Positions 1-64,000 of a DNA stretch of 64,000 bases are shown here, in pieces. The stretch lies in NCBI GenBank assembly GCA_017303795.1, contig JAFLBR010000001.1:310001-374000 (forward strand), in the 5' to 3' direction. The notes below the pieces were generated by a model. That model was not told the DNA's origin. It did no database searches and worked only from the letters and a program-made list of their open reading frames with translations. Each line of letters starts with the position of its first letter. The first letter of the stretch is position 1. The DNA is from Cytophagales bacterium (GTDB lineage Bacteria > Bacteroidota > Bacteroidia > Cytophagales > Cyclobacteriaceae). The translations under genes were made by a program, and so were the position numbers.

Positions 1-2
1 AA

Positions 3-1373
3 GGCAACTTGAAAGCAGCAACACCCATTCACTTGCTGCCCTTCGATCATATTACGTTTCTGCTTTTTGATGATGATAAGCTATACTGTGGCACACAGCG
101 TGGAATCTGTGTTTACGAATTTTCGTCAGACCTTAAAATCAAATCACAAAAGTGGCTGAACAGAAACAATGGCCTTACTGGAATTGAGACTATCAACGAA
201 ACAGGATTTAAGCATGCTTCCGGGCAACTTTGGTTTGGCACAGTTGACGGATTGTTTAGATACGATACCAAAGAAAAATATCCGATTGTTCCCAAGCCAA
301 CATTATCCATTACTACTATTGAAGTTTCCGGATTATCAGACTCATTGCTGGTGCAAGGCTGGTTTGCAAAAGTTCCATCCATTTTGCCAACGCAATCATC
401 CACCATAAACTTCGGATTTAAAGCGGTGAGTTTATTAATGCCCGAAATGGTTCAGTATCAATATCGGCTTACAGGGCTTTCTGATAAGTGGTCTGCACCC
501 TCTGCTCAGAACAGCATTCGGTTTACAAACCTCGCTCCGGGAGATTATAATTTTGAAGTGCGGGCAGTAAATGAGGTGGGCGTTGAACTTGACCGCAAGT
601 CGATGGCTTTTCATATTTTAATTCCCTTTTGGCAAACATGGTGGTTTCGGGTGCTTGTTGTGGTTTTAATTTTAGTTCTGGTGTGGATCATTATCCGCTT
701 ACGAATCTCAAGTGCCATGAAACTGCAACTTCAGGTTGAAAAGCAGAACCGGCAAATGCGTAGGGAACTTGCAAAAGATTTTCATGATGAATTGGGCAAC
801 CACCTGGCCTCCATTATTTCTTTGCTTCAGGTTCTGAAAGTAAAAGCCACCACTATACCCGAAAGTTTGAACACTCAGTTTGCATCGTTGGATCGTCACG
901 CACAAGAACTTTTTTTTGGTACCAAAGACTTCATTGCATCAATTGATCCACAACACGAAACGCTGGAGTGGACGATACTTTACTTGCGTGATTTTGGCGA
1001 GCAACTTTATTCAGGAACATCAATCGCTTTTGGATTTGCATCCACCGAACCGTGGCAACAAACTTTACAGGTGCGCGCATACTTTTCGCGCCACTTAATT
1101 CTGATCTTTAAAGAGGCCATGACCAATGCACTGAAACATTCAGGTGCAACTGAGGTAGCGTTTTTTGTTTCAAAAGCCGGATCGGATCTTACTTTAAATA
1201 TTACTGACAATGGAAAGGGTTTTAATGAAGGCTCTGAAGCTGCTTCAGCAGTAGGTTTTAAAAGTATGCGGGAGAGGGCAAAGAAGATTGATGCCATGCT
1301 AATGATTCAATCCTCCGATAAGGGAACAACAATTACAATTAAAAAAGAAAACTATGCACATTGGGCAGGCTAA
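3..1373 (+). CDS. Sensor histidine kinase with Y_Y_Y domain (5' end outside window)
   Basis: Membrane sensor kinase of a two-component system, partial. The reading frame is open to the left edge, so the TTG at 9 is not the true start and the N-terminal beta-propeller (Reg_prop repeats) is mostly missing; one repeat-like piece ending in LWFGTVDGLFRYD remains. Counting from the codon at 9: a Y_Y_Y domain at about 130-205, one membrane helix at about 207-231, a HisKA_3-type dimerisation region with the phospho-accepting His259 in DFHDELGNHL, and a HATPase domain with N-box FKEAMTNALKHSG and G-box DNGKGF. The next gene, a NarL-type response regulator, overlaps it by 20 bp and is surely its partner. 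The signal sensed is unknown. Confidence 0.9.
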   Translation, partial: GNLKAATPIHLLPFDHITFLLFDDDKLYCGTQRGICVYEFSSDLKIKSQKWLNRNNGLTGIETINETGFKHASGQLWFGTVDGLFRYDTKEKYPIVPKPTLSITTIEVSGLSDSLLVQGWFAKVPSILPTQSSTINFGFKAVSLLMPEMVQYQYRLTGLSDKWSAPSAQNSIRFTNLAPGDYNFEVRAVNEVGVELDRKSMAFHILIPFWQTWWFRVLVVVLILVLVWIIIRLRISSAMKLQLQVEKQNRQMRRELAKDFHDELGNHLASIISLLQVLKVKATTIPESLNTQFASLDRHAQELFFGTKDFIASIDPQHETLEWTILYLRDFGEQLYSGTSIAFGFASTEPWQQTLQVRAYFSRHLILIFKEAMTNALKHSGATEVAFFVSKAGSDLTLNITDNGKGFNEGSEAASAVGFKSMRERAKKIDAMLMIQSSDKGTTITIKKENYAHWAG

Positions 1374-1989
1374 AGCGCGGGTGGTGATTGTAGAAGATAA
1401 TACAATTGTTCGGGAAGGTTTTGCTTTTCTGGTTTCATCCAATCCAAAATTTGTTGTGGTCAATACCTATGATCGGGCAGAAGATGCACTTCGAAATCTG
1501 GCTGATGATCAACCTGTGATTATGTTGATGGATATTGCCTTGCCGGGTATGAATGGAATTAAAGCTATTGCAGAGGTTAAAAAATTACGCCCGGCTGTGC
1601 ATATCCTGATTATCTCTGTGCACGAAGAAAGTGAAGTTGTATTTGAAGCATTATGTGCCGGTGCGATAGGTTATCTTACCAAGACTTCTAACTACGATCG
1701 GGTAACCACAGCGTTGGAGGAAATAATTAATGGCGGTTCGCCCATGAGTTCTCAGATTGCCCGCATGGTGGTTTCTTCTTTTGCCCGCAATCAACGTTCA
1801 CCTTTATCGCCACGCGAAACGGAGATTCTAACCGAACTGGCTACTGGGAAAAGTTATACCCGGATTGCCGATCAGTTGTTTTTGAGTAAGGATACCATTC
1901 GCACGCACATTAGAAATATTTATGCAAAACTTCAGGTTAGTTCTAAAGCCGATGCCATTGCCTTTGCAAAGTCAGAGCGCTTGATCTGA
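1354..1989 (+). CDS. NarL/FixJ-family response regulator
   Basis: DNA-binding response regulator of 211 residues. The receiver domain covers about 9-125: acidic pair E14/D15, phospho-acceptor D60 in MLMDIALPG, S88 and K110 complete the active site. A LuxR-type helix-turn-helix follows at about 150-211, with the conserved start LSPRETEIL and recognition helix near SKDTIRTHIRNIY. It overlaps the preceding kinase gene by 20 bp, a typical translationally coupled pair. The target genes cannot be told from the window. No in-frame ATG nearer the receiver core fits better, so this start is kept. Confidence 0.93.
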   Translation: MHIGQAKARVVIVEDNTIVREGFAFLVSSNPKFVVVNTYDRAEDALRNLADDQPVIMLMDIALPGMNGIKAIAEVKKLRPAVHILIISVHEESEVVFEALCAGAIGYLTKTSNYDRVTTALEEIINGGSPMSSQIARMVVSSFARNQRSPLSPRETEILTELATGKSYTRIADQLFLSKDTIRTHIRNIYAKLQVSSKADAIAFAKSERLI

Positions 1990-2149
1990 TTCGAAAATCT
2001 GAACTGAAAATACGTCAGAATGGGTGATAGATGCCCCTGTTTAATTCATCAATCTTGTACCGTAGCTTGATGAGCAGAAACTTTTTCATCATACTGAAAT
2101 GGTTTAGGTATGAATGTTTCTTAATAGCAGTTTCTAGGAGAGCCAACAG

Positions 2150-2177
2150 AAAGACTCTCAGACGGAGGGTCTTTTTT
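2150..2177 (+). terminator. Rho-independent terminator after the kinase/regulator pair
   Basis: The 10-base arms AAAGACTCTC and GAGGGTCTTT pair with one G-T wobble around a 5-nt loop, followed by a run of T. It lies 160 nt past the response-regulator stop. The stretch 1990-2228 holds no convincing gene; it is either a long 3' UTR or a small RNA ending at this hairpin. Confidence 0.7.
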
Positions 2178-2228
2178 CATTTAATTCTTGCAATAGCTTA
2201 CTTGATAGGAGTTAGTAAACAACATTTT

Positions 2229-3155
2229 TCACAGATAGTCTGAAGTCCATCCAAAATGATTTGTAAGCACATGTTTTTTTTGCGAAACAACATACTCTGC
2301 AAAAGCTTTGGCCACAGGCGAAAATTTCTTTCCCTTTACCCAGATTAATTGCCAGGTTGATTGAATGGGTAAACCTTTTACAGAGATAAGTTGTAGTTCG
2401 CCATGGATCACTTCCGAACGAATTCCGATTAATGGCATAATGGAATACCCAAGACCAGCCAGCACGGCTTGTTTAACAGCTTCGTTTGAGGTGAGCTCCA
2501 TTTTTTTTCGCACCCGGATATTGTATTTGTTAAAAAACCGCTCCATTGTTTGGCGGGTTCCGGAACCTTGCTCGCGGAAAATGAGCGGTAATCGTTCAAA
2601 GATTTTTTTATCGGTAATTGTTTTTTTTAACGGTGTTTGTTTACCGCCAACCAAATAAAGTTGATTGGGCATCAGTTCAATTTTTTCTACCTGAATGGTG
2701 TCTGGTAAAATAGAGACGAGTGAAAAATCTACTTCGTTTTTTTCCAGGCTTTCAATTACTCGTGCTTTATTAGTTACATCTAAAACAACTTCAATGTCAG
2801 GATTTTTTTGAAGAAACTCCGATAGGATATAGGGAATTACATATTTGCCGGTTGATACAACAGAAATCTTTAGCCGCCCCGAAAGTTTACCATGATATGC
2901 AGTTGTTTTGTGTTCAATGGCTTGTACTTCTTGTAAGATGCGCTCGGCAGCAGCAGCAATCTCTTGTCCAAATTCGGTAACAAAAAGTTTTCTGCCCACC
3001 ACCTCGGTTAGCGGAATAGAGAATTGATCCTGAAAATTTTTTAACTGTATCGAAACTGCCGGTTGGGTTAAGTGCAGCTCTTCGGAAGCTTTGGTAATGC
3101 TTTGATACTGTGCTACATGAAGAAATACCTGCAACTGATGAAGGGTATATTTCAT
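2229..3155 (-). CDS. LysR-family transcriptional regulator
   Basis: LysR-type regulator of 308 residues. The N-terminal winged helix-turn-helix (residues 1-62) has the family signature with ASEELHLTQPAVSIQLKNF. The rest is the two-lobed periplasmic-binding-like effector domain, starting near LKISVVSTGKYVIP. It is divergent from the isocitrate dehydrogenase gene across about 84 bp that contain an AT-rich dyad, the usual layout for a LysR regulator of its neighbour. Overall style resembles the CysB/CbbR branch. With a bicarbonate transporter two genes away, an inorganic-carbon or 2-oxoglutarate signal is a reasonable guess, but the ligand cannot be read from the sequence. Confidence 0.92.
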   Translation of the reverse strand: MKYTLHQLQVFLHVAQYQSITKASEELHLTQPAVSIQLKNFQDQFSIPLTEVVGRKLFVTEFGQEIAAAAERILQEVQAIEHKTTAYHGKLSGRLKISVVSTGKYVIPYILSEFLQKNPDIEVVLDVTNKARVIESLEKNEVDFSLVSILPDTIQVEKIELMPNQLYLVGGKQTPLKKTITDKKIFERLPLIFREQGSGTRQTMERFFNKYNIRVRKKMELTSNEAVKQAVLAGLGYSIMPLIGIRSEVIHGELQLISVKGLPIQSTWQLIWVKGKKFSPVAKAFAEYVVSQKKHVLTNHFGWTSDYL

Positions 3156-3158
3156 AAA

Positions 3159-3188
3159 TTATTTTTATGATAAGTATAATAAAAATAA
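3159..3188. promoter_or_regulatory. AT-rich dyad between lysR and icd, likely LysR operator
   Basis: A perfect inverted repeat TTATTTTTAT / ATAAAAATAA with a 10-bp spacer lies just upstream of the lysR start and 52 bp upstream of the icd ATG. LysR proteins usually bind such dyads between divergent genes. The assignment rests on position and symmetry only. Confidence 0.5.
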
Positions 3189-3239
3189 ATAAAAATTTAT
3201 GATTTTGATGTATCAGTTTTGCGATCAAATGAAAAAACT

Positions 3240-4673
3240 ATGCAACGCATAACAATCGCAAAAGGAGATGGCATTGGTCCAGAGATTATGGAAGCAACAC
3301 TTCGCATTATTTTGGCGGCTGGCGCAAAAATAGAAGTGGACGAAATTGAAGTAGGTGAAAAAGTTTATCTGGCAGGTAATACAGCCGGTATTGCTAAAGA
3401 AGCCTGGGATGTTATCCGGAAGAACAAAGTTTTTCTGAAAGCCCCGATAACCACACCGCAAGGTGGCGGTTACAAAAGTTTAAATGTAACCACGCGGAAA
3501 TTTCTGGGTTTGTATTCCAACGTGCGTCCTTGCCGCAGCTTTCATCCCTTTGTAAAAACCAAACATCCCATTATGGATATTGTGATCATTCGTGAAAACG
3601 AAGAAGATCTGTATGCAGGTATTGAACATCAGCAAACCGATGAAGTAGTGCAGTGTTTAAAGCTGATTAGCAGACCAGGCTGTGAAAGGATAGTGCGGTA
3701 TGCCTTTGAATATGCAAAACAATATGGACGAAAGAAGGTAACCTGCTTTACGAAGGATAATATCATGAAGCAAACGGATGGCTTGTTCCATGCCGTGTTT
3801 GATGAGATAGGTGCGGAATATCCGGAGTTAGAAAAGGAACATTGGATAATCGATATAGGGGCTGCAAAGATGGCCGATACTCCAGAAGCTTTCGATGTAA
3901 TTGTAATGCCAAACTTGTATGGCGATGTGCTTTCGGATGTAGCGGCTCAGATTGCCGGGTCGGTTGGTCTGGCAGGTTCGGCAAACATTGGTGAAGAATG
4001 TTCTATGTTCGAGGCGATACATGGTTCGGCTCCTCGTAGAGCAGGACAAAATCTGGCTAATCCATCTGGTTTATTGCAAGGAGCCATTCTCATGCTCAAT
4101 CATCTTGGGCAAACTGATGTTGCCGAGATTGTTCAAAACGCCTGGCTTAAAACTATTGAAGACGGTATTCATACTTACGATATCTATAAAGAAGGTGTTA
4201 GCAAGCAGAAGGTTGGCACGCGCGAGTTTGCTGATGCTGTAATAGCTAATCTGAATAAGAAGCCAACGGTACTCGCACCAGTTAGTTATGCCAGCGGTCA
4301 GGCACTTAAACTTCCTCCGTACAAACGCAAGCCTGCTGCAAAAAAGGAATTGGTTGGTGTTGATGTATTTGTTCATTGGCCGGGTACGGATGCCAATGAA
4401 CTTGCTAAACACATGGCAGAGCTGGGTGATAAAGAAGTAACGCTTTCTATGATTACAAACCGAGGAATCAAAGTCTGGCCCGATGGGTTTAAAGAAACTT
4501 TCTGTACCGACCATTGGCGCTGCCGGTTTAAACCAGCTTCAGGTATACTTCACAAATCTCAAATTGTGCGGCTTCTTACTAAAACAATAGATAAGAACAT
4601 CGATACTATTAAAACCGAGAACCTGTATGCTTTTGATGGAAAGCCTGCATACTCACTTGGGCAGGGTCAATAA
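3240..4673 (+). CDS. icd: NADP-type isocitrate dehydrogenase (Thermus/Rickettsia type)
   Basis: Oxidative decarboxylation of isocitrate to 2-oxoglutarate and CO2 in the TCA cycle, cytoplasmic. The frame opens at a TTG at 3219, but the ATG at 3240 gives the conserved N-terminus QRITIAKGDGIGPE, so I place the start there (477 residues). The catalytic core (about 1-330) holds the substrate motif with YSNVRP, the block RENEEDLYAGIEH, and the nucleotide-side block PNLYGDVLSD. The extra C-terminal region of about 140 residues, ending near residue 477, is the mark of the long Thermus thermophilus/Rickettsia form and is absent from E. coli Icd. Cofactor choice (NADP) is inferred from family. The next gene follows after 26 bp. 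Confidence 0.93.
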   Translation: MQRITIAKGDGIGPEIMEATLRIILAAGAKIEVDEIEVGEKVYLAGNTAGIAKEAWDVIRKNKVFLKAPITTPQGGGYKSLNVTTRKFLGLYSNVRPCRSFHPFVKTKHPIMDIVIIRENEEDLYAGIEHQQTDEVVQCLKLISRPGCERIVRYAFEYAKQYGRKKVTCFTKDNIMKQTDGLFHAVFDEIGAEYPELEKEHWIIDIGAAKMADTPEAFDVIVMPNLYGDVLSDVAAQIAGSVGLAGSANIGEECSMFEAIHGSAPRRAGQNLANPSGLLQGAILMLNHLGQTDVAEIVQNAWLKTIEDGIHTYDIYKEGVSKQKVGTREFADAVIANLNKKPTVLAPVSYASGQALKLPPYKRKPAAKKELVGVDVFVHWPGTDANELAKHMAELGDKEVTLSMITNRGIKVWPDGFKETFCTDHWRCRFKPASGILHKSQIVRLLTKTIDKNIDTIKTENLYAFDGKPAYSLGQGQ

Positions 4674-4699
4674 CATCTAAAAAATTAATCAACAATAAA

Positions 4700-4978
4700 A
4701 TGAAGAAGCCACATACATTTAAATTGATCAATGGCAAGTTTGCCGCACAGGATGTTCGCAAGATTTTAATGGAAATGATTCAGAGTAAAATCAACTTCCA
4801 CATGCGCGAGATGCACGGTATGGAAGAACGCGGAGATGGTAGCCTCACTCATTCTGCAAAACGAATAGCACAATTAAGAAAAACAGCTGAAACACTCAAG
4901 AAAGTGTTGACCAAGGCTGAAGCGAAAGGTGCAAACCTTAAAATTTCTGCTCAGGTAGAAATCGAATTTCTGGGTTAG
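4700..4978 (+). CDS. Small conserved-looking protein of unknown function
   Basis: A 92-residue protein with no signal peptide or membrane segment. It is predicted to be largely helical and basic, with a central stretch rich in Lys, Arg, Glu and Met (MREMHGMEERGDGS) and a beta-like end KISAQVEIEFLG. I do not recognise a family. It begins 26 bp after icd on the same strand, so it is probably co-transcribed and may act near isocitrate dehydrogenase or carbon metabolism; that is only inference from position. Confidence 0.7.
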   Translation: MKKPHTFKLINGKFAAQDVRKILMEMIQSKINFHMREMHGMEERGDGSLTHSAKRIAQLRKTAETLKKVLTKAEAKGANLKISAQVEIEFLG

Positions 4979-4996
4979 ATGAGGTTTTTTTTGAAA

Positions 4997-5028
4997 GACT
5001 TTTATTCAGAGCAGTCTGAGTAAAAGTC
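4997..5028 (+). terminator. Strong hairpin after the icd operon
   Basis: A 14-bp stem with one G-T wobble and a 4-nt GCAG loop lies 18 nt past the stop of the 92-residue gene. There is no T-tract on the + side, so it could be a terminator, an RNA-stabilising hairpin or part of the SbtA leader. Confidence 0.45.
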
Positions 5029-5069
5029 ATTCTGTGCTGTTAATCAAAATGTAAACCTTTATTTATCAA

Positions 5070-6023
5070 ATGAATTTTGAATTAGTTTTAGATAATCTGA
5101 CCAATCCAGCTTTACTTTTTTTTGCACTAGGTGTTTTAGCGGTAAGATTAAAAAGTGATTTGGAGATACCCCCAAATTCATCAAAGTTTATTTCACTCTA
5201 TCTTTTGTTTTCAATTGGATTTAAAGGCGGACAAGAATTGGCGCATAGCCAATTTTCATGGACAATTATCTGGTCTATCTTTTTTGGTGTTGCTGTTGCC
5301 TGTGTCATTCCACTTTACACTTTTTACATTCTGAAACGCAGGCTATCTATTGCAGATGCCGGTGCAATTGCGGCAGCCTATGGTTCAGTTAGTGCTGTTA
5401 CTTTTGTTACGGCTGTGTCGTTTTTAGAAATTCAGCAGATTACGTTTGGTGGGCACATGGTAGCCGTAATGGCCTTAATGGAAGCACCGGCTATTATAAT
5501 CGGTGTAATTTTAATTCGGTTTTATTCGGGTAACCAAACAGAAGTCCGGCTTCGTACGGTTATAAAGCATTCGTTTACCAACGGTAGTGTGTTAATGATT
5601 GTAGGCAGTCTGGTTATTGGCTGGTTGGCCAGCGATCAGCAGGCACAGGGAATCAAACCCTTCACAACCGACATCTTCAAAGGATTTCTTGCCATCTTTT
5701 TGTTGGATATGGGTGTGGTGAGTGGCCGAAAGCTGGAAGATTTTTTTAAGTCGGGTAAGTTTATTACTGTGTTTGCATTACTTATTCCATTACTAAATGG
5801 AATTTTAGTTGCGTGGTTAAGCGGGATGATTACCACCGATGTGGGCAACCGGTTTATCTTTGCTGTGCTGGCAGCCAGTGCTTCTTATATTGCGGTACCT
5901 GCGGCCATGAAGATTGCAGCACCGCAAGCAAACCCCGGAATTTTTTTACCGATGACATTGGTGGTAACCTTTCCGTTCAACATCACTTTAGGAATGCCCA
6001 TTTATCTATCGATTATTAATTGA
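5070..6023 (+). CDS. Sodium-dependent bicarbonate transporter family (SbtA-like)
   Basis: Integral inner-membrane protein of 317 residues with about ten hydrophobic helices. It matches the Sbt_1 (formerly DUF897) family: the N-terminal half includes NPALLFFALGVLAVRLKSDLE and the glycine-rich segment AGAIAAAYGSVSAVTF, and the second half repeats the fold. Cyanobacterial SbtA takes up bicarbonate with Na+. Substrate in this heterotroph is inferred; it may feed anaplerotic carboxylation. It follows icd and the small gene on the same strand with a 91-bp gap that contains a hairpin, so it may have its own promoter. Length is typical for the non-cyanobacterial members. No SbtB/PII-like partner is adjacent. 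Confidence 0.85.
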   Translation: MNFELVLDNLTNPALLFFALGVLAVRLKSDLEIPPNSSKFISLYLLFSIGFKGGQELAHSQFSWTIIWSIFFGVAVACVIPLYTFYILKRRLSIADAGAIAAAYGSVSAVTFVTAVSFLEIQQITFGGHMVAVMALMEAPAIIIGVILIRFYSGNQTEVRLRTVIKHSFTNGSVLMIVGSLVIGWLASDQQAQGIKPFTTDIFKGFLAIFLLDMGVVSGRKLEDFFKSGKFITVFALLIPLLNGILVAWLSGMITTDVGNRFIFAVLAASASYIAVPAAMKIAAPQANPGIFLPMTLVVTFPFNITLGMPIYLSIIN

Positions 6024-6029
6024 CCTGAC

Positions 6030-6671
6030 TTAACGGATATCAAACAACTTCTTAATAGATGAAACTATACTTGTAGCGAGCACCGCTCCAAGTGTGGCCA
6101 GGAAAATATCTTTCTGCGCATCCCAGATGTCGCCTTGCGTACCCAGATAAGCATCGCCTTGTGCAGGGAAGAATACATCGGCCACAGCCCATTCAATCAA
6201 TTCATAAAAGCCACTTATGGATAAAGTAATTTCGATGGGTAAAACCCACGCCACCCAAACCGGAAAGCGAAGCCAGCTTAAAAACATTTCGCGCATGGGG
6301 TAGGCCAGCAGAAATCCAAAACTAAAGTGAACAATGCGATCGTAATGGTTGCGTTTCAAATCGAAAGTTTCCATTAGCCAATAGCCAAACGGATTTTCGG
6401 CATAGGTGTATTTGGAACCATACACATGCAGGCATAGATATACACAAATAAGCAGGTAGCTTAAATCACTAAACTGATATTTTTTAAATGTAAAAATCAG
6501 GAAGCCCAAAAAGATAAACACCAGCGCGTTTTCTAAAATCCAGTTACTGAAATCGGTAGTACCCACCAGCGTGGAGCCCCACACTACTGCAAAGACTAAA
6601 AGGAATAACTGTAGCCACCTATTGCTCTTAAGTGGCGTTTTGGTTGGTGAGATTGCTATTGTGAAGGGCAT
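6030..6671 (-). CDS. DUF2238 (YjdF-like) membrane protein
   Basis: Integral membrane protein of 213 residues with about six helices. Two family hallmarks are visible: NHYDRIVHFSFGFLLAYPMR near the middle, and YELIEWAVADVFFP followed by GDAYLGTQGDIWDAQKD in the C-terminal part. Both carry charged residues inside membrane segments, which suggests an ion or metal site. The function of DUF2238/YjdF proteins is not established. It is convergent with the SbtA gene (6-bp gap) and lies downstream of the efflux operon on the same strand, separated by a palindrome. Confidence 0.85.
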   Translation of the reverse strand: MPFTIAISPTKTPLKSNRWLQLFLLVFAVVWGSTLVGTTDFSNWILENALVFIFLGFLIFTFKKYQFSDLSYLLICVYLCLHVYGSKYTYAENPFGYWLMETFDLKRNHYDRIVHFSFGFLLAYPMREMFLSWLRFPVWVAWVLPIEITLSISGFYELIEWAVADVFFPAQGDAYLGTQGDIWDAQKDIFLATLGAVLATSIVSSIKKLFDIR

Positions 6672-6674
6672 AGG

Positions 6675-6728
6675 TTTCAGGTTAAGGATTTGAGATTCTG
6701 TTTAAAAATCTCAAATCCCGAACTGAAA
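6675..6728. repeat. Long imperfect palindrome between RND gene and DUF2238 gene
   Basis: Core perfect 12-bp stem GGATTTGAGATT / AATCTCAAATCC (6686-6697 and 6707-6718), extended by the outer arms TTTCAG / CTGAAA. There is no T-tract. It lies after the RND permease stop and directly before the DUF2238 start, so it may act as a 3'-end stabilising hairpin, a terminator or a REP-like element. Confidence 0.6.
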
Positions 6729-6747
6729 TCAAAATTCAATTTGATTA

Positions 6748-9700
6748 CTATTTTTCAATACGCGGTGGAATAAGTTTATAAACCACCGGAGTAACCACAC
6801 GCGAGAGCAGGGTAGAACTAATCAATCCACCAATTAATACAATAGCAAGTGGCGATATTAATGGATTGGATGAGAGGGCAATCGGCAGCAAGCCGCCAAT
6901 GGCCGTCATAGAAGTAAGGATGATTGGCAGAAAGCGAACTTCACCGGCTTCGCGGATAGCATCTTCCAATGATTTGCCCTGCTGGCGAAGTTGATTGGTA
7001 AAATCAACCAGCAAGATTGTGTTCTTCACTTCAATCCCCGCAAGGGCAATTAACCCGATAATAGCTACGAATGAAAGTGAGTTGCCTGTGAGTAATAATG
7101 CTAACACGGCACCGACCACACCAAGTGGAATTACGGATAATACAATCAATGTGCTTTTGAATGTGCGAAACTCCAGAATAAGCACCGCAATAAACAAGAA
7201 GATAGTTACAATGATTACACTTTCAAATCCGCCAAATGATTCTTGTCGGCTTTCCACTTCGCCACCCATGCCATAACTGTAACCAGCAGGGAGTTGTATA
7301 GCATCCATTTGTTCAATAACATCGGTTACCACATTACCCACCAGAAAGTTTTTATCTACAAAAGCGGTTAGCGAGATCATGCGTACTTTATCGTAGTGAT
7401 TAATACTTAAAGGCGAAGACTCTAGTTTTAATTCGGCTAGTTGGGTAAGCGGTACGGCACGTCCTTGGTTATTAGTGACATAAATGTTTTGAAGGGCATC
7501 TAATGTTGGTGTACCTGTTTTACTTTTCGTGAGGATGATGTCAATATCGTCTCCGGTTTCGTCAGAAAATTTACCGAGGTTGAGCCCGGCAACAGCTAAC
7601 CGTACCGTACGATCAATAGCCAAGGTGGAAACGCCAAGCATTTGGGCCTTCTCTTTATTGATGTCCACTTTAATATCGGACTTCAAATGCATAACCGGAT
7701 TGGTGATATAAATAGTACCCGGAGTTTTTTCAAGAAGTGTTTCTACACGCGTGGCCAATGTGCGCAGGGTATCCAGGTTTTCTCCGAATAAACGAACCTC
7801 CACCGGTGCATTAATGGGTGGGCCTTGTTCAAAGTTTTTCACTTCAACTTTTGCCCCCGGATAGGGAGTCCAAGCAGTTCTGAGTTTTTCAATCAGTTTT
7901 AGTTTTTCTTCAGCTGGAGTTTCTTCATTCAATTGAACAAAAATTTGCGTGTAGTCGGTGCGTTCGTTTTCAGGAATAACATTATAATAAATTCGTGGAT
8001 TGCCCTTGCCTACATTGGTTGCATAATACTTTACTTGTTTGTGAAGCGATAATTCGTGTTCTACTTTTTTAGTGATGCTGTCCGTAAAGGCAAGATTAGA
8101 TTGTAGTGGCGTTGTAATCTCCACCATAAACTGTGGCTTTTCGCTTGCCGGAAATAAACTGAACCCAATGATAGGGAATAATTGTAATGATGCGAGGAAA
8201 ACAATTAAAGCAACAGCCACTGTCCACCACGGTTTTGCCAACGCCTTATCTAATAGCTTTGAATAACTGCCATGAATTACTTTCTTAAGCGCACGCATAA
8301 ACATATTTCCGTCAGGATGGCCATGATTTTCTTTCAACAATCGGCTGGATAAAAATGGAATGATGGTTAACGAGACCAACATAGAGGCCAGTACAGATGT
8401 AATCACACCCATGGGTAGACTGCGGATAAATTCGCCTGCGCCTTCTGGTAAAAATACCAACGGGAGAAATGCGATAATGAGTGTGGCGGTGCAGCCTACT
8501 ACTGCCAATCCAATTTGCTGTGTGGCTTTTAAGGTAGCTTCTAACCGACTATGGCCATCACGCATCCAGCGCTCAATATTTTCTACTACTACAATACTAT
8601 CATCCACCAGTAAACCTAGCGCCACTACAAGCCCAACAATACTCAATTGATTCAAGTTATAGCCAAGTGCGTTCATTAAAACAATTCCAATGGCCAGCGA
8701 TAATGGAATTGAAATCATAACAATAAGAGCTGCTCGTTGCCCTAAGGGTAATAATGTAATGGCCACTAACAAAATGGCTAACATAAAATCAAATCCAAGT
8801 CCACTCAAGCGTTTATTTACATTATCAGCCTGATCGAAGTGATGCACCAGATCGATATTGGCGGGTAATCGTTTTTCGAAATCGGCAATAGCTTGCTTAT
8901 ATACTTTTTGAATTTTAGTAATGTTCTCGCCTTGTTTTTGCGCTGCCGTTACAAAAACACTTCGGTAGCCGTTGAGTCGGGTAATGTGTGTCTCGTCTTC
9001 AAATGACGGATACACATCGGCTACATCGCCCAATAAGATATTCTTATTGTTAGCCGAATACACAATGGTATTTTTTATTTCGGTGTGATTGGTATAGTTA
9101 CCACTGGTTTTTATGTTGAAGGATTTTGTGCCGGCATTTACATTACCTCCGGGTATGTTGGCAATTTCATTTTGCAGTGTTCCTATTACTGCTTCGGTTG
9201 GAATGCGCATCTGCGCCAGCTTTTCTAATTTTAGATCAATACGAACAATTTTTTCAGGCAGTCCGTGTATCTGAACTTTTTTAAGTGATTTTACCTGCTC
9301 TAATACTTCCTGCAAATCTTCCGCATACTTCTTTAAGCTTTCACGCGAGGCATTTTCTGACACCAATGCAATCTGAATTACATTTACATCGGAAGGTGTT
9401 ACTTTTCGGACTTCAATACTGGCAATGTTTTGTGGTAACTCATCACGCAGCGCATTTACTTCGCGTACCAACTCAGAATACTTCTCATCTACATCGCTCT
9501 CGTATTTATATTCTACAAAAAGTACAGCCACACCATCGCTGATGGTAGTTTTAATCCGCTTCAAATCTTCCAGTTCCGAGATTACGCGCTCTAATGGCTC
9601 CACTACAAGTTCTTCCATGTCTTTCGGGCTGGTGCCCGGATACACCACCACAATTGGAAACTGCGGTGCATTTAGTTCAGGATCTTCTGAACGCGGCATG

Positions 9701-9792
9701 TTCAGAATGGTGGTAACACCCAGGGCAATTATCATTAAAAAGATAACCAGTGTAAACTGGTAATTCTTCACGGCATATTCTGAGATTTTCAT
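6748..9792 (-). CDS. RND-family efflux permease
   Basis: Inner-membrane proton-driven pump subunit of a tripartite efflux system, 1014 residues (family usual about 1000-1050). The layout is standard: one N-terminal helix (about 12-32), a large periplasmic porter domain, TM2-6 from about 335, a second porter domain, and TM8-12 at the C-terminus. The paired aspartates D397/D398 in LLVDDSIVVVEN on TM4 are the proton-relay residues. It is more like the HAE-1/MdtB-type drug pumps than CzcA metal pumps, but the substrate cannot be told. It lies 12 bp after the adaptor gene and is the last gene of the tetR-tolC-adaptor-RND operon. Confidence 0.95.
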   Translation of the reverse strand: MKISEYAVKNYQFTLVIFLMIIALGVTTILNMPRSEDPELNAPQFPIVVVYPGTSPKDMEELVVEPLERVISELEDLKRIKTTISDGVAVLFVEYKYESDVDEKYSELVREVNALRDELPQNIASIEVRKVTPSDVNVIQIALVSENASRESLKKYAEDLQEVLEQVKSLKKVQIHGLPEKIVRIDLKLEKLAQMRIPTEAVIGTLQNEIANIPGGNVNAGTKSFNIKTSGNYTNHTEIKNTIVYSANNKNILLGDVADVYPSFEDETHITRLNGYRSVFVTAAQKQGENITKIQKVYKQAIADFEKRLPANIDLVHHFDQADNVNKRLSGLGFDFMLAILLVAITLLPLGQRAALIVMISIPLSLAIGIVLMNALGYNLNQLSIVGLVVALGLLVDDSIVVVENIERWMRDGHSRLEATLKATQQIGLAVVGCTATLIIAFLPLVFLPEGAGEFIRSLPMGVITSVLASMLVSLTIIPFLSSRLLKENHGHPDGNMFMRALKKVIHGSYSKLLDKALAKPWWTVAVALIVFLASLQLFPIIGFSLFPASEKPQFMVEITTPLQSNLAFTDSITKKVEHELSLHKQVKYYATNVGKGNPRIYYNVIPENERTDYTQIFVQLNEETPAEEKLKLIEKLRTAWTPYPGAKVEVKNFEQGPPINAPVEVRLFGENLDTLRTLATRVETLLEKTPGTIYITNPVMHLKSDIKVDINKEKAQMLGVSTLAIDRTVRLAVAGLNLGKFSDETGDDIDIILTKSKTGTPTLDALQNIYVTNNQGRAVPLTQLAELKLESSPLSINHYDKVRMISLTAFVDKNFLVGNVVTDVIEQMDAIQLPAGYSYGMGGEVESRQESFGGFESVIIVTIFLFIAVLILEFRTFKSTLIVLSVIPLGVVGAVLALLLTGNSLSFVAIIGLIALAGIEVKNTILLVDFTNQLRQQGKSLEDAIREAGEVRFLPIILTSMTAIGGLLPIALSSNPLISPLAIVLIGGLISSTLLSRVVTPVVYKLIPPRIEK

Positions 9793-9804
9793 ACACTATA
9801 GAAT

Positions 9805-10839
9805 TTAGTTTGCACTCAGACTTAAAGCAGTTCCTTCTTTCAGATAAGCGCTACCACTTACAATTAGTTGCTGGCCATCTTGCAAACCTCCACTTATCAA
9901 CACAAAGTCTTTTTCAATCCCACTTACTAGTACAGGTACTTTTCTGGCTTTGTTATTTTCATTGATAAATACATACCCGTTTTGTGCGTTGCCGTCCAAC
10001 AAGGCTTCGTATGGAATCTTCCAAACATTTTGTTTCTGTTTAACAGTGATTATTGCCTTTCCGAAAAGTCCGGCAGCAAGCCCGGCATCGGTATTTAAAG
10101 TGATTTCAATATTCAATGCTCCGTTGGCAGCATCTACCGCGGCTGATTTTTTGGTTACTGTTCCTTGCCAGGTTTTATCGGGCAAAGCATCGCTACTGAT
10201 AATTGCTCCATCCCCTGGTTGAATCATAGCCCAATCTCTATCACTCACGCCAGTTCGTAAAATCCAGTTTCCTTTACCGGAACCATTGGTTTGAAAAACG
10301 GTAGTGCCGGGCGAAATCACCTGGCCTTCGTTAACCATTTTTCGTAACACCATTCCATTGCTTATTGCTCTTATTTCAGAGTAGGTTCGGTTAAAACGTG
10401 CACTCTCTAATTGTTTACGGGCAACATCCAAACCTGTTTGTGCATTTTGAAATTGCTCTAAAGTTGCTACACTATCTTTATAGAGATTTTGTGCGCGATT
10501 AAAATCGCGGGTAGCTTTTTCAATAGCGAGTTGAGCCTGCGCTACCTGAGCATCAATTTCAGTCAGGTTGAGTGTGGCTAAAAGTTGCCCGCTGCGAACT
10601 GGATCACCTTCCTTTACATAGATTTTTTCAATTACTCCGCCAGTCTTAAAAGCCAGCAGTGTTTCATCATCGGTAGTAAATACACCCGAAGTATGAATGA
10701 CCGGTTGAAGTTGTTCGGCCTTTAGTTCAATTGTGCTTACCGGCACAACATCTTTAGGCGTTTCGGTACTTGAGTTTTTGGGTGAGCTGCAGGCCGCTAG
10801 TAATAAGCCTGCTAACATCCATGTAAGAATTGATTTCAT
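9805..10839 (-). CDS. RND efflux periplasmic adaptor (membrane fusion protein)
   Basis: Adaptor joining the inner-membrane pump to the outer-membrane channel; 344 residues. The N-terminus is a lipoprotein signal (LAGLLLAACSS), so it is probably lipid-anchored. A lipoyl/barrel-sandwich half follows (GGVIEKIYVKEGDPVRSGQ), then a helical hairpin at about 95-150, the second lipoyl half (SNGMVLRKMVNEGQVISPG), a beta-barrel and a membrane-proximal domain. It sits between the TolC and RND genes with short gaps, as usual for these operons. Confidence 0.93.
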   Translation of the reverse strand: MKSILTWMLAGLLLAACSSPKNSSTETPKDVVPVSTIELKAEQLQPVIHTSGVFTTDDETLLAFKTGGVIEKIYVKEGDPVRSGQLLATLNLTEIDAQVAQAQLAIEKATRDFNRAQNLYKDSVATLEQFQNAQTGLDVARKQLESARFNRTYSEIRAISNGMVLRKMVNEGQVISPGTTVFQTNGSGKGNWILRTGVSDRDWAMIQPGDGAIISSDALPDKTWQGTVTKKSAAVDAANGALNIEITLNTDAGLAAGLFGKAIITVKQKQNVWKIPYEALLDGNAQNGYVFINENNKARKVPVLVSGIEKDFVLISGGLQDGQQLIVSGSAYLKEGTALSLSAN

Positions 10840-10863
10840 AGTAAATGGTTAATTTTTTTGATT

Positions 10864-12210
10864 TTACTTTAGTGGAAATGAAGCTGTTTCGCGTTCAAGA
10901 TTCGCCATAGCTATAAGTACGCGATACTGGTTTAGGGCAAGTTGAAGTTGCGCACCGGTTAGTTGCGTGCGGGCATCAACCGATTCAATAAATGTATTGG
11001 CACCTTCTTTATAACCTTTTTCAATCAGGCGCTGATAGCTCTGCGCAGCCTCTAATTGTTTTTGTGCTGAGCGATAATTTTGTTTCGCACTTAATAAAGC
11101 ATTGCGCGAAGTTTCTAACCCCAGATTCAGTTGCCGCGTAGTATGTTGTAAGGTGAGATCAACAGATTTAACATCTAATCGGGATTGTGCGATTTTATGC
11201 CGGTTGGTAAAGCCCGCAAACAAGGGCACTTCCAATTGCACGCCAAGCAAGTAGTAGTTTGCATTGCTATTGTATTTCATTTGTTCGCCTTGAGCACCCA
11301 AATCTATAAAGCCACTAATGCGGGGCATCCAGAAGAGACGTGTCATTTCCTGTACATCCTGTTGAATCTGTGTTGCCGTTTGGAGTTGTAAGAATTCTTC
11401 ACGGTTTTGTGTGGTGTTGAGGTTTGAGTCGTCAATATTTAATGAACTTTCTTCCGAAGTCAGAATTTCAGCATGAGCATCTCGATTCAGCAAAAAGTTG
11501 AAATAGAGGTGTGCGTTCTCAACTTGTCTTTCGGCATCTGCAAGTTGTGCTTTGGTATTTTCCAATTCGCTTTGCGAACGAAGAATGTAAGCCGGTAAAC
11601 CCTTACCGTTTTCAAGCAGCGATTCATTCACCCGTTTTCCTTCTTCGGCCCTGGCAAGGGCACTTTTATAAATAAGCACGCCTTGCTGCGCAGCCAGATA
11701 ATTATAATACGACACTTTTATGCTTCGAATCAGTTCACGTTTATAAACAGCCACTTCTGCTTCCTGCAAAAGCGTTTGTTGAGCTTTAATCTTTCGGTTG
11801 TAAATCAAATCGGTATTAAGGATGGGCATGGATGCACGCGCACGTACATCATAGAAATCGCGCGGAAAGAAATTCTGATTTACATTTTCAATGGTTGGAA
11901 AATTATTGGTGCCAGTTAACTGATTAAGTGTGGAGTAAACCGGGTTTAGTAAATCCCCAACAGGAAAGCTAATGCTACGACCACCATCGCCTGTCGTGTA
12001 ATTCCCCAACAGGGTAAGAGAAGGGGAGAACATGCCATTGGCAACCTTTAGTGCCAGCAATGCTTTGTCTAATGCAATGTTCTTTTGCTGAAGCACGAGG
12101 TTGTTTTTCAAACCTGCTTCTATGTAACCATCAAGTGGTTGTTGCCCAAACACTGGCACTATTGCCGTAATCAGGCAAATGACAAGGGCTTTAATTAATA
12201 GTGTTCTCAT
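10864..12210 (-). CDS. TolC-family outer-membrane efflux channel
   Basis: Outer-membrane factor of the tripartite pump, 448 residues. A signal peptide ends near VPVFGQQP. The remainder is two OEP repeats of long amphipathic helices rich in Gln, Asn and Ala that form the periplasmic tunnel, with beta segments between them (for example YYLLGVQLEVPLFAG). Length is normal for the family. It starts 34 bp after the tetR stop and precedes the adaptor, so the operon encodes a complete pump. Confidence 0.93.
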   Translation of the reverse strand: MRTLLIKALVICLITAIVPVFGQQPLDGYIEAGLKNNLVLQQKNIALDKALLALKVANGMFSPSLTLLGNYTTGDGGRSISFPVGDLLNPVYSTLNQLTGTNNFPTIENVNQNFFPRDFYDVRARASMPILNTDLIYNRKIKAQQTLLQEAEVAVYKRELIRSIKVSYYNYLAAQQGVLIYKSALARAEEGKRVNESLLENGKGLPAYILRSQSELENTKAQLADAERQVENAHLYFNFLLNRDAHAEILTSEESSLNIDDSNLNTTQNREEFLQLQTATQIQQDVQEMTRLFWMPRISGFIDLGAQGEQMKYNSNANYYLLGVQLEVPLFAGFTNRHKIAQSRLDVKSVDLTLQHTTRQLNLGLETSRNALLSAKQNYRSAQKQLEAAQSYQRLIEKGYKEGANTFIESVDARTQLTGAQLQLALNQYRVLIAMANLERETASFPLK

Positions 12211-12243
12211 ACTAAACGGTGTTAATTGAAGGGGTAAATTTTT

Positions 12244-12885
12244 TTAAGTCTTAAGTTTTTCCAGAATGATAACAAAGGTTTCAAAGATGGAGCTCATAAG
12301 TTGATCGAGGTCTTGATCGCTGGCCTTGGCAGCAGCCACATGGCTAAGGTGGCCGGTAGTTCGCAGCGTACAAAGGCCATGCATGGTACTCCAGATTACA
12401 AACGAAACCTGCTCCGTAGCGAAGTCTTTGAAGTAATCCAGCTTCTGGCATTCGCCTACAGTTTTCAGCAGAATATCAAAAGCACGGTCGCCCTCATCCC
12501 ACTCCTCAAAACAGTTGGCCACGTGTTTCAGCGGCTCTTCCATATTGAATATAAGTTTATAAATATCAGGGTTTTGCAAGGCAAACTGGATGTAAGCCCG
12601 GCCCATTCCTTTTAACCTTTCAAAAGGATGCGAGATGTGGTTTAGTACTTCAAAATGGCTTACCAATAACTTAAACCCTTCGCTATGTAAGGCATGCACA
12701 ATCTCGTTTTTGTCTTTGTAGTAGAGATAGATGGTTGCGGGCGAGTACTCAATCTTTTCGGCAATGGCGCGAATGGATGTTGCCTCAAGACCTTTCTCCG
12801 TAAAAAGTAATTTTGCGGCATCCAGAATTTCTCGTTTAAGATCTTCCTTGTGGCGTTCTTTTCTTTCGGCTACTCCCATATGCAT
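12244..12885 (-). CDS. TetR/AcrR-family repressor of the efflux operon
   Basis: Regulator of 213 residues. The N-terminal TetR helix-turn-helix (about 16-62) reads REILDAAKLLFTEKGLEAT then IRAIAEKIEYSPATIYLYYKDK, a textbook match. The C-terminal ligand-binding region is of the TetR_C_33/WHG type. An ATG at 12879 (MGVAERKERH) is an equally possible start. First gene of the efflux operon, so it probably represses itself and the pump until the ligand binds. A nested pair of inverted repeats lies 18-48 bp upstream of the start. Confidence 0.93.
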   Translation of the reverse strand: MHMGVAERKERHKEDLKREILDAAKLLFTEKGLEATSIRAIAEKIEYSPATIYLYYKDKNEIVHALHSEGFKLLVSHFEVLNHISHPFERLKGMGRAYIQFALQNPDIYKLIFNMEEPLKHVANCFEEWDEGDRAFDILLKTVGECQKLDYFKDFATEQVSFVIWSTMHGLCTLRTTGHLSHVAAAKASDQDLDQLMSSIFETFVIILEKLKT

Positions 12886-12902
12886 GGCAAAGTAAACGAA
12901 AT

Positions 12903-12933
12903 ATTATGAACAGTGTTCAGTAAAATTCATAAT
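12903..12933. promoter_or_regulatory. Nested inverted repeats, candidate TetR operator
   Basis: Inner 13-mer TGAACAGTGTTCA (12907-12919) is a perfect odd palindrome. Outer arms ATTATGAA / TTCATAAT (12903-12910 and 12926-12933) form a second perfect dyad. Both lie just upstream of the tetR start and of a TTACTTTG box that resembles a Bacteroidota -7 element, where a repressor would block transcription. Confidence 0.55.
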
Positions 12934-13056
12934 TTTTCCGAAAGTTTTCAAAAACGTTTCCTAACCCAAGGTTTTAAGCTGCCTACCATTGGTTAAAAAT
13001 TAAGCCCAAAGCGCGTTATTTTTTCCGACCTTTATAATTGAACAAATGTTGACTTA

Positions 13057-14964
13057 GTGGTGCGAGTTATTTTTACGCTTTTACTTTTTGTTGGGATATT
13101 TGGTGTGAAGGCGCAAACGGCTGCTACGCTCGATAGCCTGGATGAGAAAGTCTTTCTACTCAATGAGCTCGATTTTTTTATTGATCCAACAAATTCACTT
13201 TCGTTTGAAGAGATTTCATCTGCAAGGTTCAGCAACCAGTTTGTGCGTAGGCCAACGTATCAAAATAAAGATTATCGGTCGGGCGAATCGTATTGGATTC
13301 GGTTTTCAGTAGATCATATTCCCACCGAAAAAGTTTGGCTGATAGAATTTTATGATCAGACAATCGATCATGTGGAAGCTTATGTGCCCAAGCCGGATGG
13401 TATGTACGAAAAGAAAGTAATGGGCGATGCGCTTACGTTCCAGAACCGAAAATTTGCACACAAGAATTTTGAAGTACAACTCTATCCCCACGAAAACTCC
13501 GTTCAGTATTATTACTTCAGGGTTCAATCGCACGAGTTTGCAGATATTCGAATAGCCTTCCGCTCGGTTGATCGTTTTATTTCTTATTCCCTTAACGAAT
13601 ATTTTTTGTTCGGCACTTTCTACGGCATGATTGTAATCATTGCCCTCTATAATTTCCTGGTGTTTCTGGCTATACGCGAAATCAAAAACGTGTATTACAT
13701 CTTCTATATAATAAGTGTGGCCTTGTATGCTATGAGTCTGGATGGTGTAGGGTTTCAATACATCTGGTCTAACTTTCCGCAATGGAATAATTATGCTTCG
13801 GGTATTTGTCTTTACTCGGTAATTCTGTGGGCCCTTGTTTTTACTCGAAGATTTCTAAGTACGCGTACCAAAGCGCCTCGGCTCGATCTTGCCCTGCGCA
13901 TAATGATTGTGGTGCGTACATTGGTGTTTGTATTTGAGTTGTTCTTCTATCCTGAATTTTTTGCATTCCGGTTTATAGAAATCTTACCGCTTGCGCTGAT
14001 TTATTATTCGGGTGTTTATGTGTTGATGCGCGGCTATCGTCCAGCCCGGTATTTTGTTATTGCATTTGGATTATTGCTGATTGGTTTTTTTGTGCGCACG
14101 CTCGTGTTCTTTAACATCATTGCTTTAACTACACTATCGCATTATAGCTTACACTTTAGTTTTGTGGTCGAAATGTTGTTCCTCACGTTCGCGTTGGGCG
14201 ATAGAATTACCATTCTAAAGGATAACCGGGATCGGGCTTTGCGCAGAATCATTCATCAGCATGAAGTAAACATGGCTTTGAAAGATAAGGTAACGTTGGA
14301 GTTGGAGCAGAAGGTAATGGAGAGAACAACCGAACTGAATCATAAAAATACCGAGCTGGAGGAAATCAATACGCGGTTGGTAAAACAAACCCACGAAATC
14401 AATCAGATTAATTCTGTGTTGGATCTGGACAATTGGAAACTGAAGAACAGGATTAAAGTAGTGCTGGAAGAACGCCTGATGGAGAAGACTATGGATTACG
14501 AGGAGTTTAAAACCTTATATCCCGACTCATTGGCGTGCTATCGTTTTTTGGAAGAACTAAAATGGAACAATGGCTTTACCTGCCGCAAGTGTGGCAACAA
14601 CAAATACTTTGATGGCGCCCAGAAATTTGCGCACAGGTGTACCCGATGTGGTTACAATGAGTCAATAACTGCGTACACGGTTTTTCATGGCATCAAATTC
14701 CCGATTGAGAAGGCATTTTATATTGCCTACCTGGCCGTAGTGGGTAAAAAACCTTCAACCTTAGAATCCTTGTCGGCCCAGTTAGATGTAGGGATAAACG
14801 CCATTTGGGGTTTCCGCAAAAAAGTAGTGGAGCGGATTACCGAATTGAGCGAACACGGCAATGAAATTACAGCCGCCAAGTGGCAGGATGTTATTCTCGA
14901 TTCTGTTCACAAATCCCCAAAATCAAAAACCAGAACTACCAAAGCAGAAAACGTTTCCGAATAA
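13057..14964 (+). CDS. 7TMR-DISM receptor with C-terminal IS1595-type zinc ribbon
   Basis: Membrane receptor of 635 residues. Starts at GTG (13057, or 13060) followed by a signal peptide ending near GVKAQ. Residues about 30-165 form the periplasmic 7TMR-DISMED2 jelly-roll domain, often predicted to bind carbohydrates. Seven membrane helices (7TMR-DISM_7TM) cover about 180-390, then a coiled coil at about 395-475. The C-terminal part is unexpected: after YPDSLACYRFLEELKW comes a four-cysteine ribbon (CRKCGNNK ... CTRCGYNESITAYTVFHG) typical of the zinc-binding N-terminal domain of IS1595-family transposases, plus the following helical segment. No DDE catalytic domain follows. It is therefore a likely membrane-tethered DNA-binding protein. 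It sits 225 bp upstream of susC on the same strand. Confidence 0.85.
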   Translation: MVRVIFTLLLFVGIFGVKAQTAATLDSLDEKVFLLNELDFFIDPTNSLSFEEISSARFSNQFVRRPTYQNKDYRSGESYWIRFSVDHIPTEKVWLIEFYDQTIDHVEAYVPKPDGMYEKKVMGDALTFQNRKFAHKNFEVQLYPHENSVQYYYFRVQSHEFADIRIAFRSVDRFISYSLNEYFLFGTFYGMIVIIALYNFLVFLAIREIKNVYYIFYIISVALYAMSLDGVGFQYIWSNFPQWNNYASGICLYSVILWALVFTRRFLSTRTKAPRLDLALRIMIVVRTLVFVFELFFYPEFFAFRFIEILPLALIYYSGVYVLMRGYRPARYFVIAFGLLLIGFFVRTLVFFNIIALTTLSHYSLHFSFVVEMLFLTFALGDRITILKDNRDRALRRIIHQHEVNMALKDKVTLELEQKVMERTTELNHKNTELEEINTRLVKQTHEINQINSVLDLDNWKLKNRIKVVLEERLMEKTMDYEEFKTLYPDSLACYRFLEELKWNNGFTCRKCGNNKYFDGAQKFAHRCTRCGYNESITAYTVFHGIKFPIEKAFYIAYLAVVGKKPSTLESLSAQLDVGINAIWGFRKKVVERITELSEHGNEITAAKWQDVILDSVHKSPKSKTRTTKAENVSE

Positions 14965-15189
14965 AGGCGTAGTGCCACGCATTGCAGGCGATTGTTTTTT
15001 AATAAAAAATTTGCTGACTAAAGTGCCTTAAATATGCCAGTAAACGTTTGAAATCAATGTTTTTATTCAATGAAAAGCCATTTTTCGCAACGTCCAGTTT
15101 GCGGAAGATTAAAAGCACATTTTATCAAAAATATTAGCCTTATCAGTTGCAGATGTCAAAATTCATACTGCGAAACAATCAAATCGCGT

Positions 15190-18100
15190 ATGTCTATGAT
15201 GAGAAAATTACTATTAACTGCTTTATTTTCAGCGTTTTTGCTGAATTTAGCAATGGCCCAAGACCGAGTTGTGTCTGGGAAAGTGACCTCTGCGGATGAT
15301 GGAACCACCCTTCCGGGGGTAAGTGTGTTGGTGCAGGGTACTACTAAAGGTACTGCCACCGATGCGAACGGTGCCTATTCAATTTCTCTCGCCTCTGGCG
15401 AAAACACCCTTGTGTTTAGTTTTATCGGGTACAAAACCCAGACTATTGCGGTTAGCGCCCAATCTACTGTGGACATCATATTAGAAACGGACATTACCGC
15501 ACTTGAAGAAGTTGTGGTTGTGGGTTACGGTGTTCAGAAAGAGAAGGATTTGACATCATCGATTACAACGGTAAGAGCAGATGAAATCTTGAAGACGCCA
15601 CAAGGTCAGGCCATGCAATCATTGCAAGGTAAAGTACCAGGTCTTCAGATTATTAATAATGGTGCACCAGGTGCCAGCCCAACTGTTCGGGTTCGGGGTA
15701 TTGGTTCAATGCCAGACCAAGGAGATACCGATCCGCTATATGTAGTTGATGGTATGTTCTTCGATAATATAGACTTCCTTAACCCTGCCGATATTGAAAC
15801 ACTTTCGGTATTGAAAGATGCATCAGCAGCCGCCATTTACGGTGTAAGGGCAGCGAACGGAGTAATTCTTATCACTACTAAAACGGGTAAGGTTAATCAA
15901 AAGACTGAGATAAACTATAATGGTTATTATGGTGTGCAGGTTGCACAAAACGTTTTAAAAATGGCAAACTCCGAGCAGTATGCTAATTATGCATTGGCAA
16001 CAGGAGTTCCAGCTGAGGCAAACTTTGTTAATAATGCATTTCAGTTTTATGGCAGAAGCCGCGTTAATCCAAATGTGCCCGATGTAAATACTGATTGGTA
16101 TAATGAAGTATTACAGACAGCGCCAATTCAAAATCATTCTATCAGCATTACCGGTGGAGAGAATAAAGTTCAATACTCTGTGGGTGCTAGTTATTTTGGT
16201 CAGGAAGGTCTGCTTCGGGTTGTTGAGAATAATTACGAACGTTTAAATTTTAGAGCTAAAGTTGATTTTCACGCTACAGAAAAATTAAAAGTAGGGGTTA
16301 ACCTGAACGTAAGTAATGCGCGCCAGCATGAAGCTGATGGCGGGGTATGGGCAACAACATATTTTGCTGTTCCTATAATGCCAGTATTTGATGCAGGCAA
16401 TACTTTGGCCGATCCTATTGGTCTGGCCAGTGCAAAACGTTTAGGCTATCGCGATAGCAAAAATCCTTTCTTTAATCTCTACAATACTAATAACAGAAAG
16501 AACATTGGTAAGTTGTTAGGCAATGTTTATTTCGATTATCAGTTGTTGGAGGATAAGCTTTCGTTCAAAATGAGCTATAACTTTAGCAATGAAACTATAA
16601 ATGAGCGCAGAGTAAATTTTGCCTACAACGATGGGTTTATTCAAAGCCAGAATGGTTTAACCCGAACCAACCGCACCTGGACTAACCAGATAGTTGATAA
16701 CATCTTAACGTATAACGATAACTTCGGAAATCATAACCTTACCTTGATGGCGGGTTATTCATTCAGAAGTGAAATAAATGAAGGTAGCTTTGCGCGAGGT
16801 GTAAATATTCCTACGCTTGACAGGAATAGGGAAGAAACCTGGTTTATTGGATCTATACCGAATGGCAATGGTGGTGTTACTGGTGGAACTGTAGTAGATA
16901 TAGATAACACCGGTGATTTTGGTGATCGTTTATTTGGAGTTTCTTATCTGGGTCGCGCTGCTTATAATTATGCTGATAGATATTTACTGTACGCAACCTT
17001 CCGTAGAGATGGAACTAATAAGTACCAACAAACGTGGGGTAATTTCTTAACCTTAGGTGGTGGTTGGGTAGTTTCAGAAGAAAGTTTCTTTCAATTCCCT
17101 GCTATTAACTTCCTGAAAATACGCGGAAGTTGGGGCCAGTTGGGTAACGATAATGTTGCGCCTTCTATTGGTAGCCCTACCGTTCAGGTTGTAAATACGG
17201 CTATTGGTAATACTAACTCAACAGGTATTTACATCAATACAAACTTCGATTATGTAGATCGTTGGGAAACTGTTTACGAGACCAACGTAGGGGTAACAGC
17301 AAAAGCATTGCGCAATCGCTTATCTGCTGATATTGATTATTACGTACGCGATACACGCGATGCTGTACTTCGTGTAATTGTTCCTGGTTCAGGCGATGTA
17401 ATCCGTAGAAACGGTGGTATCATCCGCAACTCAGGTTTGGAAGCAGCATTAAATTGGTCAGCCGCAATTAATTCAGACATTACTTACAATGTAGGTTTAA
17501 ATTTCGCAACACTTAAGAACGAAACTCGCGATTTGCGCGGTCAGGCTTACTTAGACTATGGAACCGCGGAGTTTTTACAACGCACCATAGTGGGAGATCC
17601 GCTTACCGCTTTTTACGGCTATGAAGTAGAAGGTGTGTTTCAAAATGTAAACCAGATCAATAACAGCGGTTATTCAGCCGAGTTCATTGCATCGCGCGGA
17701 TTGGTTCCTGGTGACTTCTTCTTTAAAGATCAGAATAATGATGGCCAGATCAATGGCGATGACCGTGTAGTAATTGGTTCAATTCTTCCAACGTTTACTT
17801 ATGGATTTAATCTGGGTGTAGCCTGGAAAAATTTAGAGTTGTCGGCCAACTTCCAGGGCATGTCGGGCCATAGCATTTTGAATAGAAAGCGTGGTGAAAT
17901 TAACTGGACTGAAGATAGCAACATCGATGCAGATCTTGCTACAAACTTTTGGAGAGGTGAAGGAACTACCAACGAATATCCAGCAGCAGCAGGGCTAAGG
18001 GGTTCAAGAAAATCATGGAACAATAGCATGAGTACTTACTTAGTGGAGGATGGAAGTTACTTCCGCATTCAGAATGTAAGGTTATCCTATAACTTAGGTA

Positions 18101-18273
18101 AACGCGATTTGTTAGGAATTGCAATGCCTGAAACCATGTTTACGTTTACGGCTGAGCGTCCACTTACGATGTTCAACTACAATGGATTTAATCCAGAAGT
18201 AGCCAATGGAATAGATAACCAGACTTATCCGATTCCTGCAGTTTATACAATTGGTCTTAATGTGAAATTTTAA
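15190..18273 (+). CDS. SusC/RagA-family TonB-linked outer-membrane receptor
   Basis: TonB-dependent importer of oligosaccharides across the outer membrane. The frame is open from 15070, but the signal peptide MMRKLLLTALFSAFLLNLAMA begins at 15190-15199, so the upstream part is untranslated leader. After the signal comes a CarboxypepD_reg-like domain (about 25-110), the SusC signature EEVVVVGYGVQKEKDL, a plug domain with IRGSM-like PTVRVRGIGSMPD, then the 22-strand barrel ending in an aromatic-rich C-terminus. Mature length is normal (about 1025 residues). It pairs with the SusD gene that overlaps its stop region, and opens the PUL. Confidence 0.95.
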   Translation: MSMMRKLLLTALFSAFLLNLAMAQDRVVSGKVTSADDGTTLPGVSVLVQGTTKGTATDANGAYSISLASGENTLVFSFIGYKTQTIAVSAQSTVDIILETDITALEEVVVVGYGVQKEKDLTSSITTVRADEILKTPQGQAMQSLQGKVPGLQIINNGAPGASPTVRVRGIGSMPDQGDTDPLYVVDGMFFDNIDFLNPADIETLSVLKDASAAAIYGVRAANGVILITTKTGKVNQKTEINYNGYYGVQVAQNVLKMANSEQYANYALATGVPAEANFVNNAFQFYGRSRVNPNVPDVNTDWYNEVLQTAPIQNHSISITGGENKVQYSVGASYFGQEGLLRVVENNYERLNFRAKVDFHATEKLKVGVNLNVSNARQHEADGGVWATTYFAVPIMPVFDAGNTLADPIGLASAKRLGYRDSKNPFFNLYNTNNRKNIGKLLGNVYFDYQLLEDKLSFKMSYNFSNETINERRVNFAYNDGFIQSQNGLTRTNRTWTNQIVDNILTYNDNFGNHNLTLMAGYSFRSEINEGSFARGVNIPTLDRNREETWFIGSIPNGNGGVTGGTVVDIDNTGDFGDRLFGVSYLGRAAYNYADRYLLYATFRRDGTNKYQQTWGNFLTLGGGWVVSEESFFQFPAINFLKIRGSWGQLGNDNVAPSIGSPTVQVVNTAIGNTNSTGIYINTNFDYVDRWETVYETNVGVTAKALRNRLSADIDYYVRDTRDAVLRVIVPGSGDVIRRNGGIIRNSGLEAALNWSAAINSDITYNVGLNFATLKNETRDLRGQAYLDYGTAEFLQRTIVGDPLTAFYGYEVEGVFQNVNQINNSGYSAEFIASRGLVPGDFFFKDQNNDGQINGDDRVVIGSILPTFTYGFNLGVAWKNLELSANFQGMSGHSILNRKRGEINWTEDSNIDADLATNFWRGEGTTNEYPAAAGLRGSRKSWNNSMSTYLVEDGSYFRIQNVRLSYNLGKRDLLGIAMPETMFTFTAERPLTMFNYNGFNPEVANGIDNQTYPIPAVYTIGLNVKF

Positions 18274-18287
18274 TGTTAGGAATAACT

Positions 18288-19832
18288 ATGAAAATAATTA
18301 AAACAAAGAAGTGGTTGGCGATGATGCTCCTGATTGGAACACTTTCGGCCTGTGATAGCTTCTTAAATGAACCCCTTGAGCGTGCCGTGGTGGTGGACGA
18401 TGGAACAAGTTCCATTGATATGCAAGGGTTGATTATAGGTGCCTATGCGAGATTTTATGATTTTGGATGGGAGGTATATCCTTTGATTGCCGTACGTGGC
18501 GATGATGTGAATGCAGCTGGTGATCAGGCTCCTTTAACAGAAACCGATGAATTTAAGTACAGTAATTCGACCTGGATGCCAAATAGTGTTTGGCAAGGTT
18601 TGTATAGCGATTTAATCATATTCAACGATATGATTGAGGACATTGCCTTCTTGAACCAATCGGCTGCTAACCCTGCAATAGGTGAAAGATACATTGCTGA
18701 AATTAAAGTAATGCGTGCCTTTGAACTTTTGCAGATTGCACGACTGTGGGGCAATGTATTGGTACCTAATGTTACCAACATGGCCGAAATTGTGAACGTA
18801 CCAGTTTCTTCATACGAAGAAGTTATGCAACATATTTCAGCACAAATGGATGAGGCTGTTCCAGCTTTACCAAACCTTCGTCCCAATCAACGTACCGATA
18901 TTGTGGGTGGCATTACAAAACATGCTGCACTTGCAATAAAGGCATGGGCTAATATTGAAATTAAAAACTGGAGCGAAGCCGCGGAAGCAACAGGTGAAAT
19001 TATTTCTTCTAATATGTTCACCCTGTCAAATAACTACTATGATCTTTTCAAAATTCCAGGTAAACTGGACAACGAGAATATTCTTGAACTTCAATATTCT
19101 GATTTTGGTCAGGGTTCTGGTGCTCAGAGCAGTTACCTGTATGCTTTCTTTGGTCCTAATGCCTGGACTCCAGCAGTAGCTGGTTCTGGTGGTGGTTGGG
19201 GTTTCTGGGAGCCTACCCAGAAGTACATCAAGTTTATGCTTGACCGTGGTGAAGAAGAAAGATTGACAACCAACGTTTTGTTTACACTAAATGGAATGAG
19301 CTTGATTGAAGCTGATCCTAACTACGATCCACTTCCGGCATTCATTAGCAACACAACACCCGATGGTGATGTGATTGGAAATGCAAATGGAGACCCTGAA
19401 GCTCGTGCGCAGTTTTCAAGTGGGAAACACTATACGCCATCTAATCAATTAACTACTGGTCGTACCGATTACGGCACCAACAACAACTTCCGTTGCATAC
19501 GCTATGCGCATGTGTTATTGATGCATGCTGAGGCGTTAGTGATGAGTTCAGGTAGTTCTACACTTACGGCAGATGCTGCAGTTAATCTGGTGCGCAATCG
19601 TGCAGGCCTTCCATCGATCACTGGCGTTGATATCCAGGATGTATTAGATGAAAAATATGCCGAGTTGGCAATGGAATGGGGTACACGTTTTGAAGATTTG
19701 GTTCGTCATAACAGAACCAGCGAACTGAACGATAGCCGTAGAACCTATACTGATGCAGATAGATTCTTGCCTTATCCTCAGGCACAAGTAGATATTTTAC
19801 CCTTACTTAAAGCTGCACAAGCCAATAACTAA
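18288..19832 (+). CDS. SusD/RagB-family surface lipoprotein
   Basis: Glycan-binding lid of the SusCD importer, anchored outside the outer membrane. I prefer the ATG at 18288 (MKIIKTKKWLAMMLLIG) because it gives a clean lipoprotein signal with lipobox TLSAC; an ATG at 18273 overlaps the susC stop. The TPR-rich SusD fold is visible throughout, with the usual C-terminal segment (ALVMSSG..., LVRNRAGLP, EKYAELAMEWGTRFEDLVRH) found in RagB proteins. 515 residues, normal. Substrate specificity follows the nearby enzymes and is probably a beta-glucan. Confidence 0.95.
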   Translation: MKIIKTKKWLAMMLLIGTLSACDSFLNEPLERAVVVDDGTSSIDMQGLIIGAYARFYDFGWEVYPLIAVRGDDVNAAGDQAPLTETDEFKYSNSTWMPNSVWQGLYSDLIIFNDMIEDIAFLNQSAANPAIGERYIAEIKVMRAFELLQIARLWGNVLVPNVTNMAEIVNVPVSSYEEVMQHISAQMDEAVPALPNLRPNQRTDIVGGITKHAALAIKAWANIEIKNWSEAAEATGEIISSNMFTLSNNYYDLFKIPGKLDNENILELQYSDFGQGSGAQSSYLYAFFGPNAWTPAVAGSGGGWGFWEPTQKYIKFMLDRGEEERLTTNVLFTLNGMSLIEADPNYDPLPAFISNTTPDGDVIGNANGDPEARAQFSSGKHYTPSNQLTTGRTDYGTNNNFRCIRYAHVLLMHAEALVMSSGSSTLTADAAVNLVRNRAGLPSITGVDIQDVLDEKYAELAMEWGTRFEDLVRHNRTSELNDSRRTYTDADRFLPYPQAQVDILPLLKAAQANN

Positions 19833-19840
19833 AATTCAGA

Positions 19841-21550
19841 ATGATGAAAACGAATAGATTATTCATATTACTGGCGGGATTGATTCTCGTGTGGTCTTGC
19901 AAAGATGGCTTTATTGATGACATCACTGCGGTTTCTCCGGGTGCCGATCTGACTGCACCTCAGATTAGTGTAGCGTATCCAACGGAGGGAACTAAAATTA
20001 AGGTGAATGAAAATATAACCTCCATCAATATTGATTTCCAGGCATCGGATGATATTGAGTTAGGAACTGTTACAATAAAAGTTGACGATGAGGTTATTGC
20101 ATCCTTTAATGAATTCAAGGATTATAGGGTTCTTAAAACACAATATTTATATGAGAGCCTGACTACCGGTGTGCACGTGCTAAGTATTACTGCTGTTGAT
20201 CTTGAAGGTAAGAGCACAACAAAACTTGTTAACTTCGAAAAAGAGCCTGCCTACATTCCCAAGTATGAAGGTGAGGTTTTTTATATGCCTTTTGATGGTA
20301 GTTTTATTGAACTGGTTAGTGTTACCAATGCTACTGTAGTGGGAACTCCTGGCTTTTCAACAAACTCAATTGCCGGAACTAATTCTTATGCTGGCGCTGC
20401 CAATTCATACCTTCAATTTCCATTAGCCGGACTAGAATTAGAGGATGAGTTTACTGTTGCTTTTTGGTATAAAGTAAATACCACTCCTGATCGGGCAGGT
20501 ATTTTAAGTGTAGGCCCTCCCGGAATTAATACCCGAACCAGTGGTTTCCGTTTGTTCCGCGAAGGCGGAGCGAATCCTTTAAAGAGCAACATAGGTCTAG
20601 GCACTGAAGAATCCTGGAATGATGGAGGTGCCATTTCAACTACCGAATGGGTATTCGTTAGCATGGTTGCAGGAAGCGGTTCGCATGGCATTTACGTAAA
20701 TGGAAATCTGCTAAGAGCGCAATCAGCCTACACAGGTGCTCTTAGTTGGGCTAACACCGCTTTGTTGACGATTGGATCAGGTGCTCCGAATTTCATAGAA
20801 TGGAACCATCTTTCTGATAATAGCCAGATTGACGAATTAAGGATTTTTAATAAGAAACTTACTCAAGAAGAGGTACAGTTCGTTATGCAAACGTCTGCTC
20901 AAGAGCCTTATGAACCCATGTATGAGGGTGAAGTTTTCTACATGCCCTTTGAAAACGACTTGTATAATGATCGCATAAGCGAAACAGCTGCAACTGTTGT
21001 AGGTTCACCATCATTTGGTATTGGTAAGGAAGGCGATGCATATGAGGGTGCCGCTGACTCGTACCTGACCTTTCCAATAGCAGATTTAGGTTTAGAAGAT
21101 GAATTCAGTATTTCATTCTGGTACAAGGCCAACATCACGCCCGATAGAGCTGGAATTCTTACTGTAGGCCCTCCAGGAATTAATACAAGAACAAGCGGCT
21201 TCCGCTTATTCCGTGAAAGCGGGGCTGGCGTATTAAAAAGTAATGTAGGCATGGGTACCGGTGACCAATGGAATGATGGTGGAGCTATTTCAGCTACTGA
21301 CTGGGTATTTATTACCATGGTGGTAGGCGAGGGTGCGCATGGCATTTACGTAAATGGCGCCTTATTGAGGGCTGAAACAATTTTCACAGGAAGTGTTAGT
21401 TGGGCCGATTGTGAATTTTTGTCGATTGGTTCTGGTGCGCCTCGTTTCACTGAGTGGGGTCATCTTTCTGATAACAGTTTGATTGATGAGATCAGAATCT
21501 TTAATCGTAAACTTTCTCAAGCTGAAATACAAGATATGATGAACGACTAA
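19841..21550 (+). CDS. Surface glycan-binding lipoprotein with two tandem LamG-like domains
   Basis: Takes the SusE/F or surface glycan-binding protein position of the PUL. 569 residues: lipoprotein signal (lipobox LVWSC), an Ig-like domain at about 40-140, then two concanavalin/LamG-type units at 142-360 and 361-569. The units are an internal duplication with a period of 219 residues (657 bp); both start YEGEVFYMPF and share VGPPGINTRTSGFRLFRE and HGIYVNG. Duplicated sugar-binding domains suggest avidity for a polymer. The gene lies 8 bp after susD. Ligand is inferred from context only. Confidence 0.85.
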   Translation: MMKTNRLFILLAGLILVWSCKDGFIDDITAVSPGADLTAPQISVAYPTEGTKIKVNENITSINIDFQASDDIELGTVTIKVDDEVIASFNEFKDYRVLKTQYLYESLTTGVHVLSITAVDLEGKSTTKLVNFEKEPAYIPKYEGEVFYMPFDGSFIELVSVTNATVVGTPGFSTNSIAGTNSYAGAANSYLQFPLAGLELEDEFTVAFWYKVNTTPDRAGILSVGPPGINTRTSGFRLFREGGANPLKSNIGLGTEESWNDGGAISTTEWVFVSMVAGSGSHGIYVNGNLLRAQSAYTGALSWANTALLTIGSGAPNFIEWNHLSDNSQIDELRIFNKKLTQEEVQFVMQTSAQEPYEPMYEGEVFYMPFENDLYNDRISETAATVVGSPSFGIGKEGDAYEGAADSYLTFPIADLGLEDEFSISFWYKANITPDRAGILTVGPPGINTRTSGFRLFRESGAGVLKSNVGMGTGDQWNDGGAISATDWVFITMVVGEGAHGIYVNGALLRAETIFTGSVSWADCEFLSIGSGAPRFTEWGHLSDNSLIDEIRIFNRKLSQAEIQDMMND

Positions 21551-21627
21551 TTAGTCATTCATCAAAGATACTGATGAGTACATCTCATCTTTTTAGGTTA
21601 ATTGTTTGTTGTTTAGGAGTTGTTTAT

Positions 21628-21654
21628 AAGAGGATACCTTTCCGGTATCCTCTT
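21628..21654 (+). terminator. Intercistronic hairpin inside the PUL
   Basis: Perfect 11-bp stem AAGAGGATACC / GGTATCCTCTT with a 5-nt loop, between the LamG lipoprotein and the glucanase genes. A weak T-rich tail follows. It may be a partial terminator that sets the surface-protein genes above the enzymes, or a processed-end stabiliser. Confidence 0.55.
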
Positions 21655-21666
21655 TACTTACTGGCT

Positions 21667-23640
21667 ATGGTTAAAAGATTTTTTTTATTCAGTTTCCTCT
21701 TACTTGTTCTTTTCGTTTCAGGTTGTAAAGAAGATGAAAGCATTGCAGAGATTGATTTAATTGCAGTGTTTGTAGATTCTGATCCGCTTGACCTTTCAGG
21801 CACCCTAAATATTGATGTTCCTGCTTCTGCAATACTTACCCTTTCATTCTCATCACCAATAGTTCCTTCGTCAGCTAACACGGCCATACTTCTTACAACA
21901 GATGCCGGTATCGTTGATGTAACCTTCAATTTTCTAAGTGAAAATAAATTAGTGGTAGTGCAGCCCATTGGTGCATTGGAGGTAAGCACCATTCATAAAA
22001 TTACCATTACCGATCAGCTTCAAGGTGCAAATGGTGCAGCGTTTACCACGCGCGAAGTGAATTTTAAAACTGTACCTGGTAGTTTGCAATTGGTAGCTAC
22101 TCGTGTAAATAATGAAGCAGTATCGGCCGCAAGTGTTACCGATGTTCCGGTTACGGCACTTCAGGTTGAATTTGATTTTTCAGTTCCACTTGATCCCACC
22201 ACAGTAACGAGCACTATATTCAGAGTTACCGGCCCCTCAACTGTTTCGGGTACTGTTCAGTTGTTGAACGATAACAAAACGGTAAAACTTACTTCGGCTT
22301 CAACACTTCAACATCTTAGAAAATATACAGCCATTATCTCAAATGGATTAAAAGGTGTGGAAGGTCAATCGTATGCCGGGTTGCAACGTGATTTCTATAC
22401 CGCTATTGATCCAACTCCCAAATTCCCGCTTATCTCCGATGAAGAACTGCTCACCAAAGTGCAGCAACAAACCTTCAAATACTTTTGGGATTTTGGTCAT
22501 CCTGCCAGTGGTATGGCGCGCGAACGTAACACCTCGGGCGATCTTGTTACCAGTGGTGGCTCAGGCTTTGGATTAATGTCGATTATAGTTGGGGTTGAGC
22601 GTGGGTTTATTACCCGCACGCAAGGAATAGAACGAATTGATAAAATTCTTGACTTCCTCGAAACAGCCGATCGGTTTCATGGTGCGTGGTCGCATTGGAT
22701 AAATGGAAACACAGGCGATGTAATTGCATTCAGTGCAAATGATAATGGTGGCGATCTTGTAGAGACTTCATTTCTTGTTCAGGGATTAATCACCGTGAGG
22801 CAATACCTGAATGCAGGGAGTCCAACAGAAAATCAATTGATCACACGCATCAATACATTATACCAGGGCGTAGAATGGGATTGGTATCGGCAAAATGCAC
22901 AGAATGTAATGTACTGGCATTGGTCGCCCGACAAAGGTTGGGCAATGAACTTGCAGGTAAGGGGTTGGAATGAAGCCTTAATGGTTTATTTGATGGCGGC
23001 AGCTTCACCTACTCACACCATTCCTAAAATTGTGTATGACAATGGTTGGGCAAGTAATGGCAACATGCGCAATGGTAATGTTTACGAAGGCATTACACTA
23101 CCACTGGGCTATCCGTCTGGCGGGCCTTTATTTTTATCGCAGTATTCTTTTTTGGGTTTAGATCCTAATAATCTTGCTGATGCCTATTGTGCCGATTACT
23201 TCAATCAGAATCGCAATCATTCTTTAATCAATTATAAATATTGTATCCGTAACCCGCGCGATTATGTTGGGTACAGCAGTTCTAACTGGGGCCTTACCGC
23301 CAGCGATAATCATCAAGGGTATAATGCACATTCGCCTACAAATGATCTGGGTGTGATAAGTCCCACAGCGGCATTGGCTGCTTTCCCTTACACACCAGAC
23401 GAATCCATGGAGGCATTAAAGTTCTTTTATTATACCATGGGCGATAGGCTTTGGGGACAATATGGTTTTTACGATGCCTTTAACATTACCGAAAACTGGT
23501 ATGCAAGTTCTTATCTCGCCATAGATCAGGGACCTATTATTATCATGATTGAAAATCACAGAACTGGTTTACTGTGGGATTTATTTATGTCAGCACCAGA
23601 AGTACAAGCCGGATTGACCAAACTTGGCTTTACTTATTGA
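21667..23640 (+). CDS. GH144-like endo-beta-1,2-glucanase lipoprotein (Glycoamylase domain)
   Basis: Predicted surface or periplasmic glucanase. The frame is open from 21574, but the ATG at 21667 gives a lipoprotein signal (FSFLLLVLFVSGC); 657 residues. Two Ig-like (Big_5-type) domains cover about 35-230 with lines such as ALQVEFDFSVPLDPTT. The rest is an (alpha/alpha)6 Glycoamylase domain (PF10091): QQQTFKYFWDFGHP, GSGFGLMSIIVGVERG, ETSFLVQGLITVRQ and NWGLTASDNHQGYNAHSP. From memory, GH144 endo-beta-1,2-glucanases such as the Chitinophaga pinensis enzyme carry this domain. Other members of the Pfam family have unknown activity, so substrate is a good guess rather than proof. Followed by a GH3 gene after a 111-bp gap. 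Confidence 0.8.
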   Translation: MVKRFFLFSFLLLVLFVSGCKEDESIAEIDLIAVFVDSDPLDLSGTLNIDVPASAILTLSFSSPIVPSSANTAILLTTDAGIVDVTFNFLSENKLVVVQPIGALEVSTIHKITITDQLQGANGAAFTTREVNFKTVPGSLQLVATRVNNEAVSAASVTDVPVTALQVEFDFSVPLDPTTVTSTIFRVTGPSTVSGTVQLLNDNKTVKLTSASTLQHLRKYTAIISNGLKGVEGQSYAGLQRDFYTAIDPTPKFPLISDEELLTKVQQQTFKYFWDFGHPASGMARERNTSGDLVTSGGSGFGLMSIIVGVERGFITRTQGIERIDKILDFLETADRFHGAWSHWINGNTGDVIAFSANDNGGDLVETSFLVQGLITVRQYLNAGSPTENQLITRINTLYQGVEWDWYRQNAQNVMYWHWSPDKGWAMNLQVRGWNEALMVYLMAAASPTHTIPKIVYDNGWASNGNMRNGNVYEGITLPLGYPSGGPLFLSQYSFLGLDPNNLADAYCADYFNQNRNHSLINYKYCIRNPRDYVGYSSSNWGLTASDNHQGYNAHSPTNDLGVISPTAALAAFPYTPDESMEALKFFYYTMGDRLWGQYGFYDAFNITENWYASSYLAIDQGPIIIMIENHRTGLLWDLFMSAPEVQAGLTKLGFTY

Positions 23641-23751
23641 GGCTATGAAAAATGTGTTGAAAAAGACTTGGAGATTTTATCAATAACCAGTTTCAAAAAA
23701 TTATCTGATCAAAAATCGAAAATTGTAAATCGAACATCGAAAATAAAAATA

Positions 23752-26028
23752 ATGAAATCTCTTTATCCACTCGCATTAGTTGTTGCACTTGCTTCGTGCA
23801 ACGGCCGTCAGGCACAACATCAATCTGGTATTGATGCCCGTGTTGATTCCGTGTTAAATATAATGACACTGGAAGAAAAAATTGGTCAATTGAATCTGCC
23901 ATCTGCCGGACAGTTTACAACCGGTGCAGCTGAGAATTCTGACATCGCCAAAAAAATTGAGAATGGCCAGGTAGGTGGTTTGTTTAATATTAAACGTGTA
24001 GCCGCTATTCGCGAGATGCAGCAGATTGCAGTCGAGAAGAGTCGCTTAAAAATTCCGCTCATCTTTGGTATGGATGTAATTCATGGTTACGAAAGCGTAT
24101 TCCCAATTCCGTTGGGGATAAGTTGCAGTTGGGATATGGAATTGATTGAACGCAGTGCGCGCATTGCCGCAACCGAGGCCAGTGCCGATGGTATCAACTG
24201 GACGTTTTCACCCATGTTGGATTTATCGCGCGATCCGCGTTGGGGTCGTATCTCAGAAGGTAACGGAGAAGATACGTACCTGAGTTCTCAAATCGCGAAA
24301 GCAATGGTGCGCGGCTATCAAGGTAATGATCTCGCTGCTAACAACACCATCATGTCGTGTGTAAAACATTTTGCCTTGTATGGCGCAGCCGAAGCGGGTC
24401 GTGATTATAACACAACCGACATGAGCCATCAACGCATGTACAACGAATACTTTCCACCGTACAAAGCAGCAGCAGATGCAGGCGCTGGAAGTTTCATGGC
24501 CTCGTTTAACGAGATAGATGGTATTCCGGCAACGGCCAACAAATGGTTGCTTACCGATGTGTTGCGTAAGCAATGGGGCTTTAATGGTTTTATTGTTTCG
24601 GATTACACCGGTGTAAGCGAAATGATTGCACACGGCATTGGCGATTTGCAAACTGTTTCTGCACGTGCTGTTGATGCCGGTTTGGATATGGACATGGTAA
24701 GCGAAGGATTATTAACCACGCTAAAAAAATCTGTAGAAGAAGGAAAAATTAGCGAAGCTCAGATTACCGAGGCTTGTCGCAGAGTTTTGAAAGCTAAGTT
24801 TCAATTGGGTTTGTTTGATGATCCGTACAAGTATTGCAATGAAGAGCGAGCAAAGACGGAAGTATTTACTGCGGCCAATCGTGCAGAAGCGCGTAAGGCT
24901 GCCACTGAAAGTTTTGTATTGCTAAAAAATGAAGGTAACGTTTTGCCTTTAAAAAAATCCGGAACTATTGCTGTGGTGGGCCCAATGGCTAACTCGCGCG
25001 AAAACATGACCGGCACATGGAGCGTGGCGGCACGTTTTTCAGAATCCATTTCAGTAATGGATGGTTTAACCAAAGCTGTAGGCAACAATGCAAAGTTGGT
25101 TTATGCACGTGGTTCAAACCTGCACGAAGATGCCGCTATTGAAGAACGCGCCACCATGTTTGGTAAATCTTTGAATCGCGATAAACGTTCAGCCGAAGAA
25201 ATGCGAGCCGAAGCAGTTAGAGCAGCACGCACAGCCGATGTAATAGTGGCTGTAGTAGGCGAGGGGGCCGAGATGAGTGGTGAAGCGAGTAGTATAACCA
25301 ATCTGGAGTTACCGCAAACCCAACGCGAGTTATTAAAAGCATTGTTGCAAACCGGTAAGCCTGTAGTTGTGGTTTTATTTACAGGTCGTCCGTTGGTGTT
25401 GAAGTGGGAGAATGAAAATGTTCCGGCTATACTGAATACCTGGTTTGGTGGCAGTGAAGCGGGTGATGCTATTGCCGATGTGTTGTTTGGTTCGGTAAAT
25501 CCTTCAGGTAAACTTTCAACCACATTTCCGCAAAACGTAGGACAAGTTCCCTTATACTATGCGCATAAAAACACGGGTCGTCCGCTTAGCGGACCGTGGT
25601 TCCAGAAATTTCAATCTAATTACATCGATGTTTCGAACGAACCGGTTTATCCGTTTGGCTACGGATTAAGTTATACTTCGTTTATGTATAGCGATTTAAA
25701 ACTGGATAAACCTTCTATGACGCAATCCGAAACGATTACTGTATCAGTTGATGTAACCAATACCGGTAAATACGATGGTGCCGAAGTAGTGCAACTTTAC
25801 ATTCGCGATTGGGTAGGTTCTGTTACCCGACCAGTTAAAGAACTGAAAGGATTTAAGAAAGTAATGATCAAAGCCGGAGAAACACAAACGGTAACTTTTC
25901 AACTCACCAAAGAAGAACTTTCATTCTTTAATTATGAATTGAAGTGGGCTGCTGAGCCAGGTGAGTTCAGTGTGTTTGTGGGCGGCAATTCGAGGGATGT
26001 GAAGGAAGCGAAATTTACATTGCAGTAA
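23752..26028 (+). CDS. GH3 beta-glucosidase lipoprotein
   Basis: Exo-acting beta-glucosidase that would release glucose from oligosaccharides made by the neighbouring glucanase. The frame opens at 23668, but the ATG at 23752 gives a lipoprotein signal (LALVVALASC), so that start is chosen (758 residues). The N-terminal TIM barrel ends with the nucleophile D284 in FIVSDYTG; the alpha/beta sandwich follows with GEGAEMSGEASS carrying the likely acid/base Glu; the C-terminal Fn3-like domain starts near QSETITVSVDVTNTG. Length is normal for BglX-like GH3. Related GH3 enzymes in Bacteroides beta-1,2-glucan loci prefer sophoro-oligosaccharides (recalled knowledge). Last gene of the PUL. Confidence 0.93.
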   Translation: MKSLYPLALVVALASCNGRQAQHQSGIDARVDSVLNIMTLEEKIGQLNLPSAGQFTTGAAENSDIAKKIENGQVGGLFNIKRVAAIREMQQIAVEKSRLKIPLIFGMDVIHGYESVFPIPLGISCSWDMELIERSARIAATEASADGINWTFSPMLDLSRDPRWGRISEGNGEDTYLSSQIAKAMVRGYQGNDLAANNTIMSCVKHFALYGAAEAGRDYNTTDMSHQRMYNEYFPPYKAAADAGAGSFMASFNEIDGIPATANKWLLTDVLRKQWGFNGFIVSDYTGVSEMIAHGIGDLQTVSARAVDAGLDMDMVSEGLLTTLKKSVEEGKISEAQITEACRRVLKAKFQLGLFDDPYKYCNEERAKTEVFTAANRAEARKAATESFVLLKNEGNVLPLKKSGTIAVVGPMANSRENMTGTWSVAARFSESISVMDGLTKAVGNNAKLVYARGSNLHEDAAIEERATMFGKSLNRDKRSAEEMRAEAVRAARTADVIVAVVGEGAEMSGEASSITNLELPQTQRELLKALLQTGKPVVVVLFTGRPLVLKWENENVPAILNTWFGGSEAGDAIADVLFGSVNPSGKLSTTFPQNVGQVPLYYAHKNTGRPLSGPWFQKFQSNYIDVSNEPVYPFGYGLSYTSFMYSDLKLDKPSMTQSETITVSVDVTNTGKYDGAEVVQLYIRDWVGSVTRPVKELKGFKKVMIKAGETQTVTFQLTKEELSFFNYELKWAAEPGEFSVFVGGNSRDVKEAKFTLQ

Positions 26029-26035
26029 TTTAATT

Positions 26036-26102
26036 AACCGCTGAGACGCGAAGCCGCAAAGTAAATTCAATTTATGCTTTGCGCCTCAGTGTCTTTGCGG
26101 TT
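26036..26102. repeat. REP-like palindromic element
   Basis: Imperfect inverted repeat with arms of about 26 nt beginning AACCGC and built of GCAAAG / CTTTGCG words around a short AT-rich loop. A related element lies at 48367-48424. It fills the space between the convergent GH3 and PorT-like genes and might also terminate both transcripts. Confidence 0.65.
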
Positions 26103-26112
26103 CAATCAGAAC

Positions 26113-27063
26113 TCAATTCTTTTTCTTCTTACCGCCACCTTTTTGTTTGCTCATGCCACCATGCGCGGCACTGGTAGAACGTGGAGGTTTAGCGTTGGCC
26201 GCTTTAATTCTTTCGGCATGGGTAGTAACCTTCGGTTTGTAAGCATGTTTAATTTGAATGATCCGCGATAAGCCGAAAGAAACCGAAAGAAAAATTTCCC
26301 TTCGTTGGCCATATATATCCGGGGCACCGGGGTTGCCATTTACATCGTTAGGGCCAGCCGGATTTTTTAATTCATTGAGGTAAGCCGATTTGCGGGTATC
26401 AAAAATTCCGAAGTTGGCGCGGCCATCAAAGTTAAGACTCCAATCATCGTTCAAATCGAAATCGCTATGCAAGCCAACAGCGCCAAATAATTGAAACGCG
26501 TTGAACTTACTTTTAGGAACATATACCTGCTTATCTAACTTAGGAACAAACACACCATCATAAACAATTTCATAACCCGGATCGGTAGGTACACTCACGC
26601 CATTCGGGTAGCGGATTTTAGTTGCCCCGGCCGGAGTGTTGATGGTTAACGTTTCCTGACCCGCTATTAAGATACTGGGCGCCACCGCAGCCACCAGACT
26701 CAAGCGAAAGAATGACATATCATTAATGTGCAGTTTAAGTGCCACGGGCACACTCAAATAACTCATCTGAATGTCGCGCACGCCAACTTCACCACCCGTA
26801 GTATTTTTGATTATAAACTTTTGCCCAAGCTGGGTGTAGTTGGGTGTAAACAAAACTCCATGACCTACACGATCGTATCCATAAGCAAACCCAACAGGAG
26901 TAGCCCGAATGGTAAACTTGCCATAAAAACGTGGATCTTTCTGTAAACCCTGATCGACCGTAAAGGGGAAATTAAACCCTCCGAACACACCATACGACTC
27001 AACATCTTGTGCGGAAGCCTGAATAATCAGGAAAAGAAATAAGCCCGTAAAGACGGCTTTCAT
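26113..27063 (-). CDS. PorT-like outer-membrane beta-barrel protein
   Basis: Signal peptide (LFLFLIIQASAQ) followed by alternating beta strands typical of OMP_b-brl_2/PorT-type eight-stranded barrels, for example MSYLSVPVALKLHI and FLSVSFGLSRII; 316 residues. After the barrel there is an unusual basic tail of about 45 residues rich in Lys, Pro, Gly and Ala, ending in KQKGGGKKKKN. Such a tail would probably sit in the periplasm. Function unknown; PorT itself belongs to the type IX secretion apparatus, but this is not clearly an ortholog. Confidence 0.75.
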   Translation of the reverse strand: MKAVFTGLFLFLIIQASAQDVESYGVFGGFNFPFTVDQGLQKDPRFYGKFTIRATPVGFAYGYDRVGHGVLFTPNYTQLGQKFIIKNTTGGEVGVRDIQMSYLSVPVALKLHINDMSFFRLSLVAAVAPSILIAGQETLTINTPAGATKIRYPNGVSVPTDPGYEIVYDGVFVPKLDKQVYVPKSKFNAFQLFGAVGLHSDFDLNDDWSLNFDGRANFGIFDTRKSAYLNELKNPAGPNDVNGNPGAPDIYGQRREIFLSVSFGLSRIIQIKHAYKPKVTTHAERIKAANAKPPRSTSAAHGGMSKQKGGGKKKKN

Positions 27064-27209
27064 GCGGATGTTCAGGTTGGTTATAAATTGGCCTTAAAAC
27101 GTCAAAAAAACCATTTTCTTCTTTGGCAGAATTACAAAACTAAGAAATAAAGGGAATAAATAAGCCCGGTTTAGGGGCCGTTTACCGGATTTTTGAACCC
27201 CTCAGACTT

Positions 27210-27947
27210 TTAATATGATCCTACCAAAGTCTTAAGTCCAAGGGCTGTAAAGTTTAGCTGTACAATAAGCATGGTAGTATTGGCCCGATCGGTTGTAAAG
27301 GTTACAAATCCGCTCTGATCAACCCGTACTGAGTTTCGTACTACATAGTTCACTTCATCGCCCCATAAGTACAACACCCGCAGTTGAAAGCCAGGGTTGA
27401 CTGTTTTTTTTGGGTTGGTATAAAAGCCAAGGCCAAGTCCGTAGTTCAGGCCGGTATCATTTGCATTATTGATTACCTCGCGTTGATCGGTATTAAAAAT
27501 TATATCGGCCACATTTTTATCGATCTTGGTTTTGGAATTAAAGAGCTTCAGTCCGAGTAAACCATCGGCAAACGGAATAACACGCCCTTTGTGATACTTT
27601 GGCTTCAATCGCGCCATAGCATTCCAGGTAAATACATTGTGGGTGGTTTTAAGCGGTGGCGATGTGGAGGTGCCGCTCTGTTTTTCGTTGCCATAAGTGA
27701 AGTATCCAAAGTCGATGCCTAACAAAATGGGAGAAGGTTTTTTCTCTGCCAGCGGACTTAACACCAGGCCAAGATTCAATCCGTAACCTAAGTTACCGAA
27801 TGAGTTATCAATTACTTCTCTGAATTCCCGTGAGGGTATTGCTGTTTGCACACCACCAAAAAAATGAACGTTAGAAAACCTGACGGAATCCTGACCGTGA
27901 GTAGCCGCGCTTATCAATACTAGAAATATGGCGGCTGTAAGTTTCAT
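27210..27947 (-). CDS. Predicted outer-membrane beta-barrel protein
   Basis: Secreted protein of 245 residues with a signal peptide ending near AATHGQ and alternating hydrophobic strands through to the C-terminus (LLGIDFGYFTYG, LNYGLGLGFYTNP, FQLRVLYLWGDE). I do not recognise a specific family. Its start overlaps the yebC stop by one base (TGATG), so the two are translationally coupled although their functions seem unrelated. Confidence 0.7.
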   Translation of the reverse strand: MKLTAAIFLVLISAATHGQDSVRFSNVHFFGGVQTAIPSREFREVIDNSFGNLGYGLNLGLVLSPLAEKKPSPILLGIDFGYFTYGNEKQSGTSTSPPLKTTHNVFTWNAMARLKPKYHKGRVIPFADGLLGLKLFNSKTKIDKNVADIIFNTDQREVINNANDTGLNYGLGLGFYTNPKKTVNPGFQLRVLYLWGDEVNYVVRNSVRVDQSGFVTFTTDRANTTMLIVQLNFTALGLKTLVGSY

Positions 27948-28654
27948 CAGGCTAAGTTGTGATACACATTTTGCACATCATCGTCAGCTTCCAGCGCACT
28001 TACACATTCCATCACTTCATCTTGTTCGGCTTCGCTCAGTTCTTTTGTAGTAGTGGGTATGTATTGCAGTTCCGAACTTTTAGGTTCCCAACCTTTCGTT
28101 TCCAGAAACTTTTGCATGTGGCCGAATTCGGTAAACTTGGTATAGACCACTATTTCTTCTTCATCGCGCTGAATATCTTCTGCACCGGCATCAATCAGAT
28201 CTAATTCAACTTCATCCAAATTCAATTTGGCAGAATCGAACTTGAACACCCCACGGTGTTCAAACATAAACATAACCGAACCAGAGTTACCCATACTGCC
28301 ACCATTTTTTGAAAATTGCAATCTGATGTTGGCCACCGTGCGCGTAGGGTTATCGGTAGCACAGGCTACCAGCACAGGCACACCATGTGGTGCATAGCCT
28401 TCATAGATAGTTTCCTGAAAATCTTTTTCTTCTTTACTGGACGCCCGTTTGATGGCGGCTTCCACCCGATCTTTAGGCATGTTTAATCCCTTGGCATTTT
28501 GAATAGCCATACGTAGCCGCGGATTATTATCCGGGTTTGGGCCGCCTTGTTTTACAGCAATAGCAATATCTTTTCCAATACGGCTAAACCCTTTCGCCAT
28601 CTTATCGAAGCGGGCGAACATTTTGTGCTTTCTTTTTTCGAATATACGACCCAT
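27947..28654 (-). CDS. yebC: YebC/PmpR family protein (TACO1-like)
   Basis: Cytoplasmic three-domain YebC family protein, 235 residues. The conserved core FSRIGKDIAIAVKQGGPNPDNNPRLRM and MPKDRVEAAIKRA is present, with the internal FMFEHRGVF block. The N-terminus MGRIFEKRKHKMFARFDKMAK is the form usual in Bacteroidota. Family members have been described as transcription regulators and, more recently, as translation factors relieving ribosome stalling. First gene of a pair with the barrel protein. Confidence 0.93.
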   Translation of the reverse strand: MGRIFEKRKHKMFARFDKMAKGFSRIGKDIAIAVKQGGPNPDNNPRLRMAIQNAKGLNMPKDRVEAAIKRASSKEEKDFQETIYEGYAPHGVPVLVACATDNPTRTVANIRLQFSKNGGSMGNSGSVMFMFEHRGVFKFDSAKLNLDEVELDLIDAGAEDIQRDEEEIVVYTKFTEFGHMQKFLETKGWEPKSSELQYIPTTTKELSEAEQDEVMECVSALEADDDVQNVYHNLA

Positions 28655-28815
28655 AGTAAACGTAAAATTTGGGAGGGTAAAAATAGACTTTTGAATTCAA
28701 GTATTCAAGGGTTTGGATTGAAGCTATCCAGCTAAATCTCCCTTCAAACTGCCACTCCTAACAATTCTGTAACTTCAATTTATATTCTATGTAGCTTAGT
28801 TTAAATTTTAAGGCC

Positions 28816-30171
28816 ATGAAGACTTTTTGCATTGTTTTAATTTCAGTTTTATCGATAACAGGCTACAGCCAGCAACTCATCGACTCGCGCCAACGCGAAA
28901 TTATTTTCACTTCCGTGAACGTAGTGCCCATGGAAACCGAAACAATTCTTACCGACCAGATGGTGATGGTTAAGGATGGAAAAATTCAGGCAATAGGAAA
29001 AAAGTTAAAGTATGGTAAAGATGCATTGGTAATTGATGCCAAAGGCAAATACCTGATGCCCGGTCTGGCCGAAATGCACGCACACGTACCACCCAACGAA
29101 AATCTGGAAGCGCACAAAGAAGTATTATTTCTTTTTGCAGCCAATGGTATAACTACTATTCGTGGTATGCTGGGCCACCCCGGTCATATTACTTTGCGCT
29201 CAAAGATTAATTCGGGCGAAGTGCTGGGGCCACGGTTTTATACTACAGGGCCATCGTTTAATGGTTTGAGTGTAAAGACAGCCGAGCGCGGTGCGGAGAT
29301 GGTGCGCGAACAAAAAGCTGCCGGTTATGATTTTCTGAAACTACATCCCGGTCTTACCAAAGAAACCTTTGCGGCAATCAGTTCAACAGCAAACGAAATA
29401 AAAATTCCATTTGCCGGCCATGTGTCGTTTGGAGTAGGGGTGTGGCGCGCGATTGATGCGGGTTATTCTTCTATTGATCACTTAGATGGTTTTGTGGAAG
29501 CGTTGGTGCCTGGCATTGAGACGATGACAGAGCAACAAACCGGTTTGTTTGGAATGTATGCAGGCGATAAAGTGGATGAATCCGGAATTCCAAAACTGAT
29601 GCGCGAACTAAAAACAAAAAACATTTGGGTAGTGCCAACACAATCATTGGCCGATCGTTGGTTCGATGCCGATTACACAGGTGATGAATTTCTGAAAGAT
29701 CCCGATAGTAAATACATGAGCAAACAAACGGTTAATCAATGGATCGACTCCAAGAAAAACCTGATGGCCAATCCGCAATACGATGCCGCCAAAATTGAAA
29801 ATTTTATTAAACTAAGACGCAAACTTATTCTGGAATGCCAGAAGAATGGAGTGGGGTTGTTGTTAGGCTGCGATGCACCACAGGTTTTTAATGTGCCCGG
29901 TTTTTCTACGCACAATGAATTAAAATACCTGGTTGACTCCGGACTTACACCATATCAGGCATTGCGAACCGGTACGGTTAATGTGGCAACTTATCTGAAT
30001 ATGAAAGATGCCGGAACCATCAAAGCCGGTAACGTAGCCGATTTAATTTTAATAGATGGCAATCCGCTTGCCGATGTTACCAACACTAAAAAAGTAGCGG
30101 GTGTAATGCTGCGCGGTCAGTGGCTCTCAAAAGCTGAGATTGATGCGGGGTTGAAGAAGTTGGAGAAATAA
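28816..30171 (+). CDS. Secreted amidohydrolase-family metal-dependent hydrolase
   Basis: Hydrolase of 451 residues with a signal peptide (LISVLSITGYSQ), so periplasmic or secreted. Amidohydrolase motifs are complete: H88 and H90 in EMHAHVP, likely carbamylated K175 in FLKLHPG, H202 in FAGHVSFG, H222 in IDHLDG and D353 in GCDAPQ. The metal-bound TIM barrel is flanked by the small beta domain (MVKDGKIQAIGKKL and NVADLILIDGNPL). It resembles imidazolonepropionase-like or prolidase-like peptidases; the substrate is unknown. Transcribed divergently from yebC. Confidence 0.9.
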   Translation: MKTFCIVLISVLSITGYSQQLIDSRQREIIFTSVNVVPMETETILTDQMVMVKDGKIQAIGKKLKYGKDALVIDAKGKYLMPGLAEMHAHVPPNENLEAHKEVLFLFAANGITTIRGMLGHPGHITLRSKINSGEVLGPRFYTTGPSFNGLSVKTAERGAEMVREQKAAGYDFLKLHPGLTKETFAAISSTANEIKIPFAGHVSFGVGVWRAIDAGYSSIDHLDGFVEALVPGIETMTEQQTGLFGMYAGDKVDESGIPKLMRELKTKNIWVVPTQSLADRWFDADYTGDEFLKDPDSKYMSKQTVNQWIDSKKNLMANPQYDAAKIENFIKLRRKLILECQKNGVGLLLGCDAPQVFNVPGFSTHNELKYLVDSGLTPYQALRTGTVNVATYLNMKDAGTIKAGNVADLILIDGNPLADVTNTKKVAGVMLRGQWLSKAEIDAGLKKLEK

Positions 30172-30173
30172 AT

Positions 30174-30265
30174 TAGTTACCAGTTTCCGGTTTCCAGTAA
30201 ATACATCCTTAACTATGTTTGAGTAATCTCACGAACTGGTAACTTGCAACTGGTAACTTGTAACT
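30174..30265. repeat. GTTACCAG-type inverted repeat
   Basis: Left arm of GTTACCAGTTTCC-like sequence at 30176-30198 and right arm with two ACTGGTAACTTG units at 30235-30264 face each other. A related element is at 48835-48885. It occupies the gap before the TSUP gene and creates a false upstream extension (TTG at 30244) of that gene. Confidence 0.6.
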
Positions 30266-30270
30266 ACTTT

Positions 30271-31023
30271 GTGCTAAACCTCTTCTCCTTCAACCTCACC
30301 TTTACCGAAATCGGAATTATTCTAGTTGTAGCGTTGCTTACCGGTATGGCTAAAACGGGTGTGCAGGGCGCGGGTATGTTATCAGTGCCCATGTTGGCTA
30401 CGGTGTTTGGTGGTCAACTTTCCAGTGGTGTAATCTTACCCATGTTGATAATTGCTGATGTGTTTGGGGTGTGGTATTATCATCGGCATGCTTCGTGGCA
30501 ACATTTAAAAATTCTTTTTCCGTGGGCGGCATTGGGTGTTATTGCCGGCACGGTGTTGGGTAAGTTTATTGACGATTCAATTTTTAAATTGATTATGGCC
30601 AGCACCATTATGGTGAGTGTGGTGATTATGATCTGGCTTGAGCGCACCAATCCCGACAAGGTTCCGAAACATAAATCGTTTGCTATTGCCACAGGTGTGG
30701 CTGGTGGGTTTACATCTATGGTCGGTAATCTGGCAGGCTCGGTTATGAGTGTGTATTTGCTGGCGGTGCGCTTGCCTAAAAATGTTTACATCGGCACTAC
30801 CGCCTGGTTTTTTCTGGTAGTGAATTGGTTTAAGGTTCCGTTTCATGTGTTTGCCTGGCATACTATAACATGGAATACTGTATTATTGGATTTACTCACC
30901 TTGCCCATGATCTTGTTAGGTGCATGGCTGGGTATTTTAATTGTTCGGCAATTGACTGATAAGATGTACCGCTGGTTTATAATAATTATGACGGTGATTG
31001 CCGCAGTGGGAATGTTAATATAA
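30271..31023 (+). CDS. TSUP-family (TauE/SafE) membrane transporter
   Basis: Inner-membrane protein of about 250 residues with eight hydrophobic helices and the TauE/SafE pattern: GMAKTGVQGAGMLSVPML in the first half and GGFTSMVGNLAGSVMSVYLL at the start of the second. TSUP proteins move sulfite, sulfonates or organic anions; the substrate cannot be told. I use the GTG at 30271 because the longer frame runs into a repeat. Its nearest neighbours are an amidohydrolase and a cupin gene, neither of which defines a pathway. Confidence 0.88.
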   Translation: MLNLFSFNLTFTEIGIILVVALLTGMAKTGVQGAGMLSVPMLATVFGGQLSSGVILPMLIIADVFGVWYYHRHASWQHLKILFPWAALGVIAGTVLGKFIDDSIFKLIMASTIMVSVVIMIWLERTNPDKVPKHKSFAIATGVAGGFTSMVGNLAGSVMSVYLLAVRLPKNVYIGTTAWFFLVVNWFKVPFHVFAWHTITWNTVLLDLLTLPMILLGAWLGILIVRQLTDKMYRWFIIIMTVIAAVGMLI

Positions 31024-31141
31024 AGTTGTAAATTTTGACAGCCAATACTTATAATATGAAATGCCCATCAACAAAGCAGACCCAGCGGTATGATAATGCG
31101 CTAGGCATTCCATGTGGCCACGTAAAAAAAATTATTAACAC

Positions 31142-31504
31142 ATGAATACTATTAACGTAATCGAAAAATTCAAACTCTTCTCCGAAACCTGGACGCCTAA
31201 AATCATTAGCGAACTGAACGGTCAGTATGTAAAACTTGCCAAAGTAAAAGATGAATTTGTGTGGCATAGTCATGAAAATGAAGACGAGTTGTTTATGGTT
31301 TTTAAAGGCACACTCTACATGCACTTTCGTGATCGGGTTGAAACCCTCCGCGAAGGTGAAATGATTGTGGTACCCAAAGGTGTAGAGCACAACCCGCGTA
31401 CCAATGGCGAAGAAGTTTGGGTATTGTTATTCGAACCCAAAGAAACCGCCCATACCGGCAACGTAGATCATGAGCGCACGGTGCGCAATCAGAAATGGAT
31501 TTGA
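31142..31504 (+). CDS. Cupin-domain protein
   Basis: Single-domain cupin of 120 residues, cytoplasmic. Motif 1 WHSHENEDELF supplies two His and a Glu metal ligand, and motif 2 PKGVEHNP supplies the last His, so a bound divalent metal is likely. First gene of a compact run: its stop overlaps the start of the next gene (TGATG), which in turn overlaps the third. Function unknown; small cupins of this kind act as isomerases, dioxygenases or sensors. Confidence 0.85.
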   Translation: MNTINVIEKFKLFSETWTPKIISELNGQYVKLAKVKDEFVWHSHENEDELFMVFKGTLYMHFRDRVETLREGEMIVVPKGVEHNPRTNGEEVWVLLFEPKETAHTGNVDHERTVRNQKWI

Positions 31505-32364
31505 TGAGTTTCTGTTTTTATAATCTCAAAGTCAAACTTAGCTATCTGCTTTGTATTGCTACATGTAATCTGTATGCACAACCTAAAATTGGTATCGCTA
31601 CACAGTTGAGTCACGATAGCACGCTTGCGCGAAGTGGTTATGATTTTATAGTAGAAACGGTGGGCAATACGGTTTCACCAAAAATTACCGATGCCGATTT
31701 TGAAAAACGATTAGCTATAATAAAAAATCTAAAGACTCCCTTTTATGCACTCAACATCTTTATACCGGGAGAATTAAAATTAGTAGGCCCCGAAATAAAT
31801 GAAACAGCTTTACTGGCCCACACGCAAAAAGTATTTGAGCGATGCAAACGTGCCGGAATAAAATTGATAGTGTGGGGAAGTGGTGGGGCACGCAGAATGC
31901 CGGAAGGCTACTTAAGATCAAAAGCCACACAAGAATTTATAAACATAGCCCGGAAAGTTTCGGAGCAAGCGGCACAGTATGATGTTATACTCGCACTCGA
32001 AAACCTGAACACGCAGGAAACAAATTTCATTAACACAGTTGCCGAAGCATTACAAATAGTAAAACAAGTAAACCATAAAAACTTCCGGCTGTGTGCCGAC
32101 ATCTATCACATGCTGCGGGAAAACGAACCTGCCTCGGTGTTGCTACAAACCAAGGGTTATCTGGTTCATTGCGATGTGGCTGAAAAAGAAAATCGTACCC
32201 CACCCGGAACAGCAGGCGATGATTTTACACCTTATCTGAAGGTGCTAAAACAAATCGGGTATGCGGGCGCGATTGTATTAGAGTGCCGCTGGAATAATCT
32301 GGCTGATGAAGGGCAGCCGGCTCGTATATATTTGCAACAACAGATTAATAAAGTTTGGAAATGA
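31504..32364 (+). CDS. Secreted sugar isomerase/epimerase-like TIM barrel
   Basis: Xylose isomerase-like TIM-barrel (AP_endonuc_2) protein. I take the ATG at 31504, overlapping the cupin stop, which gives signal-like LSYLLCIATCNLYAQ; about 286 residues. Typical metal-site segments are seen: LALENLN (Glu), FRLCADIYHM (Asp, His), YLVHCDVAE and AIVLECRW (Glu). Related secreted proteins in Bacteroidota act on sugars or sugar acids. It is coupled to the cupin upstream and to the SGNH gene downstream (ATGA overlap). Confidence 0.83.
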   Translation: MSFCFYNLKVKLSYLLCIATCNLYAQPKIGIATQLSHDSTLARSGYDFIVETVGNTVSPKITDADFEKRLAIIKNLKTPFYALNIFIPGELKLVGPEINETALLAHTQKVFERCKRAGIKLIVWGSGGARRMPEGYLRSKATQEFINIARKVSEQAAQYDVILALENLNTQETNFINTVAEALQIVKQVNHKNFRLCADIYHMLRENEPASVLLQTKGYLVHCDVAEKENRTPPGTAGDDFTPYLKVLKQIGYAGAIVLECRWNNLADEGQPARIYLQQQINKVWK

Positions 32365-33011
32365 ATTATAGAAAGTTATTAGTGGTTGCAGGTTTTGTGT
32401 GGTTCTCGGTTGGTGTTGGAGCACAAGATCCGCTTCGGTTTGAAAAAGAAGTAAGTGATTTAATAGCTACGGATGCAACTGTAAATTCCAAACAACTGAT
32501 TTTATTTACCGGAAGTTCCAGCATTCGCTTGTGGCATAACCTGGCCGAAAGTTTCCCCGGTAAAAATGTGTTGAACCGTGGCTTTGGTGGTTCTGAAATG
32601 AGCGACATGCTGTACTACACACCTCAACTTATTCTGAAACACAAACCCAATATTGTTTTTATTTACGAAGGCGATAACGACATTGCCGCAGGCCGCAGTA
32701 CAGAACAGATTCTGGCTAATGCCGATTCGCTTGTAAAAAGTATTCGCGCTGCGTTACCCAAAACAAAAATTGTTTTCATTTCGCCTAAGCCGAGTGGCGC
32801 CCGCTGGCACCTGAAAGCCCAATACGAAGATTTTAATTCTAAGCTGGCACAGTTTACAAAATCGCGCAAGCGTGTTTACTTTGCAGATGTGTGGTTGCCC
32901 ATGCTGGATGCAACCGGTAATTTGTTGCCGGGTTTGTTTCTGGAAGACAACCTGCACATGAACGAGAAAGGTTATGTTATCTGGACAAAAGTGTTAAACC
33001 AATTTCTTTAA
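32361..33011 (+). CDS. SGNH/GDSL-type hydrolase
   Basis: Secreted esterase-like hydrolase, 216 residues from the ATG at 32361, which overlaps the preceding stop as ATGA. Signal peptide ends near VGVGAQD. Block I is LFTGSSSIRLW (catalytic Ser in GSSS), block II has NRGFGGSEM (Gly), block III YEGDNDI (Asn), and block V FLEDNLHMNEKGY (Asp-X-X-His). Substrate unknown; carbohydrate esterase activity would fit the isomerase neighbour. Confidence 0.88.
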   Translation: MNYRKLLVVAGFVWFSVGVGAQDPLRFEKEVSDLIATDATVNSKQLILFTGSSSIRLWHNLAESFPGKNVLNRGFGGSEMSDMLYYTPQLILKHKPNIVFIYEGDNDIAAGRSTEQILANADSLVKSIRAALPKTKIVFISPKPSGARWHLKAQYEDFNSKLAQFTKSRKRVYFADVWLPMLDATGNLLPGLFLEDNLHMNEKGYVIWTKVLNQFL

Positions 33012-33024
33012 CGGATCAAGTTAC

Positions 33025-33744
33025 GTGCGCCTGAATTTTATATTTCTTTTTGGGATATTAAGTGTGCTTGCAACGCCTGTGGCTGCACAAGATAATCTGG
33101 AGGTGCGTGTACCCAAAGCCATTACACACCTAAAAGCATCTAATAAATTAATACTACGTACCAGCCACGCGCCCAAACACAACATCTTTAAAAAGATACT
33201 TTGCTTTAATGAAGGTTGCAGACGCGCAGCCGGGTGGAGGCGTGGCCAGGAAGCACGCAGGTTCGATGATTACAAAAAACATCCACAGGTAAAAAGAACG
33301 AAGCGCGACACCATTCATGCAGAAGTGCACACCACGGAACCTCCGGCACCTAAACCCGATACGGCCGATATTAAAAAGAAGGTAGCACCAACTTTGCCGG
33401 TTGAACGCAGGTTTATTCTGAGTGATGTATTGTTCGCGGTAAATAGTCCGGATATTAATAAAGATGTTACCAAGCAACTGGATACATTGGTGAACTTGCT
33501 AAAGGCCAATGAAAAAATTCTGGTGCATATTGTTGGACATACCGACAACACCGGGCGCGAAGCCTATAACCAACGCTTATCCACCAGTCGCGCGGAAGCG
33601 GTTGGCCTTTACCTGATGGATAGTGGAATTGCCATTGGCCGAATAACATTTGAGGGTAAAGGCAGCAGCGAACCCATTGCCGATAATACCTTTGATGAAG
33701 GTCGCAGAAAAAACAGACGGGTGGAGATTATTTTGAAAGAGTGA
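33025..33744 (+). CDS. OmpA-family protein
   Basis: 239 residues, starting at GTG 33025 with a signal peptide (FLFGILSVLATPVAAQ). A basic, low-complexity middle region (about 45-125) contains many Lys/Arg and Pro. The C-terminal OmpA domain (about 125-239) binds peptidoglycan: ILVHIVGHTDNTGREAYNQR, LSTSRAEAV and the closing NRRVEIIL. No beta-barrel domain is present, so it is probably periplasmic and attached to the cell wall. It follows the SGNH gene by 13 bp. Confidence 0.88.
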   Translation: MRLNFIFLFGILSVLATPVAAQDNLEVRVPKAITHLKASNKLILRTSHAPKHNIFKKILCFNEGCRRAAGWRRGQEARRFDDYKKHPQVKRTKRDTIHAEVHTTEPPAPKPDTADIKKKVAPTLPVERRFILSDVLFAVNSPDINKDVTKQLDTLVNLLKANEKILVHIVGHTDNTGREAYNQRLSTSRAEAVGLYLMDSGIAIGRITFEGKGSSEPIADNTFDEGRRKNRRVEIILKE

Positions 33745-33823
33745 GGTGATTACTCAAATTCTCAAGGCGAAAATTTACAAATCGGTTAAGCAATCCAATC
33801 AGCAGATGTTAACTTTGTTAACG

Positions 33824-35197
33824 ATGAAAGTTCGTGCGATTACATATTACTGGATGCTGATATTGGTGCTTGGCATTTCATGCGAAGAGCCAACCGAAGA
33901 ACCCATCATCGATGAAGAAGTTAATCCCATTGATTGGACCGACCTCACACATGGAAATAAAGTTGATCCCGATTACGAAACTATCTTTCCGCAAGATCGC
34001 GTAAACACACTTGAAATTGTTTTAGGCAGCGCCAACTGGCAGGCTGTTAAAACCAATATGAAGGATTTGTTTGGTTACGACTTTGGTTCGATCTCCACAC
34101 CATCCAATGGTATCCCGGCTTCAGAGCCGCAGTATGTTCCTGTATCGGTAAAGTTTAATGGCAAAGAATGGTATAAAGTAGGCTTTCGCCTGAAAGGCAA
34201 TTCTACATTAGGTAGCAGTTGGCGCAATGGTATTTACAAACTTCCGTTTCGGTTAAACTTCGATCGGTTTGAAGACGTTTATCCGCAACTCATGAACCAG
34301 CGCATGTATGGCTTTAAAGAATTATCAATGTCGCCCGGAGCTATGGATCCCTCACTTTTGCGCGAGAAGGTGGGGTCAGATATTTTTAGAATGGCTGGAA
34401 TACCCAGTGCTCAAACTTCGTTTTATAAAGTTTTCATCGACTTTGGTGCGGGATTAAAATACTGTGGCGTATATACAATGGTGGAAGTGGTGGACGACAC
34501 CATGATTAAAAATCAGTTTGGCAACGATGCTGGAAACTTATATAAACCGGAAAGCACGTTTGTCAACTTTGTATTAAACAAGTTCGAGAAAAAAAATAAC
34601 GAAACTGAAAACAACTACGATGATGTGGTGAGTTTAATCAACACATTACACAGTAGCTTGCGTTTGCAAAACCCCGAGCAATGGCGCACTACATTGGAAA
34701 CTGTTTTTGATGCCGATCATTTTATGAAATGGCTGGCAATTAATACGGCAATGCAAAACTGGGATACCTACGGGCGCATGGCGCATAATTATTATTTATA
34801 TAATCATCCCGCCAAAGGCCTTACGTGGATTCCGTGGGATAACAACGAGGCTCTTTCCAATCGCGGTAATTCCGCGCTTACCATTGGACTGGAAACCGTG
34901 AGTAACGATTGGCCATTGATCCGCTACCTGATGGACGATCCGGTATATGCGGCCCACTATCGCGAACACATGCAGCAATTTTTAACGGAGGTGTTTACAA
35001 CAACCCACATGAACACCCTGTTCGATCAATACTATAGTTTAATTTCACCCTATGTTATTGGGCCGCAGGCAACCGAAACCGGAAAGTATTCGCAGCTACC
35101 CAACACCAATGCATTTACAGCTGCTCAAACTACCTTGAAACAACATGTAGCCACCCGCATTCAGGTAGCCTCCGATTATCTTCAGGAGAATGATTGA
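33824..35197 (+). CDS. CotH-kinase-family lipoprotein
   Basis: Surface or periplasmic protein of 457 residues. The ATG at 33824 is preferred over upstream starts because it yields a lipoprotein signal with lipobox LVLGISC. The CotH domain is clear: FRLKGNSTLGSSW, KLPFRLNFDRF, LREKVGSDIF, YCGVYTMVEVVDD and WIPWDNNEAL. Spore-coat CotH is a protein kinase in Bacillus; the role in Bacteroidota is unknown. The kinase-like Asp in the WDNNEA loop is present. The gene starts 79 bp after the OmpA gene. Confidence 0.88.
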   Translation: MKVRAITYYWMLILVLGISCEEPTEEPIIDEEVNPIDWTDLTHGNKVDPDYETIFPQDRVNTLEIVLGSANWQAVKTNMKDLFGYDFGSISTPSNGIPASEPQYVPVSVKFNGKEWYKVGFRLKGNSTLGSSWRNGIYKLPFRLNFDRFEDVYPQLMNQRMYGFKELSMSPGAMDPSLLREKVGSDIFRMAGIPSAQTSFYKVFIDFGAGLKYCGVYTMVEVVDDTMIKNQFGNDAGNLYKPESTFVNFVLNKFEKKNNETENNYDDVVSLINTLHSSLRLQNPEQWRTTLETVFDADHFMKWLAINTAMQNWDTYGRMAHNYYLYNHPAKGLTWIPWDNNEALSNRGNSALTIGLETVSNDWPLIRYLMDDPVYAAHYREHMQQFLTEVFTTTHMNTLFDQYYSLISPYVIGPQATETGKYSQLPNTNAFTAAQTTLKQHVATRIQVASDYLQEND

Positions 35198-35302
35198 TTA
35201 AAGCCTGGAGTTGAAAACTTTAGTTTGTGATAAAGATCACTTCTATTTAGCTTTTATCTTGTTAACTTGAAACTGTAAGTGAACTCTAATTGTTAATGAG
35301 AT

Positions 35303-35779
35303 ATGAAAACAAATGCTATTGGGTTAGATGCAAGCAAAGCTGAAAATCTGGCCATTCAGTTAAATGAATTATTAGCCAATTATTCCGTGTTTTATCAGAA
35401 CACACGGGGTTATCACTGGAATATTAAAGGTGAAAAATTTTTTGAACTACATGTAAAGTTTGAAGAGTTGTATAACGACCTGCTTTTAAAAATTGATGAA
35501 GTAGCAGAGCGCATTCTTACGCTGGGATATTCACCCAATCATCGTTATTCCGATTACCATGCTGTTTCGCAGATCAAAGAGAGCCAGAAAGAATCGGATG
35601 GATTGAAAGCCGTAGCCGAAATTCTGGAGTCGTTTAAGGTAATAATTTCTCTTCAACGAGAGTTGCTCACCCTTTCGGCCGATGCCGGAGATGAAGGCAC
35701 CAATGCACTTATGAGCGATTACATTCGCGCACAGGAAAAATTAGTGTGGATGTATTCGGCTTTTCTGGGTAAGAAATAA
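35303..35779 (+). CDS. dps: Dps-family ferritin-like protein
   Basis: DNA-protection/iron-storage protein, 158 residues (family about 150-180). The inter-subunit ferroxidase ligands all look present: H38 in GYHWN, H50, E54, D65 and E69 in the block HVKFEELYNDLLLKIDEVAE. Such proteins form dodecamers that oxidise Fe(II) with peroxide. Single gene with its own promoter region; no OxyR site was identified. Confidence 0.93.
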   Translation: MKTNAIGLDASKAENLAIQLNELLANYSVFYQNTRGYHWNIKGEKFFELHVKFEELYNDLLLKIDEVAERILTLGYSPNHRYSDYHAVSQIKESQKESDGLKAVAEILESFKVIISLQRELLTLSADAGDEGTNALMSDYIRAQEKLVWMYSAFLGKK

Positions 35780-35839
35780 TGGCCTGCGGCTGTAACAAAA
35801 CAGGCGGGGTTAAAGTCTTTGCCTTAGTCTGCTTCCGTT

Positions 35840-37057
35840 ATGCTTCAAAAAATCAGTAATGCCTTTGCGTTAGCGTTTGGTAATATTCGTGCAAACCTGT
35901 TCCATACTTTTCTTTCGGTATTGGGAATTATTATTGGCGTTGGGGCCCTTGTATCTATTCTTTCGCTTATAGATGGCATGGAAGAACTGGCGCGCCAGCA
36001 AATCAGCCAGACTACTTCGTTAAATGGTATTATGGTGCAGGCAGAAACACACCGCAATGCCAATGGTGTGCGTATTAGAAAAGATACGGTTCCGGTAATC
36101 ACCTATCAAGCCTATGCAAGCATGAGTGCAGCCCTAAGCAAACCGGTAGTGGCCTATATGCGTTCGGGTGCTTCGGGTGAGGCTACCCTTGCAACAGGTA
36201 AAAAAGTGGGTGTTAATGTGCTTGCAGTAACAGCTACTTTAGAGCCAGGTGCACAAATCGCTATCGGCACAGCGTTTACCAAAACCGATGTGGAAGCTAA
36301 GTTGCCGGTAGCTATTGCTAATAAAACTTTTCTGAAAATGGCCGGCATCCCGGAAACGGAAGCGTTGGGCCAGATGCTTTTGTTTCGCGATAAGTCTATA
36401 AAAATTGTGGCTGTACTGGAGGGCGAAGCCAACAAGTCGCCCGTAGTGTACTTACCCATTACCTTACTTACCGAAACTGAATTACAAACAACACCACCCG
36501 ACATTATTTTTGAAGCTGAAAAAACGGAAACAGTACCGCTACTCAAGACAGAACTAGTAAACTGGCTGAAGGTAAATTATAAAAATGCCGATCAGGATTT
36601 TCGTGTACTTACCAACGAGTTTCGTGTAGAGCAGGTAGCAAAAGGTTTTTTAGTGTTCCGCTTAATTATGGGGTTGATTGTGGGTATTTCAGTTGTAGTA
36701 GGAGGTATTGGTGTAATGAATGTGCTCTTGATTTCAGTAACGGAACGCACTGCCGAAATTGGCGTGCGCAAGGCAATGGGTGCCAACAGACGCGACATAA
36801 CCTTATTGTTTCTGGCTGAGTCGGTAACCGTATCTGCCTTTGGTAGTCTGGCCGGATTAGCCTTTGGTATTGGAGCAACCATGATAATCATTCCTATTGT
36901 GCGGGCCGTAACCGAAATGCCTTTTCAGGCTGCTTATACGCTAAATACTATTCTTGTTATTTTAATACTTGCGCTGGTAGTGGGCGTTGTGTTTGGCACT
37001 TACCCGGCCATTCGCGCCTCTAAGCTCAATCCGGTGGACGCCATTCGTCACGAATAA
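35840..37057 (+). CDS. MacB-type ABC transporter permease
   Basis: 405-residue permease with one N-terminal helix, a periplasmic MacB_PCD domain (about 45-240), and three C-terminal helices in the FtsX domain. The hallmark VTERTAEIGVRKAMGANRRD and the final segment with YPAIRASKLNPVDAIRHE are present. MacB-type systems work by mechanotransmission rather than transport through the membrane. No ATPase gene is adjacent, so it must use an ABC subunit encoded elsewhere. An N-terminal ATPase domain as in fused MacB is absent. Confidence 0.9.
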   Translation: MLQKISNAFALAFGNIRANLFHTFLSVLGIIIGVGALVSILSLIDGMEELARQQISQTTSLNGIMVQAETHRNANGVRIRKDTVPVITYQAYASMSAALSKPVVAYMRSGASGEATLATGKKVGVNVLAVTATLEPGAQIAIGTAFTKTDVEAKLPVAIANKTFLKMAGIPETEALGQMLLFRDKSIKIVAVLEGEANKSPVVYLPITLLTETELQTTPPDIIFEAEKTETVPLLKTELVNWLKVNYKNADQDFRVLTNEFRVEQVAKGFLVFRLIMGLIVGISVVVGGIGVMNVLLISVTERTAEIGVRKAMGANRRDITLLFLAESVTVSAFGSLAGLAFGIGATMIIIPIVRAVTEMPFQAAYTLNTILVILILALVVGVVFGTYPAIRASKLNPVDAIRHE

Positions 37058-37189
37058 TTTTTTACACGCACATAGGGGTAAGGCTTGTTCACCTTGTCAT
37101 ACATCCAAATAATCTGCGATTTGATCTTGCAAACCTTTTTGTTCAACAGGTTGCAAGAAAATTCAGATACTCACTAAAAAATTATTTGT

Positions 37190-37870
37190 ATGAAACTCTT
37201 ATCCGCACTTTTAATTCTTCTTAGCGCTGCAATTACCACACAAGCCCAGGAAATACAAACCCTTTTTGGCCGTGGTAGTAGCACCAGTGGCTACATGGCT
37301 TTCTCCAACAAATTCACCACCATTAGTGGCGACTACGCCAACCTGAGTGAAGTTTATGGTGGCGTGTTTATCAATCGCAGGTGGATGATCGGTATGGGCG
37401 TTGCCGCCTCTACCAACGACATTCGCGTACCGCAACAACACAGCGTAAGCCCGTTGCAACCCATGACCTACCAATATGGACAAGGCGGTTTAATGCTAGA
37501 GCGTGTGATTAAATCCAATCGCTCCATTCACCTGGTAGTAAATATGTTTAGTGGTGTAGGGTTCACCGCCCAATACCATCGCCCGCAATGGGATGAGTGG
37601 GACGACTGGGATGATTTTGATGATATAAGCGGCCACGACCAAAATTGGTTTTATGTTTTGGAACCGGGCGCGCAACTGGAAATGAATTTGTTTCGCTGGT
37701 TACGGTTTAGTCCGGGTATTTCATATCGTAAAACCTATGGCAGCAATGGCCTCGGCTTATCCGATAATGATTTGAGCAACTGGTCGTACAACCTAACGCT
37801 GAAGATTGGTGGCTTTGGGAAAAGAAATCGTGAGCCACATAGACACAGCACCGAAGTTATTTCGAACTAA
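37190..37870 (+). CDS. Predicted outer-membrane or secreted protein
   Basis: 226 residues with a signal peptide (LLILLSAAITTQAQ). Alternating beta strands (MLERVIKSNRSIHLVVNMF, LRFSPGISYRKTYG) suggest a small outer-membrane barrel. Around residues 130-150 there is a striking acidic-aromatic segment of Asp and Trp (WDEWDDWDDFDD), probably an extracellular loop that could bind metal or sugar. I do not recognise the family. The last codons and the stop are part of a 14-bp direct repeat that flanks a palindromic element downstream. Confidence 0.7.
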   Translation: MKLLSALLILLSAAITTQAQEIQTLFGRGSSTSGYMAFSNKFTTISGDYANLSEVYGGVFINRRWMIGMGVAASTNDIRVPQQHSVSPLQPMTYQYGQGGLMLERVIKSNRSIHLVVNMFSGVGFTAQYHRPQWDEWDDWDDFDDISGHDQNWFYVLEPGAQLEMNLFRWLRFSPGISYRKTYGSNGLGLSDNDLSNWSYNLTLKIGGFGKRNREPHRHSTEVISN

Positions 37871-37974
37871 TTGCATTGAGGCGTCATGACGACTCTAAGC
37901 CTTAGCAAGCAGTCGTCAGACGCCTTTGTCCTTTAGTGTCTTCGTGGCAAGTTGTTCCTCATTTCGAACTAATT
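37859..37974. repeat. Palindromic element bounded by 14-bp direct repeats
   Basis: ATTTCGAACTAATT occurs at 37859-37872 (containing the stop codon of the upstream gene) and at 37961-37974. Between them is an element with a hairpin at 37879-37925 (arms AGGCGTC-N2-GACGACT and AGTCGTC-N-GACGCCT). The layout looks like an insertion with target duplication. Confidence 0.6.
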
Positions 37975-38011
37975 TCTGAGATTGTGGTTTATTTATAGGA
38001 TTGTTATTAAT

Positions 38012-38125
38012 GCTACAAAGGCGCTAAGACATATTTAGGCGTCAGGACGACTGTAAACTTTAGCAAACGGTCGTCAGACGCCTCTATTCTGATTCTTAGT
38101 GCCTTTGTGTCTTAGTGGCAAGAAT
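38012..38125. repeat. Second copy of the AGGCGTC palindromic element
   Basis: Hairpin 38037-38083 has the same nested arms as the element at 37879-37925 with a few changes. It is flanked by CTAAGACA / TGTCTTAG-type words that form an outer inverted repeat. It fills the leader of the msrB gene. Confidence 0.6.
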
Positions 38126-38147
38126 CTCCGAAACTAAAGACACCACT

Positions 38148-38591
38148 ATGAAATGGCTTGATGTGCTGCAATATGCCAGCAAAGGAAATGTAACGCCACC
38201 CCGCAGAGTTGAAAAAACCGATGCGGAGTGGCGTGCACTTTTAACCGAAGAAGAATTTTATGTTACGCGCAAGAAAGGCACCGAGCGCGCCTTTACAGGC
38301 GAGTACTGCGAGGCCCACGAACCCGGCCTGTATGCCTGCCGCTGTTGTAACACTCCGCTGTTCGACTCGCGCACAAAATTTGAATCGGGTACGGGTTGGC
38401 CCAGCTTTACCGTACCGGTAGCCACCAACGTTATAAAGTATACTAAAGACACCAGCTACGGCATGACGCGCGTAGAAGTAGAGTGCAGCGTGTGCGATGG
38501 CCACCTCGGCCACGTTTTTCCCGATGGCCCACCACCTACAGGACTGAGGTTTTGTATAAACTCGGCTTCGGTGAAGTTGGTGGGGGAGTAG
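38148..38591 (+). CDS. msrB: Peptide-methionine (R)-S-oxide reductase
   Basis: Repairs R-methionine sulfoxide in proteins. I start at the ATG 38148 (MKWLDVLQYASKGN), since the upstream frame lies in a repeat; 147 residues. Zinc-binding pairs C64/C67 and C113/C116 frame the SelR fold; the catalytic residue is C136 in GLRFCINSASV, and C54 in GEYCEAHEPG is a plausible resolving cysteine. Motif SGTGWPSF is intact. No MsrA gene is adjacent. Confidence 0.93.
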   Translation: MKWLDVLQYASKGNVTPPRRVEKTDAEWRALLTEEEFYVTRKKGTERAFTGEYCEAHEPGLYACRCCNTPLFDSRTKFESGTGWPSFTVPVATNVIKYTKDTSYGMTRVEVECSVCDGHLGHVFPDGPPPTGLRFCINSASVKLVGE

Positions 38592-38670
38592 GATTCGTTT
38601 TTATTCAAGATTCAAATGATCTTTAAGGTAACGCCTGAACAGGTTTAGGGCAATTGGGTTTGCAAAGAAA

Positions 38671-38702
38671 AGTTTCCTGATTGGGAAATATCTGTATCTT
38701 TG
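38671..38702 (+). promoter_or_regulatory. Promoter/operator of the first toxin-antitoxin pair
   Basis: A -7 element TATCTTTG (38695-38702, consensus TAnnTTTG) lies 11 nt before the toxin ATG. Just upstream TTTCC-tgattg-GGAAA is a small dyad likely bound by the antitoxin. The word AGTTTCCTGATT is shared with the promoter of the second pair. Confidence 0.5.
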
Positions 38703-38713
38703 TCAAAGCATAG

Positions 38714-39064
38714 ATGGAACAACCAAATTTTGAAATCCAATTATTGCCCGAGGTGATCGATTTTCTCAACGACCTTGACGAGAAGACACGCAGAAAAATT
38801 TATTACAACCTTAAAAAATCACAATTCATCTATGATCAGGAATTACTTAAGAAATTAAATGAGTTCATATGGGAGTTCCGGACAATGTATAATGGTAAAT
38901 ATTATAGACTTCTATCTTTTTGGGATAAATCTGAGGGAACATACGTAGTTGCAACTCATGGATTTATTAAAACAACGGCAAAAACACCACTAAAAGAAAT
39001 AGCGAAAGCGGAAGAGATAAGAACACAATACCTGAAGAATAAGGATAGAGCGAAAATGAAATAA
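38714..39064 (+). CDS. HigB-like toxin (Gp49/RelE superfamily)
   Basis: Type II toxin of 116 residues in the phage-derived Gp49-like family (PF05973), a RelE relative that cleaves mRNA on the ribosome. Typical segments are IWEFRTMYNGKYYRLLSFWD and the C-terminal ATHGFIKTTAKTPLKEIAKAEEI. The toxin comes first and the XRE antitoxin follows after 2 bp, the HigBA order. A second, diverged pair lies at 44857-45499. Confidence 0.9.
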   Translation: MEQPNFEIQLLPEVIDFLNDLDEKTRRKIYYNLKKSQFIYDQELLKKLNEFIWEFRTMYNGKYYRLLSFWDKSEGTYVVATHGFIKTTAKTPLKEIAKAEEIRTQYLKNKDRAKMK

Positions 39065-39066
39065 TT

Positions 39067-39387
39067 ATGGGAAAGAAATTCAAAACAGTATCACTTGATA
39101 CCATGATTGACAAACACGTTGGAAAAAAAGGAACAAAAAAGCGCGAAGCCTTTGAAAACGAATTGCGAATTGATTTGCTTGGGCATGCCATCAAACAGGC
39201 AAGACAAGAACGTAATTTAACTCAAGAAGAATTAGGAGAATTGGTGGGCGTTCAAAAGGCGCAAATTTCTAAAATAGAGAATAGCGTAAAGAACGCACGA
39301 TTTGAAACCATAATTAAAGTGTTTGATGCCCTTGGAGCAAAAGTGAATTTCAACGTAGAGTTGAATAAAAAGAAGTTTGCGTATTGA
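39067..39387 (+). CDS. HigA-like antitoxin (XRE family)
   Basis: 106-residue antitoxin with a Cro/C1-type helix-turn-helix (about 40-92): IKQARQERNLTQEELGELVG and VQKAQISKIENSVKNARFET. It should neutralise the upstream toxin and repress the operon. The N-terminal segment DKHVGKKGTKKREAFENE has a close counterpart in the second antitoxin, so the two pairs are paralogs. Confidence 0.9.
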   Translation: MGKKFKTVSLDTMIDKHVGKKGTKKREAFENELRIDLLGHAIKQARQERNLTQEELGELVGVQKAQISKIENSVKNARFETIIKVFDALGAKVNFNVELNKKKFAY

Positions 39388-39394
39388 AAATAAC

Positions 39395-39440
39395 TTGGCT
39401 GTTCGACATTTATAATACTCTTGGCTGTTCAACATTCTTC
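39395..39440. repeat. GTTCGACATT element, degenerate
   Basis: Two partial units, GCTGTTCGACATT and GCTGTTCAACATT, follow the antitoxin gene. Better copies of the same element occur at 40110-40222, 44544-44610 and 45729-45790. No gene is seen in 39388-39538. Confidence 0.55.
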
Positions 39441-39538
39441 GTTATTATATCTTTAATTGATGTGCAGATTTAAGGCAGTTATGCTGTGATGCAGGTCTAA
39501 CTTCGTAATGCTAAATAAAATCAAATAATAGATTACAA

Positions 39539-40072
39539 ATGAAAGACTTTTTAAAAAAGCTAAAACTGATTGATTACTTACGCATTGAACTCGAAGTTAG
39601 TAAACAGGGTTTCGTGAATAGACTAAAAGAAAATGTAGATGAAGGAGGTACGGGAATTTTCTCTGATCCCTTCGAAGGGTTTTCATCCAGCAAAAATGAG
39701 TATAAAGGGCACGTAGGACTTAACAACTTTAAAATAAAAAGACGTAAAAGGTTATTTGATGTGAACATGAACATGGCTGTGGCAAGCGGGACATTTGAGC
39801 AAAGGGAAGATAAACTGATCATCAATACAGAGATCAATGGTTTTACTGGAGCGATGATTCCCTTTTATATTTTTTTAATAATCTTTTATTTAATTTTTAT
39901 CACAAGCTTTTTGATGGTCGATAATATTGAGGGTGGTATGGAGTTTTTTATTTTTCCGTTTATAATAGTTCATGCAATATTCATGTTAGGATTTCCATAC
40001 TTAATGATGAGACGAAGTGTAAGTAAGATGAAATATGAACTTGAACGTGAATTTTTTTACATGACAAAATAA
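39539..40072 (+). CDS. Hypothetical membrane protein
   Basis: 177 residues, no recognised family. The N-terminal 100 residues are polar with several acidic and basic patches (EQREDKLIIN). Two hydrophobic helices follow at about 107-125 and 135-155, joined by a short loop with NIEGGME, and the C-terminus is charged (RRSVSKMKYELEREFF). AT-rich compared with the housekeeping genes nearby, and bracketed by repeat elements, which suggests accessory DNA. Confidence 0.65.
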   Translation: MKDFLKKLKLIDYLRIELEVSKQGFVNRLKENVDEGGTGIFSDPFEGFSSSKNEYKGHVGLNNFKIKRRKRLFDVNMNMAVASGTFEQREDKLIINTEINGFTGAMIPFYIFLIIFYLIFITSFLMVDNIEGGMEFFIFPFIIVHAIFMLGFPYLMMRRSVSKMKYELEREFFYMTK

Positions 40073-40109
40073 CATCCTTAACCCACAACAATCTGCGTTT
40101 GTTAATACT

Positions 40110-40222
40110 TGTCTTGCCTGTTCGACATTTGTAATCGAACAATAAATTACCGGATTTTTAAAATCTTAGCTGTTCGATATTTATAATCCCGAACAATAGA
40201 TTACCGGATTTTTAAAATCCGT
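40110..40222. repeat. Two tandem copies of a double-palindrome element
   Basis: Each unit has a GTTCGA...TCGAAC palindrome followed by ACCGGATTTTTAAAATC(CG). They fill the gap between the 177-residue gene and the convergent symporter gene and may double as terminators. Confidence 0.65.
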
Positions 40223-40251
40223 TTAATCATTCAACAGCAATTTGGAACCAC

Positions 40252-41880
40252 CTACCAGAAAACCGAATACAACGCGATCAGAATTCCAAAAATGATCAGC
40301 GACCCAAAAATAAATCCGGGGTTTACTTTAAACATACTTACATCTACTTCCATTTCTTTCTTCCGGTTTACTTCCGGTTTTAGCAGACTGATCAGCACCA
40401 TCATAAAAATGATTAACCCAAACGTAATCGACATTCTATCGAGGAAGGGATAATCGGGAAACCATCCGTTTGTCCACACGGGTAAAAATTTCAGAAGCGC
40501 GGAAAGCGGAATGGTTAAAAGTGCGCCCGTCATGGCGGCTGCAGCCGTAGTTCGTTTCCAGAAAAAGCCCATCAGAAAAATTGCCAGTACACCGGGCGAA
40601 ATAAAGCCCACATACTCTTGAATAAATTGATAAGCCTGATCGAGTGTTTTTAATGCTGGTGCTACCAACCCCGCTATCGCAATGGAAATGATTACCGTCC
40701 AGCGGCCTACCCACACCAACTTTTTTTCATTGGCATTTTTGTCGAAATATTTTCGGTAGAGGTCTAACGAAAAAATAGTGGAGATGCTATTGGCTTTGCC
40801 GGCCAGCGATGCCACCACGGCTGCGGTAAGTGCAGCAAAGGCAACACCTTTTAATCCGGCAGGTAATAAGTTCATTAGTGTGGGGTAGGCGTGGTCGGGT
40901 TTTAATACGCCCGCCTCATCTACCATCTCGGCCTGAAACATACCTTGCTGATGCAACACAAACATGGCAATACCCGGTAACACGGCAATCAACGGAATCA
41001 TCAACTTTAAAAATGCAGCAAAGAGCAAACCCTGCCGCGCTGTTTTTAAATCGGCACCCAGCGCCCGTTGTGTAATGTATTGGTTGCACGCAAAATAATT
41101 CAGGTTGTTAATCCACATGCCCCCAATCAACACCGACAGGCCCGGTAAATCTTTATAGTAGTTATGATCTTTATCCAGAATCATGTGGAAGTGACTATCG
41201 GCTTGTTCTTTCAACACCACCAGTCCCTTCCACGCATTGGCGCCAAACCCAAATTTTTCTGAGAGCAACGTGAGCGCGAGATACGAAGTAATCAAGCCAC
41301 CCACTACCAACACCGCCACCTGAATTACATCGGTGTAGCCAATTACTTTCATCCCGCCAAGGGTTACAATAATGGCAAACACACACAACCCGAAAATGCA
41401 AAACTCAAACGACAAGCTTGAAATAGAATTGATGGCAATAGCCCCGAGGTAAATGATGGACGTAAGGTTTACAAACACATACACCAGCAACCAGAAAATG
41501 GCCATCACCGTGCTCACCTTATCGTTATACCGCTCGGCCAGAAATTGCGGCATGGTGTAAATCTTATTCTTAAGATACAGCGGAATAAAAAACACCGCTA
41601 CAATTATAAGCGTGGCCGCAGCCATCCACTCGTAAGTAGAAATGGCCAGACCAATGGCAAAGCCCGAGCCCGACATGCCAATAAAATGTTCGGCTGAAAT
41701 ATTGGAGGCAATAAGCGAAGCCCCGATGGCCCACCACGTTAAAGAACCTTCCGCCAGAAAGAACTCGCGCGCGCTAATAGAAGTGGATCTTTTTTTATGA
41801 TACACATAATAGCCATAGGCAAACACCACAGCAAAGTACCCGAAGAAAACAATGTAGTCGGCTGGGTGAAGGATACTCAT
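40252..41880 (-). CDS. Sodium:solute symporter (SSS/SGLT family)
   Basis: Inner-membrane Na+-coupled transporter of 542 residues with about 13-14 helices. Family marks include GASLIASNISAEHFIGMSGS in the first helices, the conserved GGMKVIGYTDVIQ and AALTAAVVASLAGKANSIST containing the second Na+ site. Members move sugars, inositol, amino acids or sialic acid. It starts 24 bp after the myo-inositol oxygenase gene on the same strand, so myo-inositol is the likely substrate; this is inference from context. Confidence 0.92.
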   Translation of the reverse strand: MSILHPADYIVFFGYFAVVFAYGYYVYHKKRSTSISAREFFLAEGSLTWWAIGASLIASNISAEHFIGMSGSGFAIGLAISTYEWMAAATLIIVAVFFIPLYLKNKIYTMPQFLAERYNDKVSTVMAIFWLLVYVFVNLTSIIYLGAIAINSISSLSFEFCIFGLCVFAIIVTLGGMKVIGYTDVIQVAVLVVGGLITSYLALTLLSEKFGFGANAWKGLVVLKEQADSHFHMILDKDHNYYKDLPGLSVLIGGMWINNLNYFACNQYITQRALGADLKTARQGLLFAAFLKLMIPLIAVLPGIAMFVLHQQGMFQAEMVDEAGVLKPDHAYPTLMNLLPAGLKGVAFAALTAAVVASLAGKANSISTIFSLDLYRKYFDKNANEKKLVWVGRWTVIISIAIAGLVAPALKTLDQAYQFIQEYVGFISPGVLAIFLMGFFWKRTTAAAAMTGALLTIPLSALLKFLPVWTNGWFPDYPFLDRMSITFGLIIFMMVLISLLKPEVNRKKEMEVDVSMFKVNPGFIFGSLIIFGILIALYSVFW

Positions 41881-41904
41881 GCAGGCAACTACTTAAGTGG
41901 GAAG

Positions 41905-42783
41905 TTAAAACTTTAACGTAGCCGGTAAATATTTTGCTACCAGGTCTTCGTAATACGGTTTAAGTTCTTTCCAGTTGGGCGGTGTAGGATTTTTAGAATA
42001 CAGATCGTACGGGTTAAACAGGTTTACCCATTTAAACATTTCATGATCGTGCGCATCCATTAAATGAGCGTACGCATGTTCGCGATGTTGCGCATAAAAC
42101 GAATGATACCGCAGCATGTAAAGCCCCGGCTCCGGCAAACGGTCTTTCACCATATTATACACATACTCATCGTGCCCCCACGACATGGTTACGTTGCGCA
42201 AACCACAGTTGGGTGCATATACGCCATACTTGGTATTGTATTTCGGATTGGTGTAATCAGGATTGTTTACAAAAAATTCCGGGTAAACAATTTTATCGGC
42301 ATAGGCACAGCCTACCGGAAACGTATCGCCCACAACAGCCCACTGCGGTTCGCCAAAAAGGCAAAGCACTTTACCCATATCGTGCAACAGGCCCACCATC
42401 ACCATCCAATCGGGGTGGCCATCTCTGCGAATGGCTTCAGAAGTTTGCAGCAGATGCTGAAACTGATCGAGGTCGGTGTCGGGGTCGGAGTCATCTACCA
42501 GTTGATTCAGAAAATCAAAGGCACTCCACACGGGCATTTCCTTTTTGTTGAACGCCAGAAACTCGGCCCGCTTCTGCATTACAAAATCATAGGTTTGATA
42601 GGTATGATTAAGTCGGTAGAATTCACGCACCGAATCGCGCTTGGGGTCTTCATAGTTGCGGTATTCCTCCGTGGATTTAGAGGTGGCAATCTCTTCTGGA
42701 TTAGGATACCGCCTGAGCAGATCATCTTCCCATTCATCCAGACTTTTTAGCGGGGTGGACTCCAATTGATTTTCCATAACCAT
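41905..42783 (-). CDS. Myo-inositol oxygenase
   Basis: Di-iron HD-type enzyme converting myo-inositol and O2 to D-glucuronate, cytoplasmic. All six iron ligands known from the mouse enzyme align: H110, H134, D135, H204, H227 and D260, within QFQHLLQTSEA, GLLHDMGKV, MSWGHDEYVY, YHSFYAQH and FNPYDLYSK. Segment WAVVGDTFPVGC is also conserved; 292 residues is close to the eukaryotic length. An ATG at 42777 is an alternative start. MIOX is mainly eukaryotic but occurs in some Bacteroidota. Operon with the symporter downstream; no glucuronate catabolism genes are seen nearby. Confidence 0.95.
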   Translation of the reverse strand: MVMENQLESTPLKSLDEWEDDLLRRYPNPEEIATSKSTEEYRNYEDPKRDSVREFYRLNHTYQTYDFVMQKRAEFLAFNKKEMPVWSAFDFLNQLVDDSDPDTDLDQFQHLLQTSEAIRRDGHPDWMVMVGLLHDMGKVLCLFGEPQWAVVGDTFPVGCAYADKIVYPEFFVNNPDYTNPKYNTKYGVYAPNCGLRNVTMSWGHDEYVYNMVKDRLPEPGLYMLRYHSFYAQHREHAYAHLMDAHDHEMFKWVNLFNPYDLYSKNPTPPNWKELKPYYEDLVAKYLPATLKF

Positions 42784-42968
42784 TTCTATTTGAGATTGAA
42801 ATTAAATCTTTTTCTCAGAATTAAATAGGGTTTTTGAGATAAGAGGTAAGGCTTCGGAAAACGGGTTGCAGTTTAGTTGGGGTTTCTTTTATCTTTCGAG
42901 GAGGGATTGGCTTTTAGCCGTTACCCACAACGCAATGAAATTACTGAGACAATTAAATATAGAATAAC

Positions 42969-43877
42969 ATGGAATATCCTGATTTAACCGGAGACCAAGT
43001 AAAACGTATTATAAATCTTGTAAAATGGATTGCTGGGTTTGTAATTGGTGCAATAACTATTGTAACAACTGTTTCTCTCTATTTATCATATGATTCAATT
43101 AAAGAAATAAAGGCTGAAGTAAAAACTGAGACTTCGGATATAAAGAATGAAGTTGAAAAGTTGATGCAATTTTCTAGAGATGAAATAGATAGATTTAATG
43201 AGTTTTCAGAAAAGCATGTGAAATTAGTGACAGAAGATGCAATTTATCAAGCAAAAAAGAATGCCGAAAAAGAAGTTTCAGACTATTTTGAGAATGATAC
43301 TGAGGTGAAACGATTAATCAACAACTCTGCAGAGAACATCCTGAGCAGATTTGAAAAAGACGTGAATGGATTTACGGTCAGACTTCCAGACATACTTCTT
43401 GCTCTTGAAGAAGTTGGTAGAGGCGAAAGAGTAGGAATTGAGAAAATAATAGATTTGAAAAATAATTCCAATAATCGTTTTATTAAAGAATTGGCATCAG
43501 AAGTTTTTATTAAGAAAAAACAAGATTTTTATAATGTTTTCAATCATAATAATGGTTCATTTTGGAACAGTGACATAGCTGATTTTTTAGTTAAAATTAA
43601 GAATGACCCTACTAGTTATTTGGATTTTGCCGAAATTATTAATAACGGAAACATTCACTTAAAAAATACTGCTACGCAAGATGAGTGGAGTAATTCTGAT
43701 AAAAATGTTTTGATTGAAAGACTAATTAAAAATGTAAATGAAAGTAAAGACCTTAATGTCGTGACAATATCGTTTTTTCTTATTCAAGAAATGACAAATA
43801 TTAGGTCTGAATTATTTGACTTCGTTGATTTTGAAAAAAAATCTAAGTCATATAAGATTGACGGAAAATATTTATAA
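42969..43877 (+). CDS. Hypothetical membrane-anchored coiled-coil protein
   Basis: 302 residues, family not recognised. One membrane helix near the N-terminus (about 17-40, WIAGFVIGAITIVTTVSLYL), then a long coiled coil (about 45-115) rich in Lys and Glu, and a helical C-terminal domain. No signal for secretion beyond the anchor. The gene is strikingly AT-rich compared with its flanks and lies next to repeats and gene remnants, which suggests horizontal acquisition. The topology resembles some phage-defence or stress sensor proteins, but no catalytic motif supports that. Confidence 0.65.
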   Translation: MEYPDLTGDQVKRIINLVKWIAGFVIGAITIVTTVSLYLSYDSIKEIKAEVKTETSDIKNEVEKLMQFSRDEIDRFNEFSEKHVKLVTEDAIYQAKKNAEKEVSDYFENDTEVKRLINNSAENILSRFEKDVNGFTVRLPDILLALEEVGRGERVGIEKIIDLKNNSNNRFIKELASEVFIKKKQDFYNVFNHNNGSFWNSDIADFLVKIKNDPTSYLDFAEIINNGNIHLKNTATQDEWSNSDKNVLIERLIKNVNESKDLNVVTISFFLIQEMTNIRSELFDFVDFEKKSKSYKIDGKYL

Positions 43878-43905
43878 CAAACTAAGGATGCCGAGCAGTT
43901 AACCA

Positions 43906-43936
43906 TCGCCCTCGTGGGTGTTCTTCACCCACAAAC
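43906..43936. repeat. CTCGTGGGTG hairpin element
   Basis: CTCGTGGGTG-ttctt-CACCCAC hairpin. A perfect version lies at 44708-44732 and a degraded one near 44374-44407. Nothing else is recognised in 43937-44099, which is AT-rich. Confidence 0.6.
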
Positions 43937-44099
43937 TGAAGAATTTATATAACTTCATACCAAAACATAATATATACAACCATAAAGACTCCAATAAAAA
44001 GAATAGGCAATACTTTTATTAAACAAAAGCAAATAAAAATCCTTTAAGTTGTTGGTAATTCACATTAATGGTATTTCTGACTGAGAAAATAAGGAATAG

Positions 44100-44366
44100 A
44101 AATCGAATCGAAGTTTTCGTTTACGACAGCTTAGAGACCTAGCACAGCGTGTTGACTGGCAAGACATCTTGGACGAATCACTAAAAATTCTGGATGAAGA
44201 GGGAAATCTCTATGTTTGGGACGATTCAAAAAGAAATGAAGCTGGGTCAGTATTTGGCTATTCGTTTAAGACAAATGGAACTGATTTTGAGATTGTGAAG
44301 ATATGTAAAGAAAAATTCAATCAACTTGGACAACCAGATAGTTTTGTGATTGAAACAGTTGTTTGA
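44100..44366 (+). pseudogene. Gene remnant without a start
   Basis: Open frame from the stop at 44097 to 44366, with no ATG or GTG; TTG at 44169 is the only weak start. The translation is protein-like (DLAQRVDWQDILDESLKI, then ILDEEGNLYVWDDSK) and ends at TAG/TGA as FVIETVV. I do not recognise it. Probably the 3' end of a truncated gene left after rearrangement; repeats lie on both sides. Confidence 0.4.
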
Positions 44367-44373
44367 AGTAAAC

Positions 44374-44736
44374 TACCGCCCTCCCTGTGGGTGTTCATCA
44401 CTTACGACCTAAAAACTAATCTCAGCAAAACTTAAAACCCACTACAACTTTTCTACACTTCACGGCATCGTATCTCCGGTTAAGGTCGCGCGGGTTGGTT
44501 TATAAAACCCTATCGGCCACCTTCAAGTATTAAACCGGTTTGCCTTGCTGTTCGACATTTATAATGTCGAACCCTAGATAACTGGATTTTTTAAAATCCA
44601 ATTCACAACTGAAAACTTCCACCAAACCACTACAACTTTTCAACACTTCACGGCATCGTAGCTCCGGTTAAGGTCGCGCGGGTTGGTTTACCTCGCCCTC
44701 CCTCGCCCTCGTGGGTGTTCTTCACCCACGAGCCAA
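44374..44736. repeat. Composite repeat block: hairpins, double-palindrome element and two copies of a permease 5' leader
   Basis: Contains a degraded GTGGGTG hairpin (44374-44407), a first leader copy U1 (44436-44543), a double-palindrome element GTTCGACATT-tat-AATGTCGAAC plus GGATTTT-ttAAAATCC (44544-44610), a second leader copy U2 (44602-44691) cut off at GGTTTAC, and a perfect CTCGTGGGTG hairpin (44708-44732). The U sequence is the same one found right before the permease ATG at 45919. No gene is present. Confidence 0.7.
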
Positions 44737-44820
44737 AAACATCGCATCATCTAAATTCTCAAGCACAAAACCCTAAACTGTTTAGTCATACGTTTTTCGG
44801 AAAAAATGAACTTTTAGGGT

Positions 44821-44851
44821 TTGGACTGAGTTTCCTGATTAGCTAACTTTG
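44821..44851 (+). promoter_or_regulatory. Promoter of the second toxin-antitoxin pair
   Basis: TTG at 44821-44823, a 20-nt spacer, then TAACTTTG at 44844-44851: a full match to the Bacteroidota TTG / TAnnTTTG promoter. Transcription would begin about at the GTG codon 44857, so the toxin mRNA is likely nearly leaderless. The spacer contains AGTTTCCTGATT, also found before the first pair. Confidence 0.65.
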
Positions 44852-44856
44852 TGTTC

Positions 44857-45210
44857 GTGAGCAAAGACTTTATCAGGCACATATTTTACTACAAAAAGTA
44901 TTACCTCGATTTCTTTGATACCCTGAAGCCAGAAGTAAAAGCCAAGTTTAACTGGACATTGGGATTAATTTCAACGATTGAGAGGGTTCCTGAAAAGTAT
45001 TTTAAGCACATGGAGAGCTCGGACGGAATTTTTGAAGTTCGTGTCGAAGTGGGAAGCGATATATATCGGGTCTTTAGTTTCTTCGATAAAGGACAATTGA
45101 TAATTCTGGTTAACGGATTTCAAAAGAAATCGCAAAAGACTCCCAGGAAAGAAATTGAACTAGCTGAGAGATTAAAAAAACAATATTTCGATGAAAAAAA
45201 AGGCAAATAA
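44857..45210 (+). CDS. HigB-like toxin, second pair
   Basis: Type II toxin of the Gp49-like/RelE superfamily, 117 residues from the GTG at 44857; an earlier GTG at 44851 lies inside the -7 box and is unlikely. Core segments: FEVRVEVGSDIYRVFSFFDKG, then LVNGFQKKSQKTPRKEIELAERL, parallel to the first toxin. Its 3' end overlaps the antitoxin start by 20 bp, tighter coupling than in the first pair. Confidence 0.88.
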   Translation: MSKDFIRHIFYYKKYYLDFFDTLKPEVKAKFNWTLGLISTIERVPEKYFKHMESSDGIFEVRVEVGSDIYRVFSFFDKGQLIILVNGFQKKSQKTPRKEIELAERLKKQYFDEKKGK

Positions 45211-45499
45211 AAATCTGACCTCATTTGCAGATCACCTTGATAAACAATACGGAAAAAAAGGCACTGCAAAGAGAGATACTTACGAACAAAGCTTTGAAGC
45301 CTTCAAGCTTGGTGTACTTATTCAAGAAATGCGGGAGCAACAAAATCTGACGCAAGAGCAATTAGCTTCTAAATGCGGTACGACCAAATCGTACATTTCA
45401 CGCATTGAGAACAATGCAAGCGACATTAGATTATCAACTTTAATGAGAATTATTCAAGAAGGGCTTGGCGGTCACTTAAATCTATCGGTGACATACTAA
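45191..45499 (+). CDS. HigA-like antitoxin, second pair
   Basis: 102 residues. XRE helix-turn-helix at about 38-92: IQEMREQQNLTQEQLASKCG then TKSYISRIENNASDIRLSTLM. Its N-terminus DKQYGKKGTAKRDTYEQSFE parallels DKHVGKKGTKKREAFENE of the first antitoxin. It overlaps the toxin gene by 20 bp. The whole pair is inserted in a repeat-rich stretch between leader copies U2 and U3. Confidence 0.9.
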   Translation: MKKKANKNLTSFADHLDKQYGKKGTAKRDTYEQSFEAFKLGVLIQEMREQQNLTQEQLASKCGTTKSYISRIENNASDIRLSTLMRIIQEGLGGHLNLSVTY

Positions 45500-45510
45500 T
45501 CGTTTGTACA

Positions 45511-45673
45511 AACCTTAGATAACTGGATTTTTTAAAATCCAATCCACAACTAAAAACTTCCACCAAACCACTACAACTTTTCTACACTTCACGGCATCGT
45601 AGCTCTGGTTAATGTCGCGCGGGTTGGTTTATAAAACCCAATCGGCCACCTTCAAGCATTAAACCGGTTTGCC
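45511..45673. repeat. Half double-palindrome element plus third permease leader copy (U3)
   Basis: AACCTTAGATAACTGGATTTT-ttAAAATCC (about 45511-45541) is the right half of the element seen complete at 45729-45790; it is followed by leader copy U3 (45541-45673), which runs directly into a permease start codon at 45674. Confidence 0.65.
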
Positions 45674-45729
45674 ATGTTTCAGAACTACCTCAAAATTGCC
45701 TTTCGCGCGTTGTGGCGCAGTAAAATTCC
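45674..45729 (+). pseudogene. 5' fragment of an FtsX-type permease gene
   Basis: The ATG and the first 18 codons read MFQNYLKIAFRALWRSKI, nearly identical to MLHNYLKIAFRALWRNKI of the intact permease 245 bp downstream. The homology ends where a GTTCGAC palindrome element begins, and the frame stops soon after (about 45769). It is a truncated duplicate of the permease start together with its leader. Confidence 0.8.
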
Positions 45730-45918
45730 TTGCTGTTCGACATTTATAATGTCGAACCTTAGATAACTGGATTTTAAAAAATCCAATCCACAACTAAAAA
45801 CTTCCACCAAACCACTACAACTTTTCTACACTTCACGGCATCGTATCTCCGGTTAAGGTCGGGCGGGTTGGTTTGTAAAGCGCTATCGGCCACCTTCAAG
45901 CATTTAAACCAGTTTGCC
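45729..45918. repeat. Complete double-palindrome element plus fourth leader copy (U4)
   Basis: GTTCGACATT-tat-AATGTCGAAC and GGATTTTAAAAAATCC lie at 45729-45790; leader copy U4 (45787-45918) then leads into the intact permease. The leader contains ACTTCACGGCATCGTA and CGGTTAAGGTCG-like blocks conserved in all four copies, so it may hold the native promoter. Confidence 0.65.
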
Positions 45919-48360
45919 ATGTTGCATAACTACCTCAAAATTGCCTTTCGCGCTTTGTGGCGCAATAAAATCCATTCGTCTATCAATGTGTTGGGGCTTA
46001 GCCTCGGCATTGCCTGTTGCGTGCTGATTGCCCTGTTTGTGCGCGATGAGTGGACGTTCGATACGTTTCATACCAAAGCCAACCGCATTTACCGCGTGTT
46101 TGTAAAAGAAGACTGGGGCGAGAACCAACAGTTTTTTAATACTACCACGCCCATGCCTATGGGCCCGGCTCTAAAAGATAACCTGCCCGATGTAGAAAGC
46201 TTTACACGTTTTGTTGCCATTAACACCATGGTGAAAGTAGGCGAGAAGCAATTCAGCGAAGGCGTAGTGCTGGCCGATCGCACGGTTTTTTCTGTGTTCG
46301 ATTTTGACTTGCTGCAAGGCGAACGCGAAGTGGCGTTGCGCGATCAGCATAACATGGTAATCAATCAATACATTGCTGAGAAATATTTCGGTCAGACTGA
46401 TCCAATCGGGCAAACCTTATCTGTACAGGTAGGCGATAACTTTGAAGAGTTTACCGTTACCGCGGTGGTGGTCATTCCAACCAACTCCGGCATTCGCTTC
46501 AACATGCTTATTCCCGATCATAACTATAGCAAAATATTTTCGGAGCGGCAGTTAAACTCCGGTTGGTTTAATATTCATCCGTCAACCTACGTGTTGCTGC
46601 GCGAAGGTGTAACTGCTGCGCAGGTAGAAAGTAAATTCCCCGATTTGTTTCGCAGGCTGCTGGGCGATGAAGAGTTTAAGCAAAGCAAATACGCACCCGG
46701 TTTGCAACCACTTACGGCCATTCATTTAGATACCACTTACCCCGTGGGCGATATACCCGTAAGCGATGTGAAGTATTCGTATATCCTCAGCGCGGTGGCC
46801 ATCCTGATTTTGTTTGTGGCCTGCATCAACTTTGTAACGCTTTCGGTGGGCCGCTCGTTAAAACGCGCCCGCGAAGTGGGCATCAGAAAAGTAGTGGGCG
46901 CACAACGCAGGCAATTAATTGCACAGTTTGTAGGCGAAGCAATTCTGGTAACAGGCATTGCCTTGGTGTTGGGCGTGTTGTTGTCGGTGTTTGGGTTGCC
47001 GTTGTTCAATGCATTGTCGGGTAAACAATTGGTGTTTTCGTGGAATGGGTTTCTGCTGATTGTAGTAACCAGTTTACTTTTAATAATCGGGTTGATGGCG
47101 GGCAGCTATCCTGCATTTGTGTTGTCAGCTTTCAAGCCGGTATCGGTTTTAAAAGGTTCGTTGCAGATTGGCAGTAAACAACGCATGCGGCAGGCGTTGG
47201 TAGGTGTGCAGCTGGTACTTTCTATCTTTTTGATTTCGAGTACGCTCATCATGAAGCAGCAATTAAATTTTCTGCAAAACAAAAATCTTGGTTTTAACAA
47301 AGAGCAGTTGGCTGTTATACAACTCAACGTGCCGCGCGTAGGGCGCCTGGGCGAACGCATGAATAAAGGATTTGAAATGGCCGAGCAATTTAAAACAGAG
47401 CTCAACAAAGTAAGTGGTGTACTGGCTTCGGGCACCGCCTCGCACGACTTTGGCGATGGCAGTTGGACTGCAGTGGGTTTTACTGATGATCAGGGTACCT
47501 ATCGCAACTTTAACATGAATGTGATAGATGATGAATACATTCCGCTAATGAAAATGGAATTGGTAGCCGGCAGAAATTTTACCGATGAAGTGGCCGATAA
47601 AAAAGGTGTGCTCGTAAACGAAGCGTTTGCCAAAGAATATGGCTGGACGGATGTAAGTGGAAAACGGATTCCCGGCAAGGGCTTTGGCGAACATGAAGTG
47701 ATCGGCATTGTAAAAGATTTTAATTACACTTCGCTTTACACCACCGTGCCGCCTTTGGTAATGGTGCAGGATGCCGTCATTATTCTGGCGGGTTCTGAGA
47801 ATATAAACTTCGAGAACAACCCCATGCCCAAACTGTTTGTGCGGCTTGCGCCCGATAACATGCAGGCCACATTAGATCAGGTTAAATCTGTTTGGGATAA
47901 ACTGACTAATGCCGAAGAGTTTGATTTTACATTTGTGGATCAGGCATTGGATGCGCAATACCGCAGCGATCAGAACCTCGGTAAGATTGTAAGCCTCGCT
48001 ACGTTGCTGGCAGTAATCATTGGCAGTCTGGGGTTATATGCGCTGGCTTCTTTGGCGATGCAGAATCGCACCAAAGAAATTTCAATCCGCAAAGTGTTGG
48101 GCGCTACGGAGCAATCGCTTTTGGTGTTGCTTTCGCGCGATTATGTGATGATGATTCTGGTTTCGCTGCTGCTTTCGGTACCCATTACGTGGTATTTAAT
48201 GAGCAACTGGTTGCAGAGTTTTCAATACCGCGTAGAAGTAGGGTGGCAGGTGTTTGCACTCGCTGGCGGATTATCGTTATTAGTCGCGCTGATTACCATC
48301 AGCTACCAGGCATTAAAAACCGCATGGACCCATCCAGCCGAGACGCTGAAGTATGAATAA
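45919..48360 (+). CDS. FtsX/MacB-type ABC permease, large double-domain form
   Basis: 813 residues from the ATG at 45919; an earlier in-frame start at 45868 lies within a repeated leader. Two MacB_PCD + FtsX halves: N-terminal helix LKIAFRALWRNKIHSSINVLG, periplasmic domain to about 280, helices with KRAREVGIRKVVGAQRRQL, a second periplasmic domain, and the final FtsX domain with NRTKEISIRKVLGATEQS ending in HPAETLKYE. This eight-helix form is common and multicopy in Cytophagales. No ATPase gene is adjacent. Likely a mechanotransmission exporter of unknown cargo. Confidence 0.92.
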   Translation: MLHNYLKIAFRALWRNKIHSSINVLGLSLGIACCVLIALFVRDEWTFDTFHTKANRIYRVFVKEDWGENQQFFNTTTPMPMGPALKDNLPDVESFTRFVAINTMVKVGEKQFSEGVVLADRTVFSVFDFDLLQGEREVALRDQHNMVINQYIAEKYFGQTDPIGQTLSVQVGDNFEEFTVTAVVVIPTNSGIRFNMLIPDHNYSKIFSERQLNSGWFNIHPSTYVLLREGVTAAQVESKFPDLFRRLLGDEEFKQSKYAPGLQPLTAIHLDTTYPVGDIPVSDVKYSYILSAVAILILFVACINFVTLSVGRSLKRAREVGIRKVVGAQRRQLIAQFVGEAILVTGIALVLGVLLSVFGLPLFNALSGKQLVFSWNGFLLIVVTSLLLIIGLMAGSYPAFVLSAFKPVSVLKGSLQIGSKQRMRQALVGVQLVLSIFLISSTLIMKQQLNFLQNKNLGFNKEQLAVIQLNVPRVGRLGERMNKGFEMAEQFKTELNKVSGVLASGTASHDFGDGSWTAVGFTDDQGTYRNFNMNVIDDEYIPLMKMELVAGRNFTDEVADKKGVLVNEAFAKEYGWTDVSGKRIPGKGFGEHEVIGIVKDFNYTSLYTTVPPLVMVQDAVIILAGSENINFENNPMPKLFVRLAPDNMQATLDQVKSVWDKLTNAEEFDFTFVDQALDAQYRSDQNLGKIVSLATLLAVIIGSLGLYALASLAMQNRTKEISIRKVLGATEQSLLVLLSRDYVMMILVSLLLSVPITWYLMSNWLQSFQYRVEVGWQVFALAGGLSLLVALITISYQALKTAWTHPAETLKYE

Positions 48361-48366
48361 TGCAAT

Positions 48367-48424
48367 AACCGCAAGGGCGCGAAGCCGCAGAGTTAATCAT
48401 AGCGCCTTTGCGTCTCTGCGGTAA
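48367..48424. repeat. REP-like palindromic element
   Basis: Inverted repeat starting AACCGCAAGGGCGCGAAG, with its complementary arm GCCTTTGCGTCTCTGCGG. Relative of the element at 26036-26102. It lies between the permease stop and the padR promoter. Confidence 0.65.
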
Positions 48425-48444
48425 ACAAGATTTCTTTTACAAAA

Positions 48445-48477
48445 TTGTAACTAATCAATCCTTCGCACGTATATTTG
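48445..48477 (+). promoter_or_regulatory. padR promoter
   Basis: TTG at 48445-48447, 22-nt spacer, then TATATTTG at 48470-48477, an exact match to the Bacteroidota TTG / TAnnTTTG consensus, 19 nt before the padR ATG. Confidence 0.7.
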
Positions 48478-48485
48478 TTTTACAA

Positions 48486-48495
48486 AGTATATACT
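48486..48495. promoter_or_regulatory. AGTATATACT palindrome, likely PadR operator
   Basis: A perfect 10-bp palindrome between the -7 box and the padR start codon. Its position over the expected transcription start would allow self-repression by PadR. Confidence 0.55.
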
Positions 48496-48496
48496 A

Positions 48497-48829
48497 ATGA
48501 GCAAAGAATTTCTGGGCGAGTTTGAAGAACTGGTGTTAACCATGGCGGGCATTCTACAGGAAGAAGCCTATGGCAATGCCATTGTAAGCGAGATTAAACA
48601 ACGCGTGGGCCGCGATGTAAACCTGAGTGCGGTGCACGTTACCCTTTACAGGCTCGAAGACAAAGGTTTTGTAAAATCGAAAATGGGTGGCGCCACCAAC
48701 CAACGCGGTGGAAGGCGCAAGCGGATTTTTACCGTTACCAATGCGGGCCTGGCCATGTTACGCAATATGAAAGAAGCCCGAATGGATTTATGGAAACTCA
48801 TTCCGCAATTAAAGATGGTTATTGTATAG
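48497..48829 (+). CDS. PadR-family transcriptional regulator
   Basis: 110-residue winged-helix regulator of the short PadR class: VLTMAGILQEEAYGNAIVSEI, LSAVHVTLYRLEDKGFVKSK and GRRKRIFTVTNAGLAML. Such short PadR genes commonly stand just upstream of large FtsX-type permeases with a permease prefix domain, as here (64-bp gap). It probably controls itself and that permease. Confidence 0.92.
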   Translation: MSKEFLGEFEELVLTMAGILQEEAYGNAIVSEIKQRVGRDVNLSAVHVTLYRLEDKGFVKSKMGGATNQRGGRRKRIFTVTNAGLAMLRNMKEARMDLWKLIPQLKMVIV

Positions 48830-48834
48830 AAAAA

Positions 48835-48885
48835 AGTTACTAGTTACCTGTTTCCGGTTACCGGTAACTGGCAACCGGAAACTGA
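48835..48885. repeat. GTTACC/CCGGTAAC hairpin between padR and permease
   Basis: TTTCCGGTT / AACCGGAAA arms at 48851-48881 form a strong hairpin inside the intergenic gap; relative of the repeat at 30174-30265. It opens the permease frame backwards to 48822, but the repeat is unlikely to be coding. Confidence 0.6.
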
Positions 48886-48893
48886 TTACACAC

Positions 48894-51551
48894 ATGAAAG
48901 AAAACAGACTGTCACTTCGTTTCCTTCGTTGGTTTTGTCCGCCTGCATTGTATGAAGGCATTGAAGGCGATTTGCTGGAGCAATACGAATACGATGTGGA
49001 ACAGGTTGGTGCGCAGAAAGCCAATAGACGATTAGTCTGGAATGTGCTGAAGTTTTTCAGGCCAGGAATTTTTTTACGAAACCGATTTTCGAATCAATTA
49101 ATCAATACGATGATGTGGGGAAATTACATGAAAGTTGCTGCGCGCAATATTCAAAAAAGAAAGTTCTATTCGTTTATCAATGCTTTTGGGTTAAGCATTG
49201 GTCTTGCCTTTTGTATGTTGATTACGCTCTACATTCAGGATGAAAAAGAGTTTGATCAGTTTCATGCGAATAAAAATCAGGTCTACCGCATCGAAGAAAA
49301 AAGTTTTGATACCTGGCGCCATGATGCAGCCGATCCATATCGTAAATCGGCCTGGATACAAACCGGATTGGCTCCCACACTCAAAGAAGAGTTACCCGAA
49401 GTTGCAGCGGCAACCCGATTTAATGAAGGCAACCGTGTAATTTTTCGGTATGGCGATAAAGTGTTTACCGAAAGCGTGGCGTATGTAGACAAAGATTTTT
49501 TTACCATGTTTTCTTTTCCGTTGCTGCAGGGCAGTGCCGAACGAATTTTTATGGACAAGCTGGAAGTAGTGATTACACCGGCTATTGCAACAAAATATTT
49601 TGGCGATGAAGATCCCATCGGCAAAACCATTGAGATCGATAACAATGGAAAGCAGTCGTTTACCGTAACCGGAATAATTGAAGCTCCGCCTGCGCAATCC
49701 AGTCTTACGTATGCTATTTTATTGCCGCAAGAGAATCGCAATTATTACGAACGTAACATGACAAACTGGGGAAACTTTGGAACGCCTACGTTTGTGCAGT
49801 TACGTGCCAATAGCGACCTCGCAGCGTTTAAAACTAATCTGGATAAAGTAATAGACAAACACATGAGTGCCATGCTGGAACGCTGGCGCAAAGAGACAAC
49901 TGTTCCTATTCCCCCCGATGTAAAAATGCTGGAGTATGAGTTTACGGTGCTGCCGCAGATTCATTTGAAGAAAGAAGTGAGTTGGGAAAAAGTAAGCGAT
50001 CCGCAATATGCATTCATTCTGGGGGGCATTGCGTTGCTGATCATGCTCATTGCCTGCATCAATTATATTTCCTTATCGCTCACCACCTCGGCTGCACGCA
50101 GGGTAGAAGTTGGTGTGCGCAAAGTAGTGGGCGCACAACGCAACCAACTGCTTTATCAATTTAGTTTTGAATCGTTGTTGCTGGCCATGAGTTCGCTGGT
50201 GATTGGCTTCGGGTTGGTGGTGTTGTTTCTGTCATCGTTCAATGAGTTTACCAATAAAGCCATTGAACTTACGTTGCCAAAAGCATTCCAATTACTTTCA
50301 ATCGGGTTAGCCTTTACACTCATTACCGGTTTGCTGGCGGGTAGTTACCCTTCGTGGTTTCTGTCGCGGTTTAAACCAGCACTGGTATTAAAAGGTGGTT
50401 TCACTTCACGCCTGCAGGCAGGTTTTACCAAGCCTTTGGTAGTACTTCAATTTGCGCTTTCGGCATTTCTTATTATTTGTTCGGTCATGATGTTCCGCCA
50501 GATGCGGTTTATCACCACCAAAGATCTGGGTTATAACAAAGAGCAGATACTCGTTATTCCAACGCAGGCTGGCTGGACAGAAGAGTCGGATCGGGTAGTA
50601 GAACAATTTCGTACAAGGGCGCAACAAGAGTCACAGATCGTTTCTGTATCCGGAACCAGTTCGTCATTCAGCCAGGGATATTCGCGCTACGGTTTTAAAG
50701 TTAAGGGTGAACAAAAATCAGCCTATGTATATGCAGCCGATCCAAACTACATTCCCACGTTAGGCATTCAATTGTTAGAAGGCCGAAACTTTGATCCGGC
50801 CATTGCGGCCGATAGCGATGTGGTGATTGTAAATGAAGCATTGGTAAAAGATATGAAATGGACCGATCCCTTAAACGAATACTATAATTGGCGTGAAGAT
50901 TCGGTAGGCATGGGCTCGCGCGTGATTGGCGTGGTGAAGGATTATCACTTCCTGTCGTTGGAGCAAAATTTTGAGCCGATGTTTCTGTCCATGGATAAAA
51001 ACAATGTGGGTTATCTTACAACCTTGCTGGTAAAAGTTGGAGCAGATGTTACAGCAGGTTTAGACCGTGTAAAATCCATTTGGAAAGAACTCTATCCGGA
51101 TAAACCTTTTGATTATACTTTTCTGGATGAGGATGTAGCCAAACAATACGCGAGTTATAAACGCTGGATGAGCATTATGGGACTGGCCACAGGCTTTGCC
51201 ATTCTTATTTCGTGTTTAGGTTTGTTCGGCCTGGCGGGTATCAATGCGGTTAATCGTACCAAAGAAATTGGTATCCGTAAAGTAATGGGGGCCGACATGC
51301 AGACTATTTTTATTTTACTCAACAAACAGTTTATCGTGTTGGCTGTGCTGGCTTTTGCTATGGCGGCACCGCTCTCGTGGTGGTTTATTACCAAATGGTA
51401 TATGAAAGATTTTACGTTTCAGGTTCCGTTGAGTTGGGATTTGTTTGCGTTGAGCATGGGTGCGGGGCTGTTGCTGGCTTTGGCCACGGTAAGTTATCAT
51501 GCTATTAAAGCAGCCTTGATAAATCCGGCTGAGACGTTGAAGTATGAGTAA
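48894..51551 (+). CDS. FtsX-type ABC permease with permease prefix domain, PadR-linked
   Basis: 885 residues from the ATG at 48894. It begins with a cytosolic prefix domain (about 1-65: LSLRFLRWFCPPALYEGIEGD, LLEQYEYDV) typical of permease prefix domain 2 proteins, then a first helix in YMKVAARNIQKRKFYSFINAFG. Two MacB_PCD/FtsX halves follow with RRVEVGVRKVVGAQRNQLLYQF and NRTKEIGIRKVMGADMQTIF, ending NPAETLKYE. It pairs with the PadR gene. No ATPase adjacent. Close paralog of the permease at 45919 apart from the prefix. Confidence 0.92.
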   Translation: MKENRLSLRFLRWFCPPALYEGIEGDLLEQYEYDVEQVGAQKANRRLVWNVLKFFRPGIFLRNRFSNQLINTMMWGNYMKVAARNIQKRKFYSFINAFGLSIGLAFCMLITLYIQDEKEFDQFHANKNQVYRIEEKSFDTWRHDAADPYRKSAWIQTGLAPTLKEELPEVAAATRFNEGNRVIFRYGDKVFTESVAYVDKDFFTMFSFPLLQGSAERIFMDKLEVVITPAIATKYFGDEDPIGKTIEIDNNGKQSFTVTGIIEAPPAQSSLTYAILLPQENRNYYERNMTNWGNFGTPTFVQLRANSDLAAFKTNLDKVIDKHMSAMLERWRKETTVPIPPDVKMLEYEFTVLPQIHLKKEVSWEKVSDPQYAFILGGIALLIMLIACINYISLSLTTSAARRVEVGVRKVVGAQRNQLLYQFSFESLLLAMSSLVIGFGLVVLFLSSFNEFTNKAIELTLPKAFQLLSIGLAFTLITGLLAGSYPSWFLSRFKPALVLKGGFTSRLQAGFTKPLVVLQFALSAFLIICSVMMFRQMRFITTKDLGYNKEQILVIPTQAGWTEESDRVVEQFRTRAQQESQIVSVSGTSSSFSQGYSRYGFKVKGEQKSAYVYAADPNYIPTLGIQLLEGRNFDPAIAADSDVVIVNEALVKDMKWTDPLNEYYNWREDSVGMGSRVIGVVKDYHFLSLEQNFEPMFLSMDKNNVGYLTTLLVKVGADVTAGLDRVKSIWKELYPDKPFDYTFLDEDVAKQYASYKRWMSIMGLATGFAILISCLGLFGLAGINAVNRTKEIGIRKVMGADMQTIFILLNKQFIVLAVLAFAMAAPLSWWFITKWYMKDFTFQVPLSWDLFALSMGAGLLLALATVSYHAIKAALINPAETLKYE

Positions 51552-51564
51552 GCTATCTGAAGAG

Positions 51565-51810
51565 TGTCATTCCTCCCGATAGCTATCGGGAGGAGCGCGA
51601 GAGAGGTTGATTGAAACTAGTGTTGAGTAGTTTTACTGAAACGTGTTATTGCACTGGCGAATTCTGGAATCCCAGTGAGATACGCACGAGACAACTATGA
51701 AAAGCATTTCATAGCTCGCTCTGCGGTACTTAATCGGGATCGCGGTATGGGATTGAATTTTTTGACTGAACAATTCAAAGCAAGCTACCCAACCACGATG
51801 ACCGCGTTGT
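51565..51810. repeat. ~245-bp non-coding repeat, copy 1
   Basis: Starts TGTCATTCC and ends ACCGCGTTGT. Shares long blocks with copies at 51838-52066 and 54647-54893: GATTGAAACTAGTGTTG, ACTATGAAAAGC-N-TTTCATAG, TACTTAATCGGGATCG-like, and CTACCCAACC. Copy 1 carries an extra 22-nt perfect palindrome (51572-51593, core CCCGATAGCTATCGGG) missing in the others. The stretch 51552-52127 has no gene. Confidence 0.75.
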
Positions 51811-51837
51811 AGGAAGTACGCAACTCTCCCTATGAAA

Positions 51838-52066
51838 AGTCATTCCGGAGGAGCGAGAGAATTGTTGATTGAAACTAGTGTTGTGTAATTTTACTGAAAC
51901 GTGTTGTTGAACTTGCGAATTCCGGAATCCCGATGATGCAGCACGAGACAACTATGAAAAGCATTTCATGGCCTGCTCACCAATACTTAATCGGGATCGT
52001 GGTATGGGATTGAAGTTTTGACTAAACAATTCAAAGCAGGCTACCCAACCGCGATGACTGCATTGT
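51838..52066. repeat. ~245-bp non-coding repeat, copy 2
   Basis: Direct tandem neighbour of copy 1, starting GTCATTCCGGAGG and ending with GCATTGT. It is followed by ACATCTTTGGAAATGTCATTC (52082-52102), the start of a further, truncated unit. Confidence 0.75.
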
Positions 52067-52127
52067 AGAGATGGCGCACAATACATCTTTGGAAATGTCA
52101 TTCACAATTTAATTACTACCTTGAATC

Positions 52128-52712
52128 GTGTTTGAAGAACTAAAGAACTATTGTAAAAAAATAGTGCCACTCAATGAACAAGAGTTGGCTTTGATTAACG
52201 ATCATTTTGAGGTGTTGCACCTTAAACGAAAATCGTTTCTACATCAGGAAAACTCAGTCTGCGATTTTGTGGCCTACATTGTATCGGGTACCATCCGTCA
52301 TTTTCACACGAAAGATGGAGACGAAAAAACCTGCGACATTTCGTTCGATCAGGCCTGGGTAACTGACTTTGCAAGTTTTAATCACCAAACGCCAGGCAAA
52401 ATGAATTTGCAGGCCATGGAAGACACAACGGTTTACCTGGTTCGAAAGAAAAATCTGGCCGCACTTTACATAGCCTGCAATAAGTACGAAACATTTGGGC
52501 GCATAATGGCCGAGCAAGTGGCCCAAAGAGCTACGGATATTGCCATGTCGCTTTCATCCGATAAACCCGAAGTCCGGTTTCAGAATCTGCTAAAAACCAA
52601 CCCCGACTTATTTCAGCGGGTGCCACAAAAATACATTGCCAATTTTCTAGGAGTTAGTCCAGAGAGTCTGAGCCGCATTCGTAGCCGCGTGCTCAGCAAA
52701 CAAAAATCTTAA
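52128..52712 (+). CDS. Crp/Fnr-family transcriptional regulator
   Basis: 194 residues starting at GTG. The cyclic-nucleotide-binding-like beta-roll covers about 25-125 (HLKRKSFLHQENSVCDFVAYIVSGTIR has the family shape), and a compact HTH_Crp lies near the end with KYIANFLGVSPESLSRIRSR. The phosphate-binding cassette of cAMP binders is not conserved, so the ligand is likely something else. Bacteroidota carry many such paralogs. It begins right after the repeat block, and a secreted hypothetical protein follows after 62 bp. Confidence 0.9.
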   Translation: MFEELKNYCKKIVPLNEQELALINDHFEVLHLKRKSFLHQENSVCDFVAYIVSGTIRHFHTKDGDEKTCDISFDQAWVTDFASFNHQTPGKMNLQAMEDTTVYLVRKKNLAALYIACNKYETFGRIMAEQVAQRATDIAMSLSSDKPEVRFQNLLKTNPDLFQRVPQKYIANFLGVSPESLSRIRSRVLSKQKS

Positions 52713-52774
52713 CTTAAGTCATCGTAATTCGGGTTGTTGCCGGGCCAGTTTTGTAATCATAAACGCACCGTAAA

Positions 52775-53536
52775 ATGATTACCAAAACAAAAATTGTAAC
52801 CCTTATCGTTATGGCAACCTTGCAAACCGCTTTCGCTCAAAGTTTAGATTTTGAGAAAGTCAGATCGTTGGAACATCAGCTTCATGATGTGATGGAACTT
52901 ATTGACCTGGAAGTTTTAAAGGTGCGGCTTGCAGATGCAATGCTGACCTTTGAACAAGACCCTTCGGACCTTAATCAGATTCGCCTCGGCATTGTTTACC
53001 ACGAAGCGGCCCTGAACTTCAGTTTGTTATCCAATACAGAGCGCGGGTATGCGCAAAAGAGTTATAATCTGTTGCATCAAGTTCATCAGACCACTACAAC
53101 TGCAGAATGGCTGCCGTTTATATCGGCCTACGAGGCTTCGGCTCTGGCACTTGTGGCGGCAGAAACCCGAAAGTTAAAGCAGTTGGCAGAAGCATTTCAA
53201 TTGTTTGAAGTGGCCGTAAAACAATTCGATACCGTTTCTCCGATGCCCAGATTTTTGCGCGGTAGTGTGGCTGAAAACCTGCCGTGGTATTTTTTCAGTA
53301 AGAGGCGTGCAGCCCGCGATGATTTTGATCAGATAATTTTTAAGTATGAACAAAATAACCAGTATGCCAATGCGCGGGTAATGAGTTTTACCTATTGGGC
53401 CTGGGCTAATCAGTATCGTGCTAAAAAACATCGCAAGCAAGCACTTGAATACCTGAACACCGCCATTGCGTTAGACCCACACGGCACTAGCGGCCGCGAA
53501 AGAGCCGTTAAGCTAAAACAAACGTGGGAGAGATAG
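52775..53536 (+). CDS. Hypothetical secreted helical-repeat protein
   Basis: 253 residues with a signal peptide ending at LQTAFAQS. The mature part is wholly helical, with TPR-like lines (EAFQLFEVAVKQFD, HRKQALEYLNTAIALDPHG), so it probably is a small TPR protein of the periplasm. I do not recognise a family. It follows the Crp-like gene on the same strand and may be controlled by it. Confidence 0.7.
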   Translation: MITKTKIVTLIVMATLQTAFAQSLDFEKVRSLEHQLHDVMELIDLEVLKVRLADAMLTFEQDPSDLNQIRLGIVYHEAALNFSLLSNTERGYAQKSYNLLHQVHQTTTTAEWLPFISAYEASALALVAAETRKLKQLAEAFQLFEVAVKQFDTVSPMPRFLRGSVAENLPWYFFSKRRAARDDFDQIIFKYEQNNQYANARVMSFTYWAWANQYRAKKHRKQALEYLNTAIALDPHGTSGRERAVKLKQTWER

Positions 53537-53661
53537 TTAGTTTGAGTGATTGAAAAATTGATAGATAGATAAATGGAGATTTTAAAATCTTCCCTGAAAT
53601 TACAATCAAGTACTATATTTAACACCATTTCTTAATCTGTGAATCAGTGGCCGATTAAATT

Positions 53662-54237
53662 ATGACCAAACAATACTTCGATAACGAAAATTTCCAGGCG
53701 CTTGATTTCTCACAACAACCCCTTCAAAAAGGTGAATACGAAAGCTGTACTTTCACAAAATGCCGCTTTGCGGAAGTAGATTTAAATCAGATAATTTTTA
53801 GTGAGAGTACTTTTGATGAGTGCGATTTCAGTATGGCCAAAGTACGGGGTGCTGCATTTAAAACAGCACACTTCAAAAACTGTAAAATGCTGGGCTTGCG
53901 TTTTGATGAATGCCAGACCTTGCTACTTGCCTTCACCTTCGAAAATTGTCAGTTGGATTTTTCTTCCTTCTATAAACTCAAGTTGAAAGGCACAACTTTT
54001 AAAAATTGTAAACTACAGGAAGTAGAGTTTCGCGAAGCAGACCTGACCAATGCGTGTTTTGATAACTGCGATTTAACCCGTGCCACGTTTGAGAACACTA
54101 TTTTGCAAGGCGCTGATTTACGAACCGCCACAAATTTTTCAATCGACCCGGAGACCAACAAACTAAAGAAAGCTCGGTTTTCGATTACCGGTTTACCCGG
54201 TTTGCTGGCGCGACACGATTTGCTGATTGAACCGTGA
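53662..54237 (+). CDS. Pentapeptide-repeat protein
   Basis: 191 residues forming a right-handed quadrilateral beta-helix: repeated A(D/N)LXX/FXXCXF units such as CTFTKCRFAEVDL, STFDECDFSMAKV, TTFKNCKLQEVEF and ADLTNACFDNCDL. The C-terminal NFSIDPETNKLKKARFS segment is common in Qnr/MfpA-like and YjbI-like proteins. Qnr proteins mimic DNA and protect gyrase; whether this one does is unknown. Confidence 0.88.
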   Translation: MTKQYFDNENFQALDFSQQPLQKGEYESCTFTKCRFAEVDLNQIIFSESTFDECDFSMAKVRGAAFKTAHFKNCKMLGLRFDECQTLLLAFTFENCQLDFSSFYKLKLKGTTFKNCKLQEVEFREADLTNACFDNCDLTRATFENTILQGADLRTATNFSIDPETNKLKKARFSITGLPGLLARHDLLIEP

Positions 54238-54262
54238 GTTGAAAAATTTGTATCTTGATGGC

Positions 54263-54637
54263 ATGCATCGGATTTTGATCATCTTAATTTTTACAGCCTG
54301 TATGAGTCCCCAACCCGAACTTACGTATGCCGATGGCAGTGCCAACCGCTACGTTATCTCTTCTACGCAATTGAATTACATTCCGGTTAAACCGGAAGAA
54401 AGTTCTACGGGTATGTACAGTGGGGGCGAGCCGGCAACGGTTACTATCAATGCACAACAATATGCTGCGTTGAAAGCACTCTTTGAAAAAGCGCTGGCAC
54501 AGACCAATCAGCAAATTACTGATCGCATTAAAACCAGTGGGTTGGTAGCAGTAGGCGATAAGCAAGTGATCCTAAAACCGGTGTCGGCTATTAAAGCCGA
54601 GATAGAAAACAAACTCAAGGAATTGTTGGGCCGGTAG
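54263..54637 (+). CDS. Hypothetical lipoprotein
   Basis: 124 residues from the ATG at 54263, giving a short lipoprotein signal (ILIILIFTAC). An upstream in-frame start at 54227 would overlap the previous gene and spoil the signal. The mature part has no recognised domain; the middle is a polar strand-rich region and the end is helical (IKAEIENKLKELLG). It may be co-transcribed with the pentapeptide-repeat gene. Confidence 0.65.
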   Translation: MHRILIILIFTACMSPQPELTYADGSANRYVISSTQLNYIPVKPEESSTGMYSGGEPATVTINAQQYAALKALFEKALAQTNQQITDRIKTSGLVAVGDKQVILKPVSAIKAEIENKLKELLGR

Positions 54638-54646
54638 ATCGCGTAC

Positions 54647-54893
54647 AATCTATCTTTGAAATGTCATTCCGGATGGGCGGGAGAGTTGTGGATTGAAACT
54701 AGTGTTGAATAATTTTTATTTCCACGTGTTGTCGTTCTGGCGAATTCCGGAATCCCAATGTGATACGCACAAGACTACTATGAAAAGCTTTTCATAGTTC
54801 GCCCACCAATACTTAACCGGGATCGCGGTATGGGATTGAATTCTTTGACCAAACAATTGAAAGTAAGCTACCCAACCGCGATGACCGCGTTGT
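54647..54893. repeat. ~245-bp non-coding repeat, copy 3
   Basis: Separated from copies 1 and 2 by about 2.6 kb. Holds a 22-nt perfect palindrome at 54777-54798 (arms ACTATGAAAAG / CTTTTCATAGT), which is interrupted by one base change in the other copies, and an inverted pair CGGGATCGCGGT / ACCGCGATGACCG. Its preceding words CAATCTATCTTTGAAATGTC match those after copy 2, so units share a boundary. Confidence 0.75.
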
Positions 54894-54921
54894 CTTAAGT
54901 GGGCAATCACTTTACGATAAT

Positions 54922-54948
54922 AAAAAAACCTCCTGATCGGAGGTTTTT
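54922..54948 (-). terminator. Bidirectional terminator downstream of the tRNA copy
   Basis: ACCTCC-tgatc-GGAGGT stem with A-run on one side and T-run on the other, 1 nt beyond the 3' end of the partial tRNA in the minus direction. It probably was the original terminator of the intact CAU tRNA gene before the insertion. Confidence 0.75.
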
Positions 54949-54949
54949 G

Positions 54950-55025
54950 TGGGCCCAGCTGGGCACGATCCAGCTACCCCTTGATTATGAGTCAACCCCG
55001 AAAGCTTTCGGGGTAACCAGCTGAG
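54950..55025 (-). pseudogene. Partial, interrupted copy of the CAU tRNA gene
   Basis: Minus-strand sequence matches the intact tRNA at 55369-55442 over 46 of 47 nt at its 3' half (54949-54995 versus 55368-55414), plus the D-loop part CTCAGCTGGTTA. The 5' acceptor strand is missing, and GAGCAC is replaced by an 18-nt perfect palindrome (54996-55013, core CCCGAAAGCTTTCGGG). It cannot fold as a tRNA. Confidence 0.8.
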
Positions 55026-55035
55026 TTCAAATCTA

Positions 55036-55314
55036 TCATGAATACTTGGCCTGGAGTTTTTCGATTATTTCTGGATACTTCAAGAGGTTCTGGATATAAA
55101 TTTTGCTCTTCATGGATTTAATGTGGTTTTCCAGCTTCCGTGCTATCTCCCGGTTCTTGCAACTAATTAGCAGGTAAATCTGCCAGTCTTTTGCTTTGGA
55201 GGTAAACTCGGAAAATCCACTATTGTGAAATTTAAGTCGTTGCTCAATATCAGATGTCTCACCCACATAAAATTTCCCAAGGCTTTGAGATTGAATAATG
55301 TAGCAGAAGTGCAT
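55036..55314 (-). CDS. Small GIY-YIG nuclease-domain protein
   Basis: 92 residues, a stand-alone GIY-YIG domain. The GIY motif appears as CYIIQS (residues 4-9), the YIG motif as KFYVGETSDIEQRLKFHN with the conserved Arg, and the catalytic Glu is likely in ARKLENHIKS. Such small GIY-YIG proteins are common in Bacteroidota and usually called UvrC-like or URI-domain proteins, without known function. The gene lies exactly between an intact tRNA gene and a partial copy of it, all on the minus strand; its stop is 11 nt from the copy. Confidence 0.9.
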   Translation of the reverse strand: MHFCYIIQSQSLGKFYVGETSDIEQRLKFHNSGFSEFTSKAKDWQIYLLISCKNREIARKLENHIKSMKSKIYIQNLLKYPEIIEKLQAKYS

Positions 55315-55368
55315 TGTCCTTCAATTATTCAGGATTTAATAGACAACCTTACCGGTTAAAGAAAGAAG

Positions 55369-55442
55369 TGGGCCCAGCTGGGCACGATCCAGCGACCCCT
55401 TGATTATGAGTCAAGTGCTCTAACCAGCTGAGCTATGGGCCC
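55369..55442 (-). tRNA. tRNA-Met or tRNA-Ile2 (anticodon CAU)
   Basis: Cloverleaf of 74 nt: acceptor GGGCCCA/TGGGCCC, D-arm GCTC-AGCTGGTTA-GAGC, anticodon arm CTTGA-CTCATAA-TCAAG (CAU), T-arm GCTGG-ATCGTGC-CCAGC, discriminator A, no encoded CCA. The CAU could be elongator Met or lysidine-modified Ile2; the acceptor does not show the initiator mismatch. The T-loop is unusual: A at 54 and T at 58 instead of T54/A58. Confidence 0.85.
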
Positions 55443-55526
55443 TTACAACTTCAAAACGACATCTGGTTCGATTGTCGTAATTTGGGAGCGCAATTTTACA
55501 TATTTGAGCGTTAATACCCAAAGTAT

Positions 55527-56144
55527 TTGAAAGCAGGAATTAAAAACATCATTTTCGATTTGGGCGGGGTAATTCTAAACCTGGCCGTTGAAAACACCCA
55601 TCGCGAATTTTCCCGACTTAGTGGATTACCTCTTGAGGAGATTAAAGCCCGAGTGCATCATGGTAAGTATTTTCATGAGTATGAACGCGGTTTGATTTCG
55701 GATGTTGATTTCCGCAATCACCTGCGGCAATCGCTGCAACTTGAGGTTACCGATGCCGAATTAGATGCCGCCTGGAATGCCATGTTGCTCGACATCCCGT
55801 TGCAACGGTTTGCCTTGCTGGAACAATTAAAACAAACTCATCGGGTGTTTCTGCTCAGCAACACTAACGAAATTCACCGCCAATGTTTTAATGGCGTTGT
55901 GCAGCAAACTTCCGGCAAGCCCAATATCGATCATTATTTTCATCAGGCTTATTTCTCGCACGTGCTCAACCTGAGTAAGCCCGATGTAGCTATTTATCAG
56001 CATGTGTTGAGCGATCAAAACTTATTGCCCTTCGAAACTGTTTTTCTAGACGATAATCAGGATAATCTTGCAGGTGCTGCAAAAGCAGGTCTGCATACTT
56101 TTTATGTTCAACAACCCGATCAGATTTTTGAATTTTTTGCATGA
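55527..56144 (+). CDS. HAD-superfamily hydrolase (IA/YihX-like)
   Basis: 205 residues, start codon TTG. Motif I is IIFDLGGVI with nucleophile D11; the usual second Asp is replaced by Gly, as in YihX-like members. Motif II is in FLLSNTNEIH (Ser), motif III lies at LSKPD (Lys), and motif IV is FLDDNQDN. Likely a sugar-phosphate or phosphometabolite phosphatase. It overlaps the site-2 protease gene by 4 bp (ATGA), a coupling I cannot explain functionally. Confidence 0.88.
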   Translation: MKAGIKNIIFDLGGVILNLAVENTHREFSRLSGLPLEEIKARVHHGKYFHEYERGLISDVDFRNHLRQSLQLEVTDAELDAAWNAMLLDIPLQRFALLEQLKQTHRVFLLSNTNEIHRQCFNGVVQQTSGKPNIDHYFHQAYFSHVLNLSKPDVAIYQHVLSDQNLLPFETVFLDDNQDNLAGAAKAGLHTFYVQQPDQIFEFFA

Positions 56145-57307
56145 ATCCTAAGTTAAAGTCTGTCCTTATTCACAGCTCGCTGTTTATTGTAACGTTTATT
56201 ACCACCACGTTTGCCGGTGCCGAGTGGACGCATGGTAAATCAGTTTTGTTTGGCGAATTCACCTGGCAGGATTTTCTAAGTGGTTTACCATACTCGCTCA
56301 CATTTCTGGGCGTATTAACCGTGCACGAGTTTGGGCATTACTTTACCGCGATGTACTACCGTGTGCGTTCTTCGTTGCCGTATTTTATTCCTTTGCCACC
56401 TATTCCATTTATGTTTGGAACGTTGGGTGCATTAATCCGCTTACGCGAACGGGTTAAAACCAGTACGCAGAATTTTGATATTGGTATTGCCGGCCCATTG
56501 GCAGGTTTTGTAACCGCCATTATTTTGTTGTGGTATGGATTTACACATTTACCACCACCAGAGTATATTTTCACCATTCATCCGGAGTACGAACAGTTTG
56601 GATTGAACTATGGTAACTACGTGTACAATCCGGGCTTTCATGAGAAAGGTGGTGTTTTGCCTCTTGCTGGAAAAAATTTACTGTTTATTTTCTTCGAAAA
56701 GTATGTGGCCGATCCTGCGCGCGTACCCAATGTATATGAGTTAATCCATTATCCGATTTTGTTTGCGGGATTTTTATCGCTGGTTTTTACAGCCATCAAC
56801 CTGCTTCCGATCGGGCAATTAGATGGTGGCCACGTGTTGTATGGATTAGTAGGTTACAAATGGCATAAACGAATTGCTTCTGTAATTTTTGTTGGCTTCT
56901 TGTTCTATGCCGGTTTGGGATATGTACATCCTTCCGATGGTTGGGATGTGCTTTGGTATAAAATCCCTTTGTTTGTGGGTTTCATTTATATTACACTGGA
57001 AGCGTTGCAGCTTTCAACCCGCGACCGGTGGATGTATGCGGCCATTATTTTCACCGTTCAATACAGTATTGTCTCATTCTTCCCAACTATTCAAGGTTAT
57101 CCGGGTTGGTTGCTGTTTGCCTTGCTGATTGGAAGATTTGTGAAGGTGGCGCATCCGCCTTCTGAAATTGAAGAACCTCTTACTACAGGTAGAGTTATTC
57201 TAGGCATTGTAGCAATTGTGATTTTTATAATCTGTTTTACGCCACAGCCTTTGCAATTACTATTCATTGAACCAGCTAAGGATGCTGTTGCCCTAATGGG
57301 TTTTTAA
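56141..57307 (+). CDS. Site-2 protease-family membrane metalloprotease (M50)
   Basis: Intramembrane zinc protease of 388 residues. Zinc site H62-E-F-G-H66 in VHEFGHYFTA lies in an early helix; the third ligand D228 is in NLLPIGQLDGGH. Segment FDIGIAGPLAGF precedes. No PDZ domain is evident, unlike RseP. Several C-terminal helices follow the core. It is similar to the FtsH-like/EGY1-type S2P proteins of Bacteroidota and cyanobacteria. Substrate unknown. Confidence 0.9.
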   Translation: MNPKLKSVLIHSSLFIVTFITTTFAGAEWTHGKSVLFGEFTWQDFLSGLPYSLTFLGVLTVHEFGHYFTAMYYRVRSSLPYFIPLPPIPFMFGTLGALIRLRERVKTSTQNFDIGIAGPLAGFVTAIILLWYGFTHLPPPEYIFTIHPEYEQFGLNYGNYVYNPGFHEKGGVLPLAGKNLLFIFFEKYVADPARVPNVYELIHYPILFAGFLSLVFTAINLLPIGQLDGGHVLYGLVGYKWHKRIASVIFVGFLFYAGLGYVHPSDGWDVLWYKIPLFVGFIYITLEALQLSTRDRWMYAAIIFTVQYSIVSFFPTIQGYPGWLLFALLIGRFVKVAHPPSEIEEPLTTGRVILGIVAIVIFIICFTPQPLQLLFIEPAKDAVALMGF

Positions 57308-57360
57308 TAAAGACGAGTTCGCTTAAAAATGTGAAATCGTATTAGTTAAGGTAAAAACAA

Positions 57361-57380
57361 CTCAGCCCTGAAAGGGCGTA
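57361..57380. repeat. Short CCCTGAAAGGG-type palindrome
   Basis: GCCCT-gaa-AGGGC hairpin (57365-57377) in the gap between the convergent protease and T9SS-protein genes. Words of this kind recur in Bacteroidota intergenic DNA. Confidence 0.5.
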
Positions 57381-57408
57381 ATGCTTTGCAGATCTCACAC
57401 ATTCAATA

Positions 57409-59313
57409 TTATCGAATAATGATTTTTTGAGTAACCACCTGATTACCTTGTCGCGCACGCAACACATAAATACCGGCAACGGGTGTTACAACCGTAATTC
57501 TCGTTTCGTCCTGTTGTGATTCCGTTTCAATAGAAACCGGTTTGCCGGTAAGATCAAGTAATTGAATTTGGTCTAAATCTCCGGCTGCGTAAAACACGCC
57601 TGCGTTTGGATTGGGATAGGCACGAATAGTCTTGGTTTCCCGAACTCCTGGAAAAACATCACCATTACCTTTACCAAATACAGGTCGCATCATCAGGCTG
57701 CCGGCAAGTTCATCTGCTTCCCAGGCGCCATTCAGGTTTACAAAAATTTTTCCGGGCACTTCTGTGTTTTTGTCTAACCCAACTGCGATTAATGCACTTC
57801 CTAACTGGCGCCAACCCACATGAAAGAAATCGCGCACGCCAATTGGCTCTGGTAACGTTACTCGCCAGAATTTATTAAACGAATTGCGTTGTATTGGAAC
57901 AGTGCCGGTATGCAGAATATCAGAAGCGGAACTCGTAAGGTTTTTCCAAATCTGCAGTTGAATGCTTTGGCTCGATTCATCACCAAACCGAGGAAAGTAA
58001 AAATCTATGGCTACAATGGTGTCGGGTTCGGTCGTAAGCATATCAAACCGATAGGCCACTTGCGCCCCGGCTTTATTTAAACCCGCGCCATATTCTGCTT
58101 CGCCATCATCGTAGGCGTAGTAGTTGGAAATGGCAAAGGTGGCACTGGTACTATCATTCGACCGAAAGCTTATCGGACTGAAAACATCCGAATCATAATC
58201 GGCTTCCGCAATTGGTTTTGCAATGTCATCACCCGAATCCACAATCACTTTTATCCTTAAGAATATGGAATCTGCTGTAGCATCTAATGAAGCTGCGGCA
58301 GGCAAAGTTTGTAATGTTATTGGGGTGAAGGTTTGATAGGAAAGCGGACTTAAAACCTCTGCATCAGTATCTAAAATTAAATTATTAATAACGGGTGGAA
58401 GCTCTTCTTTATAAGATGTAATTTTTACTTCAGAAGAGTAATCCACCGGCTGACCTGATGGAAGCACCTGATCGGTGCGCAAAGTGGTAAGGGTAAGAAT
58501 GGGTTGCTTGAGTATAGTGGCAGGGTCATTGAAAAAATGTTTAATTGGTACTGCACGATAATTGTGAAAGAGTGAGGTAAGTGGTTGCGAAACCGTACGA
58601 TCTGGAAATAATGGAAACACAGGAGTAACCTGCGATTTGCCATTACTCACATACACATAATCCACATGCCATGTATCATAAGGCCCGGACAACCGCGCAA
58701 AGTTTTGAAACCGGAATTGAAAAGCATCGTGAAAATATTCAGCACCGGTTATTGGAATAGTTACCCGAACAAATTGATCGGCCGCTAATGTGCCGTTGTT
58801 TTCGATTGACCATACTTGGCTCCACACCCCCAGGTTATTCTTAAAATGTAAACTCAGTAAATCTCCGGCATCGGGTGCTTCGCCCCGGCCTTTGAACTGA
58901 TAAAAAAATGTAATGGCCACGTTGGTACGATTGGCAACAGCTACTTCATCTAACTTAAGTGGTGCCGAAACCATCTTATCTGCAAAACCTTTGGCCAACA
59001 CATCGTTTACGCTGTATGGTCGGCCTAAACTATCCAGTCCATCAAAAGTAGCTATGTTTAAAGAGGGCGGATTAATACCTAACCCTGAATTGATCCAAAC
59101 GGAGTTGGCATATTGCCAGAGGTTCGCATTGGCTACTCCGTTTTTTATCGTAGCAAAATCATCCCAGAAGGGAAGCGATAACGGTGTAATGTCTTCGGTT
59201 CTTTTATTAGTCGCTGCCGATTTAGGTACTTCTTTGTGAATAGGGGTGAGCACCAATTGGCCGCTGGCCGAGGTGGTTAGAATAACGAATACAAAAAGGG
59301 CGAAAAGCCTCAC
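57409..59313 (-). CDS. Secreted T9SS-sorted protein of unknown function
   Basis: 634 residues: signal peptide ending near TTSASGQ, a large extracellular region of mostly beta structure with no recognised enzyme motif, and a C-terminal type IX sorting domain of about 75 residues (AYPNPNAGVFYAAG, then LLDLTGKPV and GIYVLRARQGNQVVTQKIIIR). It will be exported across the outer membrane and probably attached to the surface. It is the last gene of the ddl-PASTA-T9SS run, 5 bp after the PASTA gene. Confidence 0.88.
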   Translation of the reverse strand: MRLFALFVFVILTTSASGQLVLTPIHKEVPKSAATNKRTEDITPLSLPFWDDFATIKNGVANANLWQYANSVWINSGLGINPPSLNIATFDGLDSLGRPYSVNDVLAKGFADKMVSAPLKLDEVAVANRTNVAITFFYQFKGRGEAPDAGDLLSLHFKNNLGVWSQVWSIENNGTLAADQFVRVTIPITGAEYFHDAFQFRFQNFARLSGPYDTWHVDYVYVSNGKSQVTPVFPLFPDRTVSQPLTSLFHNYRAVPIKHFFNDPATILKQPILTLTTLRTDQVLPSGQPVDYSSEVKITSYKEELPPVINNLILDTDAEVLSPLSYQTFTPITLQTLPAAASLDATADSIFLRIKVIVDSGDDIAKPIAEADYDSDVFSPISFRSNDSTSATFAISNYYAYDDGEAEYGAGLNKAGAQVAYRFDMLTTEPDTIVAIDFYFPRFGDESSQSIQLQIWKNLTSSASDILHTGTVPIQRNSFNKFWRVTLPEPIGVRDFFHVGWRQLGSALIAVGLDKNTEVPGKIFVNLNGAWEADELAGSLMMRPVFGKGNGDVFPGVRETKTIRAYPNPNAGVFYAAGDLDQIQLLDLTGKPVSIETESQQDETRITVVTPVAGIYVLRARQGNQVVTQKIIIR

Positions 59314-59318
59314 TGATT

Positions 59319-60149
59319 TTATTTTAACTCGTTGTCTTCTGCATCTGTTTCTTCCTCGCCTTCTTCGGGCTCGGTATAACCTCTCGGGCCAATCCAGATA
59401 TCAACCGGATCACCCACCCGAACAGAATCGCCTGCGGCCGGATATTGTTTGAAAACGAAAATTTCTATTCCGGTAGTATCTACACCAACCGGGATTTGTA
59501 CACTGCCGAGATACAGATTCCAGCCCATCAGTTTAAACTTGGCGGTTTCTAACTGATCGCCCACCAGATTGCCGATGGTAAAATCAGCGGGGCCGTTGCC
59601 ATCGCCCACCACCAGATCAATTACAGAACCTTTGGTTATAGCAGTGCCGGGTTCAATCTTTTTTCCTTCGTATTGCATCTCTAAAACAAAATTGCGGAAG
59701 GGACTAGGCTTGTAGAAAATCCGGCCTCTTTTCAGATCAAGACTTTTTAAAACCACATCGGCATTTACGAGCGAGCGCTCAGCCAATTCGGGCATGGGTA
59801 GTGTGGGTGGTAAAACCCGGTTAAGCGAAACATACACCACGCGATTTTGTTTCACCAACGAACCTGCATGCGGAAACTGTCGCAATACAGCAAGTGCTGG
59901 ATGATCTGGTGAATAAGATGAATCATTTACTGCATAGCGAAGCTCGTGTTTGGTTAAAAACTCTTCCAGTTCTTCTACATGAACACCAGTAAGATCAGGC
60001 ACGGTAATCGATTCGCCATGATTAGTGGTTGAGGGTAGATAGACATAAAAGTAAATTACACCAATCAGCAATAGCACCGCCACCGGAATAATAATGGAAA
60101 GTAGCAGACCACCAACCGAACCCTTTTTTAAATATTGCTTCAACTTCAT
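59319..60149 (-). CDS. Membrane-anchored PASTA-domain protein
   Basis: 276 residues: one membrane helix at about 13-37, then three PASTA domains (about 48-112, 113-185, 186-260) with lines such as VPDLTGVHVEELEEFL and QFPHAGSLVKQN, and an acidic tail of Glu/Asp. PASTA domains bind peptidoglycan fragments or beta-lactams. There is no kinase or transpeptidase domain, as in PknB or PBP2x. It sits 1 bp after ddl, supporting a cell-wall role. Confidence 0.9.
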   Translation of the reverse strand: MKLKQYLKKGSVGGLLLSIIIPVAVLLLIGVIYFYVYLPSTTNHGESITVPDLTGVHVEELEEFLTKHELRYAVNDSSYSPDHPALAVLRQFPHAGSLVKQNRVVYVSLNRVLPPTLPMPELAERSLVNADVVLKSLDLKRGRIFYKPSPFRNFVLEMQYEGKKIEPGTAITKGSVIDLVVGDGNGPADFTIGNLVGDQLETAKFKLMGWNLYLGSVQIPVGVDTTGIEIFVFKQYPAAGDSVRVGDPVDIWIGPRGYTEPEEGEEETDAEDNELK

Positions 60150-60150
60150 A

Positions 60151-61230
60151 TCAAAAATTTAAAGCCGATTGAAAGTTACGCTCTACCCGTTTTGATTTTT
60201 TGTACCGCGTTAGTGCAAGGTCAGCTAATTTACTGATCAGATCGGTAAACGAAATGCCCCGTTCTTTCCACATCATAGGAAACATGCTGGAGTTGGTAAA
60301 GCCCGGTATGGTGTTGATTTCGTTTACGTAAACTCTACCCTCAGGTGTCAGAAATAAATCCACCCGCGAAAAATCTTCGCAGCCTAAAGCCTGGTAAGCT
60401 TTAACCGAAACTTCGCGAATACGTTCGGCAATAGAAGCTTCTAATTTAGCGGGCACATCAATGGTTACAGCCTCGCCATCTACATACTTGGCATCAAAGG
60501 TATAGAAGTCGTATTGTTTACTAATTATAATTTCTCCTGGTAAAGATGCCTGAGCCGGCTCGTTACCGAGAATAGCACATTCAATTTCTCTGCCGGCAAT
60601 AAATTCTTCAAACAAAATGCTGTCATCGTATTTGTACGAATCCTTTACGGCAATTTCAAAATCTGCTTTTGATTTTACTTTCGAAACACCCACCGAAGAA
60701 CCGAGGTTCGATGACTTTACCATAAACGGTAAGCCAATACTATTCACTACTTCTTCAAATGAATATTGCTTTGCATCGGCAAAATGCGAATGCAGAAACT
60801 TATTCACCGGCAATCCGGCTTCTTTTAATAAACGTTTGGCCACCAGCTTGCTCATCGACATAGCCGAACCGCTTACTCCGGTTCCAATCATGGGTATGTC
60901 CATCGCTTTAAGCAAACCCTGAATGCTACCATCTTCACCATCGGTGCCGTGCAGTACAGGAAAAACCAGATCAACCGAAAAACTTTTACCTGATGCGGTT
61001 GTAAAAACGGGTGCCCCGGGAATGAGGGCTAATGAAAGCGGTTCGCCTTGTTCTATTTCTTTGCTTACCGTTTCGGTTTTATACCATACTCCGCTTAGCG
61101 CGATGCCCACGGGAATGGGTTCGAAACGATTTTTGTCGATGTATTGAAAAATATTGCGGGCCGAATTGATCGAGACTCCGTGTTCAACGGAGCGGCCTCC
61201 GTACAAGATTGCAATTCGTGTTTTAGTCAT
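60151..61230 (-). CDS. ddl: D-alanine--D-alanine ligase
   Basis: ATP-grasp ligase making the D-Ala-D-Ala dipeptide of peptidoglycan, 359 residues (family 300-370). N-terminal Rossmann part has RIAILYGGRSVEHGVSINSA and the ATP-grasp core includes FMVKSSNLGSSVGVSKV, FEEFIAGREIECAI and the C-terminal VNEINTIPGFTNSSMFP motif. First gene of a run with the PASTA and T9SS genes. A plausible promoter lies just upstream. Confidence 0.95.
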   Translation of the reverse strand: MTKTRIAILYGGRSVEHGVSINSARNIFQYIDKNRFEPIPVGIALSGVWYKTETVSKEIEQGEPLSLALIPGAPVFTTASGKSFSVDLVFPVLHGTDGEDGSIQGLLKAMDIPMIGTGVSGSAMSMSKLVAKRLLKEAGLPVNKFLHSHFADAKQYSFEEVVNSIGLPFMVKSSNLGSSVGVSKVKSKADFEIAVKDSYKYDDSILFEEFIAGREIECAILGNEPAQASLPGEIIISKQYDFYTFDAKYVDGEAVTIDVPAKLEASIAERIREVSVKAYQALGCEDFSRVDLFLTPEGRVYVNEINTIPGFTNSSMFPMMWKERGISFTDLISKLADLALTRYKKSKRVERNFQSALNF

Positions 61231-61244
61231 ACTAAATTAAAACT

Positions 61245-61275
61245 CAAAGATGTTCAAATTACTTAAGGTTGACAA
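61245..61275 (-). promoter_or_regulatory. Candidate ddl promoter
   Basis: On the minus strand, TTG (61273-61275), a 20-nt spacer, and CATCTTTG (61245-61252), one base off TAnnTTTG, 15 nt before the ddl start. Confidence 0.5.
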
Positions 61276-61340
61276 CCCTTTACAGGTGAAGGGCAGGGCT
61301 GAGCCGTCAAAATTTCGAAAACGCCAGAATGCAGAAAAAA

Positions 61341-61555
61341 GAAACCACATAGGCACATAGACTAGAGTGCAACCAAAACCTATGTTTACTATTTTTGTGG
61401 TTTAGAAATAAGATGCGTTCAGCCTTTTGGCGAAACAGTGAGGTTACTGCGTTAATCAAGCCAAGAAACCATAGGCACAGAGATCACATAGCGTGCAGCC
61501 AAGACCTATGTTTCTCCTATGTGGTTTTTAAAAGTAGGATGCGTCAGCCTTTTGG
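61341..61555. repeat. Tandem duplication of ~124 bp beside the M43 protease gene
   Basis: Unit 1 (61341-61464) and unit 2 (from 61465) share GAAACC-(CAC)ATAGGCACA, AACCTATGTTT-like and GCGTTCAGCCTTTTGG blocks. The end of unit 1 (GGTTACTGCGTTAATCAAGCC-like) resembles the last codons of the M43 gene at 61556-61578, so the duplication includes the gene end. Arms AAACCACATAGG and CCTATGTGGTTT of the two units are perfectly complementary. No gene is present in 61231-61555. Confidence 0.65.
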
Positions 61556-64000
61556 TTACCGCGTTAACCAAACCCGTTCGGCTCCGGCCACATTTCCGGC
61601 TTGTACCTGAACAATGTAAATGCCCGTACCTTGTGCTATAGAAATCTCATAAGTCTGATTCAGTACATCTGTAAGTTGATTGGAAAGAACCAGTTGCCCC
61701 ACTGAATTATAAATGCGCAACACCGCATCTGTTTTTTCTTCCAGATTAAACGTTACAAAAACATCTGTACCGGAGCCATACACTTTAAAATTATCTTCAA
61801 TCTGCACCGGAAACATGTTATCGCTAATAAAAAATTCGATGTTGTCGATAAACAAGTTGTTGCCATTATCGGCTGTAGCCACAAACGCCAGGCGGGCTTG
61901 TGCATTACCCGCAAGTGAGCTAAGGTTGATGGATTCGCGATCCCAGTCTCCATTTTCTGTAGGTAACCAACTGGAGAATGAAGTGGCGGTTGATAACGAT
62001 TCGCCAGCCTGATCGTACAACACAACCGGGTAAGTTTGGCCGCAGTCGGTAGAAGCCAACACGCGTAGGCGTTCATTGCCATTACTTTGGGTAGCATAGC
62101 TCACATCAAAAAATACACTGGCTTTATTGGTGCGCGATAAATCCAGAACCGGTGTTGCTAACCAGGTTTCTTCACCGCGATTTGGATTGCTGAATGCCTG
62201 AAAGCCTAACGAACTTTTTTTGTTGGTGGTGAGTGAACTCCACACATCGGCATCGCCCTGACTGACGATCGACCAATCATCGAATGTTGTATCAAAATTT
62301 TCGCGAAGGGGAATAGTTTGTTGTGCAGTATTCAGCACACGTGTAACGGCTACGGTGTTGTTATCCGGATTTGAGTCAAACAAGCCGTTAGGTTCGCTGA
62401 TGGTAAATGAGATGGTATTTTCTCCAGATACAAAGGGCAATGCAGTGAGAGTAAAAGATTCTTCGCTTCCGGCTTCTATTCCGCCAACACTGGTTAAAGT
62501 TTGTGTAGCACGAACCTGTCCGTTTAAGGTTGGCTGAACTTTAAATGAGTTGATGGTAACCGAACCCATATTCTTTACACGAATGACAGGTGCGGGTTGC
62601 GTCACGCATGTTACTGGTCCGGGGCTCTCAATTGTGAGTATGGCAAGGTCAAGCGAATTATCTGTAGAGATAACCACATTATCGAGATATACATTGTTGC
62701 CATAGGCATTGGTAACTTCAAACGCAATTTGAATTTTATTGCCAATAAAATTCTGAAGTGAGATAACTGAATTCTGCCAATGTGCTGCCGAAGTGGGAAC
62801 AAACGAAGATGTGGTAGATGGTGCTGTAGCGAGCGCACTTCCTTCCAGATTTAAAACTTCGGTAAACGTGTTGCTGAAATCGCACGCAGTTGAAACCAGT
62901 ACCCGCAGCCGCTCAGGATAAGATGAGTTGAACAACGCATAAGCGCGATCGAATCTAAGAAAAGCGGTTGTGGCTGTTGTTAAATCTAACACAGGTGTAA
63001 TCAAACGATCAATGGCTCCTTCGTTTTCATAATCGTAACAGTTTACATACATAGCGTTGCCATTGGTGCTGGTATTGAGCAAGCTCCATTGAATACCGGC
63101 ATCGGGATTGTAGATACTCCACGTTATAGGAATACTGTTAAAAACTTCTGATACAGGCAGTGAGGTGCTGGCAGGCACTGAGGTGGAAATGGTGAGTAAA
63201 CTGTTTTGCGGCCGTTGATCAGCTACACCGTTAACCAACAGCACTTCAAATTCGTAATTAACGGTTCCTGAATTTTGCGTTACCGGATTAAACGAGAATG
63301 CAGTGGTAGCAAGATTGGCCAGGTTAGGTGCAAAGTCTTTTGTTTCAACAACAGCCCCATTTATTTTAAATTGAATTCTGGCGGTACTTGCTGTGGTAGT
63401 ACCAATATTCTGTACGGAAATGATGGGCGTAAATGTTCCCCCACAAATAGTAACGGTGGGCGAATTAATCAGCGTAAGCGCGAGGTCGTTGGCCAACGGT
63501 GGCGGATCGTTAGCGCCATTTGAATTAAGTAAACTAAATCTGCGCGGACTGTTTTCCAATACCACCGTCATGCGGGCAACCTGCCCTTGGGTGTAGAGGT
63601 TCATGCAGGCATCATCGGTATAGTCCATGTAATTCATGTACATATCGCTGCTGCTGCAAGTAGTTCGGGTATTGCCCGGACATTGGCCTACATAGTTTCC
63701 ACCTTGATTTGGGGTATCATCAACATGATCTGTACCAGAGCAGGCCGAGCCATCATCGCCCCAGATGTGTTTTAAGCCAAAGAAGTGACCAACCTCGTGC
63801 GTGCACGTTCTTCCGCGATTGTATTTTGTATCGAGATTGAATGTGCCAATACCTTCAAAGTTAGAACCGAATACGGTATAGTCTATCACTACGCCATCGG
63901 TCAATCTATCATTCGGAGAATCTTCCAATCCCGGCAAGGATGAAACCGGAAACTGTGCAAAGCCTAGATAAGAAGGGATGTTAATTACCCAGATGTTGAG
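61556..64000 (-). CDS. M43-family secreted metalloprotease with T9SS sorting domain (5' end outside window)
   Basis: Pappalysin-like metalloprotease, partial: the frame continues through the right edge, so the N-terminus is missing. The visible part starts with IWVINIPSYLGFAQFP and has the zinc motif HEVGHFFGLKH, followed by the conserved cysteine-rich segment (CSGTDHVDDTPNQ, CPGNTRTTC) and the Met-turn region MNYMDYTDDACMNLYTQGQ. Two CARDB-like and jelly-roll regions follow (about 160-720), then a C-terminal type IX sorting domain. Probably an extracellular protease for protein feeding. Its last codons are duplicated downstream. Confidence 0.92.
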   Translation of the reverse strand, partial: LNIWVINIPSYLGFAQFPVSSLPGLEDSPNDRLTDGVVIDYTVFGSNFEGIGTFNLDTKYNRGRTCTHEVGHFFGLKHIWGDDGSACSGTDHVDDTPNQGGNYVGQCPGNTRTTCSSSDMYMNYMDYTDDACMNLYTQGQVARMTVVLENSPRRFSLLNSNGANDPPPLANDLALTLINSPTVTICGGTFTPIISVQNIGTTTASTARIQFKINGAVVETKDFAPNLANLATTAFSFNPVTQNSGTVNYEFEVLLVNGVADQRPQNSLLTISTSVPASTSLPVSEVFNSIPITWSIYNPDAGIQWSLLNTSTNGNAMYVNCYDYENEGAIDRLITPVLDLTTATTAFLRFDRAYALFNSSYPERLRVLVSTACDFSNTFTEVLNLEGSALATAPSTTSSFVPTSAAHWQNSVISLQNFIGNKIQIAFEVTNAYGNNVYLDNVVISTDNSLDLAILTIESPGPVTCVTQPAPVIRVKNMGSVTINSFKVQPTLNGQVRATQTLTSVGGIEAGSEESFTLTALPFVSGENTISFTISEPNGLFDSNPDNNTVAVTRVLNTAQQTIPLRENFDTTFDDWSIVSQGDADVWSSLTTNKKSSLGFQAFSNPNRGEETWLATPVLDLSRTNKASVFFDVSYATQSNGNERLRVLASTDCGQTYPVVLYDQAGESLSTATSFSSWLPTENGDWDRESINLSSLAGNAQARLAFVATADNGNNLFIDNIEFFISDNMFPVQIEDNFKVYGSGTDVFVTFNLEEKTDAVLRIYNSVGQLVLSNQLTDVLNQTYEISIAQGTGIYIVQVQAGNVAGAERVWLTR

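Follow-up and report, generated by a model that had tools for sequence, protein, structure and literature searches.

Regulation of polysaccharide utilization loci (PULs) in Bacteroidota is usually explained by SusR, by hybrid two-component regulators (HTCS) or by pairs of ECF sigma and anti-sigma factors. The 64,000-nucleotide stretch of DNA analysed here (the window) contains a PUL near which an earlier reading, made from the sequence alone, had noted none of these genes, proposing that a membrane receptor encoded directly upstream could take their place. What controls this PUL? A Pfam scan limited to 20 neighbouring proteins from approximately 1.3 to 37 kb (several small genes excepted) gave no match to SusR, HTCS or sigma/anti-sigma proteins, in agreement with that observation. 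The only regulator-type matches among them were the following:

1354-1989, LuxR-type response regulator
2229-3155, LysR
12244-12885, TetR, divergent, heading an efflux operon
27947-28654, YebC

The TetR-led efflux operon (6748-12885) borders directly on the receptor gene; its HlyD was assigned by Pfam, its TolC and RND parts by eye. At three related loci (L005, L008 and L015) it is missing beside the receptor, with the PUL side retained. Downstream of the receptor, a SusC–SusD pair and glycan-degrading enzymes make up the PUL, with genes assigned by Pfam and, for the two enzymes, also by PDB sequence matches:

15070..18273, forward strand, SusC
18273..19832, forward strand, SusD
19841..21550, forward strand, protein with two Laminin_G_3 stretches (LamG protein)
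21574..23640, forward strand, PF10091 enzyme, a relative of endo-beta-1,2-glucanase 5gzh
23668..26028, forward strand, GH3 enzyme of the beta-glucosidase type

The best PDB matches of the PF10091 enzyme were putative glucoamylases (4gl3, E 1.3e-161) and endo-beta-1,2-glucanase 5gzh (E 1.4e-150), which we take to be a GH144 enzyme. The GH3 enzyme matched 3u48, 5xxl (periplasmic beta-glucosidase), Lin1840 and many others, some of which presumably act on beta-1,2-linked glucose. Because the PUL carries both enzymes, beta-1,2-glucan is its likely target.

Architecture of the receptor

The receptor comprises, in this order, a signal peptide, a 7TMR-DISMED2 domain, a seven-helix membrane unit (7TM), a coiled coil, an IS1595-type zinc ribbon and a helix-turn-helix (HTH)-like segment:

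13057..14964, forward strand, receptor-regulator gene, 635 aa, GTG start (ORF, Pfam, AlphaFold2)
13165..13554, forward strand, periplasmic 7TMR-DISMED2, residues 37-166 (Pfam 86.2 bits, cut-off 22)
13597..14205, forward strand, 7TMR-DISM_7TM, residues 181-383 (Pfam 148.8, cut-off 29; hydropathy)
14146..14466, forward strand, helix from TM7 through the coiled coil, residues 364-470 (AlphaFold2; pLDDT <50 at 461-477)
14530..14655, forward strand, Zn_ribbon_IS1595, residues 492-533 (Pfam 35.6, cut-off 25.4; cysteines 509, 512, 528 and 531)
14704..14853, forward strand, trihelical HTH-like segment, residues 550-599 (models, homology, weak HTH-type matches)

With the DISMED and 7TM domains both above cut-off, the protein belongs to the 7TMR-DISM receptors. 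A by-eye reading of the hydropathy plot, in which hydrophobic stretches and positive loops were considered, is consistent with an N-terminus in the periplasm and a C-terminus in the cytoplasm, and the AlphaFold2 model of the periplasmic part resembles the RetS periplasmic domain (3jyb; Foldseek, TMt 0.71, E 3.4e-4). The receptor thus shares DISMED2 and 7TM with RetS, LadS and SagS; whereas the outputs known from this class are kinases, phosphatases or cyclases, its own is a transposase-type module. The zinc ribbon and the helices that follow it are of the kind found at the N-terminus of IS1595 transposases, together approximately 125 residues; unlike in these transposases, the module is fused behind a membrane receptor and the DDE catalytic domain is absent (no PF12762 match at E≤10), the chain stopping some 36 residues past the HTH-like part. 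The fusion, the four-cysteine ribbon and the missing DDE domain had all been claimed from the sequence and are confirmed here, the four cysteines being invariant across 33 aligned members.

Homology places the trihelical segment among features common to IS1595 transposase N-termini; residues 547-595 correspond to positions 3-52 of the NCBIfam IS1595 transposase model, although below threshold (15.9 bits, cut-off 75). Structure prediction of the output region, which had been suggested as a check, yielded the trihelical segment, with a mean pLDDT of 88 when the output module was modelled by itself and of 83 over the whole protein; known folds gave weak HTH-type matches only, the best PDB sequence match being no better than E 0.027. 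It is the homology to transposases by which we class the module as a DNA-binding type. The receptor combines a sensor, a transmembrane anchor and a domain of DNA-binding type in a single polypeptide that has neither kinase nor receiver, which is the architecture of a membrane-tethered one-component regulator; Pfam matched no histidine kinase, receiver or AraC domain in the window receptor or in two relatives with a different sensor (L164 and L165, see below).

Family, origin and gene context

A scan of genome contigs recovered 39 loci with 32-86% identity to the receptor, and the full protein was matched in 27 of 39 related genomes (own included) at E≤1e-10, some of these matches being only 7TMR proteins with other outputs (e.g. 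L002, L060). A profile of the output module matched 47 of 395 genomes of the phylum at E≤1e-6, many via transposase-size frames, and, with nine candidates scored per genome, 146 of 390 genomes of the order Cytophagales at E≤1e-15; the matches listed for the order are mostly frames of approximately 600-740 aa. Recurrence in so many genomes rules out an assembly artefact as the source of the fusion, a possibility that the sequence-only reading had itself raised. Among ten divergent members, both 7TMR domains exceeded the Pfam cut-off in all ten, and the zinc ribbon in five, falling below it in the other five. One locus (L189, 9657-13482) has two receptor genes of this family in tandem; in another (L182) the receptor sequence is split between two ORFs of 199 and 475 aa, and the gene is therefore probably broken or misassembled.

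The whole output module is homologous to transposases, as judged from frames of 306-339 aa in one genome (G199; E down to 5.5e-45), one of which has the ribbon above cut-off together with a sub-threshold DDE_Tnp_IS1595 match. Its dN against three relatives is 0.10-0.17, with dS saturated beyond estimation. A tree of 65 modules has a branch with 97/90 support that separates the 40 sampled receptors from the 25 transposase or other modules; since the root was placed at the midpoint, the direction of module capture is something we infer. Two proteins that sit among the 7TMR receptors in this tree, L164 (997 aa) and L165 (1068 aa), have Reg_prop propellers and Y_Y_Y joined to the same zinc ribbon–HTH module, and L165, though not L164, is encoded directly upstream of SusC–SusD. 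Reg_prop/Y_Y_Y is an ectodomain known from HTCS, which regulate PULs as single polypeptides and have a large sensor in the periplasm. The grouping fits one capture of the IS1595 module, followed by an exchange of sensors. ORFs of approximately 150-190 aa with little besides the zinc ribbon–HTH module were also seen (L138, L142, L147-L149, L244-L251); in one genome (G613) they occur as many near-identical copies, and such short ORFs therefore probably represent the first of two reading frames of an IS.

The proposed association of the homologues with PULs was supported. Among 98 receptor loci, which include five near-identical pairs, 66 have a SusC on the same strand as the next downstream gene when only genes of 130 aa or more are counted. 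SusC is one of the first three genes in 72, leaving 26 without, and in 45 of the 66 SusC-next loci a PF10091-type gene follows within six genes. In a hand-picked, order-wide sample SusC is next in 21 of 40 loci (at L161 after an intervening antisense ORF of 96 aa), and at L181 a GH3 gene stands between receptor and SusC. In contrast, SusC was the next downstream gene in 0 of 20 loci of ribbon-less 7TMR-DISM proteins and 0 of 20 in which the module is not part of a receptor, counts that include one locus yielding no module ORF (L140) and one without a downstream gene within the stretch (L137). Elsewhere in the control loci there were weak SusC-model matches (66-103 bits; L116, L119, L126, L127) and SusC or SusD matches (L132, L134, L138).

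The enzymes of the adjoining PULs vary, from PF10091 and GH3 in the window to GH30 (L061, L168, L176), PKD with GH16 (L102), GH3 with GH5 (L104), GH2 with GH5 (L105) and a chondroitinase-B-like enzyme (L106); at L066, cytochrome-like and FG-GAP proteins follow SusC–SusD. Immediately upstream of the receptor there is a second gene matching the window PF10091 enzyme at L014, L017, L023, L035, L036, L039, L107 and L108. Beside several receptors similar to that of the window, SusC is only 33-37% identical to the window SusC (L009, L010, L011, L013, L014, L017, L018, L022-L024); L025, L028 and L030 have less similar receptors, yet a SusC 56-59% identical to it (15070-18273). Judging from these sequences, the SusC porin has apparently been replaced by another at the same position.

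SusC is missing from the neighbourhood of, among others, L029, L038, L062, L063, L169, L170 and L172, and some members, such as L029, L038 and L062, have no PUL beside the receptor. The L063 receptor is next to a sulfatase, where the contig ends, and that of L172 adjoins a GH10 gene. At L170 (5789-9666) genes for a pfkB-type kinase and an ADP-ribosylglycohydrolase come after the receptor in place of a PUL. At L038 (7584-11788) and L163 (1276-5477) there is an overlap between the receptor ORF and the end of a gene for an outer membrane protein, identified by Pfam on L038 only, with no SusCD adjoining; the genes are arranged in this way at L040 and L041 too.

Paired repeats upstream of susC

An alignment of eight close orthologs revealed a conserved block between the receptor gene and susC, where two operator-like direct repeats are found:

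14988..15009, forward strand, repeat copy 1, core TGTTTTT at 14993
15053..15074, forward strand, repeat copy 2, core TGTTTTT at 15058, with a conserved extension from 15045

Alignment also suggests that the true start of SusC is near 15190-15199, downstream of copy 2. An EM motif search of 40 such regions, each 330 nt long, reached a score of 281.5, as compared with 66.6-69.9 for three shuffles, and a second, weaker copy of the motif was present upstream. Exact TGTTTTT pairs spaced 64-66 bp occur in 28 of 93 regions downstream of receptors, against at most one in any of 200 dinucleotide-block shuffles, and no other spacing exceeds two; all 28 loci belong to receptors at least 55% identical to that of the window, i.e. 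to its own branch. With one mismatch allowed, 45 pairs were counted at 64-66 bp (shuffle mean 2.8, maximum 9), a few other spacings being raised too. A consensus-free repeat test gave a clear signal at 64-66 bp in 31 spacers chosen with a matrix (16.9, shuffle maximum 4.6), whereas in 31 other spacers this spacing was not raised (2.5, maximum 3.25).

A matrix for the pair was built from 18 loci outside the nearest clade of the window (16 first copies), with training sites located by a motif learnt on a set that includes the window. Its best match in the 64-kb window is at 15053 (23.3 bits; next 12.0), and upstream of 21 other SusC-like matches in the same genome, a few of which are pieces of one gene or start inside it, it scores -1.7 at most. 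The exact double core has two matches in this genome, one of them the window site, and a few per genome across relatives, about as many as in a reversed control; of 16 genomes of the same genus, this one included, whose receptor has at least 53% identity, 12 have one double-core match just behind the receptor gene.

With a matrix derived from the window and six close orthologs, the repeat was found to follow receptor similarity rather than SusC similarity. It is mostly kept where the receptor is at least 55% identical and SusC below 45% (33-44%; 25 loci, median 18.0 bits, five under 4), and mostly lost where the receptor is below 55% and SusC at least 48% (12 loci, median -0.95). The difference has p=8e-5, a value made optimistic by shared ancestry, and the repeat score correlates with receptor identity at a Spearman coefficient of 0.63 and with SusC identity at 0.26.

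Distant subfamilies, some of which also adjoin SusC, lack the exact TGTTTTT pair. EM searches on sets of 16, 5, 4 and 7 of their loci found related-looking motifs, each above three shuffles (108 vs 50-54; 50 vs 37-39; 51 vs 34-37; 70 vs 44-45), from loci that are few and related, the 16-locus set holding a duplicate pair (L028/L156). In one subfamily set the spacing is 80-81 bp in four of five loci, the first copy of the fifth scoring below background. The repeats were also considered as IS terminal repeats and rejected, showing by eye no evident likeness to IS copy ends in two genomes, G613 (left ends only, the right ends lying beyond contigs) and G388; the copies compared in G199 were too diverged for ends to be placed.

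A proposed switch and the alternatives to it

The computed architecture, homology, grouping of receptor modules, gene association and receptor-tracking repeats point to a membrane-tethered one-component transcription regulator of the adjacent PUL, a reading to which we give a probability of roughly 80%. The same idea in the sequence-only reading is strengthened by the finding of an HTCS-type ectodomain joined to this module, by the grouping beside transposases and by the receptor-tracking repeats; the contrary signs it had named, i.e. no IS1595 match, a fusion found only here and homologues never near PULs, did not appear. We infer that the periplasmic DISMED2 domain would bind an oligosaccharide, and that the 7TM unit and the helix running into the coiled coil would pass on the signal and pair two receptor copies. 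The cytoplasmic zinc ribbon and HTH-like part, of IS1595 transposase origin, would then bind the two direct repeats upstream of susC, whose spacing of 65-66 bp is close to six helical turns, and would thereby switch susC transcription, more likely as an activator.

It is rather unlikely that the receptor signals by protein contact instead, its zinc ribbon and helices recruiting a partner rather than DNA. Zinc ribbons can bind proteins, the output module has no confident structural match to a DNA-binding domain and some members lie away from PULs, but the entire module, ribbon and trihelical part, is homologous to a transposase N-terminus, and a paired repeat that tracks the receptor lies between its gene and susC. 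Slightly less probable still is that the repeats are a general promoter or leader element of susC, or belong to the 3' end of the receptor gene, and are bound by something else while the receptor acts elsewhere. Their position in a short intergenic stretch with T-runs would agree with this, as would the loss of the exact form in distant subfamilies that also adjoin SusC. Against it, no comparable pair precedes the other SusC-like matches of the genome (gene pieces among them), the repeat tracks the receptor and not SusC, and copy 2 keeps a distance of 117-198 bp to the SusC ORF start in 30 loci (L109, at 465 bp, was set aside), as compared with 64-285 bp to the receptor stop. That the C-terminal module is a captured transposon fragment without function, as its grouping with IS1595 transposases might suggest, is very improbable given the invariant cysteines, the low dN against saturated dS, the presence of the module in 146 of 390 genomes and its recurrence under a second sensor type.

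Returning to the tethered regulator, we consider it reasonably probable, with less assurance than for the regulator itself, that its lineage arose by a single capture of an IS1595 N-terminus, spread over many PULs and later exchanged 7TMR-DISM for the HTCS-type Reg_prop/Y_Y_Y sensor, and that tethered copies bind paired direct repeats upstream of susC, spaced by about six helical turns, and thereby pull the promoter towards the membrane. L164 and L165 resemble HTCS in their ectodomain; the window receptor, unlike HTCS, senses via DISMED2 and 7TM and has no kinase, receiver or AraC match. ChiS and TfoS are transmembrane transcriptional regulators that answer chitin (PMC11856585); like these two, and like CadC and ToxR, the window receptor has a sensor, a membrane anchor and an output of DNA-binding type in one chain. 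It differs from all four in its IS1595-type output, in its susC-led PUL neighbour and in a putative operator of direct repeats 65-66 bp apart. A literature search, with most subscription journals outside its scope, found no paper linking 7TMR-DISM to a zinc ribbon or to polysaccharide utilization, the IS1595 zinc ribbon to transcription, the transposase zinc ribbon to SusC, or a membrane-tethered transcription factor to PULs.

The receptor is thus probably a gene switch of a type not described before, one that serves polysaccharide digestion. A further class of regulator, present in more than one-third of the sampled genomes of one order, would explain PULs that lack a SusR, HTCS or sigma gene, and it would provide an example from bacteria in which a membrane receptor has taken over the DNA-binding module of a transposase as its output, for which a specific operator can be predicted.
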